Shown here: positions 1 through 64,000 of the stretch, piece after piece
Numbering within the stretch: position 1 is the first letter of the stretch
How the letters are laid out: the number at the start of each line of letters is the position of its first letter
DNA from: Paraglaciecola sp. T6c
Lineage (GTDB): Bacteria; Pseudomonadota; Gammaproteobacteria; Enterobacterales; Alteromonadaceae
Length of the DNA stretch: 64,000 nt
Assembly (NCBI RefSeq): GCF_000014225.1
Contig: NC_008228.1
Location: forward strand, 4,340,001-4,404,000
Direction of reading: 5' to 3'
Made by a program: the position numbers and the translations under genes
Notes under the pieces: generated by a model
Told to the model about the DNA's origin: nothing
Databases searched by the model: none
The model's input: only the letters and a program-made list of their open reading frames with translations

Positions 1-114
1 AATCACAGGTTAGTACTTCAACAAGCTGACCAAGCACCAGATGCCAGTGAGTTTAGTGATTTACGCGATGGTGTGAATCGAATTTGGCAGCAGGTATTTG
101 TGAAACAAGCATAG
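1..114 (+). CDS. C-terminal end of a truncated unidentified protein
   Basis: An open frame enters from the left edge and ends at a TAG at 112-114, giving 37 residues that finish ...NRIWQQVFVKQA. The composition (charged, amphipathic, no low complexity) looks like real coding sequence. It converges on the minus-strand TcpQ-like gene, whose stop lies only about 10 bases away. Too little is present to assign a family. Confidence 0.5.
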   Translation, partial: NHRLVLQQADQAPDASEFSDLRDGVNRIWQQVFVKQA

Positions 115-124
115 TTTTGAGATA

Positions 125-760
125 TTAACTTACGACTTTGCAGTTCTGTTGCAGATACTTGCTGTTGACGGCGGTAATCACCAAAGAGCGCTGCTTTGGG
201 CACACATAGGTTTTGACGGTTCCGTCAAAATTGCTATCAATCGCCCGGCCGATTTCGTCTAGGCTACCTACAATTGAGTTATCAATTTGAAAGGGGTGTT
301 TGATAATAAAATCCCGGTTAAGCTCCCAAATCACTTGCATCCCTTCAGATTGCGCATAAGTAATGATGCTGTCTCGCAGGGTACTGCCGGCTTTAAAAGA
401 ACGGTGTTTGTATTCCCCAACCCAGTTAGCAGGTAATGGCTTTTGCAGGCTTTCCATTCTTTTCAGACGTTCAGCCAGGGGCGTATCGGATATATTCACC
501 ACATTAACGAAATCGCCGATGTTTTCTTCTCTGGGGTGGCGAGACGACAAGCGGTACTCAGCGTAAAAATCAGTCATGTTTTGCGACACGGATTTAGGGC
601 CTTCTCCCCCTTCAGGAATGGGCGCATTCACATTTATTTGTTGCAGCACAATCACAAACACAGCAATTAATATGAGCGCCAGCGCTAATAACGCGTGGCG
701 CCACCATACAAATGACTGAGATTCACTGGGATTGTATTTCATGGATACCTTGTTACTCAC
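125..760 (-). CDS. TcpQ-domain (toxin co-regulated pilus biosynthesis Q-like) membrane-anchored protein
   Basis: This 211-residue protein has a short cytoplasmic N-terminus, one membrane segment at about residues 23-40, and a periplasmic region. The C-terminal ~90 residues (GSTLRDSIITYAQSEGMQV..., ending in a Cys-containing LVITAVNSKYLQQNCKVV) resemble the TcpQ domain, a small fold related to the secretin/STN N-domain and found in pilus-assembly proteins. No other pilus gene is nearby, so a pilus role is not supported by context. It lies 72 bases downstream of the lipid A acyltransferase gene on the same strand and may be co-transcribed with it. Family call is by recognition of the domain pattern; the function is unknown. 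Confidence 0.6.
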   Translation of the reverse strand: MSNKVSMKYNPSESQSFVWWRHALLALALILIAVFVIVLQQINVNAPIPEGGEGPKSVSQNMTDFYAEYRLSSRHPREENIGDFVNVVNISDTPLAERLKRMESLQKPLPANWVGEYKHRSFKAGSTLRDSIITYAQSEGMQVIWELNRDFIIKHPFQIDNSIVGSLDEIGRAIDSNFDGTVKTYVCPKQRSLVITAVNSKYLQQNCKVVS

Positions 761-832
761 ATTGCCTACTTATCAAAACTGCACTTGATTAAATGTACGC
801 TAAAATTAAACCGCAACGCACCCAGCGGGATA

Positions 833-1765
833 TTAGTCATAAAGCGACGGGTCGCTCTTGTTGGGACGCGTCTTAAACCGTTTGTGCATCCACAAATATT
901 GCTCGGGCGCTTCTAAAACGAGTGTTTCAACCATTTTATTCATTCGCGCTACATCTTCTTTATCGTCACCAGAGGGAAAATTCTCCAGCCCTGGGACCAC
1001 TTTAATTTTGTAACCGCTGGCCGTTTTAATCGGCGCAAGAAATACGGTCTCACAATTCGCTTCTTTTGCAAATAACAAAGAGCCGGTTGTGGTGGCGGTG
1101 TGTTCTACCGCAAAAAAGGGGGCAAATTCACATTTAGTGCGGCCGTAATCTTGGTCAGGTAGGTAAAAGCACACTTCCCCCTCGTTCAACGCTTGAATGA
1201 GCCCGCGTACATCTCGCTTGTGTATCATATATTTGTTTGAGCGGTTTCTGCCGTGGTATTGCATGTACTCCATTAGCGGGTTGTTGTGTCTGCGATAAAA
1301 AGCCACAGAGGGGTTTCGAAGCCCTGCCACACGCACTGCAAACTCTAAGTTCATATTATGGATCGCATACGCCAACACGCCTTTACCTTTAGCCAAGATA
1401 GCGTCGATATGTTCGTATCCCACAAACTCACTCATTTTTTCGATACGCCAAGTCGGCCACCACCACCCCATGCTGGCCTCAAGGATCGCCATGCCTGCGT
1501 TATCAAGATTGGCATCAAGTATTTTTTGACGTGCCGCCGGTGTGTAATCTGGAAAACACAATGCTAAATTTCGTTTAGCAATGTTTACGCGTTTCTTTGC
1601 AAATACCAACAACAGCTTTCCTAGCCCTTTGCCAACATAGGTTTGTAGACGATAGGGTAACCAAGATATTGCATACAATAAAACGATCCCCACCCAGGTT
1701 AGCCAAAACCGAGGATGAAAAAATGCAAGCGTAAACGTGGGGGCTTGAACGAAAGACGGACTCAA
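833..1765 (-). CDS. lpxL: LpxL/LpxM-type lipid A acyltransferase
   Basis: 310 residues, the usual length of the HtrB/LpxL family, inner-membrane enzymes that add a secondary acyl chain from acyl-ACP to the Kdo2-lipid A precursor. An N-terminal hydrophobic anchor follows the typical opening (PTFTLAFFHPRFWLTWVGI). The catalytic HX4(D/E) motif is present as HNMNLE, and the downstream block FYLPDQDYGRTKCEFAPFF is the family's characteristic core. The start is supported by alignment of the N-terminus with the family. Whether it transfers laurate, myristate or another chain (LpxL, LpxM or LpxP) cannot be decided from sequence alone. Confidence 0.85.
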   Translation of the reverse strand: MSPSFVQAPTFTLAFFHPRFWLTWVGIVLLYAISWLPYRLQTYVGKGLGKLLLVFAKKRVNIAKRNLALCFPDYTPAARQKILDANLDNAGMAILEASMGWWWPTWRIEKMSEFVGYEHIDAILAKGKGVLAYAIHNMNLEFAVRVAGLRNPSVAFYRRHNNPLMEYMQYHGRNRSNKYMIHKRDVRGLIQALNEGEVCFYLPDQDYGRTKCEFAPFFAVEHTATTTGSLLFAKEANCETVFLAPIKTASGYKIKVVPGLENFPSGDDKEDVARMNKMVETLVLEAPEQYLWMHKRFKTRPNKSDPSLYD

Positions 1766-2027
1766 GGTCGGCTCCGGTGGATCAAAAGTGTCGGCTATTG
1801 TAATCGACTAAAGACTGATTGCTAGTGACCGTTTCGTGATTAAAATACTCCGTATAGTCCAAATTTCGTACACCAACGTTAAACAGCGCCTATTTAACTG
1901 GGTATATATTTTCATTTACTTTACTCTATATGTATTGAAATGGATTTTTTTTGGCGCTTGCCTGTACCGTTAAGAAATACGTCCAAGCTCGAACAAAACG
2001 GTAGAATCTTAATTATTCGGAACATAT

Positions 2028-5000
2028 ATGCCACGACTAAACCTGCTAGACGCGTACTACTGTGGATTAGAAGCCGTAAGTAGCGCGACACTGCACATAA
2101 CCAAAGATCAAATCGTATTGTTTGCGAATGAAGCTGCTTGCGAGCTGTTTGGGCTAGACAGCAAATCGTTGATTAATACGCCGGTCGAGCGGTTATTGGA
2201 GAATTTTTACTCTAGCAATGATCACGCATTGAATAATAATCTGTTCTACTCAGAAGCCAAGGGCAACAAGCTGCTTGAGGGCATATTCAAATGCACACTT
2301 GCAAGCGGCGAATACCTCATAGCACAAGCCAGTGTTAAATCTGTTGATTGGCTTGATGATGACTCCTCATACGTCGTCACAATTGACCCAGATAATGTTC
2401 GCCCTCCTTCGGGCAATGAAATTTACGACATCATTCACCGCATTAACGTAGCCACTACCGTGGCTCAAATTGGTATTTGGGAGTTCAACCTTGATGAGCA
2501 AAAACTCATATGGGACGAGCAAATGTATACGCTATATGGTTGCAACCCCAAGGTCGTTAGTGGTGAATTAAGTCAGTGGAGTGATTTGCTTCACCCTGAT
2601 GATAAAGAGGAAGCGCTGAGTGCCTTAAATCATTCTTTAACGAAGATTGCTAAACTTGATATTGCCTTTCGTATTATTACTCCCTGTGGCGAAACTCGGC
2701 ATATGCGCGCCTTTGCTAGGCCATTGCGCAGCCCAACGGGCAATGTGGCGAAGATTATCGGAGTGAATTACGACATTGGTGCACAGAAGCAACACCAGCA
2801 ATGGTTGGAAAATGGGCTGCAAAGCAACGAACTGTTTATTAAAGTTTTACGAGAAACTGACAACGCTGTCATCATCACGGACGAGAACGTCAAAATAAAA
2901 TGGGTAAACCCGGGCTTCACTCGTATCACAGGGTATTACCTTGAGGAAATCTTAGGTAAAAACCCTGGCCACGTGCTGCAAGGTTCACAAAGCAACCCTG
3001 ACAAAATAGCCATTATGCGCAGAGCCGTTGAAAAACGAGAACGATTCAATGTGGAAATTCTCAACTATCGCAGAGACGGCGAGCATATTTGGTTGAAAAT
3101 CAATAGTCACCCTATGTACCTAGGCGGCAAGTTTAACGGTTTTATTGCCATCCAAAGTGATATCACCGAGCAGAAAAATGCAGAGTTAGCTCTGCTTAAA
3201 GCCAATAAGATTCAAAAAGCCATACTTGATAGTGCTCACCTGTTAATGATTTCATGTGATGCGCAAGGCAAAATACTGACCTGCAATCAAACTGTAGAAA
3301 AAGCATTGGGCTATACCAAAGCAGAACTAAAACAAAGCGGCAATATTCAGCAGTTTATGATGCAAAATGAGCTGATTGATTTCATGCAAGTCAGCACCCA
3401 GCGACAAGGTTCATCACTCGACGCCTTCTTCTATCTAGCCTCTCAAGGGCAAGTGGATGAAAATCAGTGGACGTTCGTAACCAAAAACAATGTTCAAGTT
3501 CCCATGGAGGTCACGGTTACCGGGGTCATGTCACCCGATAATCAGGTAGAACGCTACTTACTCGTTGGCCGAGATATCAGCCAAATTAAGCAATTTGAAA
3601 AAGAGCGCCGCCACCAACAAGATTTACTAGAAACCACAGGCGAAATGGCTAATCTGGGAGGTTGGGCATTAAATCTTGAGACCGATGAAGTCACTTGGTC
3701 AGACCAAGTTTACCGGATTCATGAATTACCGGTCGGTTCAGATGTAGACCTCTCCAGCGCGATGAAGTTTTATCCTGAGGATGTTCGCCCATTGGTGCAA
3801 AAAGCCATTGATAGCTCCATAGCTGCCGGCAAAAAGTGGGATCTGCAGGTTCCTTTTATTACGGCCAAAGGTAAACATATTTGGGTCCGGGCTGTTGGCT
3901 ATGCAGAATATCAAAATGGTCGACCTGTTGTATTGAGAGGCGCTTTTCAAGATATCACCGAAATGAAAAAAGCCGAAGAGCAAGCCAAAGAAGCGAGCCG
4001 CGCGAAAAGCGAATTTTTGGCTAACATGAGCCATGAAATACGTACTCCCATCAATGGGATCGTTGGTATGAACGACTTATTGCTAGCCACTGAATTAACC
4101 GACAAACAGCGTCATTTTGCTGAATTGGTGCACAGTAGTAGTGAATCTTTATTGTTACTGATCAACGACATCCTAGATTTTTCTAAAATCGAGGCAGGCA
4201 AATTAAGTATTGAGTCTATCTACTTTGATCTACATCTTTTGTTGGGCAATATTATTGATACATTTGCTAGTCGCGCCCAACAAAAAGGGCTTGAGCTCGT
4301 GTTCGATTTGCAGATGGATGTGCCCCAATGGATAACAAGCGATCCCGGTCGTATACGGCAAATTTTGAACAACCTATTAGGTAATGCCATCAAATTTACT
4401 CATCACGGTGAAGTCATTATGCGGGTTGCACTAGAGGGGGATAATCAACTTAAATTCTTCGTGCAAGATACCGGGATTGGCATTCACGAAGATAATCAAA
4501 AAGCGTTGTTCTCTAAATTTATGCAGGTTGATTCATCAACCACACGCCACTTCGGTGGCACAGGGCTCGGGTTGGCCATCAGCAAACAATTGAGTGAACT
4601 TTTAGGTGGCACAGTCGGCGTATCTAGTCAGTGGCAACAAGGCTCCACTTTTTGGTTTACCATAGCGCCTGAAGCGTTGAACGAAAACCAAATACAATTT
4701 AGTCCGTTGTTTCCTGAGCGCGAAGCGCCGCTGCAGGTTTTATTGGTAGACGACAACCCCACGTTAAGCACAGTTTTAGGTAAATGGCTCACGTCAAATA
4801 ACATGGTGGTACAACACGCTGAAAGTGCTTCAAGTGCGTTAAAAGCACTCAGACAGTCGCATCTAAAAATGACGAAAATAGACGTCGCATTAATTGATAG
4901 TAATTTGGCTGGCATTAATGGAATTGAACTCACCAAAGCGATCCGCAGCAACGACCTCTTTGCCAAGTTACACATCATATTGATGACGCCCCACGACTGG

Positions 5001-5546
5001 CTTGAGAAGGGTACGTCAAGCCAACTAGCTAACCCTGTTAGTTATATAGCGAAACCGGTTAAGCCAGAGACACTCAAAGGAGCGTTTACTGGAGCATTGG
5101 AAAACGGCGATAACACCAAGCTCATTACCGCCTTACCCGAGACCAAACTACTCAACAAATATCGCCAAGCGCCACATATTTTATTGGTAGAAGATAACTT
5201 TATTAATCAACAAGTGGTTATTGAGATGCTTAAAAAGCTGCACTGCAGCGTACAGGTGGCTGAGAATGGCCAAGAAGCAATTCATACTTTGGAAGAATCA
5301 GAAGCGAAATTTGATGCGATATTGATGGATTGCCAAATGCCCATCATGGACGGCTACGAGGCGAGTCGTACCATCCGCAAAAGTCAGCATAGTAATTACG
5401 CATCAACGTTGCCTATCATCGCATTGACCGCCAATGCCATGAAGGGAGATAAGGAAGCCTGCTTAGCTGCTGGCATGAATGCTTATTTGACTAAGCCAAT
5501 CGTGTTAACTGAGTTGAGGGCTGAGCTCATCAAGTGGTTAGCTTAA
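2028..5546 (+). CDS. Multi-PAS hybrid sensor histidine kinase with two receiver domains
   Basis: 1172 residues with no convincing membrane segment, so probably a cytoplasmic sensor. Up to five PAS/PAC repeats span roughly residues 10-650 (the third, around [17 protein letters not shown], is the clearest). A HisKA domain carries the phospho-acceptor in MSHEIRTP (His about 669). The HATPase domain has the N-box ([19 protein letters not shown], ~772) and the G1 box DTGIGI. Two receiver domains follow: REC1 with VLLVDDN and Asp in LIDSNLAG (~956), and REC2 with ILLVEDN, Asp in LMDCQMP (~1101) and a conserved Lys. There is no Hpt domain, so phosphorelay would need a separate Hpt protein. No cognate response regulator is adjacent. 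The signal is unknown; PAS domains often sense redox state, oxygen or small ligands. Confidence 0.9.
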
Positions 5547-5569
5547 CAAGCACCAGTATGCGCTATGGC

Positions 5570-5827
5570 TTAATAATCATTGGCTATGGCGTTTAATTTT
5601 TTCTCGAATTGCTGCATGTGCTCTTCTTTTTCATAATCAAAGTGATACTGGTTATGAAAACCGAAGCGCAGCTTCACTTGCTGATCTTCCATAAAGATGG
5701 TGTAGCCATCGTAGTCACTAAATGCGGTGACGCCACCCAGAAAGTAGCCATCTCCTTTCTTTTCTCCGTTTTCACGGATCTTTTCGAATATTGATAGAAT
5801 AAATTTACTGTCCATTTCGTTTTTCAT
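5570..5827 (-). CDS. DUF3081-type small protein
   Basis: 85 residues, soluble, with the pattern SKFILSIFEKIRENG...GYTIFMEDQQVKLRFGFHNQY that I associate with DUF3081, a small family of unknown function in Alteromonadales and Vibrionales. It is convergent with the histidine kinase gene, with 23 bases between the stop codons. An in-frame second ATG (MDSKF) four codons in is an alternative start; GGCGGCAA upstream of the first ATG is a plausible ribosome binding site. No function can be assigned. Confidence 0.65.
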   Translation of the reverse strand: MKNEMDSKFILSIFEKIRENGEKKGDGYFLGGVTAFSDYDGYTIFMEDQQVKLRFGFHNQYHFDYEKEEHMQQFEKKLNAIANDY

Positions 5828-6164
5828 GTTGCCGCCTTTCGTTGCTTATTCAGGGTATTTGCATTCTTAACATACGAGGTTTGCAATAATTACGCCCAAT
5901 TAAAATTGATAAACACATACCCATAAAATGTTTGCACCCACGCCTACAAACGCACCATACCTGTAGTCATGCGGGCAAAATTGAGCTTTATCAATATATT
6001 AGTCACAAATTTTTTAACGTACTACTGGATCATTTGTAGTCTGTGATCAACGTAAAAATGGGACAGTGCAACGAAAAAGTCACTCACCGAGTGATACAAA
6101 AAAGCCACTGGAAAAAACAGTGGCTTACAAGTTTGCATAATGTGACTCTCAGCTTAGCAATGCA
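5828..6164. other. Intergenic gap
   Basis: AT-rich non-coding stretch between two minus-strand genes. Its right end holds the terminator of the hydrolase gene (listed separately); the left part presumably carries the promoter of the DUF3081 gene. I see no other gene or repeat. Confidence 0.5.
6096..6127 (-). terminator. Rho-independent terminator of the beta-lactamase-fold hydrolase gene
   Basis: On the minus strand the sequence AAGCCACTG, a T-rich loop and CAGTGGCTT form a 9-bp perfect stem followed by a run of Ts. It starts about 40 bases past the stop codon of the hydrolase gene. Confidence 0.8.
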
Positions 6165-7424
6165 CTAATCAACCAGCGCCTGATAAGCCATATTTTTGAA
6201 GTCCTTATTGTACGAGAAGAAACTCGAGGGCATTAATTGGGTCATAGCGATGACAATCATTTGCTCTTTTGGATCAATTCTAAAGTAAGTTGAAGCCGCA
6301 CCAGCCCAACCATAGTCGCCTTTAGAACCCATCGTATTTGCGCCCTGTTCGTCGACCGTAACAGACATAGCAAGTCCATAACCTTCACCTGTCGAAGAGG
6401 GTTCAAACGGGATCAGACTCGCTGGTAAGTGGTTAGTGCGCATATACTCTACGGTTTTACGACCCAGAATACGCTTTTCTTTGTATTCCCCGCCATTTAA
6501 CAGCATTTGAGCGAATGTATAGTAATCTGCGATGGTTGACACTAAACCACCGCCACCTGATTCGATTTCAGGGGCAGACAAGTAGTCACCCAGAGGTTCA
6601 TTCTCCATAGGAACGGTTTGACCTTGCTGATTGATGACATAAATTTGTGCTAAACGATCTTGCTTACTTTTCGGCACATAAAACCCCGTGTCACTCATTT
6701 TGAGCGGTTTGAAGATATGCTGTTCGAAGTATTCTCCCAAGGTTTGCCCCGACAAGCGTTCCACTAATACACCTATAATGTCGGTACCTATGCTGTAATT
6801 CCACTTCGTTCCGGGTTGATGATTAAGCGGTAACTTTGCGACCTCTTTCAGCAGGTCTTCACGCTTTGTTTCACCGGAAAAAAGTGCCGACTGTTGGTAT
6901 AACTTATCCACTGGGCTTTGACTAAAGCCATAGCTGAAACCAGCAGAATGGGTGAACAGCTGCTTGATGGTCATCACCTTGTTGGTATCTTCAAGTATCA
7001 TATTCTCACCGTCCATTCCAGCGAACACCTTCAGGTTTGCCAACTCTGGTAAGTACTTACTGATCGGATCGTTCATCTGAAATTTACCTTGCTCCCACAA
7101 GGTCAATGCGGCAACAGCGGTAATAGGTTTTGTCATGGAGTAAATACGAAAAATCGTGTCTTCTGTCATAGGCGTTTTAGCCTCACGATCCCTAAAACCC
7201 ACACCTTCAAGGTGGACCACTTTGCCTTTTCGCGCGACCAAAGTGAGTGTGCCAGCAAGCTTTTGTTCGTCCACAAACGCTTGCATCACGGGCTCGATAC
7301 GTTCTAAACGCGCTTCTGACATACCGACTTTCTCAGGGTTAGTAGTACGGATGTCGGCAAAGGCATTGGTTGCCAGTAAAGTACTGGCAACGCAGGCGAG
7401 TAAAAATTGATTGGTTTTTTTCAT
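6165..7424 (-). CDS. Secreted class C beta-lactamase-fold serine hydrolase
   Basis: 419 residues with a clear Sec signal peptide ending ...LLATNAFA-D (residues 1-23). It belongs to the beta-lactamase/transpeptidase-like family (PF00144), which includes esterases, D-aminopeptidases and PBP-like proteins. The catalytic SxxK is S96-M-T-K99 (RIYSMTKPI), and the second motif is Tyr in WNYSIGTD, about residue 209. The YSN of true AmpC enzymes is YSI here, which points to an esterase-like member rather than a resistance enzyme. It is a single-gene unit with its own terminator. The natural substrate is unknown. Confidence 0.85.
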   Translation of the reverse strand: MKKTNQFLLACVASTLLATNAFADIRTTNPEKVGMSEARLERIEPVMQAFVDEQKLAGTLTLVARKGKVVHLEGVGFRDREAKTPMTEDTIFRIYSMTKPITAVAALTLWEQGKFQMNDPISKYLPELANLKVFAGMDGENMILEDTNKVMTIKQLFTHSAGFSYGFSQSPVDKLYQQSALFSGETKREDLLKEVAKLPLNHQPGTKWNYSIGTDIIGVLVERLSGQTLGEYFEQHIFKPLKMSDTGFYVPKSKQDRLAQIYVINQQGQTVPMENEPLGDYLSAPEIESGGGGLVSTIADYYTFAQMLLNGGEYKEKRILGRKTVEYMRTNHLPASLIPFEPSSTGEGYGLAMSVTVDEQGANTMGSKGDYGWAGAASTYFRIDPKEQMIVIAMTQLMPSSFFSYNKDFKNMAYQALVD

Positions 7425-7601
7425 GTATGACCTGTTTTTATATAGTGCGTCAATTAAGAGTGCGTCGATTGAGAACTATAGGATATATCATACTAATGTG
7501 ACAAATCATCAGAGATACCAATGAAACACCATCACCACGACAAATGTATTACGCTGACATAAGTTTATCAGCAACGAGCGTATTTCTTGGTTATGTATGG
7601 C

Positions 7602-7832
7602 CTAGCTGCTTTTGACCCACATGCCATCATCATTTTTGTGAAAAGACTGCTTCACAGCTGACCAAGCCACCTTATGGGAGACTTCTTCACGACCTTGCTT
7701 GCCATGTCTATCATCTGGGTCTTTGTACTCGTTCCAGGCATTATTAAAAGCAGCGAGATAAATATCTTGGGCATGAGGGGGCAATACATTTTGTACACTT
7801 TCGGGGAGGTCTTTATGCGAATCGTATGGCAT
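7602..7832 (-). CDS. chaB: ChaB family protein
   Basis: 76 residues starting MPYDSHKDLPESVQNVLPPH and ending KNDDGMWVK, which matches the ChaB family (PF06150) along its whole length. I chose the ATG at 7832 because GAAGGAG sits six bases upstream and because family members begin MPY. A longer reading from 7931 adds 33 unrelated residues and is not supported. ChaB was named as a regulator of the ChaA cation antiporter in E. coli, but its real function is poorly established, and no chaA lies nearby. Confidence 0.85.
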   Translation of the reverse strand: MPYDSHKDLPESVQNVLPPHAQDIYLAAFNNAWNEYKDPDDRHGKQGREEVSHKVAWSAVKQSFHKNDDGMWVKSS

Positions 7833-8038
7833 GGGATGCTCCTTCTTTTCGTCACAATTGAAAACGTGAGTAAAGCAAAAAGGATTCCGATAATTTGGAC
7901 ATTTACAATGGTGAGTCGCGAAGCCTACCAATAGTGATTATGCAAGATGTGACGTTAAGATATCACAAGAAACCCTGCTAACATTCTCTCCTAAAACTTA
8001 AGTAAATAGCACAACAGAGTAGCAAAATTTACAAAGGA

Positions 8039-8983
8039 TTATTCACCACGAACAGCATTGATGACCTTGCTTGCTAGCGTGACCACAAGTAACACTAAAC
8101 CACCAGCAATAATGCCCACGACGCCGTCAGCTACTACAGGTAAAATACCTGCCAGCGCACCGCCGTTCTCAGTAACTGGATACAACATATCCCCAACAAT
8201 GTGATGGATGAAAGGCACGCTGTGCACCACAATGCCCCCTCCTACAAGAAACATGGCTGCAGTACCAATAATAGCTAAGCTTTTCATCAACATAGGTGCA
8301 ATAATTAGCAAGCTTCGGCCGATGAAACGCTGAATTGTGTTAAACGAGCCGGAGACCGATTTTCTCAGCATGTATAAACCCGCATCGTCAAGTTTTACGA
8401 TACCTGCAACCAAACCGTAAACCCCAATCGTTATAGCGATCGCAAGAGCCGAGACCACTGCGATTTGCGTTGTGAGCGGTTGGTCTTGTACCGTGCCTAA
8501 GACGATCACTACAATTTCTGCGGATAGGATAAAATCCGTTCGAATGGCCCCTTTAATCTTGTCTTTTTCAAGAGTGACCAAATCGACTTTAGGATCGGCA
8601 ATCGCATTCAATTGGGCCTGATGCTCTGCTTCCCGTTCTTCTTCACTGTGCAGCCATTTGTGAGCAACTTTTTCGAACCCTTCAAAACATAAATACAAAC
8701 CACCAATCACCAGCAACACAACAATAAGCCAAGGAAGAAACGCGCTTATCAGTAAGGCTGAGGGTACCAAAATTAACTTATTTAAGAACGAGCCCTTCGC
8801 CACAGCCCATACAACCGGAAGCTCACGTTCGGCTTTTACTCCGGATACTTGCTCGGCATTTAAGGCTAAGTCGTCGCCTAACACGCCGGCTGTTTTCTTG
8901 GCAGCCACTTTTGATAACACGGCTACATCATCAAGAATGGTAGCAATGTCATCAATCAATGCGAGTAGGTTTGCAGCGGCCAT
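8039..8983 (-). CDS. yedI: DUF808 (YedI-type) inner membrane protein
   Basis: 314 residues matching the YedI/DUF808 family (PF05661) from the N-terminal LLALIDDIATILDDVA onward. Hydrophobic segments include ~75-98, ~150-175, ~180-200, ~230-260 and ~280-310, consistent with a polytopic inner-membrane protein. The family has no demonstrated function. It lies alone on the minus strand, 52 bases upstream of the yibQ stop on the same strand. Confidence 0.85.
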   Translation of the reverse strand: MAAANLLALIDDIATILDDVAVLSKVAAKKTAGVLGDDLALNAEQVSGVKAERELPVVWAVAKGSFLNKLILVPSALLISAFLPWLIVVLLVIGGLYLCFEGFEKVAHKWLHSEEEREAEHQAQLNAIADPKVDLVTLEKDKIKGAIRTDFILSAEIVVIVLGTVQDQPLTTQIAVVSALAIAITIGVYGLVAGIVKLDDAGLYMLRKSVSGSFNTIQRFIGRSLLIIAPMLMKSLAIIGTAAMFLVGGGIVVHSVPFIHHIVGDMLYPVTENGGALAGILPVVADGVVGIIAGGLVLLVVTLASKVINAVRGE

Positions 8984-9035
8984 GCTTGGCTCCTAAATAT
9001 AAATTGAAAAAAAAGTTCAGTGTAAATTTACTGCG

Positions 9036-9803
9036 CTAATCACCTATATGCAGCGGTTTAGCGTTATCCACTTGGGGCGTCAACATAGCACTGAGGGGAA
9101 TTAACTGTACATCGTCTTGGGCTAACGTTGGTAGCCTTTTTTTCAGGTAGGCAATCGTCTGCATATGAGGGTGACCAATCGCCAGAGAGCGCCCGTATTT
9201 ACGCGCTCTTTTGACCAATATATTAAACTGGCGCTCTATTTTTGCTTCGGATAAGTCGTTATCCAAGAATACATGTCGCCGCAGTGCTGGCACCTTCGTT
9301 TGCTTGGCAATAGCTTCTGCTCGGGTCAATGCCGTTGTGCGACTGTCGACAAAAATGAGCCCGTGACGATGTAAGTAGCTCATGGTGGTGCGCATCGGGG
9401 TTTCTAACTGTGTTAAACGACTCCCCATATGATTATTCAATCCCAGTGCATTGGGCACACTGGCAAACGCATCATTTAAGGTTTGCACAATCCGCTTATC
9501 GCTCATACTGGCCAACAACACGTTTGACTCTTGCTTGATACCCGCCATCGACTCCATCGGCATGTGCAGTAGGAATTCTCGGTGCTGCTCGTGCGCCATC
9601 AGGGCGTATTTTTGGCTTAGATGCTTGTGAGGCAAAATCGAAATAGCAACGTTAATGGGTAACCCCAAGGCTGCTGCATCTCGATGACTGTTGTTACCAA
9701 CGTCATCAATGATAATAGCGATCTGCGCGCTTAGCGCCGCCGAAGTCGGGAGCAAAGTCAGCAAGAGCGATATGCACCAGAGGCGGAATGAAAAGTTCAA
9801 CAT
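9036..9803 (-). CDS. yibQ: Divergent polysaccharide deacetylase family protein (YibQ)
   Basis: 255 residues: a signal peptide (MLNFSFRLWCISLLLTLLP...ALS-A), then a DUF610/divergent polysaccharide deacetylase domain (PF04748) opening with IAIIIDDVGNN and containing LLHMPMES, NHMGSRLT and AIGHPHMQT. The family keeps the NodB-like barrel but its substrate is not established. I chose the ATG at 9803 because a signal peptide starts there; a longer reading would overlap the envC coding region and encode non-homologous residues. It begins 16 bases after the envC stop, as in the conserved gpmI-envC-yibQ operon of enterobacteria. Confidence 0.85.
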   Translation of the reverse strand: MLNFSFRLWCISLLLTLLPTSAALSAQIAIIIDDVGNNSHRDAAALGLPINVAISILPHKHLSQKYALMAHEQHREFLLHMPMESMAGIKQESNVLLASMSDKRIVQTLNDAFASVPNALGLNNHMGSRLTQLETPMRTTMSYLHRHGLIFVDSRTTALTRAEAIAKQTKVPALRRHVFLDNDLSEAKIERQFNILVKRARKYGRSLAIGHPHMQTIAYLKKRLPTLAQDDVQLIPLSAMLTPQVDNAKPLHIGD

Positions 9804-9819
9804 ATGACCAGAGCGCCCA

Positions 9820-10968
9820 TTAAAGCTTAATCCATTGCGTGGGGTTAACAGGGTCGCCCTTGTAGCGAATTTCAAAATATAAATTAGGGGAGGTTTGCCC
9901 GCCACTTTGACCAACAAGCGCAATGGGCTCACCAGCGGCCACGGTATCACCGGCCTGATGCAGTAAAGCTTGATTGTGGCCATACAAGCTCATGTAGCCA
10001 TTACCGTGATCGAGCACAGTGACCAAACCAAAGCCCCGCAACCAATCAGCGTACAGAACTTTACCATGGTGGATCGCGATAACATTACTGCCTGCATTTC
10101 CCTCAACAATAATGCCTTTCCAGCGTATCTGCCCCTCACGTTTTGTACCAAATAATTTGCGCACTCGGCCATCTGCTGGTTTCAACAATTTGCCTTTTAG
10201 TTTGGCTAAACCGTCGAAGCTGGTCGGTTTTTGGGCTGCCAAGCGCTCCGCTTCAGCGATGGCTTTTCGTAGATTCTGCTCATTTGCTTGCAGTTCTTCA
10301 ATTTTGGCCGCATCGCTTTCAATGGCAGACTGTAATTTGCTTAACGTCTGCTTACGGCTCTTTTGCCCTTGATTTAGCGTGGCTTGTTGCGCTTGTTGGC
10401 GATCGAGCAGATTTTGTAGGCTGTCTTGCTTTTCAATCAAGGTTAGATTGACCTGTGTCAGCTCTTTACCCAGTAGCAAAAACTCGTCAATTAATTCACG
10501 ACGCGCCTCATTCAGGTATTGATAATAGGTGATGGTGCGCTCGAACTTGCCTGGGTTTTCTTGGTTGAGTAGCATCTTGGCGTAATCATGGTTGCCTGTC
10601 ATAAACGCGCTACGAATTTGCCTAGCTAACACATCTTGTTGCTGGGCTAATTTTTGCTGAATATCACTTTGGCGTTTTTTAAGCTTTTTTTGCTCTTGCT
10701 GATTGTCCTTAAGCTCTTGCTCAGTGGCATTGAGTGCCGTCGCCGCTTTGGCGATCTTCAGTTCAATTTGCTTTAAATCAGATTGTAAACTTTTCGCTTT
10801 TGCTAACTGCTGGGCAACGTGTTGCTGCTTTTGCTTTATCTGTTTTTGTAGTGCTTGTAGTTCATCTTTGGACTGGCCATTGGCATAAATGGGTGACAAG
10901 CAAACAAACAAAAAGCACCATAAGCATGGTGCTTTTGTTTGTTTCAACCATAACAACAATGGTAGCAA
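9820..10968 (-). CDS. envC: Murein hydrolase activator EnvC
   Basis: 382 residues: signal peptide (cleavage near IYANG-QS), a long coiled coil (about 32-260, rich in Q, K, E and L), and a C-terminal LytM/M23 domain (about 270-380). The last catalytic motif HxH is replaced by YFEIRYKG. This fits EnvC-type LytM proteins, which are catalytically dead and activate the AmiA/AmiB amidases at the division septum. It starts five bases after the gpmI stop and is followed by yibQ. The part encoding the signal peptide contains a long terminator-like hairpin (separate entry). Confidence 0.9.
   Translation of the reverse strand: MLPLLLWLKQTKAPCLWCFLFVCLSPIYANGQSKDELQALQKQIKQKQQHVAQQLAKAKSLQSDLKQIELKIAKAATALNATEQELKDNQQEQKKLKKRQSDIQQKLAQQQDVLARQIRSAFMTGNHDYAKMLLNQENPGKFERTITYYQYLNEARRELIDEFLLLGKELTQVNLTLIEKQDSLQNLLDRQQAQQATLNQGQKSRKQTLSKLQSAIESDAAKIEELQANEQNLRKAIAEAERLAAQKPTSFDGLAKLKGKLLKPADGRVRKLFGTKREGQIRWKGIIVEGNAGSNVIAIHHGKVLYADWLRGFGLVTVLDHGNGYMSLYGHNQALLHQAGDTVAAGEPIALVGQSGGQTSPNLYFEIRYKGDPVNPTQWIKL
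10902..10944 (-). terminator. Terminator-like hairpin inside the envC signal-peptide coding region
   Basis: The arms 10902-10921 and 10926-10944 are complementary over 19 bp with a single bulged A and a 4-base loop (AAGC). The GC-rich core AGCACCAT/ATGGTGCT is flanked by A/T-rich arms ending in T3-G-T3 runs, as in intrinsic terminators. It lies about 30 bases past the gpmI stop but codes for residues ~9-23 of EnvC. It may partly terminate gpmI transcripts or attenuate envC. The structure is seen directly; the activity is inference. Confidence 0.6.
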
Positions 10969-10973
10969 AGGAG

Positions 10974-12509
10974 TTACTTAACCAGAGTAACTATAGGCTT
11001 GCCGGTCATTTCTGCGGGTTGTTCCATGCCCATCAAATGCAACATGGTGGGTGCAACATCACTTAAGGTACCGCCTGAACGGGCTGTGGTTTTCTGCCCT
11101 ACATGCCAAAACGGTACGAGTTCACTGGTATGCGCCGTGTGCGCTTGGCCAGTGGTTTCATCCGCCATTTTCTCGGCATTACCATGGTCAGCTGTGATCA
11201 AGCAGTCGCCACCGACTTTTTTGATGGCTTCAACTACTCGGCCAATGCAGGTATCAACGGCTTCACATGCTTTAACCGCAGCGTCGAAGTTACCTGTGTG
11301 CCCCACCATATCACCGTTAGGGTAATTACAAATGATTGCATCAAACTTGCCTGACTCAATAGCTTCAACCAGTTTGTCAGTCAGTTCAGTTGAGTTCATT
11401 TCAGGTTGTAAGTCATATGTCGCGACTTTTGGTGACGGGATCAATATACGCTCTTCACCTTCGTATAAATCCTCTTTGCCCCCACTGTAGAAAAACGTTA
11501 CATGGGCAAACTTTTCAGTTTCAGAAATACGTAACTGGGTCTTGCCGTGATTAGCCAACCATTCACCCATTACATTTACCAAAGCAACCGGCGGATATGC
11601 TGCTGGTGCGTCAATACTTTCGGCATACTGAGTGAGCATCACAAATGCACTTAAATCGATGTGCTCGCCTTTTTCGAAATCGCTGAAATCTTTTTCCACA
11701 AATGGACGGCTAATTTCACGGGCGCGATCCGCTCTGAAGTTCATGAAGACTAACGCATCACCATCTTCAATTGGCGCAGCATCACCAATAACAGTAGGTT
11801 GCATAAACTCATCGTTTTCATCGCGGCTGTAAGAATTTTCTAGCCCTTCAATAGCGCAGGCTACGTTGAACGCGCCTTCACCTTTAGCGATAACCTTGTA
11901 TGCTTTTTCGACGCGATCCCAACGTGAATCACGATCCATAGCGTAGTAACGGCCAACCAGAGTGGCGGTTTTACCCACGCCCAATTCTTCGAATACTTTG
12001 TCGGCAGCTTCAAGTGGTGCTTTGGCGCTGCGCGGAGGGGTGTCGCGTCCATCTAAGAAGGCATGCAAGAAGATTTTCTTCGCGCCGCGCTTGGCAGCCA
12101 GTTTAATCATGGCGAAAATATGGTCTTGGTGACTGTGAACGCCACCCGGCGAAAGAAGCCCCATGATGTGCACGGCTTTGTCTTGCTTGATGGCTTTGTC
12201 GACGTTACTCACCAAAACCTCGTTCTCGAAAAAATCCCCGTCTTCAATGGCTTTCGTTACGCGCGTAAAATCTTGATATACCACGCGACCTGCGCCTAAA
12301 TTAACGTGACCCACTTCCGAGTTCCCCATTTGCCCACCTGGCAAACCTACATCCATACCGGAGGCGGATATCAAGGTATTGGTAGTTTCTTTGGTTAAGC
12401 GGTCAAGCACGGGAGTCTTGGCATGGGCGATAGCGTTGTTGGTGGTGTCTTCTCTGTGACCCCAGCCATCCATAATAATAAGGGCTACCGTTTTTTTGCT
12501 TTGGCTCAT
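10974..12509 (-). CDS. gpmI: 2,3-bisphosphoglycerate-independent phosphoglycerate mutase
   Basis: 511 residues, the expected length. It interconverts 3- and 2-phosphoglycerate in glycolysis using two Mn2+ ions. The metal-binding MDGWG (Asp14), the catalytic phospho-Ser64 in [17 protein letters not shown] and the C-terminal [10 protein letters not shown] and HTSELVPF blocks are intact. It is the first gene of a minus-strand gpmI-envC-yibQ operon and is divergent from yibN-grxC-secB-gpsA, the same order as in E. coli. Confidence 0.97.
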
Positions 12510-12779
12510 GTTTGTCTCCGCTAAATAAGATTGTAAAAGTTAACTTGGGGGCAGATAGATAGAATACAAAGTGCAAGTAAGCACTTTACCACCGCAGGCG
12601 TCATATTATCCTGTGTGTGGTGGCGCGTCACGGCCAATTAATGGAAAAATCGTAGGTTTACAAAAGCTTATTTTATAAGTTATGCCAAGGATGCGCCCTG
12701 CCACTGGTTTTAGGCGATAATTTCTATATACTTTGCACTCATTTTTTTACCCTGACTGCATCTATGAGGCGCAATAATT

Positions 12780-13205
12780 ATGGAACAAGTGATTGAATTT
12801 GCTACAAATCACTACATTTTAGCGGGTTTATTCGTCGCTTTGTTAGTAGCTTTACTTTACTCCACAGTGGCGAGTTCATTTTCAAAACTAAAAGAGCTAA
12901 GCACCCATGAAGCCACTCTTCTAATGAATAAAGATGATGCTATGGTGCTGGATATTCGCCCTGTCGCTGAATTTAAAAAGGGCCACATCTTAGGCGCGAA
13001 ACAGATCAAACCTGAGCAGGTAACCAAAGGCGATTTTACCGGCCTTGAAAAACAAAAAGACAAACCCATTATTGTTGTGTGCGCAATGGGAATGACATGT
13101 AAACGTACCGCAAACCAAATGCTGAAGGAAGGTTTTGAGCAGGTATCCGTTCTTAAAGGTGGGATGAACGCTTGGCAAGGCGCGAGTCTTCCAATTAGCA
13201 AATAA
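12780..13205 (+). CDS. yibN: Membrane-anchored rhodanese-like protein YibN
   Basis: 141 residues: one N-terminal membrane segment (about 10-30) and a rhodanese domain (about 45-138) with LDIRPVAEFKKGHI and the active-site loop VVCAMGMTCKRTA, whose first Cys is the expected sulfur carrier. E. coli YibN has the same layout and the same neighbours. It opens the yibN-grxC-secB-gpsA operon, with 18 bases to grxC. Confidence 0.9.
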   Translation: MEQVIEFATNHYILAGLFVALLVALLYSTVASSFSKLKELSTHEATLLMNKDDAMVLDIRPVAEFKKGHILGAKQIKPEQVTKGDFTGLEKQKDKPIIVVCAMGMTCKRTANQMLKEGFEQVSVLKGGMNAWQGASLPISK

Positions 13206-13223
13206 ACAAAAGGTATTTTTAAC

Positions 13224-13481
13224 ATGAGTAAAGTCGAAATTTACACCAAAGGACATTGTCCTTACTGTCACCGCGCTAAAGCCCTGTTGGAGCAAAAAGG
13301 CGTGACGTATACCGAATTTAAAGTGGATGTTCAACCTGAGCTTCGTCCAGAGATGATCACCCGCGCTAATGGTGGTTCAACCGTGCCACAGATATTTATC
13401 GGTGAGCATCATGTAGGTGGTTGTGACGAAATGTTCGCACTAGAATCACAAAATAAATTAGATACATTACTTTCTGCATAA
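13224..13481 (+). CDS. grxC: Glutaredoxin 3
   Basis: 85 residues with the dithiol active site C12-P-Y-C15, the cis-proline region GGSTVPQIFI and the glutathione-contact GGCDE. It is a cytoplasmic glutathione-dependent disulfide reductase. It lies between yibN and secB in the conserved operon. Confidence 0.95.
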   Translation: MSKVEIYTKGHCPYCHRAKALLEQKGVTYTEFKVDVQPELRPEMITRANGGSTVPQIFIGEHHVGGCDEMFALESQNKLDTLLSA

Positions 13482-13503
13482 GCAGAAAATTTAAGGAAGC
13501 ATA

Positions 13504-14013
13504 ATGGCTGAAGAAAACCAAACAACCCCAGCTGACGCAGCACAAGCCGCTCAGGGACCTCAATTCGCAATTCAACGCATTTACACTAAGGACATTTCTT
13601 TTGAAACGCCTAATTCACCGGCGATTTTTCAAAAAGAATGGAAACCTGAAGTTCAACTAGATTTGGACACCCGTAGTGCGCTGATCGAAGAAAATGTCTA
13701 CGAGATCGTTTTGGCTGTCACTGTAACGGCTATGTTAGGTGAAGAAACAGCCTTTTTGTGTGAAGTACAGCAGGCGGGTATCTTCGCGATTGGCGAAATG
13801 CCTGAGCAAAATAAAGCGCACATGTTGGGCTCTTTCTGCCCGAACACGCTTTTCCCTTATGCACGCGAAACGATTTCTAATTTAGTCAATCGTGGTACTT
13901 TCCCTCCTCTTAACCTTGCGCCGGTAAACTTTGACGCTATTTTTGCAGCATACATGCAAAAACGTGCGGCTCAGCAGGCACAAGAACAAGCACCTACGCA
14001 GCTAGACGCGTAA
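13504..14013 (+). CDS. secB: Protein-export chaperone SecB
   Basis: 169 residues, matching SecB over residues ~18-155 ([51 protein letters not shown]). SecB is a homotetramer that keeps preproteins unfolded and hands them to SecA. The N-terminal Ala/Gln-rich tail and the Gln/Ala-rich C-terminus are low complexity. It sits 11 bases upstream of gpsA. Confidence 0.96.
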
Positions 14014-14024
14014 GTACTTAGCCA

Positions 14025-15023
14025 ATGAAACAAACAGTTTCAGTGTTAGGGGCGGGGTCGTATGGCACCGCCCTTGCTTTTTGTCTGGCCAGAAATGGCG
14101 TTGCCACTACATTGTGGGGGCGAGACCCAAAGCAAATGCAAGATATGGCTACAGCCAGATGCAATCAAAAATACCTACCCGGTGCTACATTTCCCGGTCC
14201 ATTAGTGATTGAAGCTGACTTGCTCAAAGCGGTTAACCTTAACAATGATTTGCTTATCGTGACGCCAAGTCATGGTTTTTCGGCACTGCTGCGCCAAATC
14301 AAACCCATGCTCACTCCAGCACATAGAATCATTTGGGCTACAAAAGGCCTCGACCCAGAAAATGGTCGATTACTGCAAGATGTAGCCCGAGAAATACTCG
14401 GCGACGCTATTCCCCTTGCGGTTGTTTCAGGCCCTACATTTGCCAAAGAAATGGTCGCAGGTCTACCCACTGCCATTTCTGTGTCTTCTACCGATGAACA
14501 GTTGGCTACTGATTTTGCCAACATGCTGCACTGCTCTCGTTCTTTCCGCGTTTACAAAAACAATGATTTTGTGGGTGTTCAACTCGGCGGTGCAGTGAAA
14601 AACGTGATTGCCATCGGCGCTGGATTAGCTGATGGATTAGGCTTTGGCTCCAATGCCAGAACCGCGTTGATTACCCGAGGTTTGGCAGAGTTAACCCGCT
14701 TAGGCATCACCTTAGGCGCACAACCAGAAACTTTCATGGGTATGGCTGGTTTAGGCGATCTGGTATTGACTTGCACGGATAATCAATCACGTAATCGACG
14801 CTTCGGGCTGGCCTTAGGCGCAGGCAAAAGCATAGACGATGCGATTGCAGAAATTGGCCAAGTGGTTGAAGGTTACCGCAACACCAAAGAGGTGCATCAG
14901 TTGGCTGCAAGGCACCAGGTTGAAATGCCCATTTGCGAACAAATATACCAAGTGCTGTACCAAGGTAAACCCGCGAAAGAAGCGGCTCTCGCCTTGTTAG
15001 GCCGGGAGCAAACTTCCGAGTAA
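14025..15023 (+). CDS. gpsA: NAD(P)H-dependent glycerol-3-phosphate dehydrogenase
   Basis: 332 residues with the N-terminal Rossmann motif [10 protein letters not shown], the substrate-loop GPTFAKE, the catalytic-lysine region [13 protein letters not shown] and SRNRRFG. It reduces dihydroxyacetone phosphate to sn-glycerol-3-phosphate for phospholipid synthesis. It is the last gene of the yibN-grxC-secB-gpsA operon; a strong terminator follows. Confidence 0.96.
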
Positions 15024-15090
15024 GTTGTAGGCTTGAGTTGCTTGCAATTGCGTTAATCACATAACGTTAAGCGACTGAATTAGAGATACC

Positions 15091-15130
15091 AAAAAAAGCC
15101 GAGGGAAGCATATGCTTCCCTCGGCTTTTT
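15091..15130. terminator. Bidirectional rho-independent terminator between gpsA and the yiaA-like gene
   Basis: A perfect stem with core GCCGAGGGAAGCA/TGCTTCCCTCGGC, a 2-base spacer at its centre, and A and T runs on the two sides. It serves both convergent genes. Confidence 0.93.
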
Positions 15131-15159
15131 AACTCAGCGCTATTTTTTTAGTTTCTATA

Positions 15160-15603
15160 TTAGCTCACTTGCTCTGTAGCGAACTCTGCTTGCTGCACTT
15201 CCTCTTGTTTTCCGGCCAATGCGTCTTTATCACGTACATTCTTTTGTACTGTCACAGCGGCAAACAAACTCAGCACATACGCCATGGCGTAAAAGCCTTT
15301 TTCACTTAATGCTAATTCTGCGTTGTATAAGCCGATTGCTAATAACGCGATAGCAAAACCAGATGATGCCCATGATAACGTTTGATACATGCTTGAGGTT
15401 TTAATGCCTTCGGCTTTATCACGGATTGTTTTTTGCAGGGATACCATTGAGAACAAACCGTAGAGCATGATGATCAAATAGTAACCTTTTTCATTTAGCG
15501 CCATCTGTGCATTGAACAAGCCGATACTGTAGGCAACCGTGCCAATCAGTAATGCTGCTAATGATGCCAATGTATATGATTTCGTCGGTGCTTGAATTGT
15601 CAT
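15160..15603 (-). CDS. yiaA: YiaA/YiaB-type inner membrane protein
   Basis: 147 residues with four membrane helices arranged as two tandem two-helix units. Each unit contains the repeated motif (I)GL(F/Y)NA.(M/L)AL(N/S)EKG(Y/F)Y and ends VSLQKTIRDK or VTVQKNVRDK. This is the YiaAB two-helix domain (PF05360). The function is unknown. It is a single gene between terminators. Confidence 0.85.
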   Translation of the reverse strand: MTIQAPTKSYTLASLAALLIGTVAYSIGLFNAQMALNEKGYYLIIMLYGLFSMVSLQKTIRDKAEGIKTSSMYQTLSWASSGFAIALLAIGLYNAELALSEKGFYAMAYVLSLFAAVTVQKNVRDKDALAGKQEEVQQAEFATEQVS

Positions 15604-15807
15604 GTGTTTGTCCTTCTTTGATTAGTTGTTTGCACCCCTGCGTCTTGCTGGGGTGAGACGAATATGCCTTTTAGTTCAGACTAAATAAACCCTATTGATG
15701 CTTGTTGAGCATAGCTACACCGAAAGTTTATTATTACGATACTTTAGTGCTTTTATTTTTCATTTCTCTTAACTTCATTTGCCGAACAGTCTGAACCCAG
15801 CTTTGTC

Positions 15808-16665
15808 TTATATTGATGAATTCGCTGCACTGGCCACAAATTTCGAACCAGACATAATTTCTACTGCTTGTCCGTCACTGCCTAAAATAACGCTCTGACT
15901 GGCCAAATCGTATTTAGCTAAATACTGGGCAATAGATGTAAAGGTCGTGGTGGACACTTTGCCAGTATGATCTTTCGTGGTCACATCATCTTGCAGCATT
16001 GCACCAAACATTAGCTTAAAACGGCTGGTATGCACACGCTGGGGCGTAAAATATGCTTGGGTATTGGCTTTTAATTTATCTATATCTGTCGTTTGATAAA
16101 TCGCGGCATTGAGCATGTCCAACGTATGCTCGGTGCAGTTTTGCAGTTGCCTGTTCATGGGGTTAGCAATCACCGAGTAGTTTTCGTTATGCAACTGCGC
16201 ATTTTTACCTGTGCTAATGATGTCAATTAAACGCGTTTGCATATCAGGCGTGGGAATAATCACTCCTGCGCTTAGCTGAGCAGCGCCCCAAAAAAAATCA
16301 ACTGGGTAATCGGTGACTAACTGGCTTTTGTCTAACTCGCCGCTTTTTTGATACAGATTATAAATCGCGTAACCCTTGACCAGTTCACCGTCATCTAGGG
16401 TGATATCTGAATATATAGCCACCGCCGTATGAGTGAAGCGTATCCCTTTGGGCAGATCTTTTTGCGGGCGGCCCACTCTAGCAATAATAAATGCTCTTGC
16501 TCCTTGGCTGGCCGCATACTTCTCCACATTTTTAGCAAAGTGGACGATCTGCTCTGGCTCATGCGTTGCCACTTTATTCGCTTGGCTGCCCGCTGTCGCT
16601 GTGAAAGAAAAGGTGAATGTAAGGACTAACGCTGTAAGCCATTGTTTAGAAGACATAGTCATCAT
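15808..16665 (-). CDS. DUF2145 secreted protein
   Basis: 285 residues with a signal peptide (cleavage near FTATAGS) and the DUF2145 pattern: RAFIIARVGRPQKDLP, IRFTHTAVAIYS, GYAIYNLYQ, YPVDFFWG and NCTEHTLDML. The Cys/His in the last motif and the His of RFTHTA suggest a cysteine-protease-like fold, but this is inference. Its ATG overlaps the stop of the upstream gene (TAATG), so translation is probably coupled to it. That partner gene carries a nonsense codon, which may lower expression. Confidence 0.75.
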   Translation of the reverse strand: MMTMSSKQWLTALVLTFTFSFTATAGSQANKVATHEPEQIVHFAKNVEKYAASQGARAFIIARVGRPQKDLPKGIRFTHTAVAIYSDITLDDGELVKGYAIYNLYQKSGELDKSQLVTDYPVDFFWGAAQLSAGVIIPTPDMQTRLIDIISTGKNAQLHNENYSVIANPMNRQLQNCTEHTLDMLNAAIYQTTDIDKLKANTQAYFTPQRVHTSRFKLMFGAMLQDDVTTKDHTGKVSTTTFTSIAQYLAKYDLASQSVILGSDGQAVEIMSGSKFVASAANSSI

Positions 16666-17057
16666 TATTGACCTTGCGTGTTATTGTTTTGAATAACGAT
16701 GACCTGGTTTGGCGCAGGGTCAACGGTGACAGTAGCGTCACTTATGACTAATGGCTCAAGCTGCGTATTTTTATCAGCATGGCTGTGGCTGCTATGACTA
16801 CTTTTGATGCTATCAGCGGCTTCGACAATAACGCTGCCGGTAACCAAACTCACCCCACCAGCAACGATCAGTGGGGTGGCCACGGCAACACTGGCCACTT
16901 TGGCAGTGGATGCGACGCCTTCTGTTACCGCTAATGCAGAATGCTTGCTCGCTTGAGCACTATGCTATACTGAGCCCGCAGCGTTGGCCTTGCCAGTGCC
17001 AATAACAGTGGTGCCAAGTATAAATGTCGCGGTAAGTAGCGTATTGATAAGTTTCAT
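16665..17057 (-). pseudogene. Small secreted protein gene interrupted by an in-frame TAG codon
   Basis: Reading from the ATG at 17057, the frame encodes a good signal peptide (MKLINTLLTATFILGTTV...GKANA) and then AGSV. It meets TAG at 16967-16965 (codon 31), then continues open in the same frame for about 100 more codons (HSAQASKHSALAVTEGVAST...) to the TAA overlapping the DUF2145 start. The break falls just after the predicted signal-peptide cleavage site and would be repaired by one substitution (for example CAG). A GTG at 16898 could initiate a 77-residue product, but that lacks the signal peptide. I treat it as a recent nonsense mutation or a base-call error in a formerly 130-residue protein; amber suppression is less likely. 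Confidence 0.7.
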
Positions 17058-17222
17058 CGGTCATCCTTTTTCATTGTTATCAGTAGATATTATTTGTTGC
17101 CTAATGGCGCTGCCAAGAGACGAGACACAGATTAAGCACCAGTATTACCTGTGTAAACAATGACCGTTTATGTATACTCAGTCGCAACCAAAAGTATATT
17201 AATACGCTACTTAAAGGGATTT

Positions 17223-17990
17223 ATGAGTCAGATTAGCCAAATCAGCAACACCTTAAAGCAGTTGCTACGTCAGCATCAGATAACGTACAAATACATTGCC
17301 GAAAAACTCGACATGAGCGAAGCAAACGTAAAACGCATCTTCTCAACGAACAGCTTTGCATTGGACCGCTTAGAGCAAATTTGTGAGATTTTGCAGATGA
17401 GCCTTTCTGACTTATTCATCATCGCCCAAAAGCAAACCCAGCAACTGACTCAGCTCACCGAAGAACAAGAAAATGAATTATTGGCTGACACTAAATTGTT
17501 ACTCGTTGCCGTGTGCGTGCGCGATGCTTGGACTTTTGATGAAATCATTGGGCATTACGCTATCGACACTCATGAATGTGTGCAGTTACTGGCTAAGTTA
17601 GATCGCATTAAAATTATCGATTTACTGCCTAACAATCACTACAAGTCTCTGATTGCACAAGATTTCAGATGGATACCCGGCGGGCCATTAGAGCGATTTA
17701 TGGAGCGAGAGGTCATGGTGAAATTTATGGCGCCTAAGAAGGAAGAGCCATGGACTTTTCGATTTTACCTGCGTGGGCGTTACTCACAGACATCAGTGGA
17801 TATTATCCAGCGAAAACTTAATCAACTAACCAAAGAGGCTGCGGTACTAAACCAAGAAGATGCCAGTTTGCCATTGAGTAAACGCCAGCACTTTGGCTTA
17901 CTAATGGCCATGCGCCCGTGGGAGCCTTCGTTGTTTGAAAACCTGCATCGAGAAAACCTACCTCGTGAAAGCCCACTTAATAAAAGCTAA
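17223..17990 (+). CDS. XRE-family transcriptional regulator
   Basis: 255 residues: an N-terminal Cro/C1-type HTH (about 8-65; ITYKYIAEKLDMSEANVKRIF is the recognition region), followed by a ~180-residue domain of unknown fold with WIPGGPLERFM. I chose the ATG at 17223 because AAAGGGA precedes it at normal distance; a longer reading from 17160 adds 21 residues with no ribosome binding site. It is divergent from the interrupted gene and DUF2145, so it may regulate them; that is inference from position. Confidence 0.75.
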   Translation: MSQISQISNTLKQLLRQHQITYKYIAEKLDMSEANVKRIFSTNSFALDRLEQICEILQMSLSDLFIIAQKQTQQLTQLTEEQENELLADTKLLLVAVCVRDAWTFDEIIGHYAIDTHECVQLLAKLDRIKIIDLLPNNHYKSLIAQDFRWIPGGPLERFMEREVMVKFMAPKKEEPWTFRFYLRGRYSQTSVDIIQRKLNQLTKEAAVLNQEDASLPLSKRQHFGLLMAMRPWEPSLFENLHRENLPRESPLNKS

Positions 17991-18102
17991 GGTTCAAAGA
18001 CACCTCTGTAACTCCCACACGACAATAATGAAATCACTAGCAGTATTGGTCATCCAGCTACAGCTGCTAGCGATTTACCTCAAATGACTATTTCGGCGGG
18101 GG

Positions 18103-18885
<783 letters not shown>

Positions 18886-19098
18886 TTACTCTTAATCAGA
18901 TAGCATCATGATACCAACAGCTACGCCAGGTACAACCGATTAAAATAGATGAGTTTGATTATTAATTTCTATTAACAGTGAGGCTCTTGCCCGTCAGGAT
19001 CAACCCATCTTAATAACGAGTTTGTAAATGGTGGATTTATTCACAGCAGCAGGGTTCATTCAATTTAAGTCGCAAAGCCGATTCCGCCTAAGAATATA

Positions 19099-19596
19099 CT
19101 AATGCAGTTGCAAGGTTTGTAATGCACTGACTAAGTATCGATATTCTTGCTCATTGCGCGCGCACACTATAATTTTTCTAAGGTTGCTGTAGGTAATCGA
19201 TGCTTCACTGACACGTCTTACGGCCAGCCCACATAATTGCGCTAAGGTCGCGTCATCACTTTCACTCTCAGCGCCTAATACATTGAATGCCACACTTCGA
19301 ATGTTTGAGGTATCCGCAAAATCAAGTACCTGGTGATACGCAATTTCAATAAGCGATGCTTTTTCCTGGGGAGCGGCTGAATCCCAGTTGGCTTTTAGCA
19401 ACAACATAACATCGGCTACCCACTGCGCATCAGCGGGTCGAGTAATCTTGATGACGGCTCCTTGTCCAAGCTCAGGCTCAAGCTGTTCGTGATTGTATTG
19501 GTAAAGACTATCTCCCTGTGAATATTGGCATCGCACTAAGGCATCTACAGGCAGTTGGTTTATGTCTTCTTGTAATAGGGTTATTTTTGCTGACAT
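19099..19596 (-). CDS. Degenerate macrodomain-like protein
   Basis: 165 residues. The N-terminus KITLLQEDINQLPVDALV follows the macrodomain pattern (KI.L.QGDIT.L.VDAIV), and the C-terminal half (IAYHQVLDFADTSNIRSVAFNVLG..., LRKIIVCARNEQEYRYLVSALQ) matches the later strands and helices. The residues that bind ADP-ribose are missing: the NAAN after VDAIV is RCQYSQ, and the glycine-rich loop is absent. It is therefore probably not an ADP-ribose hydrolase. It is the only gene between yaaA and tal. Confidence 0.55.
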   Translation of the reverse strand: MSAKITLLQEDINQLPVDALVRCQYSQGDSLYQYNHEQLEPELGQGAVIKITRPADAQWVADVMLLLKANWDSAAPQEKASLIEIAYHQVLDFADTSNIRSVAFNVLGAESESDDATLAQLCGLAVRRVSEASITYSNLRKIIVCARNEQEYRYLVSALQTLQLH

Positions 19597-19822
19597 TGAA
19601 GGTGTTTTACTCGCGTATGCAGGCCAAGGGTTATATTCTATGCTACCTGTTTGTTTTCACCTGATCTTGGTTATTCTTCACATACCGTCATAAAGATTTA
19701 ATTCGCCGGCAGTATTGATAGTGACGCGATCACGCCCCACTATTAACTTAGGAAATTTGAGAACATATACATTTGTTGATTAAAATGTTGTAATTTTACA
19801 ACATAATGAATTCGAGGTTAGC

Positions 19823-20776
19823 ATGTCCAATCAATTACAAGCACTACGCGATATCACCACTGTTGTTGCCGATACTGGCGACATAGAAGCGATCAAAAAG
19901 TATCAACCCGTTGATGCGACGACCAACCCTTCATTGTTGCTTAAAGCGGCTGAGATGGAGCAATATCGCTCGCATCTTGAAAATGCGGTTGCTTGGGCAA
20001 AAGAGCAATCTGATGACGCTGACCAGCAGATCATTGATGCTGGTGACAAGCTAGCGGTGACCATAGGGACTGATATTGTGAATATCGTTCCTGGTCGTAT
20101 TTCTACAGAAGTAGATGCCCGTTTGTCGTTTGACACGCAAGCCAGCATCGAAAAAGCGCACAAGCTTATCGCTTTGTATAAAGAAGCAGGCATAGATAAA
20201 AGCCGCATCTTAATTAAATTAGCGTCAACATGGGAAGGTATTAAAGCCGCAGAACACCTTGAAAAAGAAGGTATCAATTGTAACTTAACCTTGTTGTTTA
20301 GTTTCGCTCAAGCCCAAGCCTGTGCTGAAGCCGGTGCTTACCTAATTTCACCCTTCGTTGGCCGTATACTTGATTGGTATAAAGCCAAAACCGGTAAAAC
20401 TGAATATGCAGCCAGTGAAGATCCTGGTGTGCAATCAGTGACTAAGATCTACAATTACTACAAAGAGCACGGCTATAAAACCGTCGTTATGGGCGCAAGC
20501 TTCCGTAATATCGGTGAAATTACCGAACTTGCTGGCTGTGACCGCTTGACCATCAGCCCGGGTTTGTTGGAAGAGTTATCTAACAGCGATGCCCCGCTTG
20601 AAGTGAAGCTGAAAGACACGGGAGCAACAACGACTCCTGGTAAGCCACTTGATGAAGCTGCATTCCGCTGGGAAATGAACCAAGATGCCATGGCAACTGA
20701 GAAGTTGTCTGAAGGTATTCGTAACTTTGCGGCAGACCAAGTGAAACTTGAAACGCTACTTAAAAGCTACGTGTAA
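19823..20776 (+). CDS. tal: Transaldolase
   Basis: 317 residues, typical of TalA/TalB. It transfers dihydroxyacetone units in the pentose phosphate pathway through a Schiff base on Lys132 ([12 protein letters not shown]). The N-terminal [13 protein letters not shown] signature and the C-terminal phosphate-binding region ([11 protein letters not shown]) are intact. Pgi follows 81 bases later after a terminator, so the two are adjacent but probably partly independent. Confidence 0.96.
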
Positions 20777-20793
20777 TAGAAACAGCATCAAAA

Positions 20794-20819
20794 GAGCGTC
20801 TGTTTAGGCGCTTTTTTTT
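20794..20819 (+). terminator. Rho-independent terminator downstream of tal
   Basis: AGCGTC/GGCGCT forms a 6-bp stem (one T-G wobble) with a 6-base loop, followed by eight Ts. Confidence 0.75.
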
Positions 20820-20857
20820 ACTTTATAAAATCAAATTAACACCCAAAGGAGTCCTGC

Positions 20858-22501
20858 ATGACTGCGCTGACTGACACCCCTACTTGGCAAACGCTTGCTT
20901 CATTAGCTGAAGATGTTAAACAGCAACACATGCGCGACTGGTTCGCCAGCGATACCTCTCGTGCCAGTAAATACCAGCAAACGGCTTGCGGGATTGAACT
21001 AGACTTTTCTAAAAACCTGATCACTGATGATGTACTAAAAGCCTTGTTCGCTTTAGCCGATGAAAGCCAAGTCTCGCAGAAACGCGACGCGATGTTTAAA
21101 GGCGACATCATTAACCACACTGAAAAACGTGCGGTTTTACATACTGCATTACGTAACTTCTCAGGTGAGCCCGTTTATGTTGATGGTCAAGACGTCATGC
21201 CTGAAGTACTTGCTTGCCAAGACAAAATCAAAGATTTTGTTGCCAGTATTCACAGCGGCGAGCGTAAAGGTTACACAGGAAAAGCCCTAAAACAGATCGT
21301 AAGCATAGGGATTGGCGGTTCATTCTTAGGTCCTAAAATTATGTCTGAAGCTCTTAAACCTTATTGGTTTGATGGCGTTAAAGTGCATTTTGTGGCTAAC
21401 GTAGATGGCTGCCATATTCAAGATGTACTCGCGAACCTAGATCACGAAGAAACCTTGGTCGTGATGTCGTCTAAGTCTTTCACCACCCAAGAAACCTTGC
21501 AAAATACCCTAACGGCTAAAGACTGGTTCTTAAACGCTGGGGGCACTCAGCAAGATATCGCCAAACACTTTATCGCTGTGTCTTCTAATATCAAGGCTGC
21601 CACAGACTTTGGTATGGCTGAAGACAACATATTCCCTATGTGGGACTGGGTTGGCGGGCGCTACTCTTTATGGTCTGCTATCGGTTTACCGATTGCCCTA
21701 ACATTAGGTTATGACAATTACCGTCAATTGCTTCAAGGCGCCTTTGAAATGGATGAGCATTTCAAAACGGCTCCTGCAGAGCAAAACTTACCCATGCTGA
21801 CTGCATTGTTAGGTGTGTGGTATATCAATTTCTTTGGTGCCCAAAGTCACGTTCTTTTACCTTATTACCACTATTTACGTGGTTTCCCTGCGTACGTTCA
21901 ACAGTTAGACATGGAAAGTAATGGTAAGAATATCAGCGGCGACACCACAGCCGTAGATTACGCCACTGGCCCAATTATTTGGGGCAGCGAAGGGACGAAT
22001 GGCCAACACTCATTCCACCAGCTTATTCATCAAGGTACCTTGTTGATCCCCGCGGACTTTATGTTGCCATTGAATGTGCCGAACCAAGACAACACCCATC
22101 ACGCTATGCTGGCGTCAAACTGCTTTGGTCAAACCCAAGCATTGATGCAGGGTAAAACGTTTGATGAGTGTTATGCAGACCTTGAAGGTAAGGGTCTTGA
22201 TGAGGCCGAGAGAGTTAAATTAGCCACCCATAAAACTATGCCAGGCAACAAACCAAGCAATACTTTGTTGTTTGAACAGATGGATCCGAAAACCTTAGGT
22301 TCTCTTGTGGCCATGTACGAGCACAAGGTATTTGTGCAAGGGGCAATATGGGGTGTTAACTCGTTTGACCAATGGGGCGTTGAATTAGGCAAAGAACTTG
22401 GCAACCAAGTGTTAGATAAAATTGTTAACACGGATGCAGCCCTCGGTTTTGATAGCTCAACGAACGCCTTGATTGCACGCTTTAGGCAAGCCAATAGCTA
22501 A
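20858..22501 (+). CDS. pgi: Glucose-6-phosphate isomerase
   Basis: 547 residues. It interconverts glucose-6-phosphate and fructose-6-phosphate. The family signatures [16 protein letters not shown] and [16 protein letters not shown] and the sugar-phosphate loop [12 protein letters not shown] are present. A good AAAGGAG site precedes the ATG. It lies next to transaldolase. Confidence 0.97.
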
Positions 22502-22522
22502 TGCGTATTTGCAAATACCACT

Positions 22523-22550
22523 AAAAAAGAGACCCTAGGGTCTCTTTTTT
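22523..22550. terminator. Bidirectional terminator between pgi and the DUF2955 gene
   Basis: A perfect 28-base palindrome: six As, the stem GAGACCC/GGGTCTC around a central TA, and six Ts. It serves both convergent transcripts. Confidence 0.93.
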
Positions 22551-22599
22551 TTGCTGTTTTTTTTACTACCGATGTTAGGTGCTTATGTAGACTAGCATT

Positions 22600-23691
22600 T
22601 TATGTAGACCCGCTATCTAGAATAAAGCGCGTATTAGCGAATTTATTCAGTAACCTATGCATGCCATACACAGCTAGAAGCGTTAATACCACCGACACGG
22701 TGACAGAGGTAAAACGATAAAGGGCGTTGTATACTAGGTCTTGTTGAGGCGATAAATACTGGCCGAACAATATTCCCATAGTCGTCATCGCGCCAAAGCC
22801 TGCACCCGAGCCGCCGCCTTCTAACATATGATAGCGAGCAAACAGCATCACACTGATCCACAGGGCGATACTCACAAACCATAAGATCCCACTATGGTCG
22901 AGCAAAATAAACTGCCAAGCCAAACCAATGTTACAGCCCACCAATGTGCCTATCGCGCGATTTACCGCTGCGCGTCCTGCCCCATGCCAATTTAACGGAA
23001 ACAGAATCAACACAGATGACACCTGAGCCGATAGCGAGCCTTGTAAATCCAGCACTTGAAACACGATGTAGGATAACGTCGCCACGGTAGTGGCTAAAAT
23101 AACCTCATGTCGGCGGTTGCTGTCAGGTTTGTTTATCACTGGGGGCTTTGGTCTGGCCTCTACATCAGGGATCAGTAAATGCATTAACATGGCGACGAAT
23201 ACAGTGAGCACTGTGGCGGCCACATTCGACATCACCAAATCGCTTACCGATGCACTGCTGTAACTGGCGAAGTGTAGCTGCATTGATAAGCCCACCATGC
23301 CCACGGCGCCAAACAAAAAATTTGCCCCGTTAGACATGCAGCGAAACATAAAAGCGAAGATCATCACAACCGTAATCGTCATGGGAATGGGTTGATCGCC
23401 AAACATACCTTGCACCACAAATACAAAGGTAGTGACCAAGACGGCATTTGCCAGAAACTGGCGAATAATGTGACTGTTTAAAATCGGTACTAAACCCAGA
23501 AGCAACATGGGATACACCGTAAAAAACGTACCGTAATTCCAGCCCATTATTTTGCTGATGGTAAAGCCAAGTGTCGCGCCAAAAGCCACGCGCAAACATT
23601 GGCGCACTTCGTTGGCCGTCAACGCTCGGTGCGCAGGCCTACTGACGCTCCCTTTACGAATAAACGGTAATCTCAGTAACGATTTGGACAT
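22600..23691 (-). CDS. DUF2955 (FUSC-like) inner membrane protein
   Basis: 363 residues with about ten hydrophobic segments in two blocks separated by a polar linker near residues 175-190, the layout of FUSC/AaeB-like proteins. DUF2955 members usually sit next to an HlyD-type adaptor and are thought to work as aromatic-acid or drug efflux pumps. Here the gene starts 9 bases after the HlyD gene and ends a marR-hlyD-DUF2955 operon. The substrate is unknown. Confidence 0.8.
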   Translation of the reverse strand: MSKSLLRLPFIRKGSVSRPAHRALTANEVRQCLRVAFGATLGFTISKIMGWNYGTFFTVYPMLLLGLVPILNSHIIRQFLANAVLVTTFVFVVQGMFGDQPIPMTITVVMIFAFMFRCMSNGANFLFGAVGMVGLSMQLHFASYSSASVSDLVMSNVAATVLTVFVAMLMHLLIPDVEARPKPPVINKPDSNRRHEVILATTVATLSYIVFQVLDLQGSLSAQVSSVLILFPLNWHGAGRAAVNRAIGTLVGCNIGLAWQFILLDHSGILWFVSIALWISVMLFARYHMLEGGGSGAGFGAMTTMGILFGQYLSPQQDLVYNALYRFTSVTVSVVLTLLAVYGMHRLLNKFANTRFILDSGST

Positions 23692-23700
23692 CAGTTCAAC

Positions 23701-24765
23701 CTAGTATATGTAGTGAATGATGCTGATCACGTGGGCTTGCACTGCTCCCAACCAACTCGCTAAGCCACCCACAGGATGAAGCTGTACGGTCGCCCGTGCC
23801 CCAGAGGGCAATGACTTCAGCAGATCAGGCGCTTCAAGTAACGTAATATGCGTACGCATGTACTGGGCATCACGTACCCAACGATCTGAGTTTTCAGGAT
23901 TAGCCAATGAGCCATCAGCGCTTATCTGACCGTCTTTTACCCCGGCATCAATAGCTGATACTTGGCCGTCAAAAACACGCCCAGGGTGAGCATCAAATAC
24001 AATGGAGGCGAGATCGCCAATTTGCACATGGCTTAACGATTTTTCTCTAAAATCAGCGACAATGTCACCTTTCTCGACCACGACTGCGGCAACACTTGAG
24101 CCGGCTTGAGCGTAATTTCCAGGTTGCAGTTGTAGGTTTGTCACCCGCCCTGTTACTTGTGAGCGCACATCGGCGTAATTTAGCTGCAATTGCGCATTTT
24201 GCAGCGTATTTTCGGCTTGGCGAAGCAATAAGTTGTCATTGCCATCTTTACCCCGTTGAGCGCGATACTTGACGACGTCTGCCTGCGCAGCCTCGACTTG
24301 GGCTTGTGCAACCCGGTAGTTGGCCTTGGTTTGGTCGTATAGTTGACGTGAAACCGTGTTGGATTTAATCAAGCTTTCCACACGCTCTACTTCCAGCTTC
24401 AGCTCTTCCACGTCGGCCTTTGACGCTAAAGCCTGTGCCTCAGCTGCAGCAATAGATGCGTCAAGTTGTAGATTAGTTTGGCTGGCGCTTTCAACCGCCA
24501 ATTTAGCCTTGTCCACCGCAATTTCGTAAGGACGTTTATCTAGACTAAATAACACCTGTCCGGCTTCGACTAGCTGATTATTTTCAACCAACACATCACT
24601 AACCTGCCCGCTAACCTTGGAAGAAATATTCACCACAGGGTGCAGCACCCTAGCCTGAGTGCTAACGGGCATCCATAAATCTGCCGCTAAAAAGTAGGCA
24701 AACGACAAAGCAAACACAGCAAGAGCAATGTGTACCCAACGCTTAAACATTTGATCAGGTGCCAT
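23701..24765 (-). CDS. HlyD/EmrA-type periplasmic adaptor subunit
   Basis: 354 residues: an N-terminal membrane anchor (about 12-30), a first half-lipoyl segment (VSGQVSDVLVENNQLVEAGQVLFSLD), an alpha-hairpin coiled coil (about 95-190), the second lipoyl half (VRSQVTGRVTNLQLQPGNYAQAG) and a beta-barrel. This is the membrane-fusion protein of a three-part efflux system; no outer-membrane channel is in the operon, so it presumably uses a TolC encoded elsewhere. It is separated from marR by 2 bases. Confidence 0.9.
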   Translation of the reverse strand: MAPDQMFKRWVHIALAVFALSFAYFLAADLWMPVSTQARVLHPVVNISSKVSGQVSDVLVENNQLVEAGQVLFSLDKRPYEIAVDKAKLAVESASQTNLQLDASIAAAEAQALASKADVEELKLEVERVESLIKSNTVSRQLYDQTKANYRVAQAQVEAAQADVVKYRAQRGKDGNDNLLLRQAENTLQNAQLQLNYADVRSQVTGRVTNLQLQPGNYAQAGSSVAAVVVEKGDIVADFREKSLSHVQIGDLASIVFDAHPGRVFDGQVSAIDAGVKDGQISADGSLANPENSDRWVRDAQYMRTHITLLEAPDLLKSLPSGARATVQLHPVGGLASWLGAVQAHVISIIHYIY

Positions 24766-24767
24766 GG

Positions 24768-25250
24768 TTATTGTCCTCCCTCTGTTGGCTTATCCAGCAA
24801 AGCACAGGCATTACTTTCAATTTTTTTCAATACATTAAACATGCTATCAAGCTCTTCCTCGGTGATCCCGTCGGTTAACTGACTACGCACTTTCCCTACG
24901 CAACTTTCCAGTGTTTGCAGTTGTTCATTACCCGCGTCAGTAAACCACAAACATTTGCAGCGCTTATCACTCAGATGCGCACGTCGCTCGACCAAATTGC
25001 GTTCCACTAGCTGGTTCACTGTGCGATTTAGAGACGGCAGTTCGATTCCAAGCTCACTCGCCAGCGTATGTTGAGATACGCCCTCGCCTAGGGTTCTTAA
25101 AGTCATCATCACCGACCAGCGCGCTTCGGTCATTCCCATTGGCCTAACCGAATGGGATATAGCACTTCGCCACAGGCGAAATACACGCCCTAACAACCAA
25201 CCCAAAGCTGGATTATTAAGCTTTCTGTATTCACTGTTTTCACCCGCCAT
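24768..25250 (-). CDS. MarR-family repressor of the efflux operon
   Basis: 160 residues with a winged-helix MarR domain (about 35-135; recognition region STLASELGIELPSLNRTVNQLVE reads here as HTLASELGIE-LPSLNRTVNQL, wing at RRAHLSDKRCKCL). It is the first gene of the marR-hlyD-DUF2955 operon. Two TTAGC-NN-GCTAA palindromes lie 50-100 bases upstream of its start, so autorepression relieved by a ligand is the likely mode. Confidence 0.88.
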   Translation of the reverse strand: MAGENSEYRKLNNPALGWLLGRVFRLWRSAISHSVRPMGMTEARWSVMMTLRTLGEGVSQHTLASELGIELPSLNRTVNQLVERNLVERRAHLSDKRCKCLWFTDAGNEQLQTLESCVGKVRSQLTDGITEEELDSMFNVLKKIESNACALLDKPTEGGQ

Positions 25251-25300
25251 TTCGACCTCACATTTCTTCTGCCTTCTTTATCAGGGGAATGCAGACTATT

Positions 25301-25318
25301 TACTTAGCATGCTAAGTA
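25301..25318. promoter_or_regulatory. MarR-type operator 1 (perfect palindrome)
   Basis: TACTTAGCATGCTAAGTA is a perfect 18-bp inverted repeat about 50 bases upstream of the marR ATG, of the size and shape typical of MarR dimer sites. Confidence 0.75.
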
Positions 25319-25334
25319 TTATAGAGGCTAAAAA

Positions 25335-25354
25335 TTACTTAGCAAGCTAACTAA
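25335..25354. promoter_or_regulatory. MarR-type operator 2
   Basis: Core TTAGCAAGCTAA repeats the half-sites of operator 1 (TTAGC...GCTAA). Its centre is about 35 bases from the centre of operator 1, suggesting two dimers on the same DNA region. Confidence 0.7.
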
Positions 25355-25711
25355 TAATTTGAAACATTTAACACATAGTGCTTTACATCATCCTGCTAAA
25401 TAACGGCTCTGAGAATGAGCAGTGACGGACGCCATCACTAAATCAACGATAGTCGTTGTGCCCACGCTCGAAATGCGTAGGCACCTAGCGCAAACTTCGG
25501 ATGAGAAAGAATAGCGGGAGTAAAGAAAATAAACGGCTTAGATGGAATAGAACCCAGCGCCAATGCTACTGCGTCAGCAGCAGGGAATATCTGAATGCAA
25601 AACGAGTCATTAATTTAGGATTTTCGAGTCTAAACATACCCAGAAACTCAAACCTATTATTGCCAAGCGTAAAAAACTGAATAAATAATTGACGAAAACC
25701 GCCTTTTTTGG

Positions 25712-25726
25712 TGTTATATTATAACA
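25712..25726. promoter_or_regulatory. Zur box upstream of the ZnuD-like receptor gene
   Basis: TGTTATATTATAACA matches the core of the gammaproteobacterial Zur consensus (TGTTATANTATAACA) at every fixed position. It lies 36 bases before the receptor start. A TTGACG at 25689 is a possible -35 element, although its spacing to TATATT (20 bases) is long. Zur with zinc would repress the receptor gene. Confidence 0.85.
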
Positions 25727-25762
25727 TCACCAGCCAATCATAAGATGCAGTAAGGTCCTCAA

Positions 25763-27997
25763 ATGTCAGTGTTAAAACTATCCGCGTTATGCAGCGCGCT
25801 TATCAGTGCAGGCGTTTATGCCGCAGAAAAACCAATCCAAAAAGATGAACAAAGTATTGAGACCTTAGTTATCACTGCCAACCCCATTGGCCGTTCGGTG
25901 CTTGAATCCGCGACTCCTGTAACTATTTTAGGCGGTGAAGCATTAGATAATTCTCAAGCGGCTACGTTAGGTGAAACCCTCAAAGGTCTGCCCGGCGTTA
26001 ACAGTACCTACTTTGGTCCTGTCGCCAGTAGCCCAATTATTCGCGGTTTAGATGGTCCACGAGTTAAAGTATTGCAAAATGGATTAGACGCTTCTGATGC
26101 GTCTCGCGTCGGCCCTGATCATGTCACCACGGTTGAGGCCGCAACGGCCACTCAAATTGAAGTATTGCGTGGCCCTGCCACCTTACTTTATGGCAGTGGT
26201 GCAATTGGCGGCGTGGTCAACGTGGTAGATAATCGTTTACCTCGCGAGCGTCAAGAAGACATTAACGGTGAAGTGGCCACATCTTACGATACCGTGTCGA
26301 ACGAAAAGATGTTGTCAGGTGATATCAACGGTGGCGTGGGCAATTTTGCTTTTCATGCTGACGGTTTTACCCGTGACAGCGATGACTACGACATCCCTAA
26401 TGAAGCCAGTGATGCAGATTCTGACAGCATAGGTAAATTAGAAAACTCAGCCATTGATGCCACCGGTGGCACCTTAGGTATTGGCTGGATAGGTGACGAC
26501 GTCAATGTGGCCTTTTCATATGCCCGTTTGGATAACGAATATGGCATACCGGGTCATGAGCATGCACATGAGGAAGACGAGCACGATGAAGAAGACCATG
26601 ATGAGGACGATCATGACGACGAACATGAAGAAGAGCATGAAGAAGAAAGCGTATTTGCACGCTTAAAGCAAAACCGGTATCAATCTAGAGTCGATTGGCA
26701 AAACATTGACGGGCCATTTACTCAGGTACATTGGCTCAATGCATATACAGATTATGAGCACAGTGAAATTGAAGATGGCGCAGTGGGTACCACGTTCAGC
26801 AATGAAGCAAAAGAGTCTCGTTTATGGGCAAAGCATGCACCACTAAGTGGATGGGAAGGCGTGGTAGGTATTCATTACACCTCATCTGACTTTTCTGCTC
26901 TGGGGGATGAGGCATTCACACCCAGTACCAAAACCACCTCTACTGCGCTATTTATATTAGAAGAGAAGCAAACAGGCGCGTTCTTATGGCAACTCGGGGC
27001 ACGCTTCGAGCATACCAAACATCAGCCAGATAACACCTTTTTCGCTGAAGAAGAACATCACGAAGAGGAAGAGGAACACGAAGAAGAGCACGGCGAGATC
27101 AACTTCTCTGATGGGTCTTTTAACGCTAATAGTTTCTCAGCGGGTGTTGTGTACACCTTGAATGATAGAAGCTCATTGGCCTTCAACTATGCCCGCTCTG
27201 AGCGTGCACCTTCAGCGTCCGAAATATTTTCTAACGGCCTTCATATCAGCACAGGTACCTTCGAAGTCGGTGCGGGGTTTGATATTGAGTTGGACGAAGA
27301 CGGCTATGAATTAGTCCAGTCCACCAGAAGTGTTGAGAACGAAGTGTCAAACAACGTCGACTTAAGTTACCGCTATCACGGAGATACGATCACGGCTGAT
27401 GTAAGCTTTTTCTACAACGACATCGCTAATTACCTGTATGAGCAAGACACGGGACTAGACAGTGAACAACTGCACGGACACGACGAAGAAGAAGAATTAG
27501 AAGATGAGCACGATCATGAAGAAGAGGTTACGCCAGTGTTTATCTTCCGTCAGCAAGACGCGGTTTTATATGGTTTTGAAGCCCAGCTAGACTGGCACTT
27601 AAATGATAACCTGCGAATCGAGAGCTTTGCCGATTACACTCGCGCCAAGTTAGATGAAGCCGCCAGCGAAGAAGGTAACCGTAACGTACCGCGCATACCT
27701 GCAATGCGCCTAGGGATGGAGTTTCATTGGGAAACCGACGATTGGCATGCGGAGCTAGGAGCGACTCATTATGCCAAACAGAGTCATTTTGCATCATATG
27801 AAACCCAAACTGAGGGTTACACCTTGGTGTCAGCCTCGATGAATTACTACACCTCAGTGGCTGATTCAGATGTGACCTTATTTGTTAAAGGCAATAATCT
27901 GACTGACAGGGTTGCACGGGTGCATTCTTCTTTCTTAAAAGATGTAGCACCACTACCTGGTCGCTCTTTTGTGCTGGGTGCTCGAGTTAACTTCTAA
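25763..27997 (+). CDS. znuD: ZnuD-like TonB-dependent zinc receptor
   Basis: 744 residues: signal peptide (~1-20), TonB box/plug (~30-160; ETLVITANP, LKGLPGVNSTYFG, IIRGLDGPRVKVLQNG, VLRGPATLLYGSGAIGGVVNV) and a beta-barrel ending in an aromatic-terminated strand (VLGARVNF). Three extracellular-loop segments are extremely rich in His, Asp and Glu (about residues 264-295, 429-446 and 571-590), as in ZnuD zinc receptors. The Zur box upstream supports zinc as substrate. It stands alone, with a terminator shared with patB. Confidence 0.9.
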   Translation: MSVLKLSALCSALISAGVYAAEKPIQKDEQSIETLVITANPIGRSVLESATPVTILGGEALDNSQAATLGETLKGLPGVNSTYFGPVASSPIIRGLDGPRVKVLQNGLDASDASRVGPDHVTTVEAATATQIEVLRGPATLLYGSGAIGGVVNVVDNRLPRERQEDINGEVATSYDTVSNEKMLSGDINGGVGNFAFHADGFTRDSDDYDIPNEASDADSDSIGKLENSAIDATGGTLGIGWIGDDVNVAFSYARLDNEYGIPGHEHAHEEDEHDEEDHDEDDHDDEHEEEHEEESVFARLKQNRYQSRVDWQNIDGPFTQVHWLNAYTDYEHSEIEDGAVGTTFSNEAKESRLWAKHAPLSGWEGVVGIHYTSSDFSALGDEAFTPSTKTTSTALFILEEKQTGAFLWQLGARFEHTKHQPDNTFFAEEEHHEEEEEHEEEHGEINFSDGSFNANSFSAGVVYTLNDRSSLAFNYARSERAPSASEIFSNGLHISTGTFEVGAGFDIELDEDGYELVQSTRSVENEVSNNVDLSYRYHGDTITADVSFFYNDIANYLYEQDTGLDSEQLHGHDEEEELEDEHDHEEEVTPVFIFRQQDAVLYGFEAQLDWHLNDNLRIESFADYTRAKLDEAASEEGNRNVPRIPAMRLGMEFHWETDDWHAELGATHYAKQSHFASYETQTEGYTLVSASMNYYTSVADSDVTLFVKGNNLTDRVARVHSSFLKDVAPLPGRSFVLGARVNF

Positions 27998-28082
27998 GCG
28001 GGTCTTATACCAACACCATTAAATAATTAGCCACTCAGCGAAAATTTATTGGTATTGGTATTGGAATGGGTATTAATCCAAT

Positions 28083-28120
28083 AAAAAAGGCGCTAAACCT
28101 GCACGGGTTTAGCGCCTTTC
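28083..28120. terminator. Bidirectional terminator between the zinc receptor and patB
   Basis: AAAGGCGCTAAACC and GGTTTAGCGCCTTT form a perfect 14-bp stem with a 6-base loop and flanking A and T runs. Confidence 0.92.
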
Positions 28121-28141
28121 TCGTGTTTCTCTAAGAAAAGG

Positions 28142-29269
28142 TTAGGCTTTAAGACAGTTAATCGCTTGCTCTAGTTGTGAACGGGGGCAACCGAAATTTA
28201 TGCGCACAAACTGTTTATCTCCAAAATCGATACCGGGTGATGGCCCGACACCTTTTTCTTCAAAATATGTTTGAGGATTTTCCACGCCTAAGCCGCTAGC
28301 GTCGATCCAAGCGAGGAAAGTCGCTTGTGGGGCAATAACGCGTAAGCCGTCGATTTGGTTAATTTGCTCCACTAAGTAGTCACGATTAGCGCGTAAGTAA
28401 TCTAACTGGGCAGCCAACCAATCATCACATTGAGTAAACGCCGCTTCTGTCGCCGCTAGGCCCATTACGTTCACCCAAGGCACTAAACCTTGCCCCGCTT
28501 GAGTAAAACGCTGACGCACTTTAGCATCAGGAATAATCGCAAATGACGTGCCCAAACCTGCCACGTTAAAGGTTTTACTGGCTGCCATTAGGGTGACTGA
28601 GTTATTTTCTGCGCTGGCGAGCTTACCCGCAGGAATATGCTTCGCGTCTTTATCAAGAATCAGATCGCAGTGAATTTCATCAGAACATAGCATCACATTA
28701 TTCGCCGCGCATATCTCTGCCACGCGGGTAAGTTGAGCCTCGTCTAACACACTGCCTACTGGATTCATTGGGTTGCACAAAATAAATAAGGTGCATTTTG
28801 GATCTTTAGCGTGCTGCTCTAGCACATCGAAATCAAGCATCCACTTACCGTCCACTTCCACCGTGGGTACATCAGCACGCGCTAATCCATTCAGTTTTGG
28901 GGCCGCTAACATAGGTGGGTAATTTGGAGTTTGCACAATAACCTTGTCGCCGGGTTGGCAGAAAGCTTGGCACGCCATGTTAAAGCCAGGCACGACCCCT
29001 GGAGTCCATACCAACCACTGAGGCTCAATTTTCCAATCATATTGCTTGGCCATCCAATCAACCACAGCTTGAATTGCGCCAGCCGCGTGATTAGGCAAGG
29101 TGTAGCCAAGTAATCCATGTTCAGCACGGGCTTTTAATGCATCAAGAATAGGCTCTGCACAGCGAAATTCTGTGTCGGCAATCCACATAGGGAGAATATC
29201 TCGACCTTTGTAGCGTTCCCATTTGTAGGCATTTGAGGGGGTTCTATCAATAATTTTGTCAAACTGCAT
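28142..29269 (-). CDS. patB: PatB/MalY-type PLP-dependent C-S lyase (cystathionine beta-lyase)
   Basis: 375 residues, a fold type I aminotransferase of the MalY/PatB subgroup (opening FDKIIDRTPSNAYKWERYKG, LPMWIADTEF, CNPMNPVGSV, SDEIHCDLI). The PLP lysine lies in AASKTFNVAGL (about residue 232). Members cleave cystathionine or cysteine conjugates to give a thiol, pyruvate and ammonia. It is the last gene of a minus-strand run (GGDEF, polB, REC, patB), starting 19 bases after the receiver gene. Confidence 0.88.
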   Translation of the reverse strand: MQFDKIIDRTPSNAYKWERYKGRDILPMWIADTEFRCAEPILDALKARAEHGLLGYTLPNHAAGAIQAVVDWMAKQYDWKIEPQWLVWTPGVVPGFNMACQAFCQPGDKVIVQTPNYPPMLAAPKLNGLARADVPTVEVDGKWMLDFDVLEQHAKDPKCTLFILCNPMNPVGSVLDEAQLTRVAEICAANNVMLCSDEIHCDLILDKDAKHIPAGKLASAENNSVTLMAASKTFNVAGLGTSFAIIPDAKVRQRFTQAGQGLVPWVNVMGLAATEAAFTQCDDWLAAQLDYLRANRDYLVEQINQIDGLRVIAPQATFLAWIDASGLGVENPQTYFEEKGVGPSPGIDFGDKQFVRINFGCPRSQLEQAINCLKA

Positions 29270-29288
29270 AATTCAATACATCTCTTCT

Positions 29289-29678
29289 TTAAGCTGGACT
29301 AATTTTCTCAAGTAGTGTTGAAAGCTTCTGAGTAAGCTCATCAGAACTGAAGGGCTTAGCGATGAAATCTGTCACACCAAGGCGTTTGGCGCTCATTACT
29401 AAATCTCGGGTAGGCATTGCCGTTACCATCAAAAATGGGCAATTTTCCAACTTCACACGCAAGGTTTCTAGTATTTTAATACCGCTGACACTGGGCATTT
29501 GCCAGTCACAAATCACTAAGTTGATACGTTGTGCATCTTCGGTCAATAAAAAAGCATGGGCTTTAATACTGCTTGAAAAAGCGAGTATTTCACCACTGAC
29601 CAATTCCTCCACAATGTGCTCAAGCAATGTTAGCGTAATATCGTCATCATCAATTATCATTACATTTACATCGTGCAC
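29289..29678 (-). CDS. Stand-alone receiver-domain protein (CheY-like)
   Basis: 129 residues comprising a single REC domain: acidic pocket MIIDDDD, phospho-acceptor Asp in VICDWQMPSVSG, Thr in MVTAMPT and Lys in IAKPFSSDEL. There is no output domain, so it acts by protein contact. It lies between polB and patB in a four-gene run headed by a diguanylate cyclase gene. The partner kinase is unknown. Confidence 0.88.
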   Translation of the reverse strand: MHDVNVMIIDDDDITLTLLEHIVEELVSGEILAFSSSIKAHAFLLTEDAQRINLVICDWQMPSVSGIKILETLRVKLENCPFLMVTAMPTRDLVMSAKRLGVTDFIAKPFSSDELTQKLSTLLEKISPA

Positions 29679-29731
29679 ATTTTCTCCTTAAAATTGACTA
29701 CAACTGAAACCAAGGTGAGTCGCTTAGCTTA

Positions 29732-32092
29732 CTAAAATAAACCCAATTGAGCACTGGTTATCTCAGTAAAAGATAGCCCGATAAAGGGCAAAATACTCTC
29801 AGCAATAGGTCGTATTTGTTTATCAATATAATGCTCGTAATCTAACGCACTGTTTTGATACCCAACAGGCTGCGCGCCGTTTAAGGTAATCACATAAGCA
29901 ATTTGCCCTTTATGTTGATAGCGCAGAGGTTTGCCCAGTTGCTGATTCTGTTCGTCTGCTAGGCGCGCGGCCTTGACGTGAGGCGGGACGTTTTTAATAT
30001 ACTGCACCAAGGGACGCCTGATCCTCTTGCGATATACCAGTTGTTCATCCAATTCACCATTTCGTGTTTGCTCTACGACGCGCAGCACATAGTCTTTCAC
30101 GTCTTGATCAGCAAATACCCGCTCGTAAAGAGCCAATTGGAACGACTTCGCCATAGGCGTCCAGTCAGAACGTACCGACTCTAACCCTTTGAAAACAAGT
30201 TCAGCTTGCCCTCCTATTTGCCGCTTCAGGCCAGCATAACGCTTCTTACTACCCAGCTCGGAGCCACGTATCGTTGGCATAAGAAATCGCTCAAACTGGG
30301 TTTCAAATTCAATTTCCAAATAACTCTGTAATTGATGTTGTTCGGTGATGGCTTGAGTCCAGCGCTGATTAATTTCACCCTGCAATTGCTGCCCGATGTT
30401 ATGCCCTTCATCAGCGGTAATATCATCACCCAACCAAACGAAAATGGAATCGGTATCGCCATAAATTACCTTATAACCCATGCTTTCAACCCAAGTGGCT
30501 GTAGTTTGCATGATTTCATGACCGCGCAAGGTGATTGAACTGGCCAAACGCGTGTCGTAAAAGGGGCAGCCGCCTGAGCCAAGCACCCCATAAAACGAGT
30601 TCATTAGTATTTTAATCGCTTGAGAGCGCGCCGCATCTTGATCGCGTTTGGCCGTATCCCTTTGTTGCCATAAGGAGGTGATGATGTCTGGTAAGAAGTG
30701 ATGCTCTCGAGAGAAAACAGCGTTTTTAAACCCTTGTATGCCGGCCTCTGGATACCGCAGGCCTTCTACCAAACCAAGGGGGTCTATCTTAAATGTGCGA
30801 ATAATTGACGGATACAAGCTCTTAAAATCGAGCACCAGTACATTACGATACAGACCCGGCTGTGAGGTCATGACATATCCACCTGGGCTGGCTAAGCCGC
30901 CGTCAATAGGGCGGTTCGGCGATATATACCCAGCGCGATGCAGTTTTGGTAAGTACAGATTAACAAAAGCGGCTACTGAGCCACCCACGCGATTTAATTC
31001 AAGGCCCGTTAATTGACTGCGCAATGTCAGAAAGTCCAACATTTTTGTATGCTCAAAAATCTCTAGTACGAGTTGGCAGTCTTGCAGATTATATTCAGCT
31101 AGTTTGACTTTGTTATATAAAAAGTCGTGCTTAATTTTGGCTAGCCTGTCATCAACGTCATCCGTGAGTTTGCCTTTACCCAACAGCGTTTGGGCAACAA
31201 ACTCCAAGCTGAAACTGCTAAATTGATACGTTGCGGTTTTAAGCGCATCTATACCGTCTACCACCACCCGGCCAGGCATGCTGATATAGCCTTGATTCAC
31301 TTCATTTGGGGCGTCGCGCCAATAAACGGCTTCGCCACCTCGGCCTAATGTAAGCTTTAGCCTATACAGCTGGGCCCGCTCAATAAGCAGCCGAAAATCA
31401 AAATTAACCACATTCCAGCCAATGATAATGTCTGGGTCAATACGATTAACCTCAGTAATAAAAGACCGAATGAGCGCCTCTTCATTATTAACCCATTGCA
31501 ACCACTTTGGGCCTTCTTCGGCTTCACCAATCATAAATACTGTTTGGTAGTTACTCTGCGCTAGGCCAATTGAATACAGCTCCCCTTTCTCGCTGCACTC
31601 AATATCAATTGAGAGTACTGAAAAAGAGGGGGTGTACTGGGCCGGTTTTAAGTGGCTTTGTGTATACGTGACATAAGGCGATGTTCCTTGTTGAACACCA
31701 CTGATATCGGCGCTTGCATAGATAAAGCGCTCCATTAAATATCTGTCAGCTAAGCGTATATCGGCTTCGTAAAACGCCACCTCGTGCACTCTTAAACGCT
31801 CTTTAGCGGCATAAGCTTGCTTCGTTCTAGCAAAGTAAATTGCACTGACCAACTGTTGGTCAAAACGCTTTAAGGGCAAGGCTTTAAGGGTAAAGCGGAT
31901 TTCACTTGAGGCCAGAATATCGGATACTTTCTGTGTATCTTGCTGACTGATAAAGAAAACCGACTGCTGAGCCTCAGTAGTGACTTTGATTGGCCCCTTG
32001 TCGCTCAACAACCAAAATTCAAGACAGGTCTTTGCGCCAATATCGCGCTGATCCGAGGTAAGAATAAATCCTCGATTAGTGTTTCCCATCAT
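29732..32092 (-). CDS. polB: DNA polymerase II (family B)
   Basis: 786 residues, close to the 783 of E. coli Pol II. The 3'-5' exonuclease motifs are present (SIDIECSEKGELYSIGL, ExoI; WNVVNFDFRLL, ExoII). The polymerase motifs are also intact: A, LDFKSLYPSII; B, KILMNSFYGVLGS; C, YGDTDSIFV. It works in replication restart and translesion synthesis. In E. coli it is in the LexA regulon, but I see no LexA box directly upstream; it starts 16 bases after the GGDEF gene and seems to be transcribed with it. Confidence 0.95.
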   Translation of the reverse strand: MMGNTNRGFILTSDQRDIGAKTCLEFWLLSDKGPIKVTTEAQQSVFFISQQDTQKVSDILASSEIRFTLKALPLKRFDQQLVSAIYFARTKQAYAAKERLRVHEVAFYEADIRLADRYLMERFIYASADISGVQQGTSPYVTYTQSHLKPAQYTPSFSVLSIDIECSEKGELYSIGLAQSNYQTVFMIGEAEEGPKWLQWVNNEEALIRSFITEVNRIDPDIIIGWNVVNFDFRLLIERAQLYRLKLTLGRGGEAVYWRDAPNEVNQGYISMPGRVVVDGIDALKTATYQFSSFSLEFVAQTLLGKGKLTDDVDDRLAKIKHDFLYNKVKLAEYNLQDCQLVLEIFEHTKMLDFLTLRSQLTGLELNRVGGSVAAFVNLYLPKLHRAGYISPNRPIDGGLASPGGYVMTSQPGLYRNVLVLDFKSLYPSIIRTFKIDPLGLVEGLRYPEAGIQGFKNAVFSREHHFLPDIITSLWQQRDTAKRDQDAARSQAIKILMNSFYGVLGSGGCPFYDTRLASSITLRGHEIMQTTATWVESMGYKVIYGDTDSIFVWLGDDITADEGHNIGQQLQGEINQRWTQAITEQHQLQSYLEIEFETQFERFLMPTIRGSELGSKKRYAGLKRQIGGQAELVFKGLESVRSDWTPMAKSFQLALYERVFADQDVKDYVLRVVEQTRNGELDEQLVYRKRIRRPLVQYIKNVPPHVKAARLADEQNQQLGKPLRYQHKGQIAYVITLNGAQPVGYQNSALDYEHYIDKQIRPIAESILPFIGLSFTEITSAQLGLF

Positions 32093-32108
32093 TGATTGGT
32101 GAACCTGC

Positions 32109-33995
32109 TTACGAATTAACTGGCGTGCTCTGTGGATGGATCACGACCTGATCGCGTCCCTGGGTTTTGGCTTGATAAAGTGCGGTATCGGCATCGGCCA
32201 TTAATTGCATGCTCTCTCGGCTATCGGTATTGAAGGTCAAACCAATTGAAGCACTGATGGATAAATCTTTGATATCAACCACATTATTCACCATAGATAT
32301 TTTATGGCGTAAACCGTCTAGTGCATTATACCCATCTTGCAAATTGGTGTGCGGTAAAATGACCAAAAATTCTTCGCCGCCAATACGCCCGATAATATCG
32401 GACTGCCGTAGATTTTTACTGCATATATCACTGAATTCAATTAACACACGATCGCCCACTGCGTGGCCATAGCTGTCGTTGATCTTCTTGAAGAAATCTA
32501 AATCGATAATCGCGACACACAAATCATACTTGTAGCGGTTCGCTGCATGTACTTGTCGCTCAAGCTGCTCGATAATGTGACGCCTGTTGTACAAGCCGGT
32601 TAGATCATCTGTGATCGCAAGTTTTGTAAGTGCCCTACTTTGCGCCTTGACCCGATAAACCATCACAGCTAATAAACAACACACTACCAACACAATACCC
32701 AGAAACGCCCACAAATAAATATTGCGCTGCTCTTGAGCACTAAGCGCAAAACGCTGCAAACGATTTTGATGCTCTAGTATCTTGTTCTCCTGTTCTGAGG
32801 CGCGCACGCGATAAATGGCTCGCAAACGATGAAGTTGTTCAGAGTTTCTGGTCGCATGATATTCACTACTCAAGGTTAGGGCGTGCTGCATGTGTGCATA
32901 AGCCGCGGCTAGATCCCCCTGGGCAGCTGCTAACTCAGCTTCGAGTTGCTCTATCTCTATGGTGTCGCTAGGCATGGTGGCAGGATTTAAATATTCTTTT
33001 GCGCTATCACGATGTTGCTCGGCTTTTTCGAGTTCCCCTGTCGCTAAAGCCACTTCAAACAAACTTTTTGAAATCTGAAAATCTATCGGTCTATTTTCGC
33101 TCTCAGCAAAAATGTCAGCTGCTCTTTTCAAACGCTTTTCGGCCAATGCGTAGTCTTGTTTCTTTATACTGATTTTTGCTAACTGCTTGAGCGCATACCC
33201 AACCCCTTGGGAGTCATCCAATGAGCGTGCAATATCCGCGGATTCAATAAGTTGCGTTTCGCCTAAATCAATATTACCGGCACCAAAATTAGCTGAGCCT
33301 AAACCAAACAATACGATGCTTAAATTCAGGGGTTCGTTATTTTTACGTGCGTGGGCAACAGCTTCGGCGTAATAGGGGATCGCCAGTTTATAATCACCGC
33401 GATTTTCGTACATAACCCCAATCATGCCGGCAATATTAGCCTTGGAAATTTTGCCGGTATATTGGGTAGACAAACTGTAGGCTTCTAAGAAGTTCTCTGC
33501 AGCGCCGCTATACTCATTTAACGAGGTAAATAACAAGCCTCTAACATATAAACCGAGTATATATGTTGCTTCGCTGTGGTTATCTTTTGCCCACGCCACC
33601 GCTTTATTGACAGCCAACAACGCATCAATGGGCTCACCCGCCATCTCTATCGCTGTCGCTTCGATTAATTTCAAATTATGGTACAACCAAGGTTCTGACT
33701 CTTCGGTGATAAAACTCAGACCTTGTTGCGCGCTCTCAATTGCTTTTTGCGGATACGTTAGCGCGTAGTAAGTGTCACTTAAAATGGCATAGTACTCAGC
33801 TTTAACCACGTTACTTGCCTCATGTTGCGGCGCTGAGTTTATTAACTGTGTTAAGACTTGTTGAGGCGCAGTGGTTAATCTTGACGTGAGGGATTGGTAT
33901 TCATCTGAAAAGCTATACACCACAGCTTGGGCCGCAAACGCTTTCACCGGCACCCAAAAAATCAATACAGTACAAATCCATATAACCTTGATCAA
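32109..33995 (-). CDS. TPR-containing membrane diguanylate cyclase (GGDEF)
   Basis: 628 residues: signal peptide (1-22), a periplasmic array of TPR-like repeats (about 30-400), one membrane helix (about 422-443, IYLWAFLGIVLVVCCLLAVMVY) and a C-terminal GGDEF domain (about 455-622). The active-site motif is GGEEF (IGRIGGEEFLVIL, near residue 537), which is catalytically competent in this family, so it probably makes cyclic di-GMP in response to a periplasmic signal. No RxxD inhibitory site is obvious from a quick reading. It is the first gene of the run ending at patB. Confidence 0.88.
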   Translation of the reverse strand: MIKVIWICTVLIFWVPVKAFAAQAVVYSFSDEYQSLTSRLTTAPQQVLTQLINSAPQHEASNVVKAEYYAILSDTYYALTYPQKAIESAQQGLSFITEESEPWLYHNLKLIEATAIEMAGEPIDALLAVNKAVAWAKDNHSEATYILGLYVRGLLFTSLNEYSGAAENFLEAYSLSTQYTGKISKANIAGMIGVMYENRGDYKLAIPYYAEAVAHARKNNEPLNLSIVLFGLGSANFGAGNIDLGETQLIESADIARSLDDSQGVGYALKQLAKISIKKQDYALAEKRLKRAADIFAESENRPIDFQISKSLFEVALATGELEKAEQHRDSAKEYLNPATMPSDTIEIEQLEAELAAAQGDLAAAYAHMQHALTLSSEYHATRNSEQLHRLRAIYRVRASEQENKILEHQNRLQRFALSAQEQRNIYLWAFLGIVLVVCCLLAVMVYRVKAQSRALTKLAITDDLTGLYNRRHIIEQLERQVHAANRYKYDLCVAIIDLDFFKKINDSYGHAVGDRVLIEFSDICSKNLRQSDIIGRIGGEEFLVILPHTNLQDGYNALDGLRHKISMVNNVVDIKDLSISASIGLTFNTDSRESMQLMADADTALYQAKTQGRDQVVIHPQSTPVNS

Positions 33996-34452
33996 TCGCT
34001 ATCCTCTGTCAGCTGAGCCCCAAAAATATCATCTCAAAATAGCATATAAATTATCTGAAAGACTAGGTACAAATATAATTAAGCAGACCCAATTTTTTCG
34101 AATAAGTTCGTGAAATTGTGAGTGATTACTTTCCCTTGAGTTACCTGGTGCTAAATGCTCTGTGCAAACATATTTGACAAGTGGGAGTGTATATTTATCA
34201 AGAGGGAGTTAATTTCATCCGGCCGTTGAATAAAGATCACACTGAGTAACTCAACGTCACTTGAATAGCTGATATACAACCCCCTTTTAAACTCTCGCTA
34301 AGTCATGACTTATTAACGTGGAAGGAGATAAAGCCAGATAAAAAAATAGCCCCAAAAGGGGCCATTTCTTAAGGAGCAAGTAGCGCTACTTGCTTACCAT
34401 GTTGAAATCGATACCACTGTTCGCCTAAGTGTGACGATAACAGTGATAAAAA
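33996..34452. other. Intergenic gap
   Basis: AT-rich non-coding DNA between the GGDEF gene and the DUF3718 gene, both on the minus strand. It holds the terminator of the DUF3718 gene, an 18-base perfect palindrome at 34376-34393 (core AGTAGCGCTACT) in that gene's 3' region, and presumably the promoter of the four-gene GGDEF operon. No gene is seen. Confidence 0.5.
34341..34370 (-). terminator. Rho-independent terminator of the DUF3718 gene
   Basis: On the minus strand GCCCC-TTTT-GGGGC forms a tight tetraloop hairpin, followed by a T-rich tail (TATTTTTT). Confidence 0.82.
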
Positions 34453-34854
34453 TTAGATGCGGTCGTTAAGCACACTCATAATAGGTGAAGCATTCAAACC
34501 ATTTTCAGATGCCCAAGCGATAACGGTTTTGCCGTCTTGCTCAGGGGTAGATAATTCACTTTTGGGCATTTTCTTTACTAACAAGGTGCCAGCTTCAACC
34601 GCATCGCTTAACATGGCGGTACGAATTAAGCTGTTGCCACCACAAGAAATACCTGAGTAATAATCTTGCAATTTCAAACGATAGTCAGACTGTACACGCT
34701 TCATTTTCTTACGAAGCTCACCTTTGTCGTCTGCTTTTACTATGGTACAAATATTCTGTAATGCTTCTGCTACGTCAGCTTGTGCTGCACCCGACATAAA
34801 TAATGAAGTGGCGGCAATAGCGATAGAAGTTTTAACTATTTTCAACATGGTCAA
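34453..34854 (-). CDS. DUF3718 small secreted protein
   Basis: 133 residues with a signal peptide (cleavage at AAQA-DV). The mature part matches DUF3718, a family common in Alteromonadales and Shewanella: two conserved Cys (NICTIVKAD and GISCGGNSLIR) that could form a disulfide in the periplasm. The function is unknown. It is a single-gene unit with its own terminator and a GAGGAATT ribosome binding site. Confidence 0.78.
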   Translation of the reverse strand: MTMLKIVKTSIAIAATSLFMSGAAQADVAEALQNICTIVKADDKGELRKKMKRVQSDYRLKLQDYYSGISCGGNSLIRTAMLSDAVEAGTLLVKKMPKSELSTPEQDGKTVIAWASENGLNASPIMSVLNDRI

Positions 34855-35083
34855 TTCCTCGGTTGGTTCAATGGGTTATCTCGTTTCGTTGAGGCAATTA
34901 AAACCCAATCTCGCCGATGGTAAAATCTATAAGGCGATACTTAGGTATGTCACCTAATACCTTATAACGGGTCAAATTTCGTTTTCTGTCTATTTAGATT
35001 TGGATAATTTAAAAAATCGCAAATGCAAAGCGTTCCCTTAGCGAGTAAGTTTACGGCTTATTGAAGATGAAGATGAGTTTGCA

Positions 35084-36163
35084 ATGACAGAGCAAAAACT
35101 GACAGAGAAAGGCCCAAGTATACAAGCGCTACGAAAAAACAAAAAAATCCGCTGGGGCGTTTTAGGCGCAGGGCGTATTGCCCAAACATTTTGTAAAGAC
35201 ATTCAGCATACACAATTGGCTGCGTTAACCGCTGTCGCTTCTCGTAACCTTAAAGATGCCCAGCACTTTGCAAAAAACTATAATATCCCTAATGCGTTGC
35301 AAGGCTATCAAGCCTTGTACCAACACTCAGACATAGATGCTATCTATATTGCCACACCGCATAATTTCCATTTTGAGCAAGCAAGCGCAGCGCTTAATGC
35401 CGGCAAACATGTGCTGTGTGAAAAACCAATTACCGTTACACCTGAGCAATGCCAACAGTTAATCGATATTGCACGGCACAACGACTGCTTTCTTATGGAA
35501 GGCATGTGGAGCTATTTTTTGCCCGCTATTATCAAGGCAAAAGAATGGGTAGATATGGGACGCATTGGAAAAATCGTTCACATCAAAGCCGATTTTGGTT
35601 ACCCGGTAAAGTACGTTGAAGGGGATCGCATGTATAACCCAGCACTTGCTGGGGGCTGCCTATTGGATATGGGAATTTATACCTTAGCCATAGCGCAGAT
35701 GTTTACTCGTCAGCACTCTATTAGCCAGCAGTCTATTAGCCAGCACTTGATTAGCCAGCACTTGATTAGCCAGCAGTCCGAACGCAGTATTTATAGTCAC
35801 AGGCGGGCTAAAACCGGGGTAGAAGATGATGTAACGATTGTCACGCAATATCCTGACGTTACCACTACATTAGCCTGCTCCTTTAGAGCAAGATTACAAA
35901 ATTCGGCGCACATCATAGGAGAAAATGGTTACATCGAAATCCCTGACTTTTGGCGTGCTGATCGCTGTAGCTTATTTCAACTAGATGAAAAAATAGATGA
36001 TTTTCAGCACCAAAGAGCGGGGTTTGGTTTCGAGTTTGAAATAGACGCTGCCAGTAAAAGTATTCTGGCTGGTGAAAAAGAAGCCAAGTTAATGCCGTTA
36101 TCCACCAGCTTAATTTTGCAGCATCAAATGCACAGTATTCTGCAAGGGATCGCCATACGATAA
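35084..36163 (+). CDS. Gfo/Idh/MocA-family NAD(P)-dependent oxidoreductase
   Basis: 359 residues: N-terminal Rossmann domain (WGVLGAGRIAQTF; AIYIATPHNFHFEQA; CEKPITVTPEQ) and a C-terminal beta-sheet dimerisation domain. The MEGMWSYFLP and GGCLLDMGIYTLAIAQMF motifs resemble dihydrodiol dehydrogenase/glucose-fructose oxidoreductase-like members. An inserted segment of Ile-Ser-Gln repeats (about residues 210-232) is coded by a 15-base tandem repeat right after the GIYTLAIAQMF helix. The substrate is unknown, and it is not clustered with sugar genes. The stop is 4 bases from the stop of the convergent ylqF gene. Confidence 0.85.
   Translation: MTEQKLTEKGPSIQALRKNKKIRWGVLGAGRIAQTFCKDIQHTQLAALTAVASRNLKDAQHFAKNYNIPNALQGYQALYQHSDIDAIYIATPHNFHFEQASAALNAGKHVLCEKPITVTPEQCQQLIDIARHNDCFLMEGMWSYFLPAIIKAKEWVDMGRIGKIVHIKADFGYPVKYVEGDRMYNPALAGGCLLDMGIYTLAIAQMFTRQHSISQQSISQHLISQHLISQQSERSIYSHRRAKTGVEDDVTIVTQYPDVTTTLACSFRARLQNSAHIIGENGYIEIPDFWRADRCSLFQLDEKIDDFQHQRAGFGFEFEIDAASKSILAGEKEAKLMPLSTSLILQHQMHSILQGIAIR
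35711..35778 (+). repeat. 15-bp in-frame tandem repeat (minisatellite) within the oxidoreductase gene
   Basis: Four full copies of the unit CAGCA(C/G)T(C/T)(T/G)ATTAGC and a partial fifth run head to tail. They encode (Q-H/Q-S/L-I-S)n and keep the reading frame, so copy-number change would alter loop length without a frameshift. Confidence 0.9.
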
Positions 36164-36167
36164 GCCG

Positions 36168-37172
36168 TTATTTTTTGCGCGCTTGCTTCTCTTTGCTGCG
36201 CCGTTGTACGCGCTCAATACGGTGCTCTTTCTGGGCTTTTTTATCACGCGTCAGCGAGCCAGTTTTAAAGCGCTCTTTACGCAGCGCTTTTTCTTCTGCT
36301 TTCTTTGCTTCAGCAGCGGCCATTTCAGCCTCTTCCTTCACAATCATGTCAGGGGTTTCAAGACTAATGCGACCTAACTTGCCTGAGCGAAATTCGTTAA
36401 CCAAGACTTCGCATATTTTATGCAAATTCACTCGCCCGCCTGCGCGCAATGCGCCGCGCTGAGCTGCGGCCATTTCTAGAAATTCTATTTCCGTATCAGG
36501 AATATTTTCAAGCTTGTAGCGCTCTTTAAGTAAATCTGGGTAAGCTTTGATTAAGTAATCTGCTGCAAAAAAGCCCACGTCGTCATATTCCATCGCGGTA
36601 TCTTTAATTGCACCGGTTGTGGCTAAACGATAACTACTTTGCGGGTTTTCCACCTTAGGCCATAAAATACCTGGCGTATCAAAAAGAATAATCCCACTGC
36701 CTAGGTTGATCCTTTGTTGAGCTTTTGTCACCGCCGGTTCATTCCCTGTTTTGGCTATGATGCGCTCTGCCAATATATTGATAAGGGTAGACTTGCCCAC
36801 ATTAGGAATACCGCAAATCATGGTATTAATGGTCTTAATGCTGGCGTCTTTTTCAGGCAACATTTTGCGGCACAAATCGATGATCTGCTTCATTTTTTGC
36901 GGTTGTTCTGTGGTGGTAGTGAATGTTTTCACTCCGCGCTCTTGTTCAAGATGCGCTTGCCACATTGCGGTTACATCAGGGTCAGCTAAATCAGATTTAC
37001 TCAACACCTTGATGCAAGGCGTGTCACCACGAATAGCGGCAATGGCTGGATTTTCACTGGAATAAGGAATTCGCGCATCAAGCACTTCTATCAGTAAATC
37101 TACTTGCGGCAATAATTCTTTTATTTCCTTCTGGGCTTTGTGCATGTGCCCAGGATACCAATGAATCGACAT
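36168..37172 (-). CDS. ylqF: YlqF/RbgA-type ribosome-biogenesis GTPase
   Basis: 334 residues of a circularly permuted GTPase: G4 (VLSKSDLAD) comes before G1 (GIPNVGKSTLIN) and G3 (DTPG). The N-terminal HWYPGHMHKAQKEI is the family signature. In Bacillus RbgA assists late 50S subunit assembly. I chose the ATG at 37172 because the family begins just before HWYPGHM and AGGG lies upstream; a longer reading from 37229 adds 19 residues. The C-terminal tail is Lys/Arg/Glu-rich, typical of an RNA-binding extension. Confidence 0.9.
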   Translation of the reverse strand: MSIHWYPGHMHKAQKEIKELLPQVDLLIEVLDARIPYSSENPAIAAIRGDTPCIKVLSKSDLADPDVTAMWQAHLEQERGVKTFTTTTEQPQKMKQIIDLCRKMLPEKDASIKTINTMICGIPNVGKSTLINILAERIIAKTGNEPAVTKAQQRINLGSGIILFDTPGILWPKVENPQSSYRLATTGAIKDTAMEYDDVGFFAADYLIKAYPDLLKERYKLENIPDTEIEFLEMAAAQRGALRAGGRVNLHKICEVLVNEFRSGKLGRISLETPDMIVKEEAEMAAAEAKKAEEKALRKERFKTGSLTRDKKAQKEHRIERVQRRSKEKQARKK

Positions 37173-37529
37173 ATAACCCTGCTCTCTCGCGTGTTCAAAG
37201 AATGCATTGTACGTTAACCGAGCCAGCAAAGGTATGCAGTAGCGCCCGTGTTAAAAAATAAACCTTTATGCCAGCCCCCAGAAGGATAAATCACCAAACT
37301 GTGGCATTTAAAAAGTGTAATAAAACGTAAACTTAAATAGCACATTAGTTTATACTATTCGCCTAAGAGACCCTTCTCGATATCCTTTTTTTACTCATGT
37401 GATTTGCTGGTAATGATAGCCACGATGCTGAGTAACAAAGAAGCATAATTCTAATGACGTAATCATCCCAAGCAGTTAATCCTTTAGCTTCTTGCTTTGC
37501 TGCGCGTCAGAACAACTTGGAGAGCACCC
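37173..37529. other. Divergent intergenic region
   Basis: Non-coding region between ylqF and a TonB-dependent receptor gene, expected to hold both promoters. I see no clear Fur box, Zur box or sugar-operator palindrome in it. Confidence 0.45.
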
Positions 37530-39785
37530 TTGGGCCCACAACAGAACACACACACACGTTCACGCAACATTAGCTTACTTGGCGCAGCTATTTCGTTAGC
37601 ATTAGCAGGTCATGTTAGCGCACAGACTACAGAAACCGAGCAAGCATCGAACGACGACTTCGAGAACATCACAGTCACTGCCCGTAAACGTACAGAAAGC
37701 TTATTTGAATCCCCTACTGCGATCACATCTTTAAGTGACAGCTTCATGGAAGATGCCAACATCAGTAACTTAGATGACGTGGGCAAATACGTGCCCAATT
37801 TAAACGTCAGTCGTTATGGCGGTGGCAACTCTGCCCACGCATCTATCTTTATTCGTGGTATTGGCTTGCAGGATCACATCATCACTACCGATCCCGGCGT
37901 GGGCGTGTATGTTGATGGCGTATATTTAGGTCGTCAAATGGGCGCTAACCTAAGCCTGCCTAACATCGCAAGCGTTGAAGTATTACGTGGTCCACAAGGC
38001 ACATTATATGGTCGAAACACCCTAGGTGGCGCGGTTAACATTATTACTAAAAAACCAGGCGATGAGTCCATGGCCAGTGTGGCTGCCAAGGTCGGCACCC
38101 TAGGTCGTGTAGCCGCTGATTTATACATCAATGGTGACATTAACGACGATGTCAGCATTGCTGCCAGTGGCTCATTCAAAAAACGCGACGGTGTAGGCAA
38201 GGCTGTTAACTTAGCCAACCCTGAAAAAGAAATCGGTGAAGAGCAAGAATTCAGTGGCCGCTTATCTGCTAACTGGAACGTCAGCAATAGCTTCTCACTA
38301 TTATTCGCCGTAGATGGCTACGATAATGAAAGTGGCCAATCGCCGTATACCATCGAATTTACTGACCCAAGCCCTGATCCGACAGATGTCTTTAACGGTG
38401 ACTTCCCCCTATTAACGCCTGATTTAATCCCTTCAGATCCCGATGATTTAGGCACCACAGTACCTGGCCTTGAGTCTACCGCGTCTGCTGGCTGGGGCGC
38501 GTCAATCACCGCCAATTGGGATATCAACGAAAACTACGCAACAAAACTGATCACGAGCTTCCGCAGTTCTGATTACGAAGGTGGCCTTGATGATGATGCC
38601 TCACCGCTTAACCTGTCTGAATTCCCAGAAACAGGTGAAGCTGATCAGTACTCGGTAGAGCTGCAAGTGAATGGTACCTTTGACAACTACGACTTTGTAT
38701 CAGGTGTGTACTTCTTCAACGAAGAAGGCTCAACCTCATCAGGCCCTTGGGTATTTAGCCCGTTCAATACGCCAGGCGCATTGAATAATGACGGCACGCC
38801 AACTGGGTTCGGTGGCGATTATGGTTTCTTCGATTTACATCAAGAAACAGACGCTTTCGCGATTTACGCTAACGCTTCATATGATGTGTCAGAAAAGCTG
38901 ACCGTGGGCGGTGGTTTACGTTACTCGAAAGATAAAAAGGACGCAGACGCATTGTTCCCGTCGTTTGCTGAGCGCGCCTATCGTAGTGCCGAATTCAGCG
39001 AAGTCACTTGGGATGTAAACGCGGCATACCAGTTTGATAACGGTTTGAACGTATACGCTCAAGTACAAAAAGGCTATCAAACAGGTGGTTTCCCGCCGCG
39101 TCCATTTGGTGGTTCTGACCAGTTCGTTCAGTTTGATGAAACTACATCTGTCAATTACGAAACCGGTTTAAAAGGTAAGGTTGCTGAAAATGTCTCTTTG
39201 CTTGCCGCTATATTTATCACTAAATACGACGACTTAGCATTGCCTTTCTCTGACCCTACAGCGGGTGGTGGTTTTGTGACTATCACAGAAAATGCGGGTA
39301 AATCTGAAGCCAAAGGCATAGAGCTTGAAGCCACGGTTGATGTAACCGATAATTTCTCGTTTCGCGCTGCGGTTGGTTTCTTAGATGCTGAAATCACTCA
39401 AGTAGACGAAAATGTAAACGGCGTTGGCGTAGGTGATTCACCCGCCCTAACACCAGAATGGACGCTCATGATAGCGCCTTCTTACTACATGGACTTAGAC
39501 AGCGGCGCTACACTAGCATTTAAAGCGGATTACTCGTTCCGTGATGAGATGCAAGGCCAGTCAGTATTTAACCCGAACGAAACGATCGATTCTCGCAGTA
39601 TTCTTGGTTTTGATATCAACTACACCTCGGTCAATGGGGACTGGTCATTAAGCCTTTACGGCGAAAACGTCACGGATGAAATTTACGACCAAGGCCGCTT
39701 ACAGCAAAATGGTTTTGTAGGTATTGTACGCAGTAATGACAGACGTGAGTTTGGTTTACGTTTCAAGAAAGAATTTGAAATGTAA
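37530..39785 (+). CDS. TonB-dependent receptor, substrate unknown
   Basis: About 751 residues: signal peptide (RNISLLGAAISLALAGHVSA-Q), TonB-box region (FENITVTARKR), plug domain (SIFIRGIGLQ, GVYVDGVYLGRQ, VEVLRGPQGTLYGRNTLGGAVNIITKKP) and a beta-barrel ending FGLRFKKEFEM. I start it at the TTG at 37530, because GGAGA lies six bases upstream and the signal peptide follows; a TTG 33 bases earlier has no ribosome binding site, and no ATG fits. It is the type common for iron complexes, vitamins or small organics. No neighbouring gene points to a substrate, and a terminator follows. Confidence 0.85.
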   Translation: MGPQQNTHTRSRNISLLGAAISLALAGHVSAQTTETEQASNDDFENITVTARKRTESLFESPTAITSLSDSFMEDANISNLDDVGKYVPNLNVSRYGGGNSAHASIFIRGIGLQDHIITTDPGVGVYVDGVYLGRQMGANLSLPNIASVEVLRGPQGTLYGRNTLGGAVNIITKKPGDESMASVAAKVGTLGRVAADLYINGDINDDVSIAASGSFKKRDGVGKAVNLANPEKEIGEEQEFSGRLSANWNVSNSFSLLFAVDGYDNESGQSPYTIEFTDPSPDPTDVFNGDFPLLTPDLIPSDPDDLGTTVPGLESTASAGWGASITANWDINENYATKLITSFRSSDYEGGLDDDASPLNLSEFPETGEADQYSVELQVNGTFDNYDFVSGVYFFNEEGSTSSGPWVFSPFNTPGALNNDGTPTGFGGDYGFFDLHQETDAFAIYANASYDVSEKLTVGGGLRYSKDKKDADALFPSFAERAYRSAEFSEVTWDVNAAYQFDNGLNVYAQVQKGYQTGGFPPRPFGGSDQFVQFDETTSVNYETGLKGKVAENVSLLAAIFITKYDDLALPFSDPTAGGGFVTITENAGKSEAKGIELEATVDVTDNFSFRAAVGFLDAEITQVDENVNGVGVGDSPALTPEWTLMIAPSYYMDLDSGATLAFKADYSFRDEMQGQSVFNPNETIDSRSILGFDINYTSVNGDWSLSLYGENVTDEIYDQGRLQQNGFVGIVRSNDRREFGLRFKKEFEM

Positions 39786-39827
39786 TCAAACACTCACTAT
39801 GTGAATAATGACGTAAACAACAATTTT

Positions 39828-39850
39828 AGGGGCCGAAAGGCCCCTTTTTT
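39828..39850 (+). terminator. Rho-independent terminator of the TonB receptor gene
   Basis: AGGGGCC-GAAA-GGCCCCT tetraloop hairpin followed by six Ts. Confidence 0.93.
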
Positions 39851-39993
39851 ATTGCTGTTATTTTAATCATCACGGCTAGAAGTTCCCTTTTTAAAACAGT
39901 AGACTAACGCTAAGTTAACGGACATAACGTGGCAGTTTTATTCGCACAATAAAGTACAACAAGAGGCTGGGTTGGCTGAAGCATTTCGCGCAG

Positions 39994-40395
39994 ATGTTCC
40001 TGTTGTGCGCTTTGTTGTGCACTTTGTTGTTCAATGCCACAGGTGCTTTATTTGCGTCAAATAGCATCGTTAATCAAGCCCAAACGTTTGCCAACAATGA
40101 TGCAGTGCTGATTTGTACTGGTCATCAATTCAAATGGATTTCACTCAGCACGTTTGAGCAAACGGGCACATTAGAATTTATTCAGCCTCCAGAAGACGCC
40201 CCCAACAATGCCCATGGAATTAAGTGTGCTTTTGCCTGCCTAGCCGATTGCCACAATGATAAAGCGCTTGTCGCAACAAACGACGTTAGTGCTGCCCCAC
40301 TGATTCAAAATAGTCTTTTTTTACCTAATCTTTCTTTTGTAAAAACCCATCCATATTCTTTAGCCAGTACCCGCGCTCCCCCTGTTTTTTCTTAA
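39994..40395 (+). CDS. DUF2946-like small exported protein
   Basis: 133 residues with a hydrophobic N-terminus (FLLCALLCTLLFNATGALFA), then AVLICTGHQFKWISL and a CAFACLADC cluster near residues 78-85. This resembles DUF2946 proteins (C-T-x-H-G and C-x-x-C features), which often lie next to copper or heavy-metal genes. The downstream partner is a Met-rich outer-membrane protein 73 bases away. The start is uncertain: no good ribosome binding site precedes this ATG, and the frame is open further upstream. A metal-related role is inference. Confidence 0.5.
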   Translation: MFLLCALLCTLLFNATGALFASNSIVNQAQTFANNDAVLICTGHQFKWISLSTFEQTGTLEFIQPPEDAPNNAHGIKCAFACLADCHNDKALVATNDVSAAPLIQNSLFLPNLSFVKTHPYSLASTRAPPVFS

Positions 40396-40468
40396 ACGCA
40401 ACGATCGATACTAAAAATAAAATGTGCCCAAATGGCATACGTTAACTATTGCGAATAAGAGTAAACAC

Positions 40469-41527
40469 ATGAACAAAATAACTATTCTAAGTGCATGTTT
40501 TGCAGCACTTTCTTGCCCTATAGCTTTCGCCGACTCAGGCAGCAACAATAACCCATTGCGCCCAGATGATCATGCGCCCATCGGCGTCATGGGGGATCAC
40601 ATGCATGCTGCAGGTGAATTCATGTTTTCCTATCGGTTTATGCGCATGAATATGTCAGACATGGTACAAGGCAACAACAGTATTTCAGCCAGTGATATTG
40701 CCACCAGCGTGGCTAATCCCTTTGCCCCACCAGCCACAGTGCGCGTAGTGCCAAAAAACATGACCACCAATATGCATATGTTGGGCTTTATGTATGCGCC
40801 CAACGATGACATTACCTTGATGGCCATGCTCAATTACATAGAGCGTGACATGGATTTAACTACGTTTCAGGGCATGATGGGAGACACAGCACTAGGGCAG
40901 TTTTCCACTGAGGTGTCTGGTTTGGCTGACAGTAGACTAGGCCTGCTCTACCGCCTATATGACGAAGGTAATCACCACCTGCATTTTAACTTAGCTTGGG
41001 TTATCGCAAACGGCTCGACGGATGAAACCGATGATGTTCTTACTCCTATGAACATGCGAATGACCATGCGCTTACCCTATTCTATGCAACTGGGTGCGGG
41101 CAGCGATCAAGCCGAGTTTGGCCTGACATACACGGGTAAAAACGAGCAATTAAGCTGGGGGGCGCAAGTGCTCACCACCACGCCCCTTGAGCGTAATGAT
41201 GAAGGCTACACAGTGGGTGACAAATACCACATGTCCAGCTGGCTAGCATATCAACTGCCCCAATCAACGAGTGTGTCACTACGATTGATTTACAATCACA
41301 GCGAAGACATCAAGGGCCAAGACAACCAAATTATGGCCCCAGTCACCACAGCAAATCCAGCTAATTACGGCGGTCACAATTTACAAGCCGCCATTGGGGT
41401 GAATACCGTATTGATGAACAAGCATAGAATTGGTTTGGAATATCAGGTACCCATTAATTATCACGCCAATGGCGTACAAATGGACATGGATAACATGCTT
41501 ACACTCGGTTATCAGTTAGCGTTTTAG
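40469..41527 (+). CDS. Met-rich outer-membrane transporter-like protein
   Basis: 352 residues: signal peptide (ILSACFAALSCPIAFA-D), then a stretch with His and Met clusters (GVMGDHMHAAGEFMFSYRFMRMNM; NMTTNMHMLGFMYAPNDDITLMAML) and alternating beta-strand pattern to the C-terminal QLAF. It resembles the 'MetA-pathway of phenol degradation/transporter' barrel family seen next to copper genes. Met/His density suggests copper or another soft metal. I chose the ATG at 40469 because it opens a clean signal peptide; an upstream GTG start adds 15 residues. Confidence 0.6.
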   Translation: MNKITILSACFAALSCPIAFADSGSNNNPLRPDDHAPIGVMGDHMHAAGEFMFSYRFMRMNMSDMVQGNNSISASDIATSVANPFAPPATVRVVPKNMTTNMHMLGFMYAPNDDITLMAMLNYIERDMDLTTFQGMMGDTALGQFSTEVSGLADSRLGLLYRLYDEGNHHLHFNLAWVIANGSTDETDDVLTPMNMRMTMRLPYSMQLGAGSDQAEFGLTYTGKNEQLSWGAQVLTTTPLERNDEGYTVGDKYHMSSWLAYQLPQSTSVSLRLIYNHSEDIKGQDNQIMAPVTTANPANYGGHNLQAAIGVNTVLMNKHRIGLEYQVPINYHANGVQMDMDNMLTLGYQLAF

Positions 41528-41551
41528 CCTTTACCAGCAACGTTCAAGCAA

Positions 41552-41594
41552 CCCAGCAGCTCGCTTACTCGTAAGAGAGCTACTGGGCGTTTTC
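41552..41594 (+). terminator. Rho-independent terminator of the Met-rich protein gene
   Basis: CCCAGCAGCTC pairs with GAGCTACTGGG (one mismatch), extended inward by CTTA/TAAG, and followed by CGTTTT. Confidence 0.75.
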
Positions 41595-41630
41595 CGTTAT
41601 TTCAAACTAATCCGCCTACTTCCCTTCACT

Positions 41631-41660
41631 CCTGCTCTCCTGCTCTCCTGCTCTCCTGCA
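41631..41660 (+). repeat. 8-bp tandem repeat, nearly four copies
   Basis: The unit CCTGCTCT occurs three times in full plus a partial copy (CCTGCA) in non-coding DNA just after the terminator. No function is evident. Confidence 0.85.
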
Positions 41661-41730
41661 CGGAATTATATTAAATACCCTTCTCCCTAAACGTGAACAG
41701 CATGCTCTGACCTCTATTAACCAAATAAAT

Positions 41731-41747
41731 ACAATTGTATTACCAAT
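41731..41747 (-). promoter_or_regulatory. Candidate regulator half-site, reverse orientation
   Basis: ACAATTGTATTACCAAT; on the minus strand it reads ATTGGTAATACAATTGT, almost the same as the site at 42095-42113. Confidence 0.35.
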
Positions 41748-42094
41748 AACATAAATAGAAGTGTTGAAAGCATCTTATTTTCGTTGATAGTGTCATCCTT
41801 CGTACCGCCGCAAAATGTAAATATTTAACGCAGCAGATATCTACTCGATTTCCCTTAACCACCTCACCAGAAAAGAGAATGACAATCCTCTCAATCATAA
41901 AAAATCCGATAAAAATAACATATTACTCGTTTAAATTCATAAACTTAAAAGGGTACACCCGAATCAAAAATTGGACAAAAAATAAAATAAAATTTCAGCC
42001 AAAAGATACTCTGATTATCTCCCTTGGCATGCTACAAAAATAAATATTCAATATAACTAACAACTTAGCTACATATATTACAAAATTTAGACTA

Positions 42095-42113
42095 ATTGGT
42101 AATACACAATTGT
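42095..42113 (+). promoter_or_regulatory. Candidate regulator half-site
   Basis: ATTGGTAATACACAATTGT. It shares TTGGTAATAC with the inverted copy at 41731 and with 58931-58940 (minus strand). Confidence 0.35.
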
Positions 42114-42194
42114 AAACCTACGGTTAATGAGATATAAATACGCTTACCGTTTTGAATACCAATTACGTAACCAAGCTTTACTGAAAACACAGTT

Positions 42195-42207
42195 TTGGTC
42201 ATACCAA
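42195..42207. promoter_or_regulatory. Candidate GntR/FadR-type operator
   Basis: TTGGTCATACCAA is a perfect TTGGT-N3-ACCAA palindrome 19 bases before the receptor ATG. FadR-subfamily GntR regulators bind TGGT-N3-ACCA-type sites, and E. coli UxuR binds a similar TTGGTATACCAA. The position next to the start codon suits a repressor. The regulator itself is not in the window. Confidence 0.55.
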
Positions 42208-42226
42208 TCAGGACAAGGACACCACA

Positions 42227-45208
42227 ATGCAACGCTCAACCATGAAACTTAATCAAGTCAGTGCCATATTCAACAAAGCCAGAATAACCGCCAGTAATAT
42301 TGCGATTTTCGGCACAGCATTATCGGCTATGCTTATCGCGCCTTCTTTAGCAGCGCAAACGCAAGGCGAAGACGTCTCAGCCAATGAAGATTTAGAAGTA
42401 ATTCAAGTAAAAGGTATCGCCGGCAGTTTAGCGGAGTCAGCACGACAAAAGCGCTTTGATTCACGCATCGTCGACGCCATCGTTGCTGAAGATATTGGTA
42501 AATTGCCTGACAACAACATCGCAGAGGCACTACAAAGAATCACTGGTGTGTCGATAAGTACCGATTTTGGTGTGGGTGAATCTGTCACTATTCGTGGTAT
42601 TTCTCAAAACCGCGTTGAATTAAACGGCCGCTCCACCTCAGGTAGTGGACGTGGCGGTATTAGCTTAGACGACTTCCCTTCTAGCTTCTTAAAAACCGTC
42701 GAAGTGATTAAATCCCCTACGCCTGAAATGATTGAAGGCGCGCTAGGCGGCACAATCAACATGACAACAGTGCGTCCTTTAGAGTTGGAAGAGCCGCTTA
42801 TCGCTCTCACTTTAGATGGCGAGTATGCTGACAAAACTGAGAATTGGGCTCCTATGGTCAATGCCGCAGCAGGCATGAACTGGGATTTAGGCGATGCAGG
42901 TACATTTGGTGCTTCGTTTGTGGTGGCATATCAAGATCGCGAGTTACGCCGAGACGAATTCATCAACCTCGTCACACCCACCGAGCTTGATTTAGATGGT
43001 GACGGCACGAGCGACCAAGCCAATACACCTAGCGGCAATTACCTTGTCAGAAGCCAAAACACGGTTGAACAGAAAACTGAGAAGCGTGAACGTACGGCAT
43101 TAGGATTGTCCTTACAATGGGCACCTAAAGACACTGATGGTTTTATTTATTTAGACATTAACACCACAGAACTCGACGGCGGCCAAGAAGCTTACTCAGT
43201 GCTGAACGACAGTAAAGACTATGGCGATTTAGTGCTTGATAACGCATACGGCGACAGTCAAGGGCAACTGCATAACTTCGGTTCAGGCAGTGTATTTGTA
43301 CAACCTAAAACCTGGTCTGACTTTACCACTAATGAATCAATCTCCAATGCATTGGGCGGTGAATTTCAGCTAACGGATCAAATAAAAGTATCTGGCGAAA
43401 TTTCGTACGCAAAGTCTGAGGCAAAACGTAGAAACTCTGAATTTAACTTGCGCCCTATTTCTCGCGAACAATATGATGCCGACGGCACCATCACTGAGCA
43501 TTTATTCACCATCACCATGACCCAAGACGGTGACCAAGTACCGGGGCTTGCATTTTCAGACCAAGATGCCCTGCTTGACCCAGATAACTTAGCTATTCGT
43601 CAGTTCACACATCAACGCTACTCAGAGGACAACGAAGAAACCGCTATTCGTTTCGACGTGGAATACATTGAACCGTTTGCCGGTTTGGACTTCCTTCGCT
43701 CTATCAAGGCCGGTGTGCGCACCACTGATAGCGAGTATGAACTAGACAGATACGACTTACGCAACAACGGCAGTGAGCTTAAAAACTTGCAAACCAGCGT
43801 ATCGTATGACGGTGTTGTTACCCCAACTTGGATAGGTGATTTCAATGATGCCTTCGGTGGGTTTAAAGCCATTAACCACTCAAACTCATTCGATCAAGCC
43901 GGTATTTCAGGCAATAACGCATTAACCAATTACTTTGTGTATGACGGTGCAGCGTTAGCGTATGACATTAATGGTACCTACGACCGAGTGAAGCAAATGC
44001 TCGCCGGCAGTAACCTAGAGTTGACTGGCACGTTAGACGAGAACATGGCTCGCAACACAGGTTCTTACGCGAAAATTGAAGAAGAAACTAAAGCCGTATA
44101 TACCCAGTTCAATTTGGACTTTGATCGTTTAACCGCAATCATTGGGGCGCGTTATGTGACCACAGATTTAACCTCGAGCACCTTTGATGACACCGCTGAA
44201 CACGACTATTCAGACTTCTTACCCAGCATCAATGCGACGTACAATCTTACTGAAGAAACGATTCTACGCTTTGCTGCAGCTAAAGTGATGCGCCGTGCTG
44301 AATTTGGTGAGCTGAGTCCTGCATTAAACGTGGATAATTCGATTGTAACGGGCACACAAGGCTCCTATAAATTGGACCCTTACCGCGTTACACAATACGA
44401 TTTATCTGCGGAGCATTACTTTGGTCAAGGCGGCTTAATGTCGGCGGCTATTTTCTATAAAGACGTAGAATCATTTACGGTTAGCAGCAGTTCCTGCCAA
44501 GCAAGCGCAGACACTATTGAAGGACAAAACGTGACTGAATACGTCAACGTGTGTCTACTCGATACTGCGGGCGTGAGCCAAGCCAATGTTAACTACGCTT
44601 CAAGTGATCAAGACCTCGCCTATGTCGAAGGCCAACGCGATGCAGGCCTAACCGGTATTGTTATCAACACTGACGTAAATGGCGGTAGCGGTAAAATCGT
44701 TGGTATTGAATTAGCCTACCAACAACAATTTAGCTCGTTACCAGGGGCATGGTCTGGCCTAGGCATTAGCACCAACTACACTTACGCCGATAGTGAGCAA
44801 CCAGATGGTAACCCACTATTAGATATTTCTAACAACACAGTTAATGCTCAAGTGTATTGGGAATACGAAGGATGGCAGGTGCGCTTAGCTTACAACTGGC
44901 GTGACGAGTACCTCGATACTCAAGACGAAAAACGTGTTCGCCCAGTAGGCGCCCTGGCAACGGGTATCTATAACCGAACGGACCCTAATGCTGAATTCTA
45001 CGACCCAACACTGGGCAATAATTACCGGGATGCGCGTGGCCAATTCGACTTCTCAGCGAGTTACGATGTAAACGAAAACATAACGCTAGTAGCAAACGCT
45101 GTAAACCTGACAGGCGAGCCTATTCGTCAGGTCACTGAGCTGGGTAGCATTTGGCAATACAGCGAAGCAGATCGTCGAATGACTGTGGGTGTAAGAGCCA
45201 AGTTTTAA
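42227..45208 (+). CDS. TonB-dependent receptor of the alginate locus (large Caulobacter/Xanthomonas type)
   Basis: 993 residues: signal peptide (cleavage near SLAA-QTQ), TonB box region (LEVIQVKGIAGSLAESARQKR), plug with the hallmark VAEDIGKLPDNNIAEALQRITGVSIS, SVTIRGISQNRVELNGR and GALGGTINMTTVRPLE, and a long barrel ending MTVGVRAKF. This subfamily (TonB-Xanth-Caul) imports oligosaccharides. It is the first gene of the alginate locus and is followed by PL7 and PL6 lyases, so alginate oligomers are the likely substrate. Confidence 0.88.
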   Translation: MQRSTMKLNQVSAIFNKARITASNIAIFGTALSAMLIAPSLAAQTQGEDVSANEDLEVIQVKGIAGSLAESARQKRFDSRIVDAIVAEDIGKLPDNNIAEALQRITGVSISTDFGVGESVTIRGISQNRVELNGRSTSGSGRGGISLDDFPSSFLKTVEVIKSPTPEMIEGALGGTINMTTVRPLELEEPLIALTLDGEYADKTENWAPMVNAAAGMNWDLGDAGTFGASFVVAYQDRELRRDEFINLVTPTELDLDGDGTSDQANTPSGNYLVRSQNTVEQKTEKRERTALGLSLQWAPKDTDGFIYLDINTTELDGGQEAYSVLNDSKDYGDLVLDNAYGDSQGQLHNFGSGSVFVQPKTWSDFTTNESISNALGGEFQLTDQIKVSGEISYAKSEAKRRNSEFNLRPISREQYDADGTITEHLFTITMTQDGDQVPGLAFSDQDALLDPDNLAIRQFTHQRYSEDNEETAIRFDVEYIEPFAGLDFLRSIKAGVRTTDSEYELDRYDLRNNGSELKNLQTSVSYDGVVTPTWIGDFNDAFGGFKAINHSNSFDQAGISGNNALTNYFVYDGAALAYDINGTYDRVKQMLAGSNLELTGTLDENMARNTGSYAKIEEETKAVYTQFNLDFDRLTAIIGARYVTTDLTSSTFDDTAEHDYSDFLPSINATYNLTEETILRFAAAKVMRRAEFGELSPALNVDNSIVTGTQGSYKLDPYRVTQYDLSAEHYFGQGGLMSAAIFYKDVESFTVSSSSCQASADTIEGQNVTEYVNVCLLDTAGVSQANVNYASSDQDLAYVEGQRDAGLTGIVINTDVNGGSGKIVGIELAYQQQFSSLPGAWSGLGISTNYTYADSEQPDGNPLLDISNNTVNAQVYWEYEGWQVRLAYNWRDEYLDTQDEKRVRPVGALATGIYNRTDPNAEFYDPTLGNNYRDARGQFDFSASYDVNENITLVANAVNLTGEPIRQVTELGSIWQYSEADRRMTVGVRAKF

Positions 45209-45268
45209 TTAGGCTCAATGCGTTAGTTAATCACGCGTAACTGAGTACCCATTACTCACAAAGAACAT

Positions 45269-45302
45269 AGAGCCTATTCATGCAATAGGCTCTTCTTTTT
45301 AT
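45269..45302 (+). terminator. Rho-independent terminator after the TonB receptor
   Basis: AGAGCCTATT-CATGC-AATAGGCTCT stem-loop followed by TCTTTTT. It separates the receptor from the lyase genes, which then need their own promoter or read-through. Confidence 0.88.
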
Positions 45303-45392
45303 TCGAGTACAGTTGATTCAAATACAGTCTTATACAAGCGCGACTTGACCCAAAGGCCATTTTAAAGCGAGTCGATAAATACGGGATAATAT

Positions 45393-46520
45393 ATGACCAA
45401 TAAAAGCGTTGTACTTGCTACATCACTGACGTGTATGTCGCTAATCGGTTGTGGTGGTACGCACACAACTTCTTCTACTCAGGTTCAACTAACCAGTTCG
45501 ATAGAATCACAAAAAGCCCCTGGCAGTTCGTTTGATTTAAGCCATTGGTATCTCACCGTTCCGCTTGATGAGGACGGCGACCAAGTGTCTGACATATATG
45601 ATGTGGCGGATTTGCAGGGATTCTCTCATCCAGATTTTTTCTACCTTGATGAGCAAAATAATATGGTGTTCGCTACACCAAATCGAGCGGCCACAGAGCG
45701 CACATCAACCAATACGCGCAGCGAATTACGCTACATGCTTCGGGGTGAAGACACGTCCATTCCTGAGGGCGCTCCTGGCAACAACTTCGCTTTAGCGGCA
45801 CATAAAAATGCTCAGCAGTTTGCCGCTATTGGCGGGAAGTTAGAGGCAACCTTACACGTTGACCACGTAGCCACAAATGCGCAATACCCAAATAAGCCGC
45901 CCGCTTATTCCGTTGTCATCGGCCAAGTTCATGCCTTCCAATTGGATGATGAGCAGCAAAAAGCAGGATTTGGCTGGGGTAATGAACCTCTAAAAATTTC
46001 TTATAAAAAATGGCCAAACCACTCAACAGGGTCGGTATTTTGGACCTATGAAAGAAACTTAGCCACCAACGATCCTAACCGCATAGATATTGCTTACCCT
46101 GTTTGGGGCAGCAATTGGGATGACCCTAGCGACCCGGGTGACAAGGGCATCGCACTGGGTGAAGAGTTCAGCTATGAAGTAAACATTGTTGAAAATGTCA
46201 TGCACTTGGTTTTCACCAGTACCGAACACGGCACAGTTCATCAACACATTAACTTAGCGGATAACATCGACGCCAATGGCAATATCGACGAAGCGGATTA
46301 TCCTTTGGCGTACCAAGACGAAACGCTGTATTTCAAAGCGGGAGCGTATAACCAGTGCAGTACCAAGCAAAACGACCCTAGCTTTCGCTACCCAGGTTGT
46401 TCCGGCACTGGCGATTGGAAAACAGACCTAGCCAACGGTGACTATACCCAAGTCACATTTTCTTCATTAAAGGTTAGCCCTGCAACGCCTGTTCAAGGCA
46501 CTACAGGAGCACTTAAGTGA
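45393..46520 (+). CDS. Alginate lyase, PL7 family, lipoprotein (QVH type)
   Basis: 375 residues. The signal peptide ends in a lipobox (LIGC), so the enzyme is probably anchored to the outer membrane. The PL7 motifs are complete: NTRSELR (R109), QVH (Q178, H180) and YFKAGAYNQ (Y319), which hold the catalytic Arg/Gln/His/Tyr set for beta-elimination of uronan. In this family QVH is associated with preference for mannuronate-rich blocks and QIH for guluronate or mixed blocks. Its stop overlaps a possible GTG start of the PL6 gene, so the two are co-transcribed. Confidence 0.93.
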   Translation: MTNKSVVLATSLTCMSLIGCGGTHTTSSTQVQLTSSIESQKAPGSSFDLSHWYLTVPLDEDGDQVSDIYDVADLQGFSHPDFFYLDEQNNMVFATPNRAATERTSTNTRSELRYMLRGEDTSIPEGAPGNNFALAAHKNAQQFAAIGGKLEATLHVDHVATNAQYPNKPPAYSVVIGQVHAFQLDDEQQKAGFGWGNEPLKISYKKWPNHSTGSVFWTYERNLATNDPNRIDIAYPVWGSNWDDPSDPGDKGIALGEEFSYEVNIVENVMHLVFTSTEHGTVHQHINLADNIDANGNIDEADYPLAYQDETLYFKAGAYNQCSTKQNDPSFRYPGCSGTGDWKTDLANGDYTQVTFSSLKVSPATPVQGTTGALK

Positions 46521-46603
46521 TCATAAAAACAGAACTGAACTCATTACTTCCCATGCCTTTTCGTTTGCAAGGGGTACAAAAGAAAATCAGGAGTATAAGC
46601 AAC

Positions 46604-48874
46604 ATGCCCAAAGTGCCTAAAAGCCGTTTATCATCTATTTTAATACGATCTGTAAGACTACCAGCACTCGCGCTGGCTTTGCCACTGCTGACGTTTTCTC
46701 AATTGAGTCACGCTGCATTAGTTGAAAACATCAAACAGTTCAATGACGCTGTATCGTCCGTTAAGCCAGGGGACGAAATCGTCCTCGCAAATGGCTCATG
46801 GAATGATGTAGAGCTCGTGCTAAAAGGTAAAGGTTTGCCAGACAAACCCATTACGTTAAAGGCGCAAACGCCGGGCAAAGTCATTATCACAGGGCAATCT
46901 AATTTGGCGTTCTCTGGGGAGTATATTGTGATCTCTGGCTTAGTGTTTAAAGACGGTGCAACACCAACAGGCGAAGTCATCTCGTTTCGCACATCAAACG
47001 AAGACGTCGCAAATCACTCACGTGTGACCAATACCGTGATTGACAACTTCAGCACCGATTTACGTCAAATGTCTGATTTATGGGTGGCCATGTACGGCAA
47101 GCATAATCGCCTTGACCACAACTCCTTAGTGAACAAACGTAACCGCGGCGTAACAGTTGCCGTGCGAATGAACTCTGAAGCCAGTCGCAAAAATCATCAC
47201 ATCATTGAGTACAATTACTTTGGCCCTAGACAAATACTCGGCGCCAACGGCGGTGAAACCCTGCGTATCGGCACCAGTCATTTTTCTCGCGAGTACTCGA
47301 ACACCACAGCCCAGTACAATTACTTTGACCGCACAAACGGCGAGCATGAAATCATCTCCAATAAGTCCAGCGGCAATTCACTTATCAAAAATGTCTTTTT
47401 TGAAACCCAAGGCACGTTAACCATGCGCCACGGCCATTTCACTAAGGTGGAAGGCAATTACTTTTTAGGTAACCGTAAACCCAATACCGGCGGCATTCGC
47501 ATTATTAACGAAAGCCAAACCGTGAGTAACAACTATATGTACGGGTTAACCGGTAAACGCTTGCGCGGTGCGTTAGTGATCATGAACGGCGTACCTAACT
47601 CACCACCTAACCGCTACGATCCCGTTATTGATTCGGCTATGAACAACAACATTGTTATCGACAGCGACCACATTGAACTCGGCGCAGGTGCCGATGCCGA
47701 GCGCTCTGCTGCGCCTAGTACTTCTGAATTTAAAGGCAACATCATACTGGGTAAGTCTAATCTTGAACCTTTTACGTTGTACGACGATATGTCAGGGATT
47801 AATTTCGAGGGTAATTACCTAAACGACGAAGCCAGTACCCCCATTAAAACAGGTTTTGCTAGCACGCCTTATTCAGTTACGACCAACCAATATGGCTTAA
47901 AATCTCCCGATAAAGCATTACTCGATGAAATTGGTTTTGGCGAAGTGAAGCTGCCAGTAACAAAAGAAGAAGTAGGTGCTGATTTTTATCCTAAAAATGA
48001 AGCTTTGGTGGCATTTCAAAGCGGTAAAACCATCCACGTAAAAGCAGGTACAGATACTCTGACCAGCGCTCTGGCAACGAGCCAAGGTGGGGACGTACTG
48101 GTGCTCGAAAACGGCGCTGATTACCTGCTCACCAAGTTTGCCGAAGTACACCACCCAGTGACAATCATGGCTAAAGCAGGCAAAAAACCGGTTATTCGCT
48201 CACAAAAGCCTAACTTCATCAATATCGAAAATGGCGGTGCCTTAGAAGTTGAGAATCTGTGGTTTGATGGCGCTGAATCTCCTGATTACAAAGGGAACAC
48301 CATCATAGGCACCAGTGGCTACTCGATGAATATTAACTACAACTTGTCAGTGCGTAACGTGAAAGTGACCGACTTGGATGTGAATGGTTATTTTTACTTC
48401 TTTAAAGCCAACGCAGGCACCTTTGCTGACTCCATTGAAATCATCGATTCAGAATTTAGCAACATTACAGGTGCCATTCTGCAATTAAACCGTGAAGTCG
48501 ACGATTTAGGTGTGTACAGCGTTGAAAACCTTGTGATTTCGGGCAACACCTTCACCAATGTAAAAGAAGAAGTTGTCACCGTATATCGCGGTGGTACCGA
48601 TGAAAGTACCTTTGGCCCAATGGTAAGCGTCACCAACAACACTCTGACCAATGTAGGCAAAGGCTCTACACACAGATCAGGCGCGTCTATGTATTTTCAC
48701 GGTGTGCAAAAACTCAATATCTCTGAAACAAAATGGGATAACAGCGCACCACTGGAACTGTTCTTGACCAATGGCGGCCCCATCACAGTGATTGACAATG
48801 TTGAGATGAAGAACACCGATAAAATCCGTGCAAATAATGACGAATATGAAAGCTCAAATGTGACTTACGACTAG
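46604..48874 (+). CDS. Alginate lyase, PL6 family, two-domain
   Basis: About 756 residues: signal peptide (LPALALALPLLTFSQLSHA-AL), then two parallel beta-helix domains. The N-terminal domain has the PL6 catalytic pair, Lys254 in SNKSSGN and Arg275 in TMRHGHF, 21 residues apart as in chondroitinase B and AlyGC. The C-terminal domain (about 500-756) is a second right-handed helix. AlyGC from Glaciecola, of this architecture, is an exolytic guluronate-preferring enzyme. I start at the ATG at 46604, where the signal peptide begins (AGGAG 10 bases upstream); a GTG at 46517 with a good AGGAG overlaps the PL7 stop and would add 29 residues. Confidence 0.9.
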   Translation: MPKVPKSRLSSILIRSVRLPALALALPLLTFSQLSHAALVENIKQFNDAVSSVKPGDEIVLANGSWNDVELVLKGKGLPDKPITLKAQTPGKVIITGQSNLAFSGEYIVISGLVFKDGATPTGEVISFRTSNEDVANHSRVTNTVIDNFSTDLRQMSDLWVAMYGKHNRLDHNSLVNKRNRGVTVAVRMNSEASRKNHHIIEYNYFGPRQILGANGGETLRIGTSHFSREYSNTTAQYNYFDRTNGEHEIISNKSSGNSLIKNVFFETQGTLTMRHGHFTKVEGNYFLGNRKPNTGGIRIINESQTVSNNYMYGLTGKRLRGALVIMNGVPNSPPNRYDPVIDSAMNNNIVIDSDHIELGAGADAERSAAPSTSEFKGNIILGKSNLEPFTLYDDMSGINFEGNYLNDEASTPIKTGFASTPYSVTTNQYGLKSPDKALLDEIGFGEVKLPVTKEEVGADFYPKNEALVAFQSGKTIHVKAGTDTLTSALATSQGGDVLVLENGADYLLTKFAEVHHPVTIMAKAGKKPVIRSQKPNFINIENGGALEVENLWFDGAESPDYKGNTIIGTSGYSMNINYNLSVRNVKVTDLDVNGYFYFFKANAGTFADSIEIIDSEFSNITGAILQLNREVDDLGVYSVENLVISGNTFTNVKEEVVTVYRGGTDESTFGPMVSVTNNTLTNVGKGSTHRSGASMYFHGVQKLNISETKWDNSAPLELFLTNGGPITVIDNVEMKNTDKIRANNDEYESSNVTYD

Positions 48875-49007
48875 CGTGTCCGGTTAAGTAGAGAATGGCA
48901 GGAGTCAGCATCAGGTTGAATGCATTTTCGTCTAATGCCCCTGCCCACGCCCACGCCGCGAGCAAGAGCAAGAGCAGCAAAAAATTATAGATTCAGGAAG
49001 ACTAGAC

Positions 49008-49769
49008 ATGACAAAATTTGTTGGAAAAAACGTACTTATTACTGCAGGTGCACAAGGTATCGGCGAAGCGATCAGCAAGCACCTGATCGATAACGGTGCA
49101 AACGTGGCTATTCATTATTTTTCTAGCAGTGATACGGCTAATAAATTACTTGAATATGCAACGAGTAAAGGGGTAAAAGCCGTTGCGATCAAGGGCGATT
49201 TAACCGATGAAGCCGAAGCCAATAGCCTTATCGAAAAAACAGTAGAGGCCCTCGGGGGCATCAATATATTGATTAATAATGCGGGCTCTTTGGTGGCAAG
49301 GCGCTCGCTCAACGATATGGATGCCGAGTTTTGGCACAAAGTTATGGATATAAACCTAACCTCCATGATGTTTGTGACCCGCGCTGCTGCGCCTTACTTA
49401 GCAAAAAATGAAAATAGCAGTATCGTCAATTTAGCGTCTCTTGCAGGTCGTAAAGGTGGCCACGCCGGCTCTTTAGTTTATTCCACCAGCAAAGGGGCTA
49501 TTTTAACTCTGACCCGCGCACTAAGCGCGGAGTTAGGACCACAAGGAACGCGCGTTAATGCGGTCGCACCTGGGCTGATTTTAGGTACCTCATTTCACAA
49601 TACCCACACCACTAAAGAATCGGCTGATCAAACCATCGCCGGCATTCCTATCCAACGAGCAGGCAACGCCGATGACGTAGCGCGAGCTGTGGTCTATTTG
49701 GCCTCAGAATATGATGGCTTCATCACAGGGGCGACGCTGGATATTAACGGTGGCGTTTACAACATGTAA
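49008..49769 (+). CDS. Short-chain dehydrogenase/reductase, probable DEH reductase
   Basis: 253 residues of a classical SDR: cofactor motif TAGAQGIGEA, NNAG (INNAG), catalytic Ser in NLASLAG and Y158-STS-K162, and the C-terminal ITGATLDINGG. Sequence alone gives only 'SDR'. The position between PL6/PL7 lyases and a sugar mutarotase makes reduction of 4-deoxy-L-erythro-5-hexoseulose uronate (DEH) to 2-keto-3-deoxygluconate the best guess; DEH reductases are SDRs of this length. It is the first gene of an SDR-RbsD-Nramp-GntK run. Confidence 0.8.
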   Translation: MTKFVGKNVLITAGAQGIGEAISKHLIDNGANVAIHYFSSSDTANKLLEYATSKGVKAVAIKGDLTDEAEANSLIEKTVEALGGINILINNAGSLVARRSLNDMDAEFWHKVMDINLTSMMFVTRAAAPYLAKNENSSIVNLASLAGRKGGHAGSLVYSTSKGAILTLTRALSAELGPQGTRVNAVAPGLILGTSFHNTHTTKESADQTIAGIPIQRAGNADDVARAVVYLASEYDGFITGATLDINGGVYNM

Positions 49770-49802
49770 GCGCCTTATGGGCATTTTTAAACGAGTAAAC
49801 AC

Positions 49803-50237
49803 ATGCTTAAAACAGCAGTAATACATCCTACTATTTTAGAGGCGCTTGGGCGCTCGGGTCACTTCGCGCAAGTTGTTATCGCTGATGGTAATTTGCCTGT
49901 GGCTGCCATGACCGGACCAAACTCAACCTTAGTGCACTTAAACTTTCGCCCAGGAATGTTAGATGCATTAAGCGTACTGGAGGGCATTCTTGAAGTATGC
50001 CCGATTCAAGGGGCTATCGTGATGGAAAAGCCTCCTGAGGCAAATGCCGAAATTCACACAGCATACCAAGCTCTATTAGGTGATGTGACTTGGGAAGCCA
50101 TGGAGCGCTGGGCGTTCTACGACAAAATCCGTGCCCCAGCCACCACCTTGATTATTCAAACCGGTGAACAACGCCGATTTGCCAACCTGATATTGACGGT
50201 CGGTGTCGTAAAAATGGCAGAAGAGAGTCGTTTTTAA
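49803..50237 (+). CDS. RbsD/FucU-type sugar mutarotase
   Basis: 144 residues matching the RbsD/FucU fold: catalytic His20 in LGRSGHFAQVVIADGNLP, and the C-terminal FYDKIRAPATTLIIQTGEQRRFANLILTVGVV (RTGE-xxx-YANxILxxGV type). Family members interconvert sugar anomers or ring forms. Here, between the SDR and the transporter genes, the substrate is probably an alginate-derived sugar acid, for example cyclic DEH. This is inference from position. Confidence 0.82.
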   Translation: MLKTAVIHPTILEALGRSGHFAQVVIADGNLPVAAMTGPNSTLVHLNFRPGMLDALSVLEGILEVCPIQGAIVMEKPPEANAEIHTAYQALLGDVTWEAMERWAFYDKIRAPATTLIIQTGEQRRFANLILTVGVVKMAEESRF

Positions 50238-50338
50238 TCGTTTACGCTAAAGAATAACGAAGCACAATAGAAGCACCTAAAGCAGGCTATGAAAGCCTAC
50301 AAATAATAATATTTACGTTCATTTTTTGAGGAATAATA

Positions 50339-51577
50339 GTGTCAGCATTCATTAGAGCTATTCTGAGTTTTGGTCCAGCGTTTTTAGCCATTGGCTACAC
50401 CATTGGCACTGGCAGTGTGACGGCAATGATTGTCGCAGGCAGTACCTTTGGCATGCAGCTGTTATGGGTTTTATTGTTAAGCTGCTTATTTTCAGGGGTG
50501 CTTATTTACGCCTACGGTAATTTTGCCTTGGTAACAGGAGAAACCGCGCTTTATAGTTTTAAGAAACACCTTAAATTCGGTAAGGTGATTGCGATCCTCA
50601 TCATCATAGGCGTGTCCTTTGGTCAGTGGAATTCCCTGACCGGTATATTAGGGATTTCCTCCAATATTTTATTTGAAATGATCGCCTTGTACTTCCCCGC
50701 TGTGGTTCCGCACAAGTATGCTGTAGTAGTAACAATTGCTGTGCTCGTTATCAGCATTATGTATGCAATATTACTCATAGGTAAGTACTCATTATTTGAA
50801 AAGATACTGGTAATTTTTGTGTCTTGCATGGGGCTATCTTTCATATTGTCGCTGTTTGTTGTGCACCCCATGCCCGCAGAAGTCGTACGCGGACTTATCC
50901 CCGTTATACCTGATGTCGTCGGCGGAAAAATGATGGTGGCTGCATTTGTAGGAACCACCATGGCCTCGGCGACGTTTTTGTCTAGACCTTTATTTATTCA
51001 AGGCAAGGGCTGGGGTATTGCTGACAGAGCACAACAAAAGAAAGATGCGATTGTTGCCGCAGTACTGGTGTTTATTATTAGCGGCTCAGTTATGGCCGTC
51101 GCCGCAGGGGCCTTGTTTCATGAAGGAAAACCAGTGACCGACGTGCTGGATATGGTGAATGCCCTTGAACCCATAGCAGGTAAATTTGCCCTGACGGTAT
51201 TCTTTTTCGGTACGCTCGCAGCGGGTTTGTCGTCAGTGTTCCCTTGTATGTTGATTGCCCCACTGTTAATTGAAGATTACCGCTCGGGTAAATTAGACAC
51301 ACAATCTACGCAGTTTCGTATTATCACAGGTCTCGCTGCGTTATTTGCCCTCACGATCCCAGTATTCGGTTTTAACCCTGTTAAAGGACAGTTATTAACC
51401 CAAGTCTTTAATGTATTTGTTCTGCCATTGGTTATTCTAGGGATCATTTTAATGATCAATAAGAAGAAGATGATGGGTGAGCATGCCGCGGGATACTTAC
51501 TCAACATCGTATTAGGCTTAGCGTTTATGTTTTCAATTTTGATTTCATTTAACGGTATTCTTGGCTTATTAGAATAA
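50339..51577 (+). CDS. Nramp-family transporter lacking the metal-binding motifs
   Basis: 412 residues with about 11 membrane helices. The N-terminal block GPAFLAIGYTIGTGSVTAMIVAGSTFGMQLLW aligns with TM1-2 of Nramp/MntH proteins. The DPGN motif of TM1 is GTGS (23-26) and the MPH of TM6 is A-S-A (209-211, GTTMASATF), so neither metal-coordinating motif is present. It is therefore unlikely to carry Mn2+ or Fe2+. It starts with GTG (GAGG upstream) and lies between the RbsD-type and GntK-type genes, so an alginate-derived sugar-acid importer is the best proposal. Confidence 0.75.
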   Translation: MSAFIRAILSFGPAFLAIGYTIGTGSVTAMIVAGSTFGMQLLWVLLLSCLFSGVLIYAYGNFALVTGETALYSFKKHLKFGKVIAILIIIGVSFGQWNSLTGILGISSNILFEMIALYFPAVVPHKYAVVVTIAVLVISIMYAILLIGKYSLFEKILVIFVSCMGLSFILSLFVVHPMPAEVVRGLIPVIPDVVGGKMMVAAFVGTTMASATFLSRPLFIQGKGWGIADRAQQKKDAIVAAVLVFIISGSVMAVAAGALFHEGKPVTDVLDMVNALEPIAGKFALTVFFFGTLAAGLSSVFPCMLIAPLLIEDYRSGKLDTQSTQFRIITGLAALFALTIPVFGFNPVKGQLLTQVFNVFVLPLVILGIILMINKKKMMGEHAAGYLLNIVLGLAFMFSILISFNGILGLLE

Positions 51578-51599
51578 TGAAGAAGAATAAGGGTACATC

Positions 51600-52088
51600 A
51601 TGATTGTAATTGTTTGCGGCGTTTCAGGAACAGGGAAGTCAACCATAGGTAAGATGCTAGCTGACGCCCTAGCACTCCCCTTTTATGACGCCGATGACTT
51701 TCACCCTGAGGCTAATGTACAAAAAATGCAAAGTGGCAGGCCGTTAAATGACGAGGACCGGCAACCATGGCTTGAGGACCTTGCCACTCAGTTAGCTAAT
51801 TGGGAGCATAAAAAAGGGGCCGTACTTGCTTGCTCTGCATTAAAAGCGGCATACCGAGAAACACTGGCGGCAAAATGCGCCGGCCCTATCGAGTGGATTA
51901 TCCTACATGGCTCAAAAGCCCTACTTACTGAGCGCTTAGGCGCGCGTAAAGGGCATTTTTTCGATCCTAAATTACTCGAATCGCAGCTCACTACATTAGA
52001 GCTACCCAATGATGTGTCTGTAGTGGACATACAAGCCCCACCAGAAAATATAGTGCAATCAATCGTGGCACGCTTAGCTGACTCTTAA
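51600..52088 (+). CDS. gntK: Gluconokinase-family (GntK) small kinase
   Basis: 162 residues with a P-loop at 7-15 (GVSGTGKST), the substrate block YDADDFHPEANVQKM and GRPLNDEDRQPWL, and LACSALKAAYRE. This is the GntK family, which phosphorylates gluconate at C6. In this cluster it might accept another six-carbon sugar acid such as 2-keto-3-deoxygluconate; that is inference, because KDG kinases are normally PfkB-type. It starts 22 bases after the transporter and 71 bases before the second PL7 gene. Confidence 0.85.
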   Translation: MIVIVCGVSGTGKSTIGKMLADALALPFYDADDFHPEANVQKMQSGRPLNDEDRQPWLEDLATQLANWEHKKGAVLACSALKAAYRETLAAKCAGPIEWIILHGSKALLTERLGARKGHFFDPKLLESQLTTLELPNDVSVVDIQAPPENIVQSIVARLADS

Positions 52089-52159
52089 GTCCTGTTTTGA
52101 GGACGCAGCAAGTAGGCTGTAAACGCTAAGTTGAATCAGAAATTAAAGGAGTACCCATT

Positions 52160-53233
52160 ATGAAGACTAAAACGATAGGCGTGATAGCCTTGAGCCTGCT
52201 AACACTGGCTGGGTGTAATACGACCAATAACGAAAGTGCAAAAACGCCAGTAGTGCCCGCTGACAAATTTGATCTAACCCATTGGACAATTACCATCCCC
52301 ACGGATAACAACCATGACGGGAAAGTCGACGGGATAAGCGCAGCGAAAATACAAACCTTCCAGCATCCTGACTTCTTTTACCTTAATGGTGACGGCAATA
52401 TGGTTTTCGCCGTGCCGAACAAAGCTTTTACTACACCCAACTCCAGCAACACTCGCAGTGAGTTACATCAAGTCGTTGCTGACATGGATGCCAAGAGTGA
52501 TAAATTCGCGGATAACTTTGCTTTGCAAAATAACAAAGACGCACAGCTGTACGGTCAAATAGGCGGTAACTTACAAGCTAGCCTTGCAGTGAATCATGTG
52601 GCGAAACGCGCTAAGTACCCGAATAAGCCACCTGCGTTCTCTGTTGTTGTGGGCCAGATTCATGCCACCAAGGACAAAGAAAGAGTCGCTGAAGGTGAGG
52701 GCTATGGTTATGGCAACGAGCCGTTGAAAATCTACTATAAAAAATGGCCAGAACATAAGTACGGTTCGGTTTTTTGGAATTACGAGCGTAATCTCGCCAA
52801 AGAAAACCCAGACCGCCAAGATATAAGCTATTCGGTATGGGGCACCCCGTGGGATGAACCAACAGACCCAGGTGAGCAAGGTATCGCCCTTGATGAATCC
52901 TTCAGTTATGAAGTGAACGTATATCACAATACCATGTATTTAACGTTCACTAGTGAGCGCCTTGGTACAAAGGAATTTGAGATAAACCTAGCTAATAACA
53001 TCGATGCCAATGGGCAAGTAGATAAGCTTGACCACCCGAACGGTTACTCTGGTGATGCGAATTTCTTCAAGGCCGGAGCATACGATCAGTGCAGTATTAA
53101 AGACGACCCAGGGATGTGGTACCCAGCATGTTTAGGCACAGGTGATTGGCAAACAGATAAGAAAAATGGCGACTATGCTCAAGTGACATTCTCGCGTTTA
53201 ATAGTTGGACCTGCTAAAGAACCGCAAAAATAA
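52160..53233 (+). CDS. Alginate lyase, PL7 family, lipoprotein (QIH type)
   Basis: 357 residues with a lipobox (LTLAGC). The PL7 motifs are NTRSELH (R99), QIH (Q166, H168) and FFKAGAYDQ (Y308). It is clearly paralogous to the PL7 enzyme at 45393-46520; the two share long blocks such as YPNKPPAFSVVVGQ and GYGYGNEPLKI. The QIH form suggests a different block preference (guluronate or mixed). A strong AAAGGAG site precedes the ATG. Confidence 0.93.
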   Translation: MKTKTIGVIALSLLTLAGCNTTNNESAKTPVVPADKFDLTHWTITIPTDNNHDGKVDGISAAKIQTFQHPDFFYLNGDGNMVFAVPNKAFTTPNSSNTRSELHQVVADMDAKSDKFADNFALQNNKDAQLYGQIGGNLQASLAVNHVAKRAKYPNKPPAFSVVVGQIHATKDKERVAEGEGYGYGNEPLKIYYKKWPEHKYGSVFWNYERNLAKENPDRQDISYSVWGTPWDEPTDPGEQGIALDESFSYEVNVYHNTMYLTFTSERLGTKEFEINLANNIDANGQVDKLDHPNGYSGDANFFKAGAYDQCSIKDDPGMWYPACLGTGDWQTDKKNGDYAQVTFSRLIVGPAKEPQK

Positions 53234-53255
53234 AGGAGCACAGAGAAATCAAACA

Positions 53256-53311
53256 GCAAAAAAGCCATCAAATCAGCCGTTATTAAGTACGCTAGTTTGA
53301 TGGCTTTTTGC
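53256..53311. terminator. Bidirectional terminator between PL7 and manA
   Basis: GCAAAAAAGCCATCAAA pairs with TTTGATGGCTTTTTGC (one bulged base) around a loop of about 23 bases, with A and T runs on both sides. Confidence 0.82.
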
Positions 53312-53403
53312 GTTGTGATAACACTATAACTATAAGCGAGCTAAACAAGCAGCGCTTGCTAGCTATTTTCTAGTGAAATGCGACGAATCTAAGCGTTAGC
53401 AGG

Positions 53404-54480
53404 CTATGTGTTACCGGGATAGCACTCTAAAATCGACAAACCTGATGCCGATTCGTACTCAAACTCCGTCACTCCCGCAGGGCAGAAAAAGCGCTCCCAC
53501 TGTTTTAACTTTGTTACGTCATCACCAATACGCAATGTACCCGCGCCTTGTGTTACCACGCCATAGAAAAAGGCCTCTTCATTGCGCTTGAACGTACTTT
53601 TCACGGTGGCACGCCTAACGGTAAAACAAGAGGTATCCTTAGCACCGATCAGCTCTTCTAACGTATTACCTTGCTCATCAGTGCTAAGCACCTTGGGGTG
53701 ACAACGAAATTCAGCATCAACTTGCTCAGCTGGTACTGGGCTAAAATCAAACACATCTAATGCGGTCTCAATTCCCCGATCCATGAACCTCGCTTGCTCG
53801 GGGATAACATATCCGCAGCGCTCAAACTCAAATCTGACCGCCAGATCAGAAGGCTCCATTATCTCCAACATCAGAATGCCCTCGCCCAGCGCATGGGGGC
53901 GGCCTCCGGGAAGCAAAAACACATCCCCCGGCTTGACGGGAATGGGATCGAAACAGCTTTCAATTGATTTAATATCTTGGTTTTCTATCCACTCTTTTAA
54001 CTGAGCGCGACTAGGCGGCCGCTGAAAGCCCGCGTAAATATAAGGCTCACTGACATCTTCGCGGGTTTGTAGAATAACGTAAGCCTCTGTTTTGCCTCTT
54101 GGTAAACCCAAACGCTCTTGGGCAAATTGCCGTGTGGGATGCGCCTGAAAATGCAATCGCGTGGCGCTATCGAGGTACTTAACCAGCGGAATATCCTCAA
54201 GCGTACGCTCAGTGTCACCCGTTTTACCCAAAAAATAGTCCTTGTTTTGGGTCAGTAAATCTCGAAAAGGCACCGTCTGCCCGTCGTCACCAGTGACCAT
54301 GGCTAGCCCTTCAGAAATGTGCTCGCGGCCGACGTTTCGCGCTTCAACCGTGGAGCCAATCCAGTCTTCTGGAAAGCTAGAATCTTCGGGGGGCTCTTTT
54401 CCTTCGATAGTATCTAGCAGCTTACCGCCTTGATAGGTACGCCACACACGATTGGCATTGAATTTAAAAATCTGACTCAT
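53404..54480 (-). CDS. manA: Mannose-6-phosphate isomerase, class I
   Basis: 358 residues of a type I cupin. The zinc ligands are present: Q112-A-H114 in HFQAHP, E132 in KTEAYVIL and H196 in PGGRPHALGEG. It interconverts mannose-6-phosphate and fructose-6-phosphate. I chose the ATG at 54480 because GGAAA lies upstream and the protein begins there with the family's FKFNANRVWRTYQGGK; a reading from 54561 adds 27 residues. It ends the uxuB-uxuA-transporter-manA operon. Confidence 0.88.
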   Translation of the reverse strand: MSQIFKFNANRVWRTYQGGKLLDTIEGKEPPEDSSFPEDWIGSTVEARNVGREHISEGLAMVTGDDGQTVPFRDLLTQNKDYFLGKTGDTERTLEDIPLVKYLDSATRLHFQAHPTRQFAQERLGLPRGKTEAYVILQTREDVSEPYIYAGFQRPPSRAQLKEWIENQDIKSIESCFDPIPVKPGDVFLLPGGRPHALGEGILMLEIMEPSDLAVRFEFERCGYVIPEQARFMDRGIETALDVFDFSPVPAEQVDAEFRCHPKVLSTDEQGNTLEELIGAKDTSCFTVRRATVKSTFKRNEEAFFYGVVTQGAGTLRIGDDVTKLKQWERFFCPAGVTEFEYESASGLSILECYPGNT

Positions 54481-54632
54481 AAGATTATTTCCATGACTAG
54501 TATCGGAAATGAGAGTTGACCTCATCAGCCGAAAATTCGAAAAATACAGCTCTAATAACAACAGAATAAAGCCTTTAAGTGAGTGCTGTTACTCAATTAA
54601 CACAGTCAAGAGGCGTCCAGAGCGTTGTGAAT

Positions 54633-55889
54633 TTACATCGCTTGCAGGGTAGAAAGAATGCCGTTGTAGCTCATGTAACTCATGACCAACGCAAAGACAA
54701 AGATCAGCGATAAGAAAACATTGGTTATAGTGGAAAACTGATGTTTGCCCATTAACGCTTTCTTATTGCCGATGTAAAAAATACAGCCCACTGTCGCCGG
54801 TAACACTAAGGCGCCAAATGCTTGAGAGCTGACCATTACCGCAATGGGCTTAGCATTAAAAATCGGCACAATTAATCCCAAGCAAGAGATCACAAGCGCC
54901 ATAATGCGATAGCTTGGTCTTTTTAAGTCTGGCTTACGCTCATGAAAATCATCTAACAACCAAGGCAGTAAAGCCACATTAGGAAACTGCGACGATACGC
55001 CAGCGGCAATCAGCCCGATAGTGAAAATAGCCACCGCTGCAGAGCCCGCCAAAGGCTCTAGTAGATTTATCATTTGGGTAACATGAACCAAGGTAATCCC
55101 TTGTACATACAAAGAGCCCGCTGCCGCTGCCATTATTGATGTGCTTACAATAAACATTAAAAAAGCTGAGAACAGCGCATCGCGATTTTGAGTTTTCAGA
55201 TCTGCCAAAGTCCAACCCGCCTCTTTTACCAGTATGGTACGCAGAATGAACAGCCCTGAGAAAACCGTAGTACCCACCATAGATGCTATAACCAGAAATG
55301 AGCTTTTGCCGGGCGCAGTATCCGGTACGTTTGGTACCATCCCTTGGAGTATTTCGATTGCGGGGGGCATTAGGATAGCGAAGTTAATTAAAAAGCATAA
55401 CGCCATGATGCCTACGAACAGAGCCAGTACCTTTTCGAATACTTCCGTTTTACCAATTAGAAAAATCACATACACAAAGGCGATAAAAAACAGTGCAAAG
55501 TACAGCTGGGAAATCCCCCCTTCAACGAAGTTCTTTGACCATTCGTAACACACGTCAGCAAGAATACCCATTACGCCTATTACGCTTCCGCAAATTTGAG
55601 TGGTAAGGGCCACAATAAAGAAAATACTGACCGCTGGATGTATATGTCTTTTGAAGGACTGCAATGCGGTTAAACCGGTGACGAGGGTAAACTTGCCAAA
55701 CAGTTGAATAAGGAAGTAAGTGATCGCGCAGGAGATAAAGATGGTCCATAAAAGTGACATGCCATAATCAGCACCTGCTTTTGCCATGGCAGTAACGCTG
55801 CCCGTGCCCACTGTGAAACCAAACAAAAATATGCCGGGCAGTAGCGATTTAAAAAACGTCTTCATGTTGCTCATATTAGTTCGTACCAT
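54633..55889 (-). CDS. Second Nramp-family transporter lacking the metal-binding motifs
   Basis: 418 residues with about 11 membrane helices, paralogous to the transporter at 50339-51577 (shared VGTGSVTAM, LLWTIFISC, GKFTLVTG and TALQSFKRH). TM1 has GTGS (28-31) where MntH has DPGN, and TM6 has F-S-G (210-212, GTTVFSGLF) where MntH has MPH. It follows uxuA in the uronate operon. The start could also be the Met at codon 6 or 9. Proposed role: import of a hexuronate or its derivative. Confidence 0.75.
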   Translation of the reverse strand: MVRTNMSNMKTFFKSLLPGIFLFGFTVGTGSVTAMAKAGADYGMSLLWTIFISCAITYFLIQLFGKFTLVTGLTALQSFKRHIHPAVSIFFIVALTTQICGSVIGVMGILADVCYEWSKNFVEGGISQLYFALFFIAFVYVIFLIGKTEVFEKVLALFVGIMALCFLINFAILMPPAIEILQGMVPNVPDTAPGKSSFLVIASMVGTTVFSGLFILRTILVKEAGWTLADLKTQNRDALFSAFLMFIVSTSIMAAAAGSLYVQGITLVHVTQMINLLEPLAGSAAVAIFTIGLIAAGVSSQFPNVALLPWLLDDFHERKPDLKRPSYRIMALVISCLGLIVPIFNAKPIAVMVSSQAFGALVLPATVGCIFYIGNKKALMGKHQFSTITNVFLSLIFVFALVMSYMSYNGILSTLQAM

Positions 55890-56009
55890 TTCGTATTATT
55901 GTTAGGGGACGATTAAAAGAGACGAATTTAATCTTTACCACGACCGACATAATTCGTCTTTTTTGACGGGACGACAGTTAATTTACAGCCCGCCAATTAT
56001 ACAAAACCG

Positions 56010-57209
56010 CTATTGCAGCACTGATAAAGCACGGATAACGCCGCGCACTTCAGCTAAGCCTTTCATGCGGCCTATGCCTGAATATCCAGGGTTAACGGTT
56101 TTGCCAATATCTCCCATCATTTGATGGCCGTGATCTGGGCGAATGAAAATGCCTAAGCTGTCAGCACTTTCTTTTGAACGACGCGCTTCTTCATTCAGCA
56201 ACTCTTTAACGACCTGCACCATGTCGATGTCGCTATCAAGGTGACTGGCTTCATAAAACGAACGCTGTTCATCTGGGTCACGACTCACCCCACGCAAATG
56301 TGAAAAATGGATACGCGGGCCAAACTGTTTAGCCATTGCAGGTAAATCGTTATCAGGCCTACTGCTGTAAGTGCCCACGCACAAGGTAATGCCATTTGAT
56401 TCACTAGGCAGCGCCGCAAACAGCAGCTCTAAATCATCAGCGGTACAGATGATCCGTGGCAGGCCTAGCATGTCTCGAGGGGGATCGTCTGGATGGATGG
56501 CAAGCTTGACGCCCATGGCTTCAGCCCGAGGCAGTACTTTAGATAGAAATGCAAACAAGTGACTGCGCAGCACATCACTGCTAACGTCTTTGTAATTGGC
56601 AAGCATGGCGCGAAAATCGTCTATTCCATAACTGTCTGTCATTCGCCCAGGTAAACCCGCAATGATGTTATTGGTCAGTTTGTTTTTTTCTTGCTCTGAC
56701 ATTTCATCAAAAACGTGCTTGGCTTCTTTGAGTTCTTCTGCACTGTATTCAGCTTCTGCGTTTTCGCGCTGTAAAATAAACAAATCAAAAGCGGCAAACT
56801 TTTTCTGATCAAAACGCAAAGCATAAGCACCTGTTGGCAGCTTAAAATTAAGGTCTGTGCGCGTCCAATCAATGACGGGCATAAAGTTGTAGCAGATCGT
56901 TTTAATGCCACACTTTGCCAGATTCTCCATAGAGAGGATCCAGTTTTCTATGTATTTTTCATGGCCTGGTCGCGCCAATTTGATGTCTTCGTGAACAGGA
57001 ATACTTTCAACCACACTCCACGTTAACGGCGTTAGACCTTGCTCGCACTCTTCAATCAACGCTTGATGTTGGCGTATAGCCTCAATGCTCCAAACCTCAC
57101 CGGTAGGAATAGTATGCAGCGCACTCACCACATCTGTGGCGCCAGTTTGTCTTATTTCGTTTATGGTCACGGGGTCACTCGGCCCAAACCATCTCCAGGA
57201 TTCACGCAT
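56010..57209 (-). CDS. uxuA: Mannonate dehydratase
   Basis: 399 residues (E. coli UxuA has 394), matching from MRESWRWFGPSDPV through CYNFMPVIDWTRTDL to the metal-binding HPDDPP, HFSHLRG and RPDHGHQM. It dehydrates D-mannonate to 2-keto-3-deoxygluconate, the same intermediate made from alginate. It lies 42 bases after uxuB in an operon. Confidence 0.96.
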   Translation of the reverse strand: MRESWRWFGPSDPVTINEIRQTGATDVVSALHTIPTGEVWSIEAIRQHQALIEECEQGLTPLTWSVVESIPVHEDIKLARPGHEKYIENWILSMENLAKCGIKTICYNFMPVIDWTRTDLNFKLPTGAYALRFDQKKFAAFDLFILQRENAEAEYSAEELKEAKHVFDEMSEQEKNKLTNNIIAGLPGRMTDSYGIDDFRAMLANYKDVSSDVLRSHLFAFLSKVLPRAEAMGVKLAIHPDDPPRDMLGLPRIICTADDLELLFAALPSESNGITLCVGTYSSRPDNDLPAMAKQFGPRIHFSHLRGVSRDPDEQRSFYEASHLDSDIDMVQVVKELLNEEARRSKESADSLGIFIRPDHGHQMMGDIGKTVNPGYSGIGRMKGLAEVRGVIRALSVLQ

Positions 57210-57251
57210 AATTATTCTCAGTTCAGTAATGTAAATTGGTTTTCAAGTTTG

Positions 57252-58712
57252 TTATGCAAAACAATGCACGATTGCTTCTTCGACTCCCATGCCATTGATA
57301 TAATCATGGTATCCGTGTACTGACGCCATAAAGCCCGTGTCACTGAAAAAGCTAAACTTGTTTGCCCCCGCCAAGGTAAGAAATGCCAGCACATCAGACG
57401 AAGCACCGGTTGATGAAGAGTTTGTGAACTCATCGATTAACGGGTCGTTAAGGTCGCCTCTTACCAACGCCTTATGAATAAAACATACCCATGCGGCAAC
57501 AGCGAAAGCTAAATAGCGGGTATCAACACTTTGCTTGAGTGCATCATCGATACTGGGGAACCAGCGTTGTTGGATTTTTTGTGAGCTATCTGTTCCCACT
57601 TGCAAGGCTGCGTAAGGAAGGTTGCCATTTCGAAAACGAGCAAATACCTGGGCTATATAGTGCTCAGCTTGAAGGCCATCAGGCACGCTGGTCACAGGCA
57701 TTACATTTAGTTTGAGTGCTTGCTCGGTGAATTGGGCAAGTGTTGGACGTTTTAGCGCTTCATGAATAAATCGGTCCCCAACTAAATACCCAAGCGCTGC
57801 AAGCATGGAATGCCCCGCATTGAGAAAGCGTAATTTAACCCGTTCAAAAGGCGCTATATCGTCAACAAAAAGCGCACCCACCTTATCAAATGGCGGGCGG
57901 TCGCCTGCAAAATTATCTTCGATAATCCACTGGGTGAAGGGTTCTGCGGCGACGGGCGCGGCATCTTGAACGCCTAGCTCTTGGGCGACTTCAGTTTTTA
58001 ATAGCTCGTCGGTCGCTGGGGTGACTCTATCTACCATCGACGCGCTAAAAGCGACATTTTCATTTACCCAACTCACCGTTTCTGGGCTGTGCTTCGCCAG
58101 TAACATATGCACCCCATCCCGTAGGCGCTCACCACCAGCATTCATGTTGTCGCAACATAGTAGCGTTATTGGGCTATCCCCCTTGGAGGCCCTTTTGATT
58201 AGGCCTGCGGCCAGATAACCATAGGTAGTTTTGGGTGCTGTAAGCGATGCTAGATCGTTGGCTATATCGGTACTTTCAAGATCAATAACGCCGTTTTTAA
58301 GGTAATAGCCTTTTTCGGTGATAGTCGTCGTAACTAACTGGGTTGGTTCACTCGCCAGTAAATCAATTAGCGCTTGTGGATTTTCAGGCCCCACCGCCAT
58401 ATTTTGAATCGCGCCAACGACACGAAAACGAGTCTCTTTTTCACCTAAAATCGCCAGCGTATACAAACAGTTCTGGGGGGCAAGGTTGTCACGCATTTTT
58501 GCTGAGCGAAGAGATACACCTGTTATTCCCCAACGCGTTTCACCTTGATTGAGCAGTGCGTCGCAATATGCGGCTTGATGAGCTCGATGAAAATTACCTG
58601 CACCAAAATGGACAATACTGGGCAAAACAGCACCTAGGGCATAGTTAGGCTTCTGAACGGTGTCGGCCACATTTAGCATGGAAGAAATGCTTAGTCGTTC
58701 TATGTTCATCAA
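57252..58712 (-). CDS. uxuB: Fructuronate reductase (mannitol dehydrogenase family)
   Basis: 486 residues, the same length as E. coli UxuB. The N-terminal Rossmann region (IVHFGAGNFHRAHQAAY) and the catalytic Lys/Asn/His block KLRFLNAGHSML are intact. The family also includes mannitol 2-dehydrogenase; pairing with uxuA makes NADH-linked reduction of fructuronate to mannonate the better call, but mannitol (another brown-algal carbon source) cannot be ruled out. It is the first gene of the minus-strand operon. Confidence 0.88.
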   Translation of the reverse strand: MMNIERLSISSMLNVADTVQKPNYALGAVLPSIVHFGAGNFHRAHQAAYCDALLNQGETRWGITGVSLRSAKMRDNLAPQNCLYTLAILGEKETRFRVVGAIQNMAVGPENPQALIDLLASEPTQLVTTTITEKGYYLKNGVIDLESTDIANDLASLTAPKTTYGYLAAGLIKRASKGDSPITLLCCDNMNAGGERLRDGVHMLLAKHSPETVSWVNENVAFSASMVDRVTPATDELLKTEVAQELGVQDAAPVAAEPFTQWIIEDNFAGDRPPFDKVGALFVDDIAPFERVKLRFLNAGHSMLAALGYLVGDRFIHEALKRPTLAQFTEQALKLNVMPVTSVPDGLQAEHYIAQVFARFRNGNLPYAALQVGTDSSQKIQQRWFPSIDDALKQSVDTRYLAFAVAAWVCFIHKALVRGDLNDPLIDEFTNSSSTGASSDVLAFLTLAGANKFSFFSDTGFMASVHGYHDYINGMGVEEAIVHCFA

Positions 58713-59029
58713 TTCTCATTCTCAGATTACATAATATAGTCTTGGCGTAAAAAGCACTTAACTAGAACGTTTGAGTGCCCGCTCTTTCATAGACTCATTT
58801 CAGTTAGAGTTCTGTATCACTTTCGTAACATTCGTCCTATTTACACGGCTTAACGAATCGATAGTTAAAAAAGCGGTAAAAAAGTCGACCCAACACCACC
58901 CTGCGACTATAATTTACTGGAACTTTACATTATTACCAATAAGACGAGCGAAAACTTAAATGTTAACAAAACCATTATGACCATTTCAAAACTAAAGTCT
59001 AGTGCATAGGATATAACCAAAAATTAAAT

Positions 59030-59050
59030 AGCCTAGTTTTATACTAGGCT
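59030..59050. other. Inverted repeat (hairpin)
   Basis: AGCCTAGT-TTTAT-ACTAGGCT, a perfect 8-bp stem. The flanking T run on the minus strand is weak, so it may be a terminator remnant or part of a leader. Confidence 0.5.
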
Positions 59051-59167
59051 CTGAGCAAATCAAGAACTGACACTCACTACAGAAAATATTGTAAACCACT
59101 GATTTAAATAGCATTAGAACCCTACCCTTAGCTAGCCATGATGACAGGTAATATATAGCCGATCATA

Positions 59168-59180
59168 TTGGCCTTACCAA
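59168..59180. promoter_or_regulatory. Candidate GntR/FadR-type operator (one mismatch)
   Basis: TTGGCCTTACCAA fits TTGGT-N3-ACCAA with one mismatch. It lies about 195 bases upstream of the TonB receptor start, in the region shared with the uxu operon. Confidence 0.4.
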
Positions 59181-59375
59181 AATAAACCTACTTTAGTCTT
59201 AGCACCCTGATTAAGGGTTGACCAATTTGTTTTTATGGAATACTTTTGTAACAACCTTGTTAGCGTTTTGCAGGCCTTATGTAATCTTGATGTTGCAAGG
59301 TGCAAAAACTAAAAATTAACAATGTGGTGTGAAAGGGTCCACTCAATCCTTTATTCGCTGCACTAGGAGACACAA

Positions 59376-62300
59376 ATGGGACACAAACTATCTAAAATTA
59401 CCTTAGCGGTGTTATCAGCTACTTCGTTAAGTTTCGCTTCATCCGCACTTGCTCAAGAAGCTCAGCCAGTTGAAGAGAGAGACGTCGAAGTCATCGCTGT
59501 ATCAGGAATACGTAGTTCACTTACGAGTGCTCTTCTAGAAAAGCGTGAAACAAATAACCTGATCGAAGTCATTGAAGCGGTAGACATCGGCAAGTTACCA
59601 GACCAAAACTTGGCTGAGGTACTGGAAAACGTAACAGGTATTCAAATTACGAGAACAGCAGGTATCGGTACCGGCGTGCAGATTCGAGGCAGCAATGCTA
59701 ACCGAGTTGAAATTAACGGGGCCTCAACGGTAGGTTCAGGTTCTGGTCGTAGCGGAATGAATTTTGAAGATTTGTCTGCGGCGATCATTGCAGGAGTTGA
59801 AATAACCAAAGCGCCGGAAGCAAAAACCACCGAAGGTTCTATAGGCGGCACGATCAATCTACGTACTATTCGTCCTCTTGAATTAACGGAGACTTTGGGC
59901 TCTATCCGCTTGCAAGGTGAAGACAGTAGCTTAACAACTGATGGCGTGCAGCCAAGGGTTTCAGGTGCATATGGCGATAACTGGGAACTTGACTCTGGTA
60001 GATTTGGTTTTGTTATCAGCGGTAGCTATACCAAACAAGAAGCGACTTCATTTCGTCCACGCCTCGATCGTGATGGCAGTTTAGTTGAAAATGTTAACGC
60101 GGATGTTATTCGAAGCGGGGAGTTAGAGGATCAAGCTGCAGATAGACCTATAGCCCAATCGTTCGATTTTCTTGGTATTCAATTCTTGAACCAAGAATTG
60201 GAAAACTTCGAGTATGAAACGACCAACATCGCGACTACATTTGAATTTGCACCGAACGACAACATGAAATTTTTCTTCGATGCGGTCATTACTGACCAAG
60301 AGCGTCGTCAAGATAGCACACGTGTACAGGCGTCTGGAGTAGGCAGCGTATTGAACTATAGTTTGCCAACTGAGTTTGAGACCGTTAATTTTGGCTCTCT
60401 TGATGGCGTGAATTTAGGCAGTATTCAAGCTGCAGTGAGAGGCACAATTCAGCCTAATTTGGGTGTTGACGATGATGATCCTAATCTTCGCTTTAACAGT
60501 GATACTGGAGCGCGGATCACAGACACTGAAATATTCAGATTAGGTGGTGAATGGCAAGGTGAAAACTTGTTCGCAAGTTTTGAGTTTTCAAGCGCGAGCT
60601 CTGATACTGAAACTCCTTCACTTAATACTCAGTTGAACTTTATTAATCCGAATCCGCTTACACCGCTGGACAATCTCGATGAAGACGGTAACCCAACCGC
60701 TGACACCAGCAACGACAATAGTGTGCCATTTATTTATGATCTAACCGGTGATTCATTGGCGTTTGGCATAGATTTCGCTTCACCATTTGCACCCACCGTA
60801 GCCGATTTATTAAATCCTAACAACGTAGTGCTTGATCAGGTCGATTTGACGCGCAGTACAACTGAAAACTCAGAAGATGCCTTTCGCACCGATTTTACTT
60901 ATTTCATAGATGATTCCATTGTTACTTCTGTAGATTTTGGTTATCGCTACAATAAAACTGAACACAGCGCAGTCAGCATTTCAGACCGTATTGGAGGATT
61001 CAGTAAGTTAGTAGATAGCCCTAATGGCTCATTGTTCTCAGAGTTATTAGTTGAAGGCCCGGATCATTTTGGGGATGCTGATGGTAGAGAATTAGCTTTT
61101 CGTAATTTCTTGATTGTCGACCCAGACCGTGCTTTCAGTGATCGAGATGGAACTTTGGAGATACTGGAGTCGGCTATTATTGCCCACGGCGGTAATCAAG
61201 ATTTAGCAAACTTAGTACCTGATTCTTCTGAGATTTTTAGCATCGAAGAGAAAACTCATGCTTTGTATGCACAAGCTAACTTTGAGTACGAAATGCTCCG
61301 CGGTAACATCGGGGTTCGCCATATAGAAACAGATATTGAATCTATAGGTAACACTGAGATAAATGGTGTTGTCTCTGCAGTAACAAACAAAGGCGATTAT
61401 AGTTATACACTCCCTCGTTTAAACCTTGTTGCAGATGTTGCCGAAGACGTTGTGTTGCGTCTTGGTTGGGGTAAAGATATTTTGCGTCCTAACTTCGGTG
61501 ACTTAAACACATCTGTATCGTTTGGCACCAACGAGAACCAGTCTGTTGAAATTGGTAATGCAGGGCTTGAACCAGAAGAAGTAACCTCTTTTGACTTGTC
61601 AGCTGAATGGTATTTTGCTGAAGCTGCGGTTGTCAGCATCGGTTATTTCAAGAAAGATCGTACCAACTTATTTGTGACTAACTTAGAAAGTGCAACCCTT
61701 GATGCTAACGGGTTACGAGATAGCAACCCTGCTTGTTCAGGTGGCGGTATCTACAACCCTGCTGTTCAACCAAACGTGTTAGGTGACCCAAACACAACAG
61801 GCTTGTGTGTTGACGTTGAAACGTTCTTTAATGACTCAGCTACAACCACTCAATCAGGTGTAGAAATGGCATTTCAGTATGACCTTTCTAGCTTTGAGGA
61901 TGATCTAGGTTGGGCGTCAGGCTTCGGTATTCTAGCTAACTACACTGTGCAAGAATTTGACGGCGGTTCAGCTTTCTACACCTCAGCCACCCGCGGTACT
62001 GATGTATTCAATGCAATAAACGGTGTTTACGATGACAGTCAATTTGTAAAAGTGACGTCCGAGCGAGGCTTACTCGACTTTTCCGAGAATGCCTACAACT
62101 TTACTTTGTATTATGAAAAGTATGGTTTATCAGCTCGCGTGCGCTATACATGGCGTGAAGCATTCCGCACCGAGGATACCGCAGCGGGTGCGAGCTTGAA
62201 CTCAACGTTAGGTTTCCCAGTTGTAACACATGACAGAGGACAGCTTAATGCCAGTATCAGTTATGATGTGAACGATCAGTTAAACTTGGGTGTTGAAGCC

Positions 62301-62414
62301 GTCAACTTGACCGAGTCTGATATTACTCAGTCTTGCGTGAACGAAGATGCTTTACTGTGTGCTCAGGGTATAACAGACCGTCGGATTACCTTTGGTGCAA
62401 GTTATCGCTTCTAA
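59376..62414 (+). CDS. TonB-dependent receptor (second alginate-region receptor)
   Basis: 1012 residues of the same large subfamily as the receptor at 42227: signal peptide (cleavage at SALA-QEA), VEVIAVSGIRSSL, plug hallmark VDIGKLPDQNLAEVLENVTGIQI, VQIRGSNANRVEINGA and EGSIGGTINLRTIRPLEL, and a barrel ending RRITFGASYRF. It precedes the PL17 oligoalginate lyase gene and is divergent from the uxu operon, so oligo-uronide import is likely. CTAGGAGA before the ATG is a good ribosome binding site. Confidence 0.88.
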   Translation: MGHKLSKITLAVLSATSLSFASSALAQEAQPVEERDVEVIAVSGIRSSLTSALLEKRETNNLIEVIEAVDIGKLPDQNLAEVLENVTGIQITRTAGIGTGVQIRGSNANRVEINGASTVGSGSGRSGMNFEDLSAAIIAGVEITKAPEAKTTEGSIGGTINLRTIRPLELTETLGSIRLQGEDSSLTTDGVQPRVSGAYGDNWELDSGRFGFVISGSYTKQEATSFRPRLDRDGSLVENVNADVIRSGELEDQAADRPIAQSFDFLGIQFLNQELENFEYETTNIATTFEFAPNDNMKFFFDAVITDQERRQDSTRVQASGVGSVLNYSLPTEFETVNFGSLDGVNLGSIQAAVRGTIQPNLGVDDDDPNLRFNSDTGARITDTEIFRLGGEWQGENLFASFEFSSASSDTETPSLNTQLNFINPNPLTPLDNLDEDGNPTADTSNDNSVPFIYDLTGDSLAFGIDFASPFAPTVADLLNPNNVVLDQVDLTRSTTENSEDAFRTDFTYFIDDSIVTSVDFGYRYNKTEHSAVSISDRIGGFSKLVDSPNGSLFSELLVEGPDHFGDADGRELAFRNFLIVDPDRAFSDRDGTLEILESAIIAHGGNQDLANLVPDSSEIFSIEEKTHALYAQANFEYEMLRGNIGVRHIETDIESIGNTEINGVVSAVTNKGDYSYTLPRLNLVADVAEDVVLRLGWGKDILRPNFGDLNTSVSFGTNENQSVEIGNAGLEPEEVTSFDLSAEWYFAEAAVVSIGYFKKDRTNLFVTNLESATLDANGLRDSNPACSGGGIYNPAVQPNVLGDPNTTGLCVDVETFFNDSATTTQSGVEMAFQYDLSSFEDDLGWASGFGILANYTVQEFDGGSAFYTSATRGTDVFNAINGVYDDSQFVKVTSERGLLDFSENAYNFTLYYEKYGLSARVRYTWREAFRTEDTAAGASLNSTLGFPVVTHDRGQLNASISYDVNDQLNLGVEAVNLTESDITQSCVNEDALLCAQGITDRRITFGASYRF

Positions 62415-62466
62415 ATTGTTAGAGCGAGAGCTCAAACAGACACAGTGATACGCAAGTAAAAGTAAA

Positions 62467-62497
62467 AGCCAACCCCAGCGCAGTGCTGGGGTTAGCT
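62467..62497 (+). terminator. Terminator after the TonB receptor
   Basis: AACCCCAGC-GCAGT-GCTGGGGTT, extended by AGC/GCT across one mismatch, followed by a modest T-rich tail. Confidence 0.7.
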
Positions 62498-62690
62498 GTT
62501 ATTTACGACTCAACTATTTAATATAGTTTTTTCAGATCTTGCAGTTGCACAATAAAGCATCCCGTTGTGAAGAAAGTACATAAATACGTACCGACTACCA
62601 CACACTAACCTGCTCGGATATGCATCCGTTAATCCGCTGAATTAAACCATTACTCCTTCTATAACGTGTACTTAATCGGAGAAAATAGCG

Positions 62691-64000
62691 ATGAAAAAAA
62701 TGAAAATGACTGCCCTACTGTTAGTGGCAGCTGCACTCAATGCGCCTTTGGCATTGCAGGCGCAGGAGCATCCAAATCTGATTATGACCAAATCTGGTAT
62801 TGAAAAAGTCAGACAGAACTTAGGCAATGTGCCTTTATTTGATGCCTCAGTACAAAGTGTAAAGAATGAAGTGGACGCTGAAATTGCGTTAGGCATAGAC
62901 ACCCCCATCCCAAAAGACTTTTCCGGTGGTTACACTCATCAAAGACACAAGCTCAACTTTCTAACGGCGCAGAAAGCCGGCGCGCTGTATCAAATATTGC
63001 AGGACGATAAATACGCGAAATATATTCGTGACATGTTATTTCAATACGAAGCTATGTATATAGATTTGCCTGTTCATCCACAAGAACGCTCTTACGCTCG
63101 CGGCAAGCTATTTTGGCAATGTCTGAATGACAGTAACTGGCTGGTGTATATGGCTCAAGCTTATGATGCCATTTACGATACCCTTTCAGCACAAGAACGA
63201 GACAAACTCGAAAACAATCTTTTTCGCCCCTTCGCAGATTTCATCTCGGTTGAGAATCCGCAATTTTACAACCGAGTACACAACCACAGCACGTGGGGAA
63301 ACGCAGCAGTAGGTATGATCGCTCTTGTGATGGACGATGAAGAACTACTAGACAGAGCGCTATACGGCATCGAAGACGACGGCCTTGAGTTGGGTGGCCG
63401 TGATAATGACGGCGGCTTTATTAAAGTGGCTGGTCAGAAAGCCGGTTTCTTAGCGAATTTGGAGGACCCCTTTTCACCCGACGGTTATTATACCGAAGGC
63501 CCCTATTATCAGCGCTACGCCATGTATCCTTTCCTCATTTTCGGTTTAGCCATGAATCATGTTAAACCTGAAATGAAGGTGTTTTCCCACAAAGATAACG
63601 TGCTGCTTAAAGGTGTCGACGCATTGCTAAATTTAACCGACGCTGATGGCGAGTTCTTCCCGCTTAATGACGGCCAAAAAGGCATGTCTTACTACACTCC
63701 AGCTTTGGTAACAGCAGTTGATATTGCCTATCAATACGGTGAACAAAATCCGCAATTATTAAGTATTGCTGAAAAGCAAAACCAAGTACTGCTAGACCAG
63801 TCTGGTTTGGCCGTCGCCATGGGGATTCGAGATGGAAAAGCCCAACCGTTTGTGAAAAATTCTATTAACCTCAGTGACGGCCAAGAAGGTGATCAAGGAG
63901 GCGTGAGTGTATTACGCTATGGCAATGAAGAGCTTACCTTAGTATTCAAATATGCCGCACAAGGGCTTAGTCACGGTCATTATGACAAACTTTCGTTTTC
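62691..64000 (+). CDS. Oligoalginate lyase, PL17 family (truncated by window end)
   Basis: At least 436 codons; the 3' end is outside the window. After a signal peptide (MKKMKMTALLLVAAALNAPLALQA-QE) the PL17 alpha-toroid follows: ARGKLFWQCLNDSNWLVYMA, the catalytic VHNHSTWGN (N198, H199), GGRDNDGGFI, SPDGYYTEGPYYQRYAMYPF (catalytic Tyr ~267) and the start of the heparinase II/III-type sheet domain (LSHGHYDKLSF). PL17 enzymes release unsaturated uronate monomer (DEH after ring opening) from oligoalginate in the periplasm. Confidence 0.93.
   Translation, partial: MKKMKMTALLLVAAALNAPLALQAQEHPNLIMTKSGIEKVRQNLGNVPLFDASVQSVKNEVDAEIALGIDTPIPKDFSGGYTHQRHKLNFLTAQKAGALYQILQDDKYAKYIRDMLFQYEAMYIDLPVHPQERSYARGKLFWQCLNDSNWLVYMAQAYDAIYDTLSAQERDKLENNLFRPFADFISVENPQFYNRVHNHSTWGNAAVGMIALVMDDEELLDRALYGIEDDGLELGGRDNDGGFIKVAGQKAGFLANLEDPFSPDGYYTEGPYYQRYAMYPFLIFGLAMNHVKPEMKVFSHKDNVLLKGVDALLNLTDADGEFFPLNDGQKGMSYYTPALVTAVDIAYQYGEQNPQLLSIAEKQNQVLLDQSGLAVAMGIRDGKAQPFVKNSINLSDGQEGDQGGVSVLRYGNEELTLVFKYAAQGLSHGHYDKLSF

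Follow-up and report, generated by a model that had tools for sequence, protein, structure and literature searches.

Why two genes that lie among genes for alginate and uronate breakdown should encode proteins filed with metal transporters is the question raised by a 64,000-nucleotide stretch of Paraglaciecola sp. T6c (NC_008228.1, positions 4,340,001 to 4,404,000), referred to here as the window. Metal transport is the known function of Nramp proteins, and their evolution has been discussed in terms of shifts between metals. In characterised members, the DPGN motif of TM1 and the MPH motif of TM6 coordinate the metal. The initial annotation of the window held that both proteins lack these motifs and proposed a branch of the superfamily that imports sugar acids. 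Our analysis leads us to believe, with a probability of roughly 0.6, that both are Nramp-related (LeuT-fold) secondary transporters that have lost the metal site and serve carbohydrate catabolism. The genes concerned are collected in Table 1.

Table 1. Genes of the two clusters, with positions counted from the first letter of the window.
Feature	Coordinates	Strand	Evidence and remarks
TonB-dependent receptor, head of first cluster	42227..45208	+	ORF, named by eye from sequence
Second PL7-like protein	45393..46520	+	ORF, likeness to 52160..53233
PL6-type (chondroitinase B family) lyase	46517..48874	+	PF14592 1.5e-112
SDR (FabG-like), candidate DEH reductase	49008..49769	+	PF13561 1.7e-57; NCBIfam FabG subfamily 222.5 bits, cut-off 222
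RbsD/FucU-type mutarotase	49803..50237	+	PF05025 7.3e-30; directly upstream of transporter 1
GTGS-type Nramp-related transporter 1 (sub-branch 1)	50339..51577	+	412 aa, GTG start, intact ORF
GntK/IdnK-type kinase, candidate KDG/gluconate kinase	51600..52088	+	TIGR01313 156.3 bits, cut-off 113.75
PL7-type alginate lyase	52160..53233	+	PF08787 2.9e-53
Class-I phosphomannose-isomerase-like protein, candidate mannuronate/fructuronate isomerase	53404..54486	-	Next gene after transporter 2
GTGS-type Nramp-related transporter 2 (sub-branch 2)	54633..55889	-	418 aa, ATG start, intact ORF
UxuA mannonate dehydratase	56010..57209	-	TIGR00695 504.8 bits, cut-off 199.55
UxuB-like fructuronate reductase (mannitol dehydrogenase family)	57252..58712	-	PF01232, PF08125
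Divergent TonB-dependent receptor	59376..62414	+	ORF, named by eye from sequence
PL17-like oligoalginate lyase	62691..63998	+	PF05426 4.5e-13; cut by window end

Both transporter genes are where the initial annotation had placed them, and their products, which are 36% identical to each other, match the Pfam Nramp profile PF01566 over nearly its full length (199.4 bits for transporter 1 and 178.8 bits for transporter 2; cut-off 29.8 bits). The NCBIfam model carries a metal-transporter name for both. The TM1 and TM6 helices are broken in the AF2 models of both proteins (pLDDT 87.2 and pTM 0.87 for transporter 1, pLDDT 89.0 and pTM 0.87 for transporter 2), and Foldseek returned BfraNramp, EleNRMT and DraNramp as the top matches of the transporter 1 model. 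For both models, the TM-scores against solved canonical Nramps were mostly between 0.7 and 0.85, with a LeuT-type fold over the full length. Chance resemblance and pseudogenes were ruled out by the intact ORFs, the Pfam scores and these models. Alignment with DraNramp and BfraNramp bore out the motif changes: GTGS occupies the DPGN position of TM1 in both proteins, and the MPH position of TM6 holds ASA in transporter 1 and FSG in transporter 2. The TM1 motif of the GTGS proteins is devoid of acidic residues, Met-Pro-His of TM6 is absent from both window proteins and from the GTGS-family consensus, and the proton-path residues of DraNramp TM3, E124, D131 and E134, align with L, S and G of that consensus.

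These changes are shared by a large group. GTGS was invariant in all 110 distinct sequences compared, both window proteins included and L127, L122 and L128 left aside, which excludes chance, even if the invariance is partly by construction for the loci found by pattern scanning, as one of the two scan patterns held GTGSV. The Bacteroidota loci were found by profile (22 matches), and all 21 fetched carried GTGS, here not by construction. An arginine occupied the TM6b histidine position in 110 of 110 sequences (R217 in transporter 2), and D-P-G-N and the TM6b histidine were present in 10 of 10 canonical rows; as a guess, R217 could be a substrate or gate residue. In a tree of 92 rows, constructed without L122 and L128 (doubtful or unrelated ORFs) and without L198, L207 and L208, the GTGS rows formed one side of a branch with an SH-aLRT of 99, the DPGN, DNDAGG and GPGT Nramps falling outside, so that the proposed branch does exist as a group of its own. 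By the tree labels, it spans Bacteroidota, Pseudomonadota, Planctomycetota, Lentisphaerota, Kiritimatiellota, Calditrichota and Fidelibacterota. Membership in the canonical Nramps (SLC11) was ruled out by the lost DPGN, MPH and TM3 path together with the separate place in the tree. The GTGS proteins combine the Nramp fold with the absence of DPGN/MPH and of the TM3 path, which places them among the paraphyletic Nramp-related proteins of a 2026 preprint (PMC12873925).

To survey the gene neighbourhoods of this group, sugar markers were counted in at most some 10 kb of fetched sequence on either side of the Nramp gene, with genes called by a simple longest-ORF script. Carbohydrate markers lay near 64 of the 80 nearest relatives, 17 of the 21 profile-found Bacteroidota loci and 0 of 20 control Nramps, although the controls were hand-picked across the score range and the marker panel was drawn from the target loci, a bias favouring the targets. 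The check proposed with the initial annotation, whether GTGS homologues are enriched beside uronate rather than metal genes, gave a clearly positive answer. SDR and MFS matches were excluded from the marker count as common families (SDR near 25/80 nearest, 6/21 Bacteroidota and 1/20 control loci; MFS near 11/80, 4/21 and 0/20, respectively). UxuA was near 44 of the 80 nearest loci, the phosphomannose-isomerase-like gene near 32 and UxuB-like genes near only 16. Among the three neighbours on either side, the Pfam families listed (the best 25 of 42 and 25 of 56 in the two target sets, 25 of 127 in the controls) included GH2, TonB, SSF, PfkB, PL6, PL7, KDPG aldolase, GH88 and GH20 for the targets, and 5-oxoprolinase, an Fe-dependent repressor, FeoA and a cation ATPase for the controls. 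L226-L228, read in the wrong frame in high-GC DNA, were part of the marker count, but entered neither the operon count nor the control set for Pfam. One CutC-family protein, a name linked to copper, was seen among the target neighbours, and two PTS EIIA-type proteins, whose domain is named for sugar transport, among the control neighbours. Panel markers were missing in 16/80 nearest and 4/21 Bacteroidota loci, and no obvious sugar gene was found among the neighbours read at the marker-free loci L028, L030, L034, L037, L039, L061, L066 and L202. The Rfam and tRNA scans of the window gave no match, and no 16-base palindromic site was common to at least 4 of the 11 intergenic regions of both clusters. 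A conserved place in carbohydrate operons, as expected of carbohydrate transporters, is what the GTGS genes mostly have. Some sub-branches sit with mannosidases, with hexosaminidases and NagB, or with GH109 (single genes partly named by eye), so that the adjacent enzymes differ (alginate, mannosidase or hexosamine enzymes) under an unchanged TM1 motif.

ORFs and family scans agreed with the initial description of the two clusters, namely SDR, RbsD-type and GntK-type neighbours for the first gene and uxuBA ahead of the second. The SDR gene is an upstream operon-mate of transporter 1 (same strand, short gaps), the RbsD/FucU-type gene is at the same place in 4 relatives, and the GntK/IdnK-type gene starts 22 bases after transporter 1. 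We infer transport activity, its direction and its substrates. Extracellular lyases would free the sugars, which would enter the periplasm via the TonB receptors, and the GTGS protein, with TM1 and TM6 working by alternating access, would move the small product across the inner membrane. Transporter 1 would thereby supply the SDR and the GntK-type kinase with DEH or KDG.

In the second cluster, the ORF of the isomerase-like gene reaches 54561 with a TTG start, and the ATG at 54486 was adopted. Its product matches Pfam MPI_cupin_dom weakly, below the cut-off, and B. subtilis mannose-6-phosphate isomerase (1qwr) at 6.8e-12. The UxuB-like protein scored 289.2 bits with the PRK15037 fructuronate reductase model (cut-off 603) and slightly higher, 298.9, with a D-arabinitol 4-dehydrogenase model, likewise below its cut-off. 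The PL17-like protein that the window end cuts is complete in L241 and there matches PF07940 as well. The complete genome of the window has no UxaC, which rules out classical UxaC-dependent glucuronate use there, and the same absence was seen in 17 of the other 20 genomes tested in which UxuA lies near the Nramp gene (18 of 21 with the window's own). Because of this absence glucuronate suits the second gene less well than mannuronate, fructuronate or mannonate do, which limits the original proposal of DEH, KDG or hexuronates. D-mannuronate (or fructuronate/mannonate) would then be what transporter 2 imports, conversion of mannuronate to fructuronate would fall to the phosphomannose-isomerase-like enzyme, and UxuB and UxuA would lead on to mannonate and to KDG, respectively.

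As the metal-binding residues are lost and the genes lie mostly among sugar-breakdown genes, the GTGS proteins probably carry sugar acids or related sugars. The sugar-gene context speaks in part for the import originally proposed, but the term "sugar acids" may be too narrow, since other sub-branches point to mannose or hexosamines. We tentatively extend the proposal, as a possibility to be taken seriously, to the whole GTGS group as sugar/sugar-acid permeases, with each sub-branch following its own sugar (DEH/KDG, mannuronate, mannose or hexosamines). One sub-branch would serve a mannuronate route without UxaC, made up of the importer, a phosphomannose-isomerase-like or AGE-like mannuronate isomerase, UxuB and UxuA, ending in KDG; in 4 other loci the gene immediately after the Nramp gene encodes a protein that is AGE-type by eye, and no description of such a route was found in the literature.

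The main rival explanation is metal supply: the GTGS proteins would still import divalent cations, through another metal site as in EleNRMT, for metal enzymes such as UxuA, the isomerase-like enzyme and the lyases. UxuA is a metalloenzyme, and a metal supplier beside it would be sensible. Pfam and NCBIfam both group the two proteins with metal transporters, and the CutC-family neighbour also fits. Furthermore, no DPGN-type Nramp was seen in the genome of the window, or among 11 of the 13 matches lacking GTGS that came from 12 further genomes with a GTGS gene (L122 and L125 left out), so that a metal role cannot be called redundant. Precedents exist, as EleNRMT moves Mg2+ and Mn2+ without DPGN, according to the available part of PMC12873925, and B. 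subtilis YcsG/MntG, encoded in a 5-oxoprolinase operon, is reported as a Mn2+ importer in the part available of PMC10448178. However, a TM1 motif without acidic residues and the loss of Met-Pro-His argue against metal import, as do neighbouring enzymes that vary while the TM1 motif is constant, and the families listed for the two target sets (25 of 42, 25 of 56) include neither an iron repressor nor FeoA. We consider metal import unlikely, though it deserves attention.

The GTGS proteins could also be general carbohydrate carriers, including of neutral and amino sugars (mannose, GlcNAc, GalNAc), with uronates as one case only and the second gene serving mannose-like sugars for the isomerase-like enzyme. 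The sub-branch-2 loci L072, L078 and L086, which pair the Nramp and isomerase-like genes with GH38/GH92-type mannosidases (by eye), and other sub-branches beside GH20, NAGidase, GH109 and NagB/NagA-like genes (by eye) agree with this, but UxuA, which acts on a sugar acid, is near the Nramp gene in the window as well as in the 44 loci mentioned above, and the scanned genes next to the two window genes included no recognisable mannokinase. We rate such a broad role as less likely still than metal import. Least probable, and in our view very improbable, is that the GTGS proteins are sensors, or export or exchange a by-product such as overflowing KDG or pyruvate, with MFS, SSF or TRAP proteins as importers. 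When operon-mates were defined by same strand and gaps up to 200 bases, and polytopic proteins by a simple hydropathy count, a second polytopic protein (MFS, SSF, TRAP or other) was present in the operon at 9/21 Bacteroidota and 9/80 nearest loci, and the MFS relatives near target loci point the same way. The claim that each gene is the only inner-membrane transporter of its cluster holds by hydropathy inside the window, but alginate-type genes 5.8-12.5 kb beyond its end comprise an MFS transporter, a PfkB kinase, a PL6-type lyase, GntR and an SDR (by eye), so DEH could enter by another carrier. On the other hand, operon-mates are present at 71 of the 80 nearest loci, and at 62 of those 71 they include no second polytopic membrane protein.

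If the large GTGS group does carry sugars, the Nramp fold was, or became, an organic-solute carrier, as its APC relatives are. Many genes now liable to the label "metal transporter" would receive a corrected name, and alginate and mannuronate use by marine bacteria would gain a candidate inner-membrane step. This reading also yields enzyme predictions for the isomerase-like and RbsD-like neighbours.

In the literature, we found no sugar-carrying Nramp, no transport, binding or mutant data for the GTGS branch, and neither the term "mannuronate isomerase" nor "resistance-associated macrophage protein" together with "alginate lyase"; Nramp does not occur in the main text of a transcriptome study of Zobellia (PMC5613140) or of a publication on Catenovulum (PMC7953866). 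Apart from the NRMT-like and MntG groups, Nramp-related groups are called entirely uncharacterized in the available part of the 2026 preprint (PMC12873925). The statement that no system of this kind has been described thus stands for sugars, but is qualified by an organic-acid precedent: PxpT/YcsG, filed as Nramp, is reported to be necessary for growth on 5-oxoproline (PMC13274462). It is also qualified by the alginolytic systems of Alteromonas sp. 76-1, which a supplementary figure legend of PMC6431674 describes with a "Nramp, metal-ion transporter". Judged without sequence comparison, this is probably the same gene in the same setting; its function is not discussed in the part of that paper available.

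With canonical Nramp/MntH proteins (SLC11; DraNramp, BfraNramp 10ky), the GTGS proteins have in common the LeuT-type fold with broken TM1 and TM6, but they lack DPGN, MPH and the TM3 acids, form a separate branch and lie mostly in sugar operons. EleNRMT and the NRMT-like Mg2+ transporters (7qia; TM-score up to 0.86) are Nramp-related and likewise without DPGN, but the TM1 stretch of EleNRMT retains an aspartate, and GTGS has none there; the sole DNDAGG-type row, L217, which stands in for the NRMT type in a tree without EleNRMT itself, fell outside the GTGS group. PxpT/YcsG (MntG), of the "G-motif 3" group, is also Nramp-related and encoded in an organic-acid catabolic operon, its substrate being disputed between 5-oxoproline (PMC13274462) and, in the available part of PMC10448178, Mn2+. 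The GPGT rows, which we infer to represent PxpT/YcsG and "G-motif 3" (proteins that were themselves outside the alignment and the tree), also have a glycine for the TM1 aspartate, the motif being GPGT versus GTGS, and are beside pxpABC-type genes in 4 of the 7 GPGT control loci. Among the 101 target loci, pxp matches occurred only in L189, to two of the three pxp queries and at the locus edge, with another Nramp about 10 kb from the GTGS gene. Membership in the GPGT group was ruled out by the separate tree group and the lack of pxpABC placement. ExuT-type MFS hexuronate transporters, finally, have the role proposed here for the GTGS proteins, but belong to another fold and family.

Both transporter genes are intact in the 5.19-Mb genome (one contig, 100% complete), and both products fall into the Pfam Nramp family, as seen by ORF calling and a Pfam scan. 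The NCBIfam model "Nramp family divalent metal transporter" also matches both, scoring 68.8 and 62.4 bits against a cut-off of 50, so a metal-transporter name is to be expected from automatic annotation. AlphaFold gave good models of both (mean pLDDT 87.2 for transporter 1 and 89.0 for transporter 2), and the first Foldseek matches for both include BfraNramp, EleNRMT and DraNramp. Among the nearest named relatives in the matches listed, those of transporter 2 are from P. mesophila KMM 241 (96% identity) and Paraglaciecola sp. 20A4 (91%).

In DraNramp, Mn2+ is coordinated by D56, N59 and M230 (PMC10185341), and the proton-path residues of TM3 are E124, D131 and E134 (PMC12873925). Profile alignments with solved Nramps bore out the loss of metal motifs claimed in the initial annotation: GTGS replaces DPGN in TM1 of both window proteins, and ASA or FSG replaces MPH in TM6. 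The three TM3 positions are L, S and G in the family consensus, with the numbering mapped by us. GTGS is invariant in 110 distinct sequences including the window pair, a count that is partly by construction for the pattern-scan loci because this motif formed part of one of the two patterns used, but that was not built in for the Bacteroidota, whose loci came from a profile search. Equally invariant in the 110 are R217 and D314 of transporter 2, positions occupied by His and Gly, respectively, in 10/10 canonical rows. For two GTGS genes, in G675:C41 (L137, L191) and G688:C62 (L150, L203), the profile search indicated one in-frame TAA each within the stretch that it matched.

A quick-search tree of 92 rows (55 GTGS, 17 GPGT, 10 DPGN, 3 DDDPSG, 1 DNDAGG and 6 others) placed the GTGS rows on one side of a single branch (SH-aLRT 99), in agreement with the separate Nramp branch proposed earlier; L202 and L200 sit on long branches. 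GTGS sub-branches track gene neighbourhood: that of transporter 1 groups with alginate/KDG loci, that of transporter 2 has UxuA and an isomerase-like gene nearby, another has GH2, GH20 and NagB-like neighbours, and yet another has GH109-type neighbours, with NagA/NagB-like genes in L203 (single genes in the last two partly named by eye). GTGS proteins occur in 20/296 Bacteroidota and 2/199 Planctomycetota genomes (each sample's centre genome counted) and in 4/148 genomes from the order to which the window belongs (again counting its own genome). When the species-genome collection was scanned by pattern, at least 597 stretches matched; 569 of those listed encode a relative, and 80 of these were kept as the nearest loci.

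Neighbours within six ORFs of the 80 nearest loci were clustered before any names were assigned; the clusters then named, with their numbers of loci, include UxuA (44), phosphomannose-isomerase-like (31), TonB receptor (23), SDR (22), UxuB-like (16), PL17-like (15), GntR (13), PL6-like (11), PL7-like (10) and MFS (8). The neighbourhood search suggested with the initial annotation was carried out with a tblastn marker panel over whole fetched stretches, SDR and MFS being excluded from the count, and it revealed enrichment beside carbohydrate genes: any sugar marker was present at 64/80 nearest loci and 17/21 Bacteroidota loci (21 of 22 profile matches, 20 from other genomes plus the centre genome's second copy), versus 0/20 hand-picked control Nramp loci from the same phylum. 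As the panel was derived from the target loci, Pfam provides a more neutral check. Within three neighbours of the 21 Bacteroidota loci (66 + 53 proteins), the families listed include GH2, TonB, SSF, PfkB, PL6, PL7, KDPG aldolase, GFO/IDH/MocA, GH109, GH88, NAGidase, GH20 and one CutC. Among families listed for 102 proteins at 17 controls, 5-oxoprolinase subunits come foremost (their genes occur at 4/7 GPGT-type control loci), with two each of iron-dependent repressor, FeoA, cation ATPase and PTS EIIA-type proteins. Five Bacteroidota loci (L188, L189, L190, L193 and L195) share a conserved operon of GTGS Nramp, GH2-like enzyme, GATase1-like protein and SSF symporter, with a TonB receptor near; this is a sugar locus.

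Coordinates of the features discussed (window positions unless prefixed; L, fetched locus; G000, genome of the window)
Feature	Position	Strand
RbsD/FucU-type mutarotase	49803-50237	
Transporter 1	50339-51577	+
Phosphomannose-isomerase-like protein	53404-54486	
Transporter 2	54633-55889	-
Histidine-rich cation-efflux-like protein (by eye)	L241:3076-4230	opposite to PL17-like lyase
AGE-type protein (by eye)	L074:11299-12489	
GPGT-type Nramp (L001, L210)	G000:C1:4604148-4605323	
Fourth, very distant Nramp-like protein (L004)	G000:C1:1549416-1550228	

Cluster 1 reads TonB receptor, PL7-like, PL6-type, SDR, RbsD-type, transporter 1, GntK-type kinase and PL7; cluster 2, on the opposite strand, reads UxuB-like, UxuA, transporter 2 and isomerase-like; beyond it lie a divergently oriented TonB receptor gene and a PL17-like lyase. 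Each transporter is the sole polytopic protein of its own cluster, in line with the initial annotation, but this does not extend to the wider alginate region: PfkB kinase, MFS, PL6, GntR and SDR genes, among others, follow past the window's end, and the MFS gene means that neither Nramp is the sole candidate carrier there. The mutarotase gene, also found in the alginate operons of four relatives (L021, L024, L025, L045), may stand in for KdgF, opening the DEH ring. The cation-efflux-like gene, directly after the PL17-like lyase and outside the Nramp operon, may represent a metal gene in the vicinity of cluster 2.

Glucuronate use involves the UxaC step, followed by UxuB and UxuA (PMC6353982). 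UxaC was not found in the window's genome, so another source of fructuronate is needed there; nor was it found in 18/21 tested genomes with UxuA near Nramp (window's included), in a search of 24 genomes, some of them draft or metagenome assemblies. The genomes of L053, L056 and L060 do have UxaC, as do those of L024, L052 and L079, in which UxuA is not near Nramp. The gene next to transporter 2 encodes a distant phosphomannose-isomerase-like protein (matching 1qwr at 6.8e-12), and an AGE-type protein fills the same post-Nramp place in four other loci, including L074. Enzymes of both types act in mannose/fructose interconversion. Converting mannuronate to fructuronate would be the same step on an oxidised sugar, making these proteins candidate mannuronate isomerases, a term without a match in our literature search.

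Taken together, we consider it somewhat probable (roughly 0.6) that the GTGS group comprises carbohydrate-catabolism transporters lacking the metal site, transporter 1 being predicted to carry DEH or KDG and transporter 2 mannuronate or a close relative. Several observations speak against sugar carriage. Panel markers are absent at 16/80 nearest and 4/21 Bacteroidota loci, several without an obvious sugar gene; of the latter four, L198 sits at the end of a contig and the contig of L200 is short, GH109-type neighbours were named by eye at L201, and no sugar gene was recognised among the neighbours of L202. A second polytopic protein occurs within the operon at 9/21 Bacteroidota and 9/80 nearest loci. 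Moreover, no DPGN Nramp was seen in the window's genome or among the 11 of 13 non-GTGS matches examined from 12 other GTGS-bearing genomes. The window's genome does encode a GPGT-type Nramp, with no match to pxpABC-type queries in the surrounding 19.5 kb, and the fourth Nramp-like protein, whose gene lies next to two others, identified by eye as coding for a GFA-like protein and for a regulator of TetR type.

The initial annotation knew of no described system of this kind, and our literature search, which may miss some papers, likewise found, among the matches listed, no proposal of a sugar-carrying Nramp and no transport measurement on the GTGS group. The Nramp of alginolytic systems shown in PMC6431674 is called a metal-ion transporter in a figure legend, and a passage of PMC12873925 calls Nramp-related groups besides NRMT-like and G-motif 3 entirely uncharacterized. 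YcsG (MntG), a homologue of PxpT, is a reported Mn2+ importer (PMC10448178); PxpT itself, filed as Nramp by TCDB, is required for growth on 5-oxoproline, its authors leaving a metal role possible (PMC13274462).
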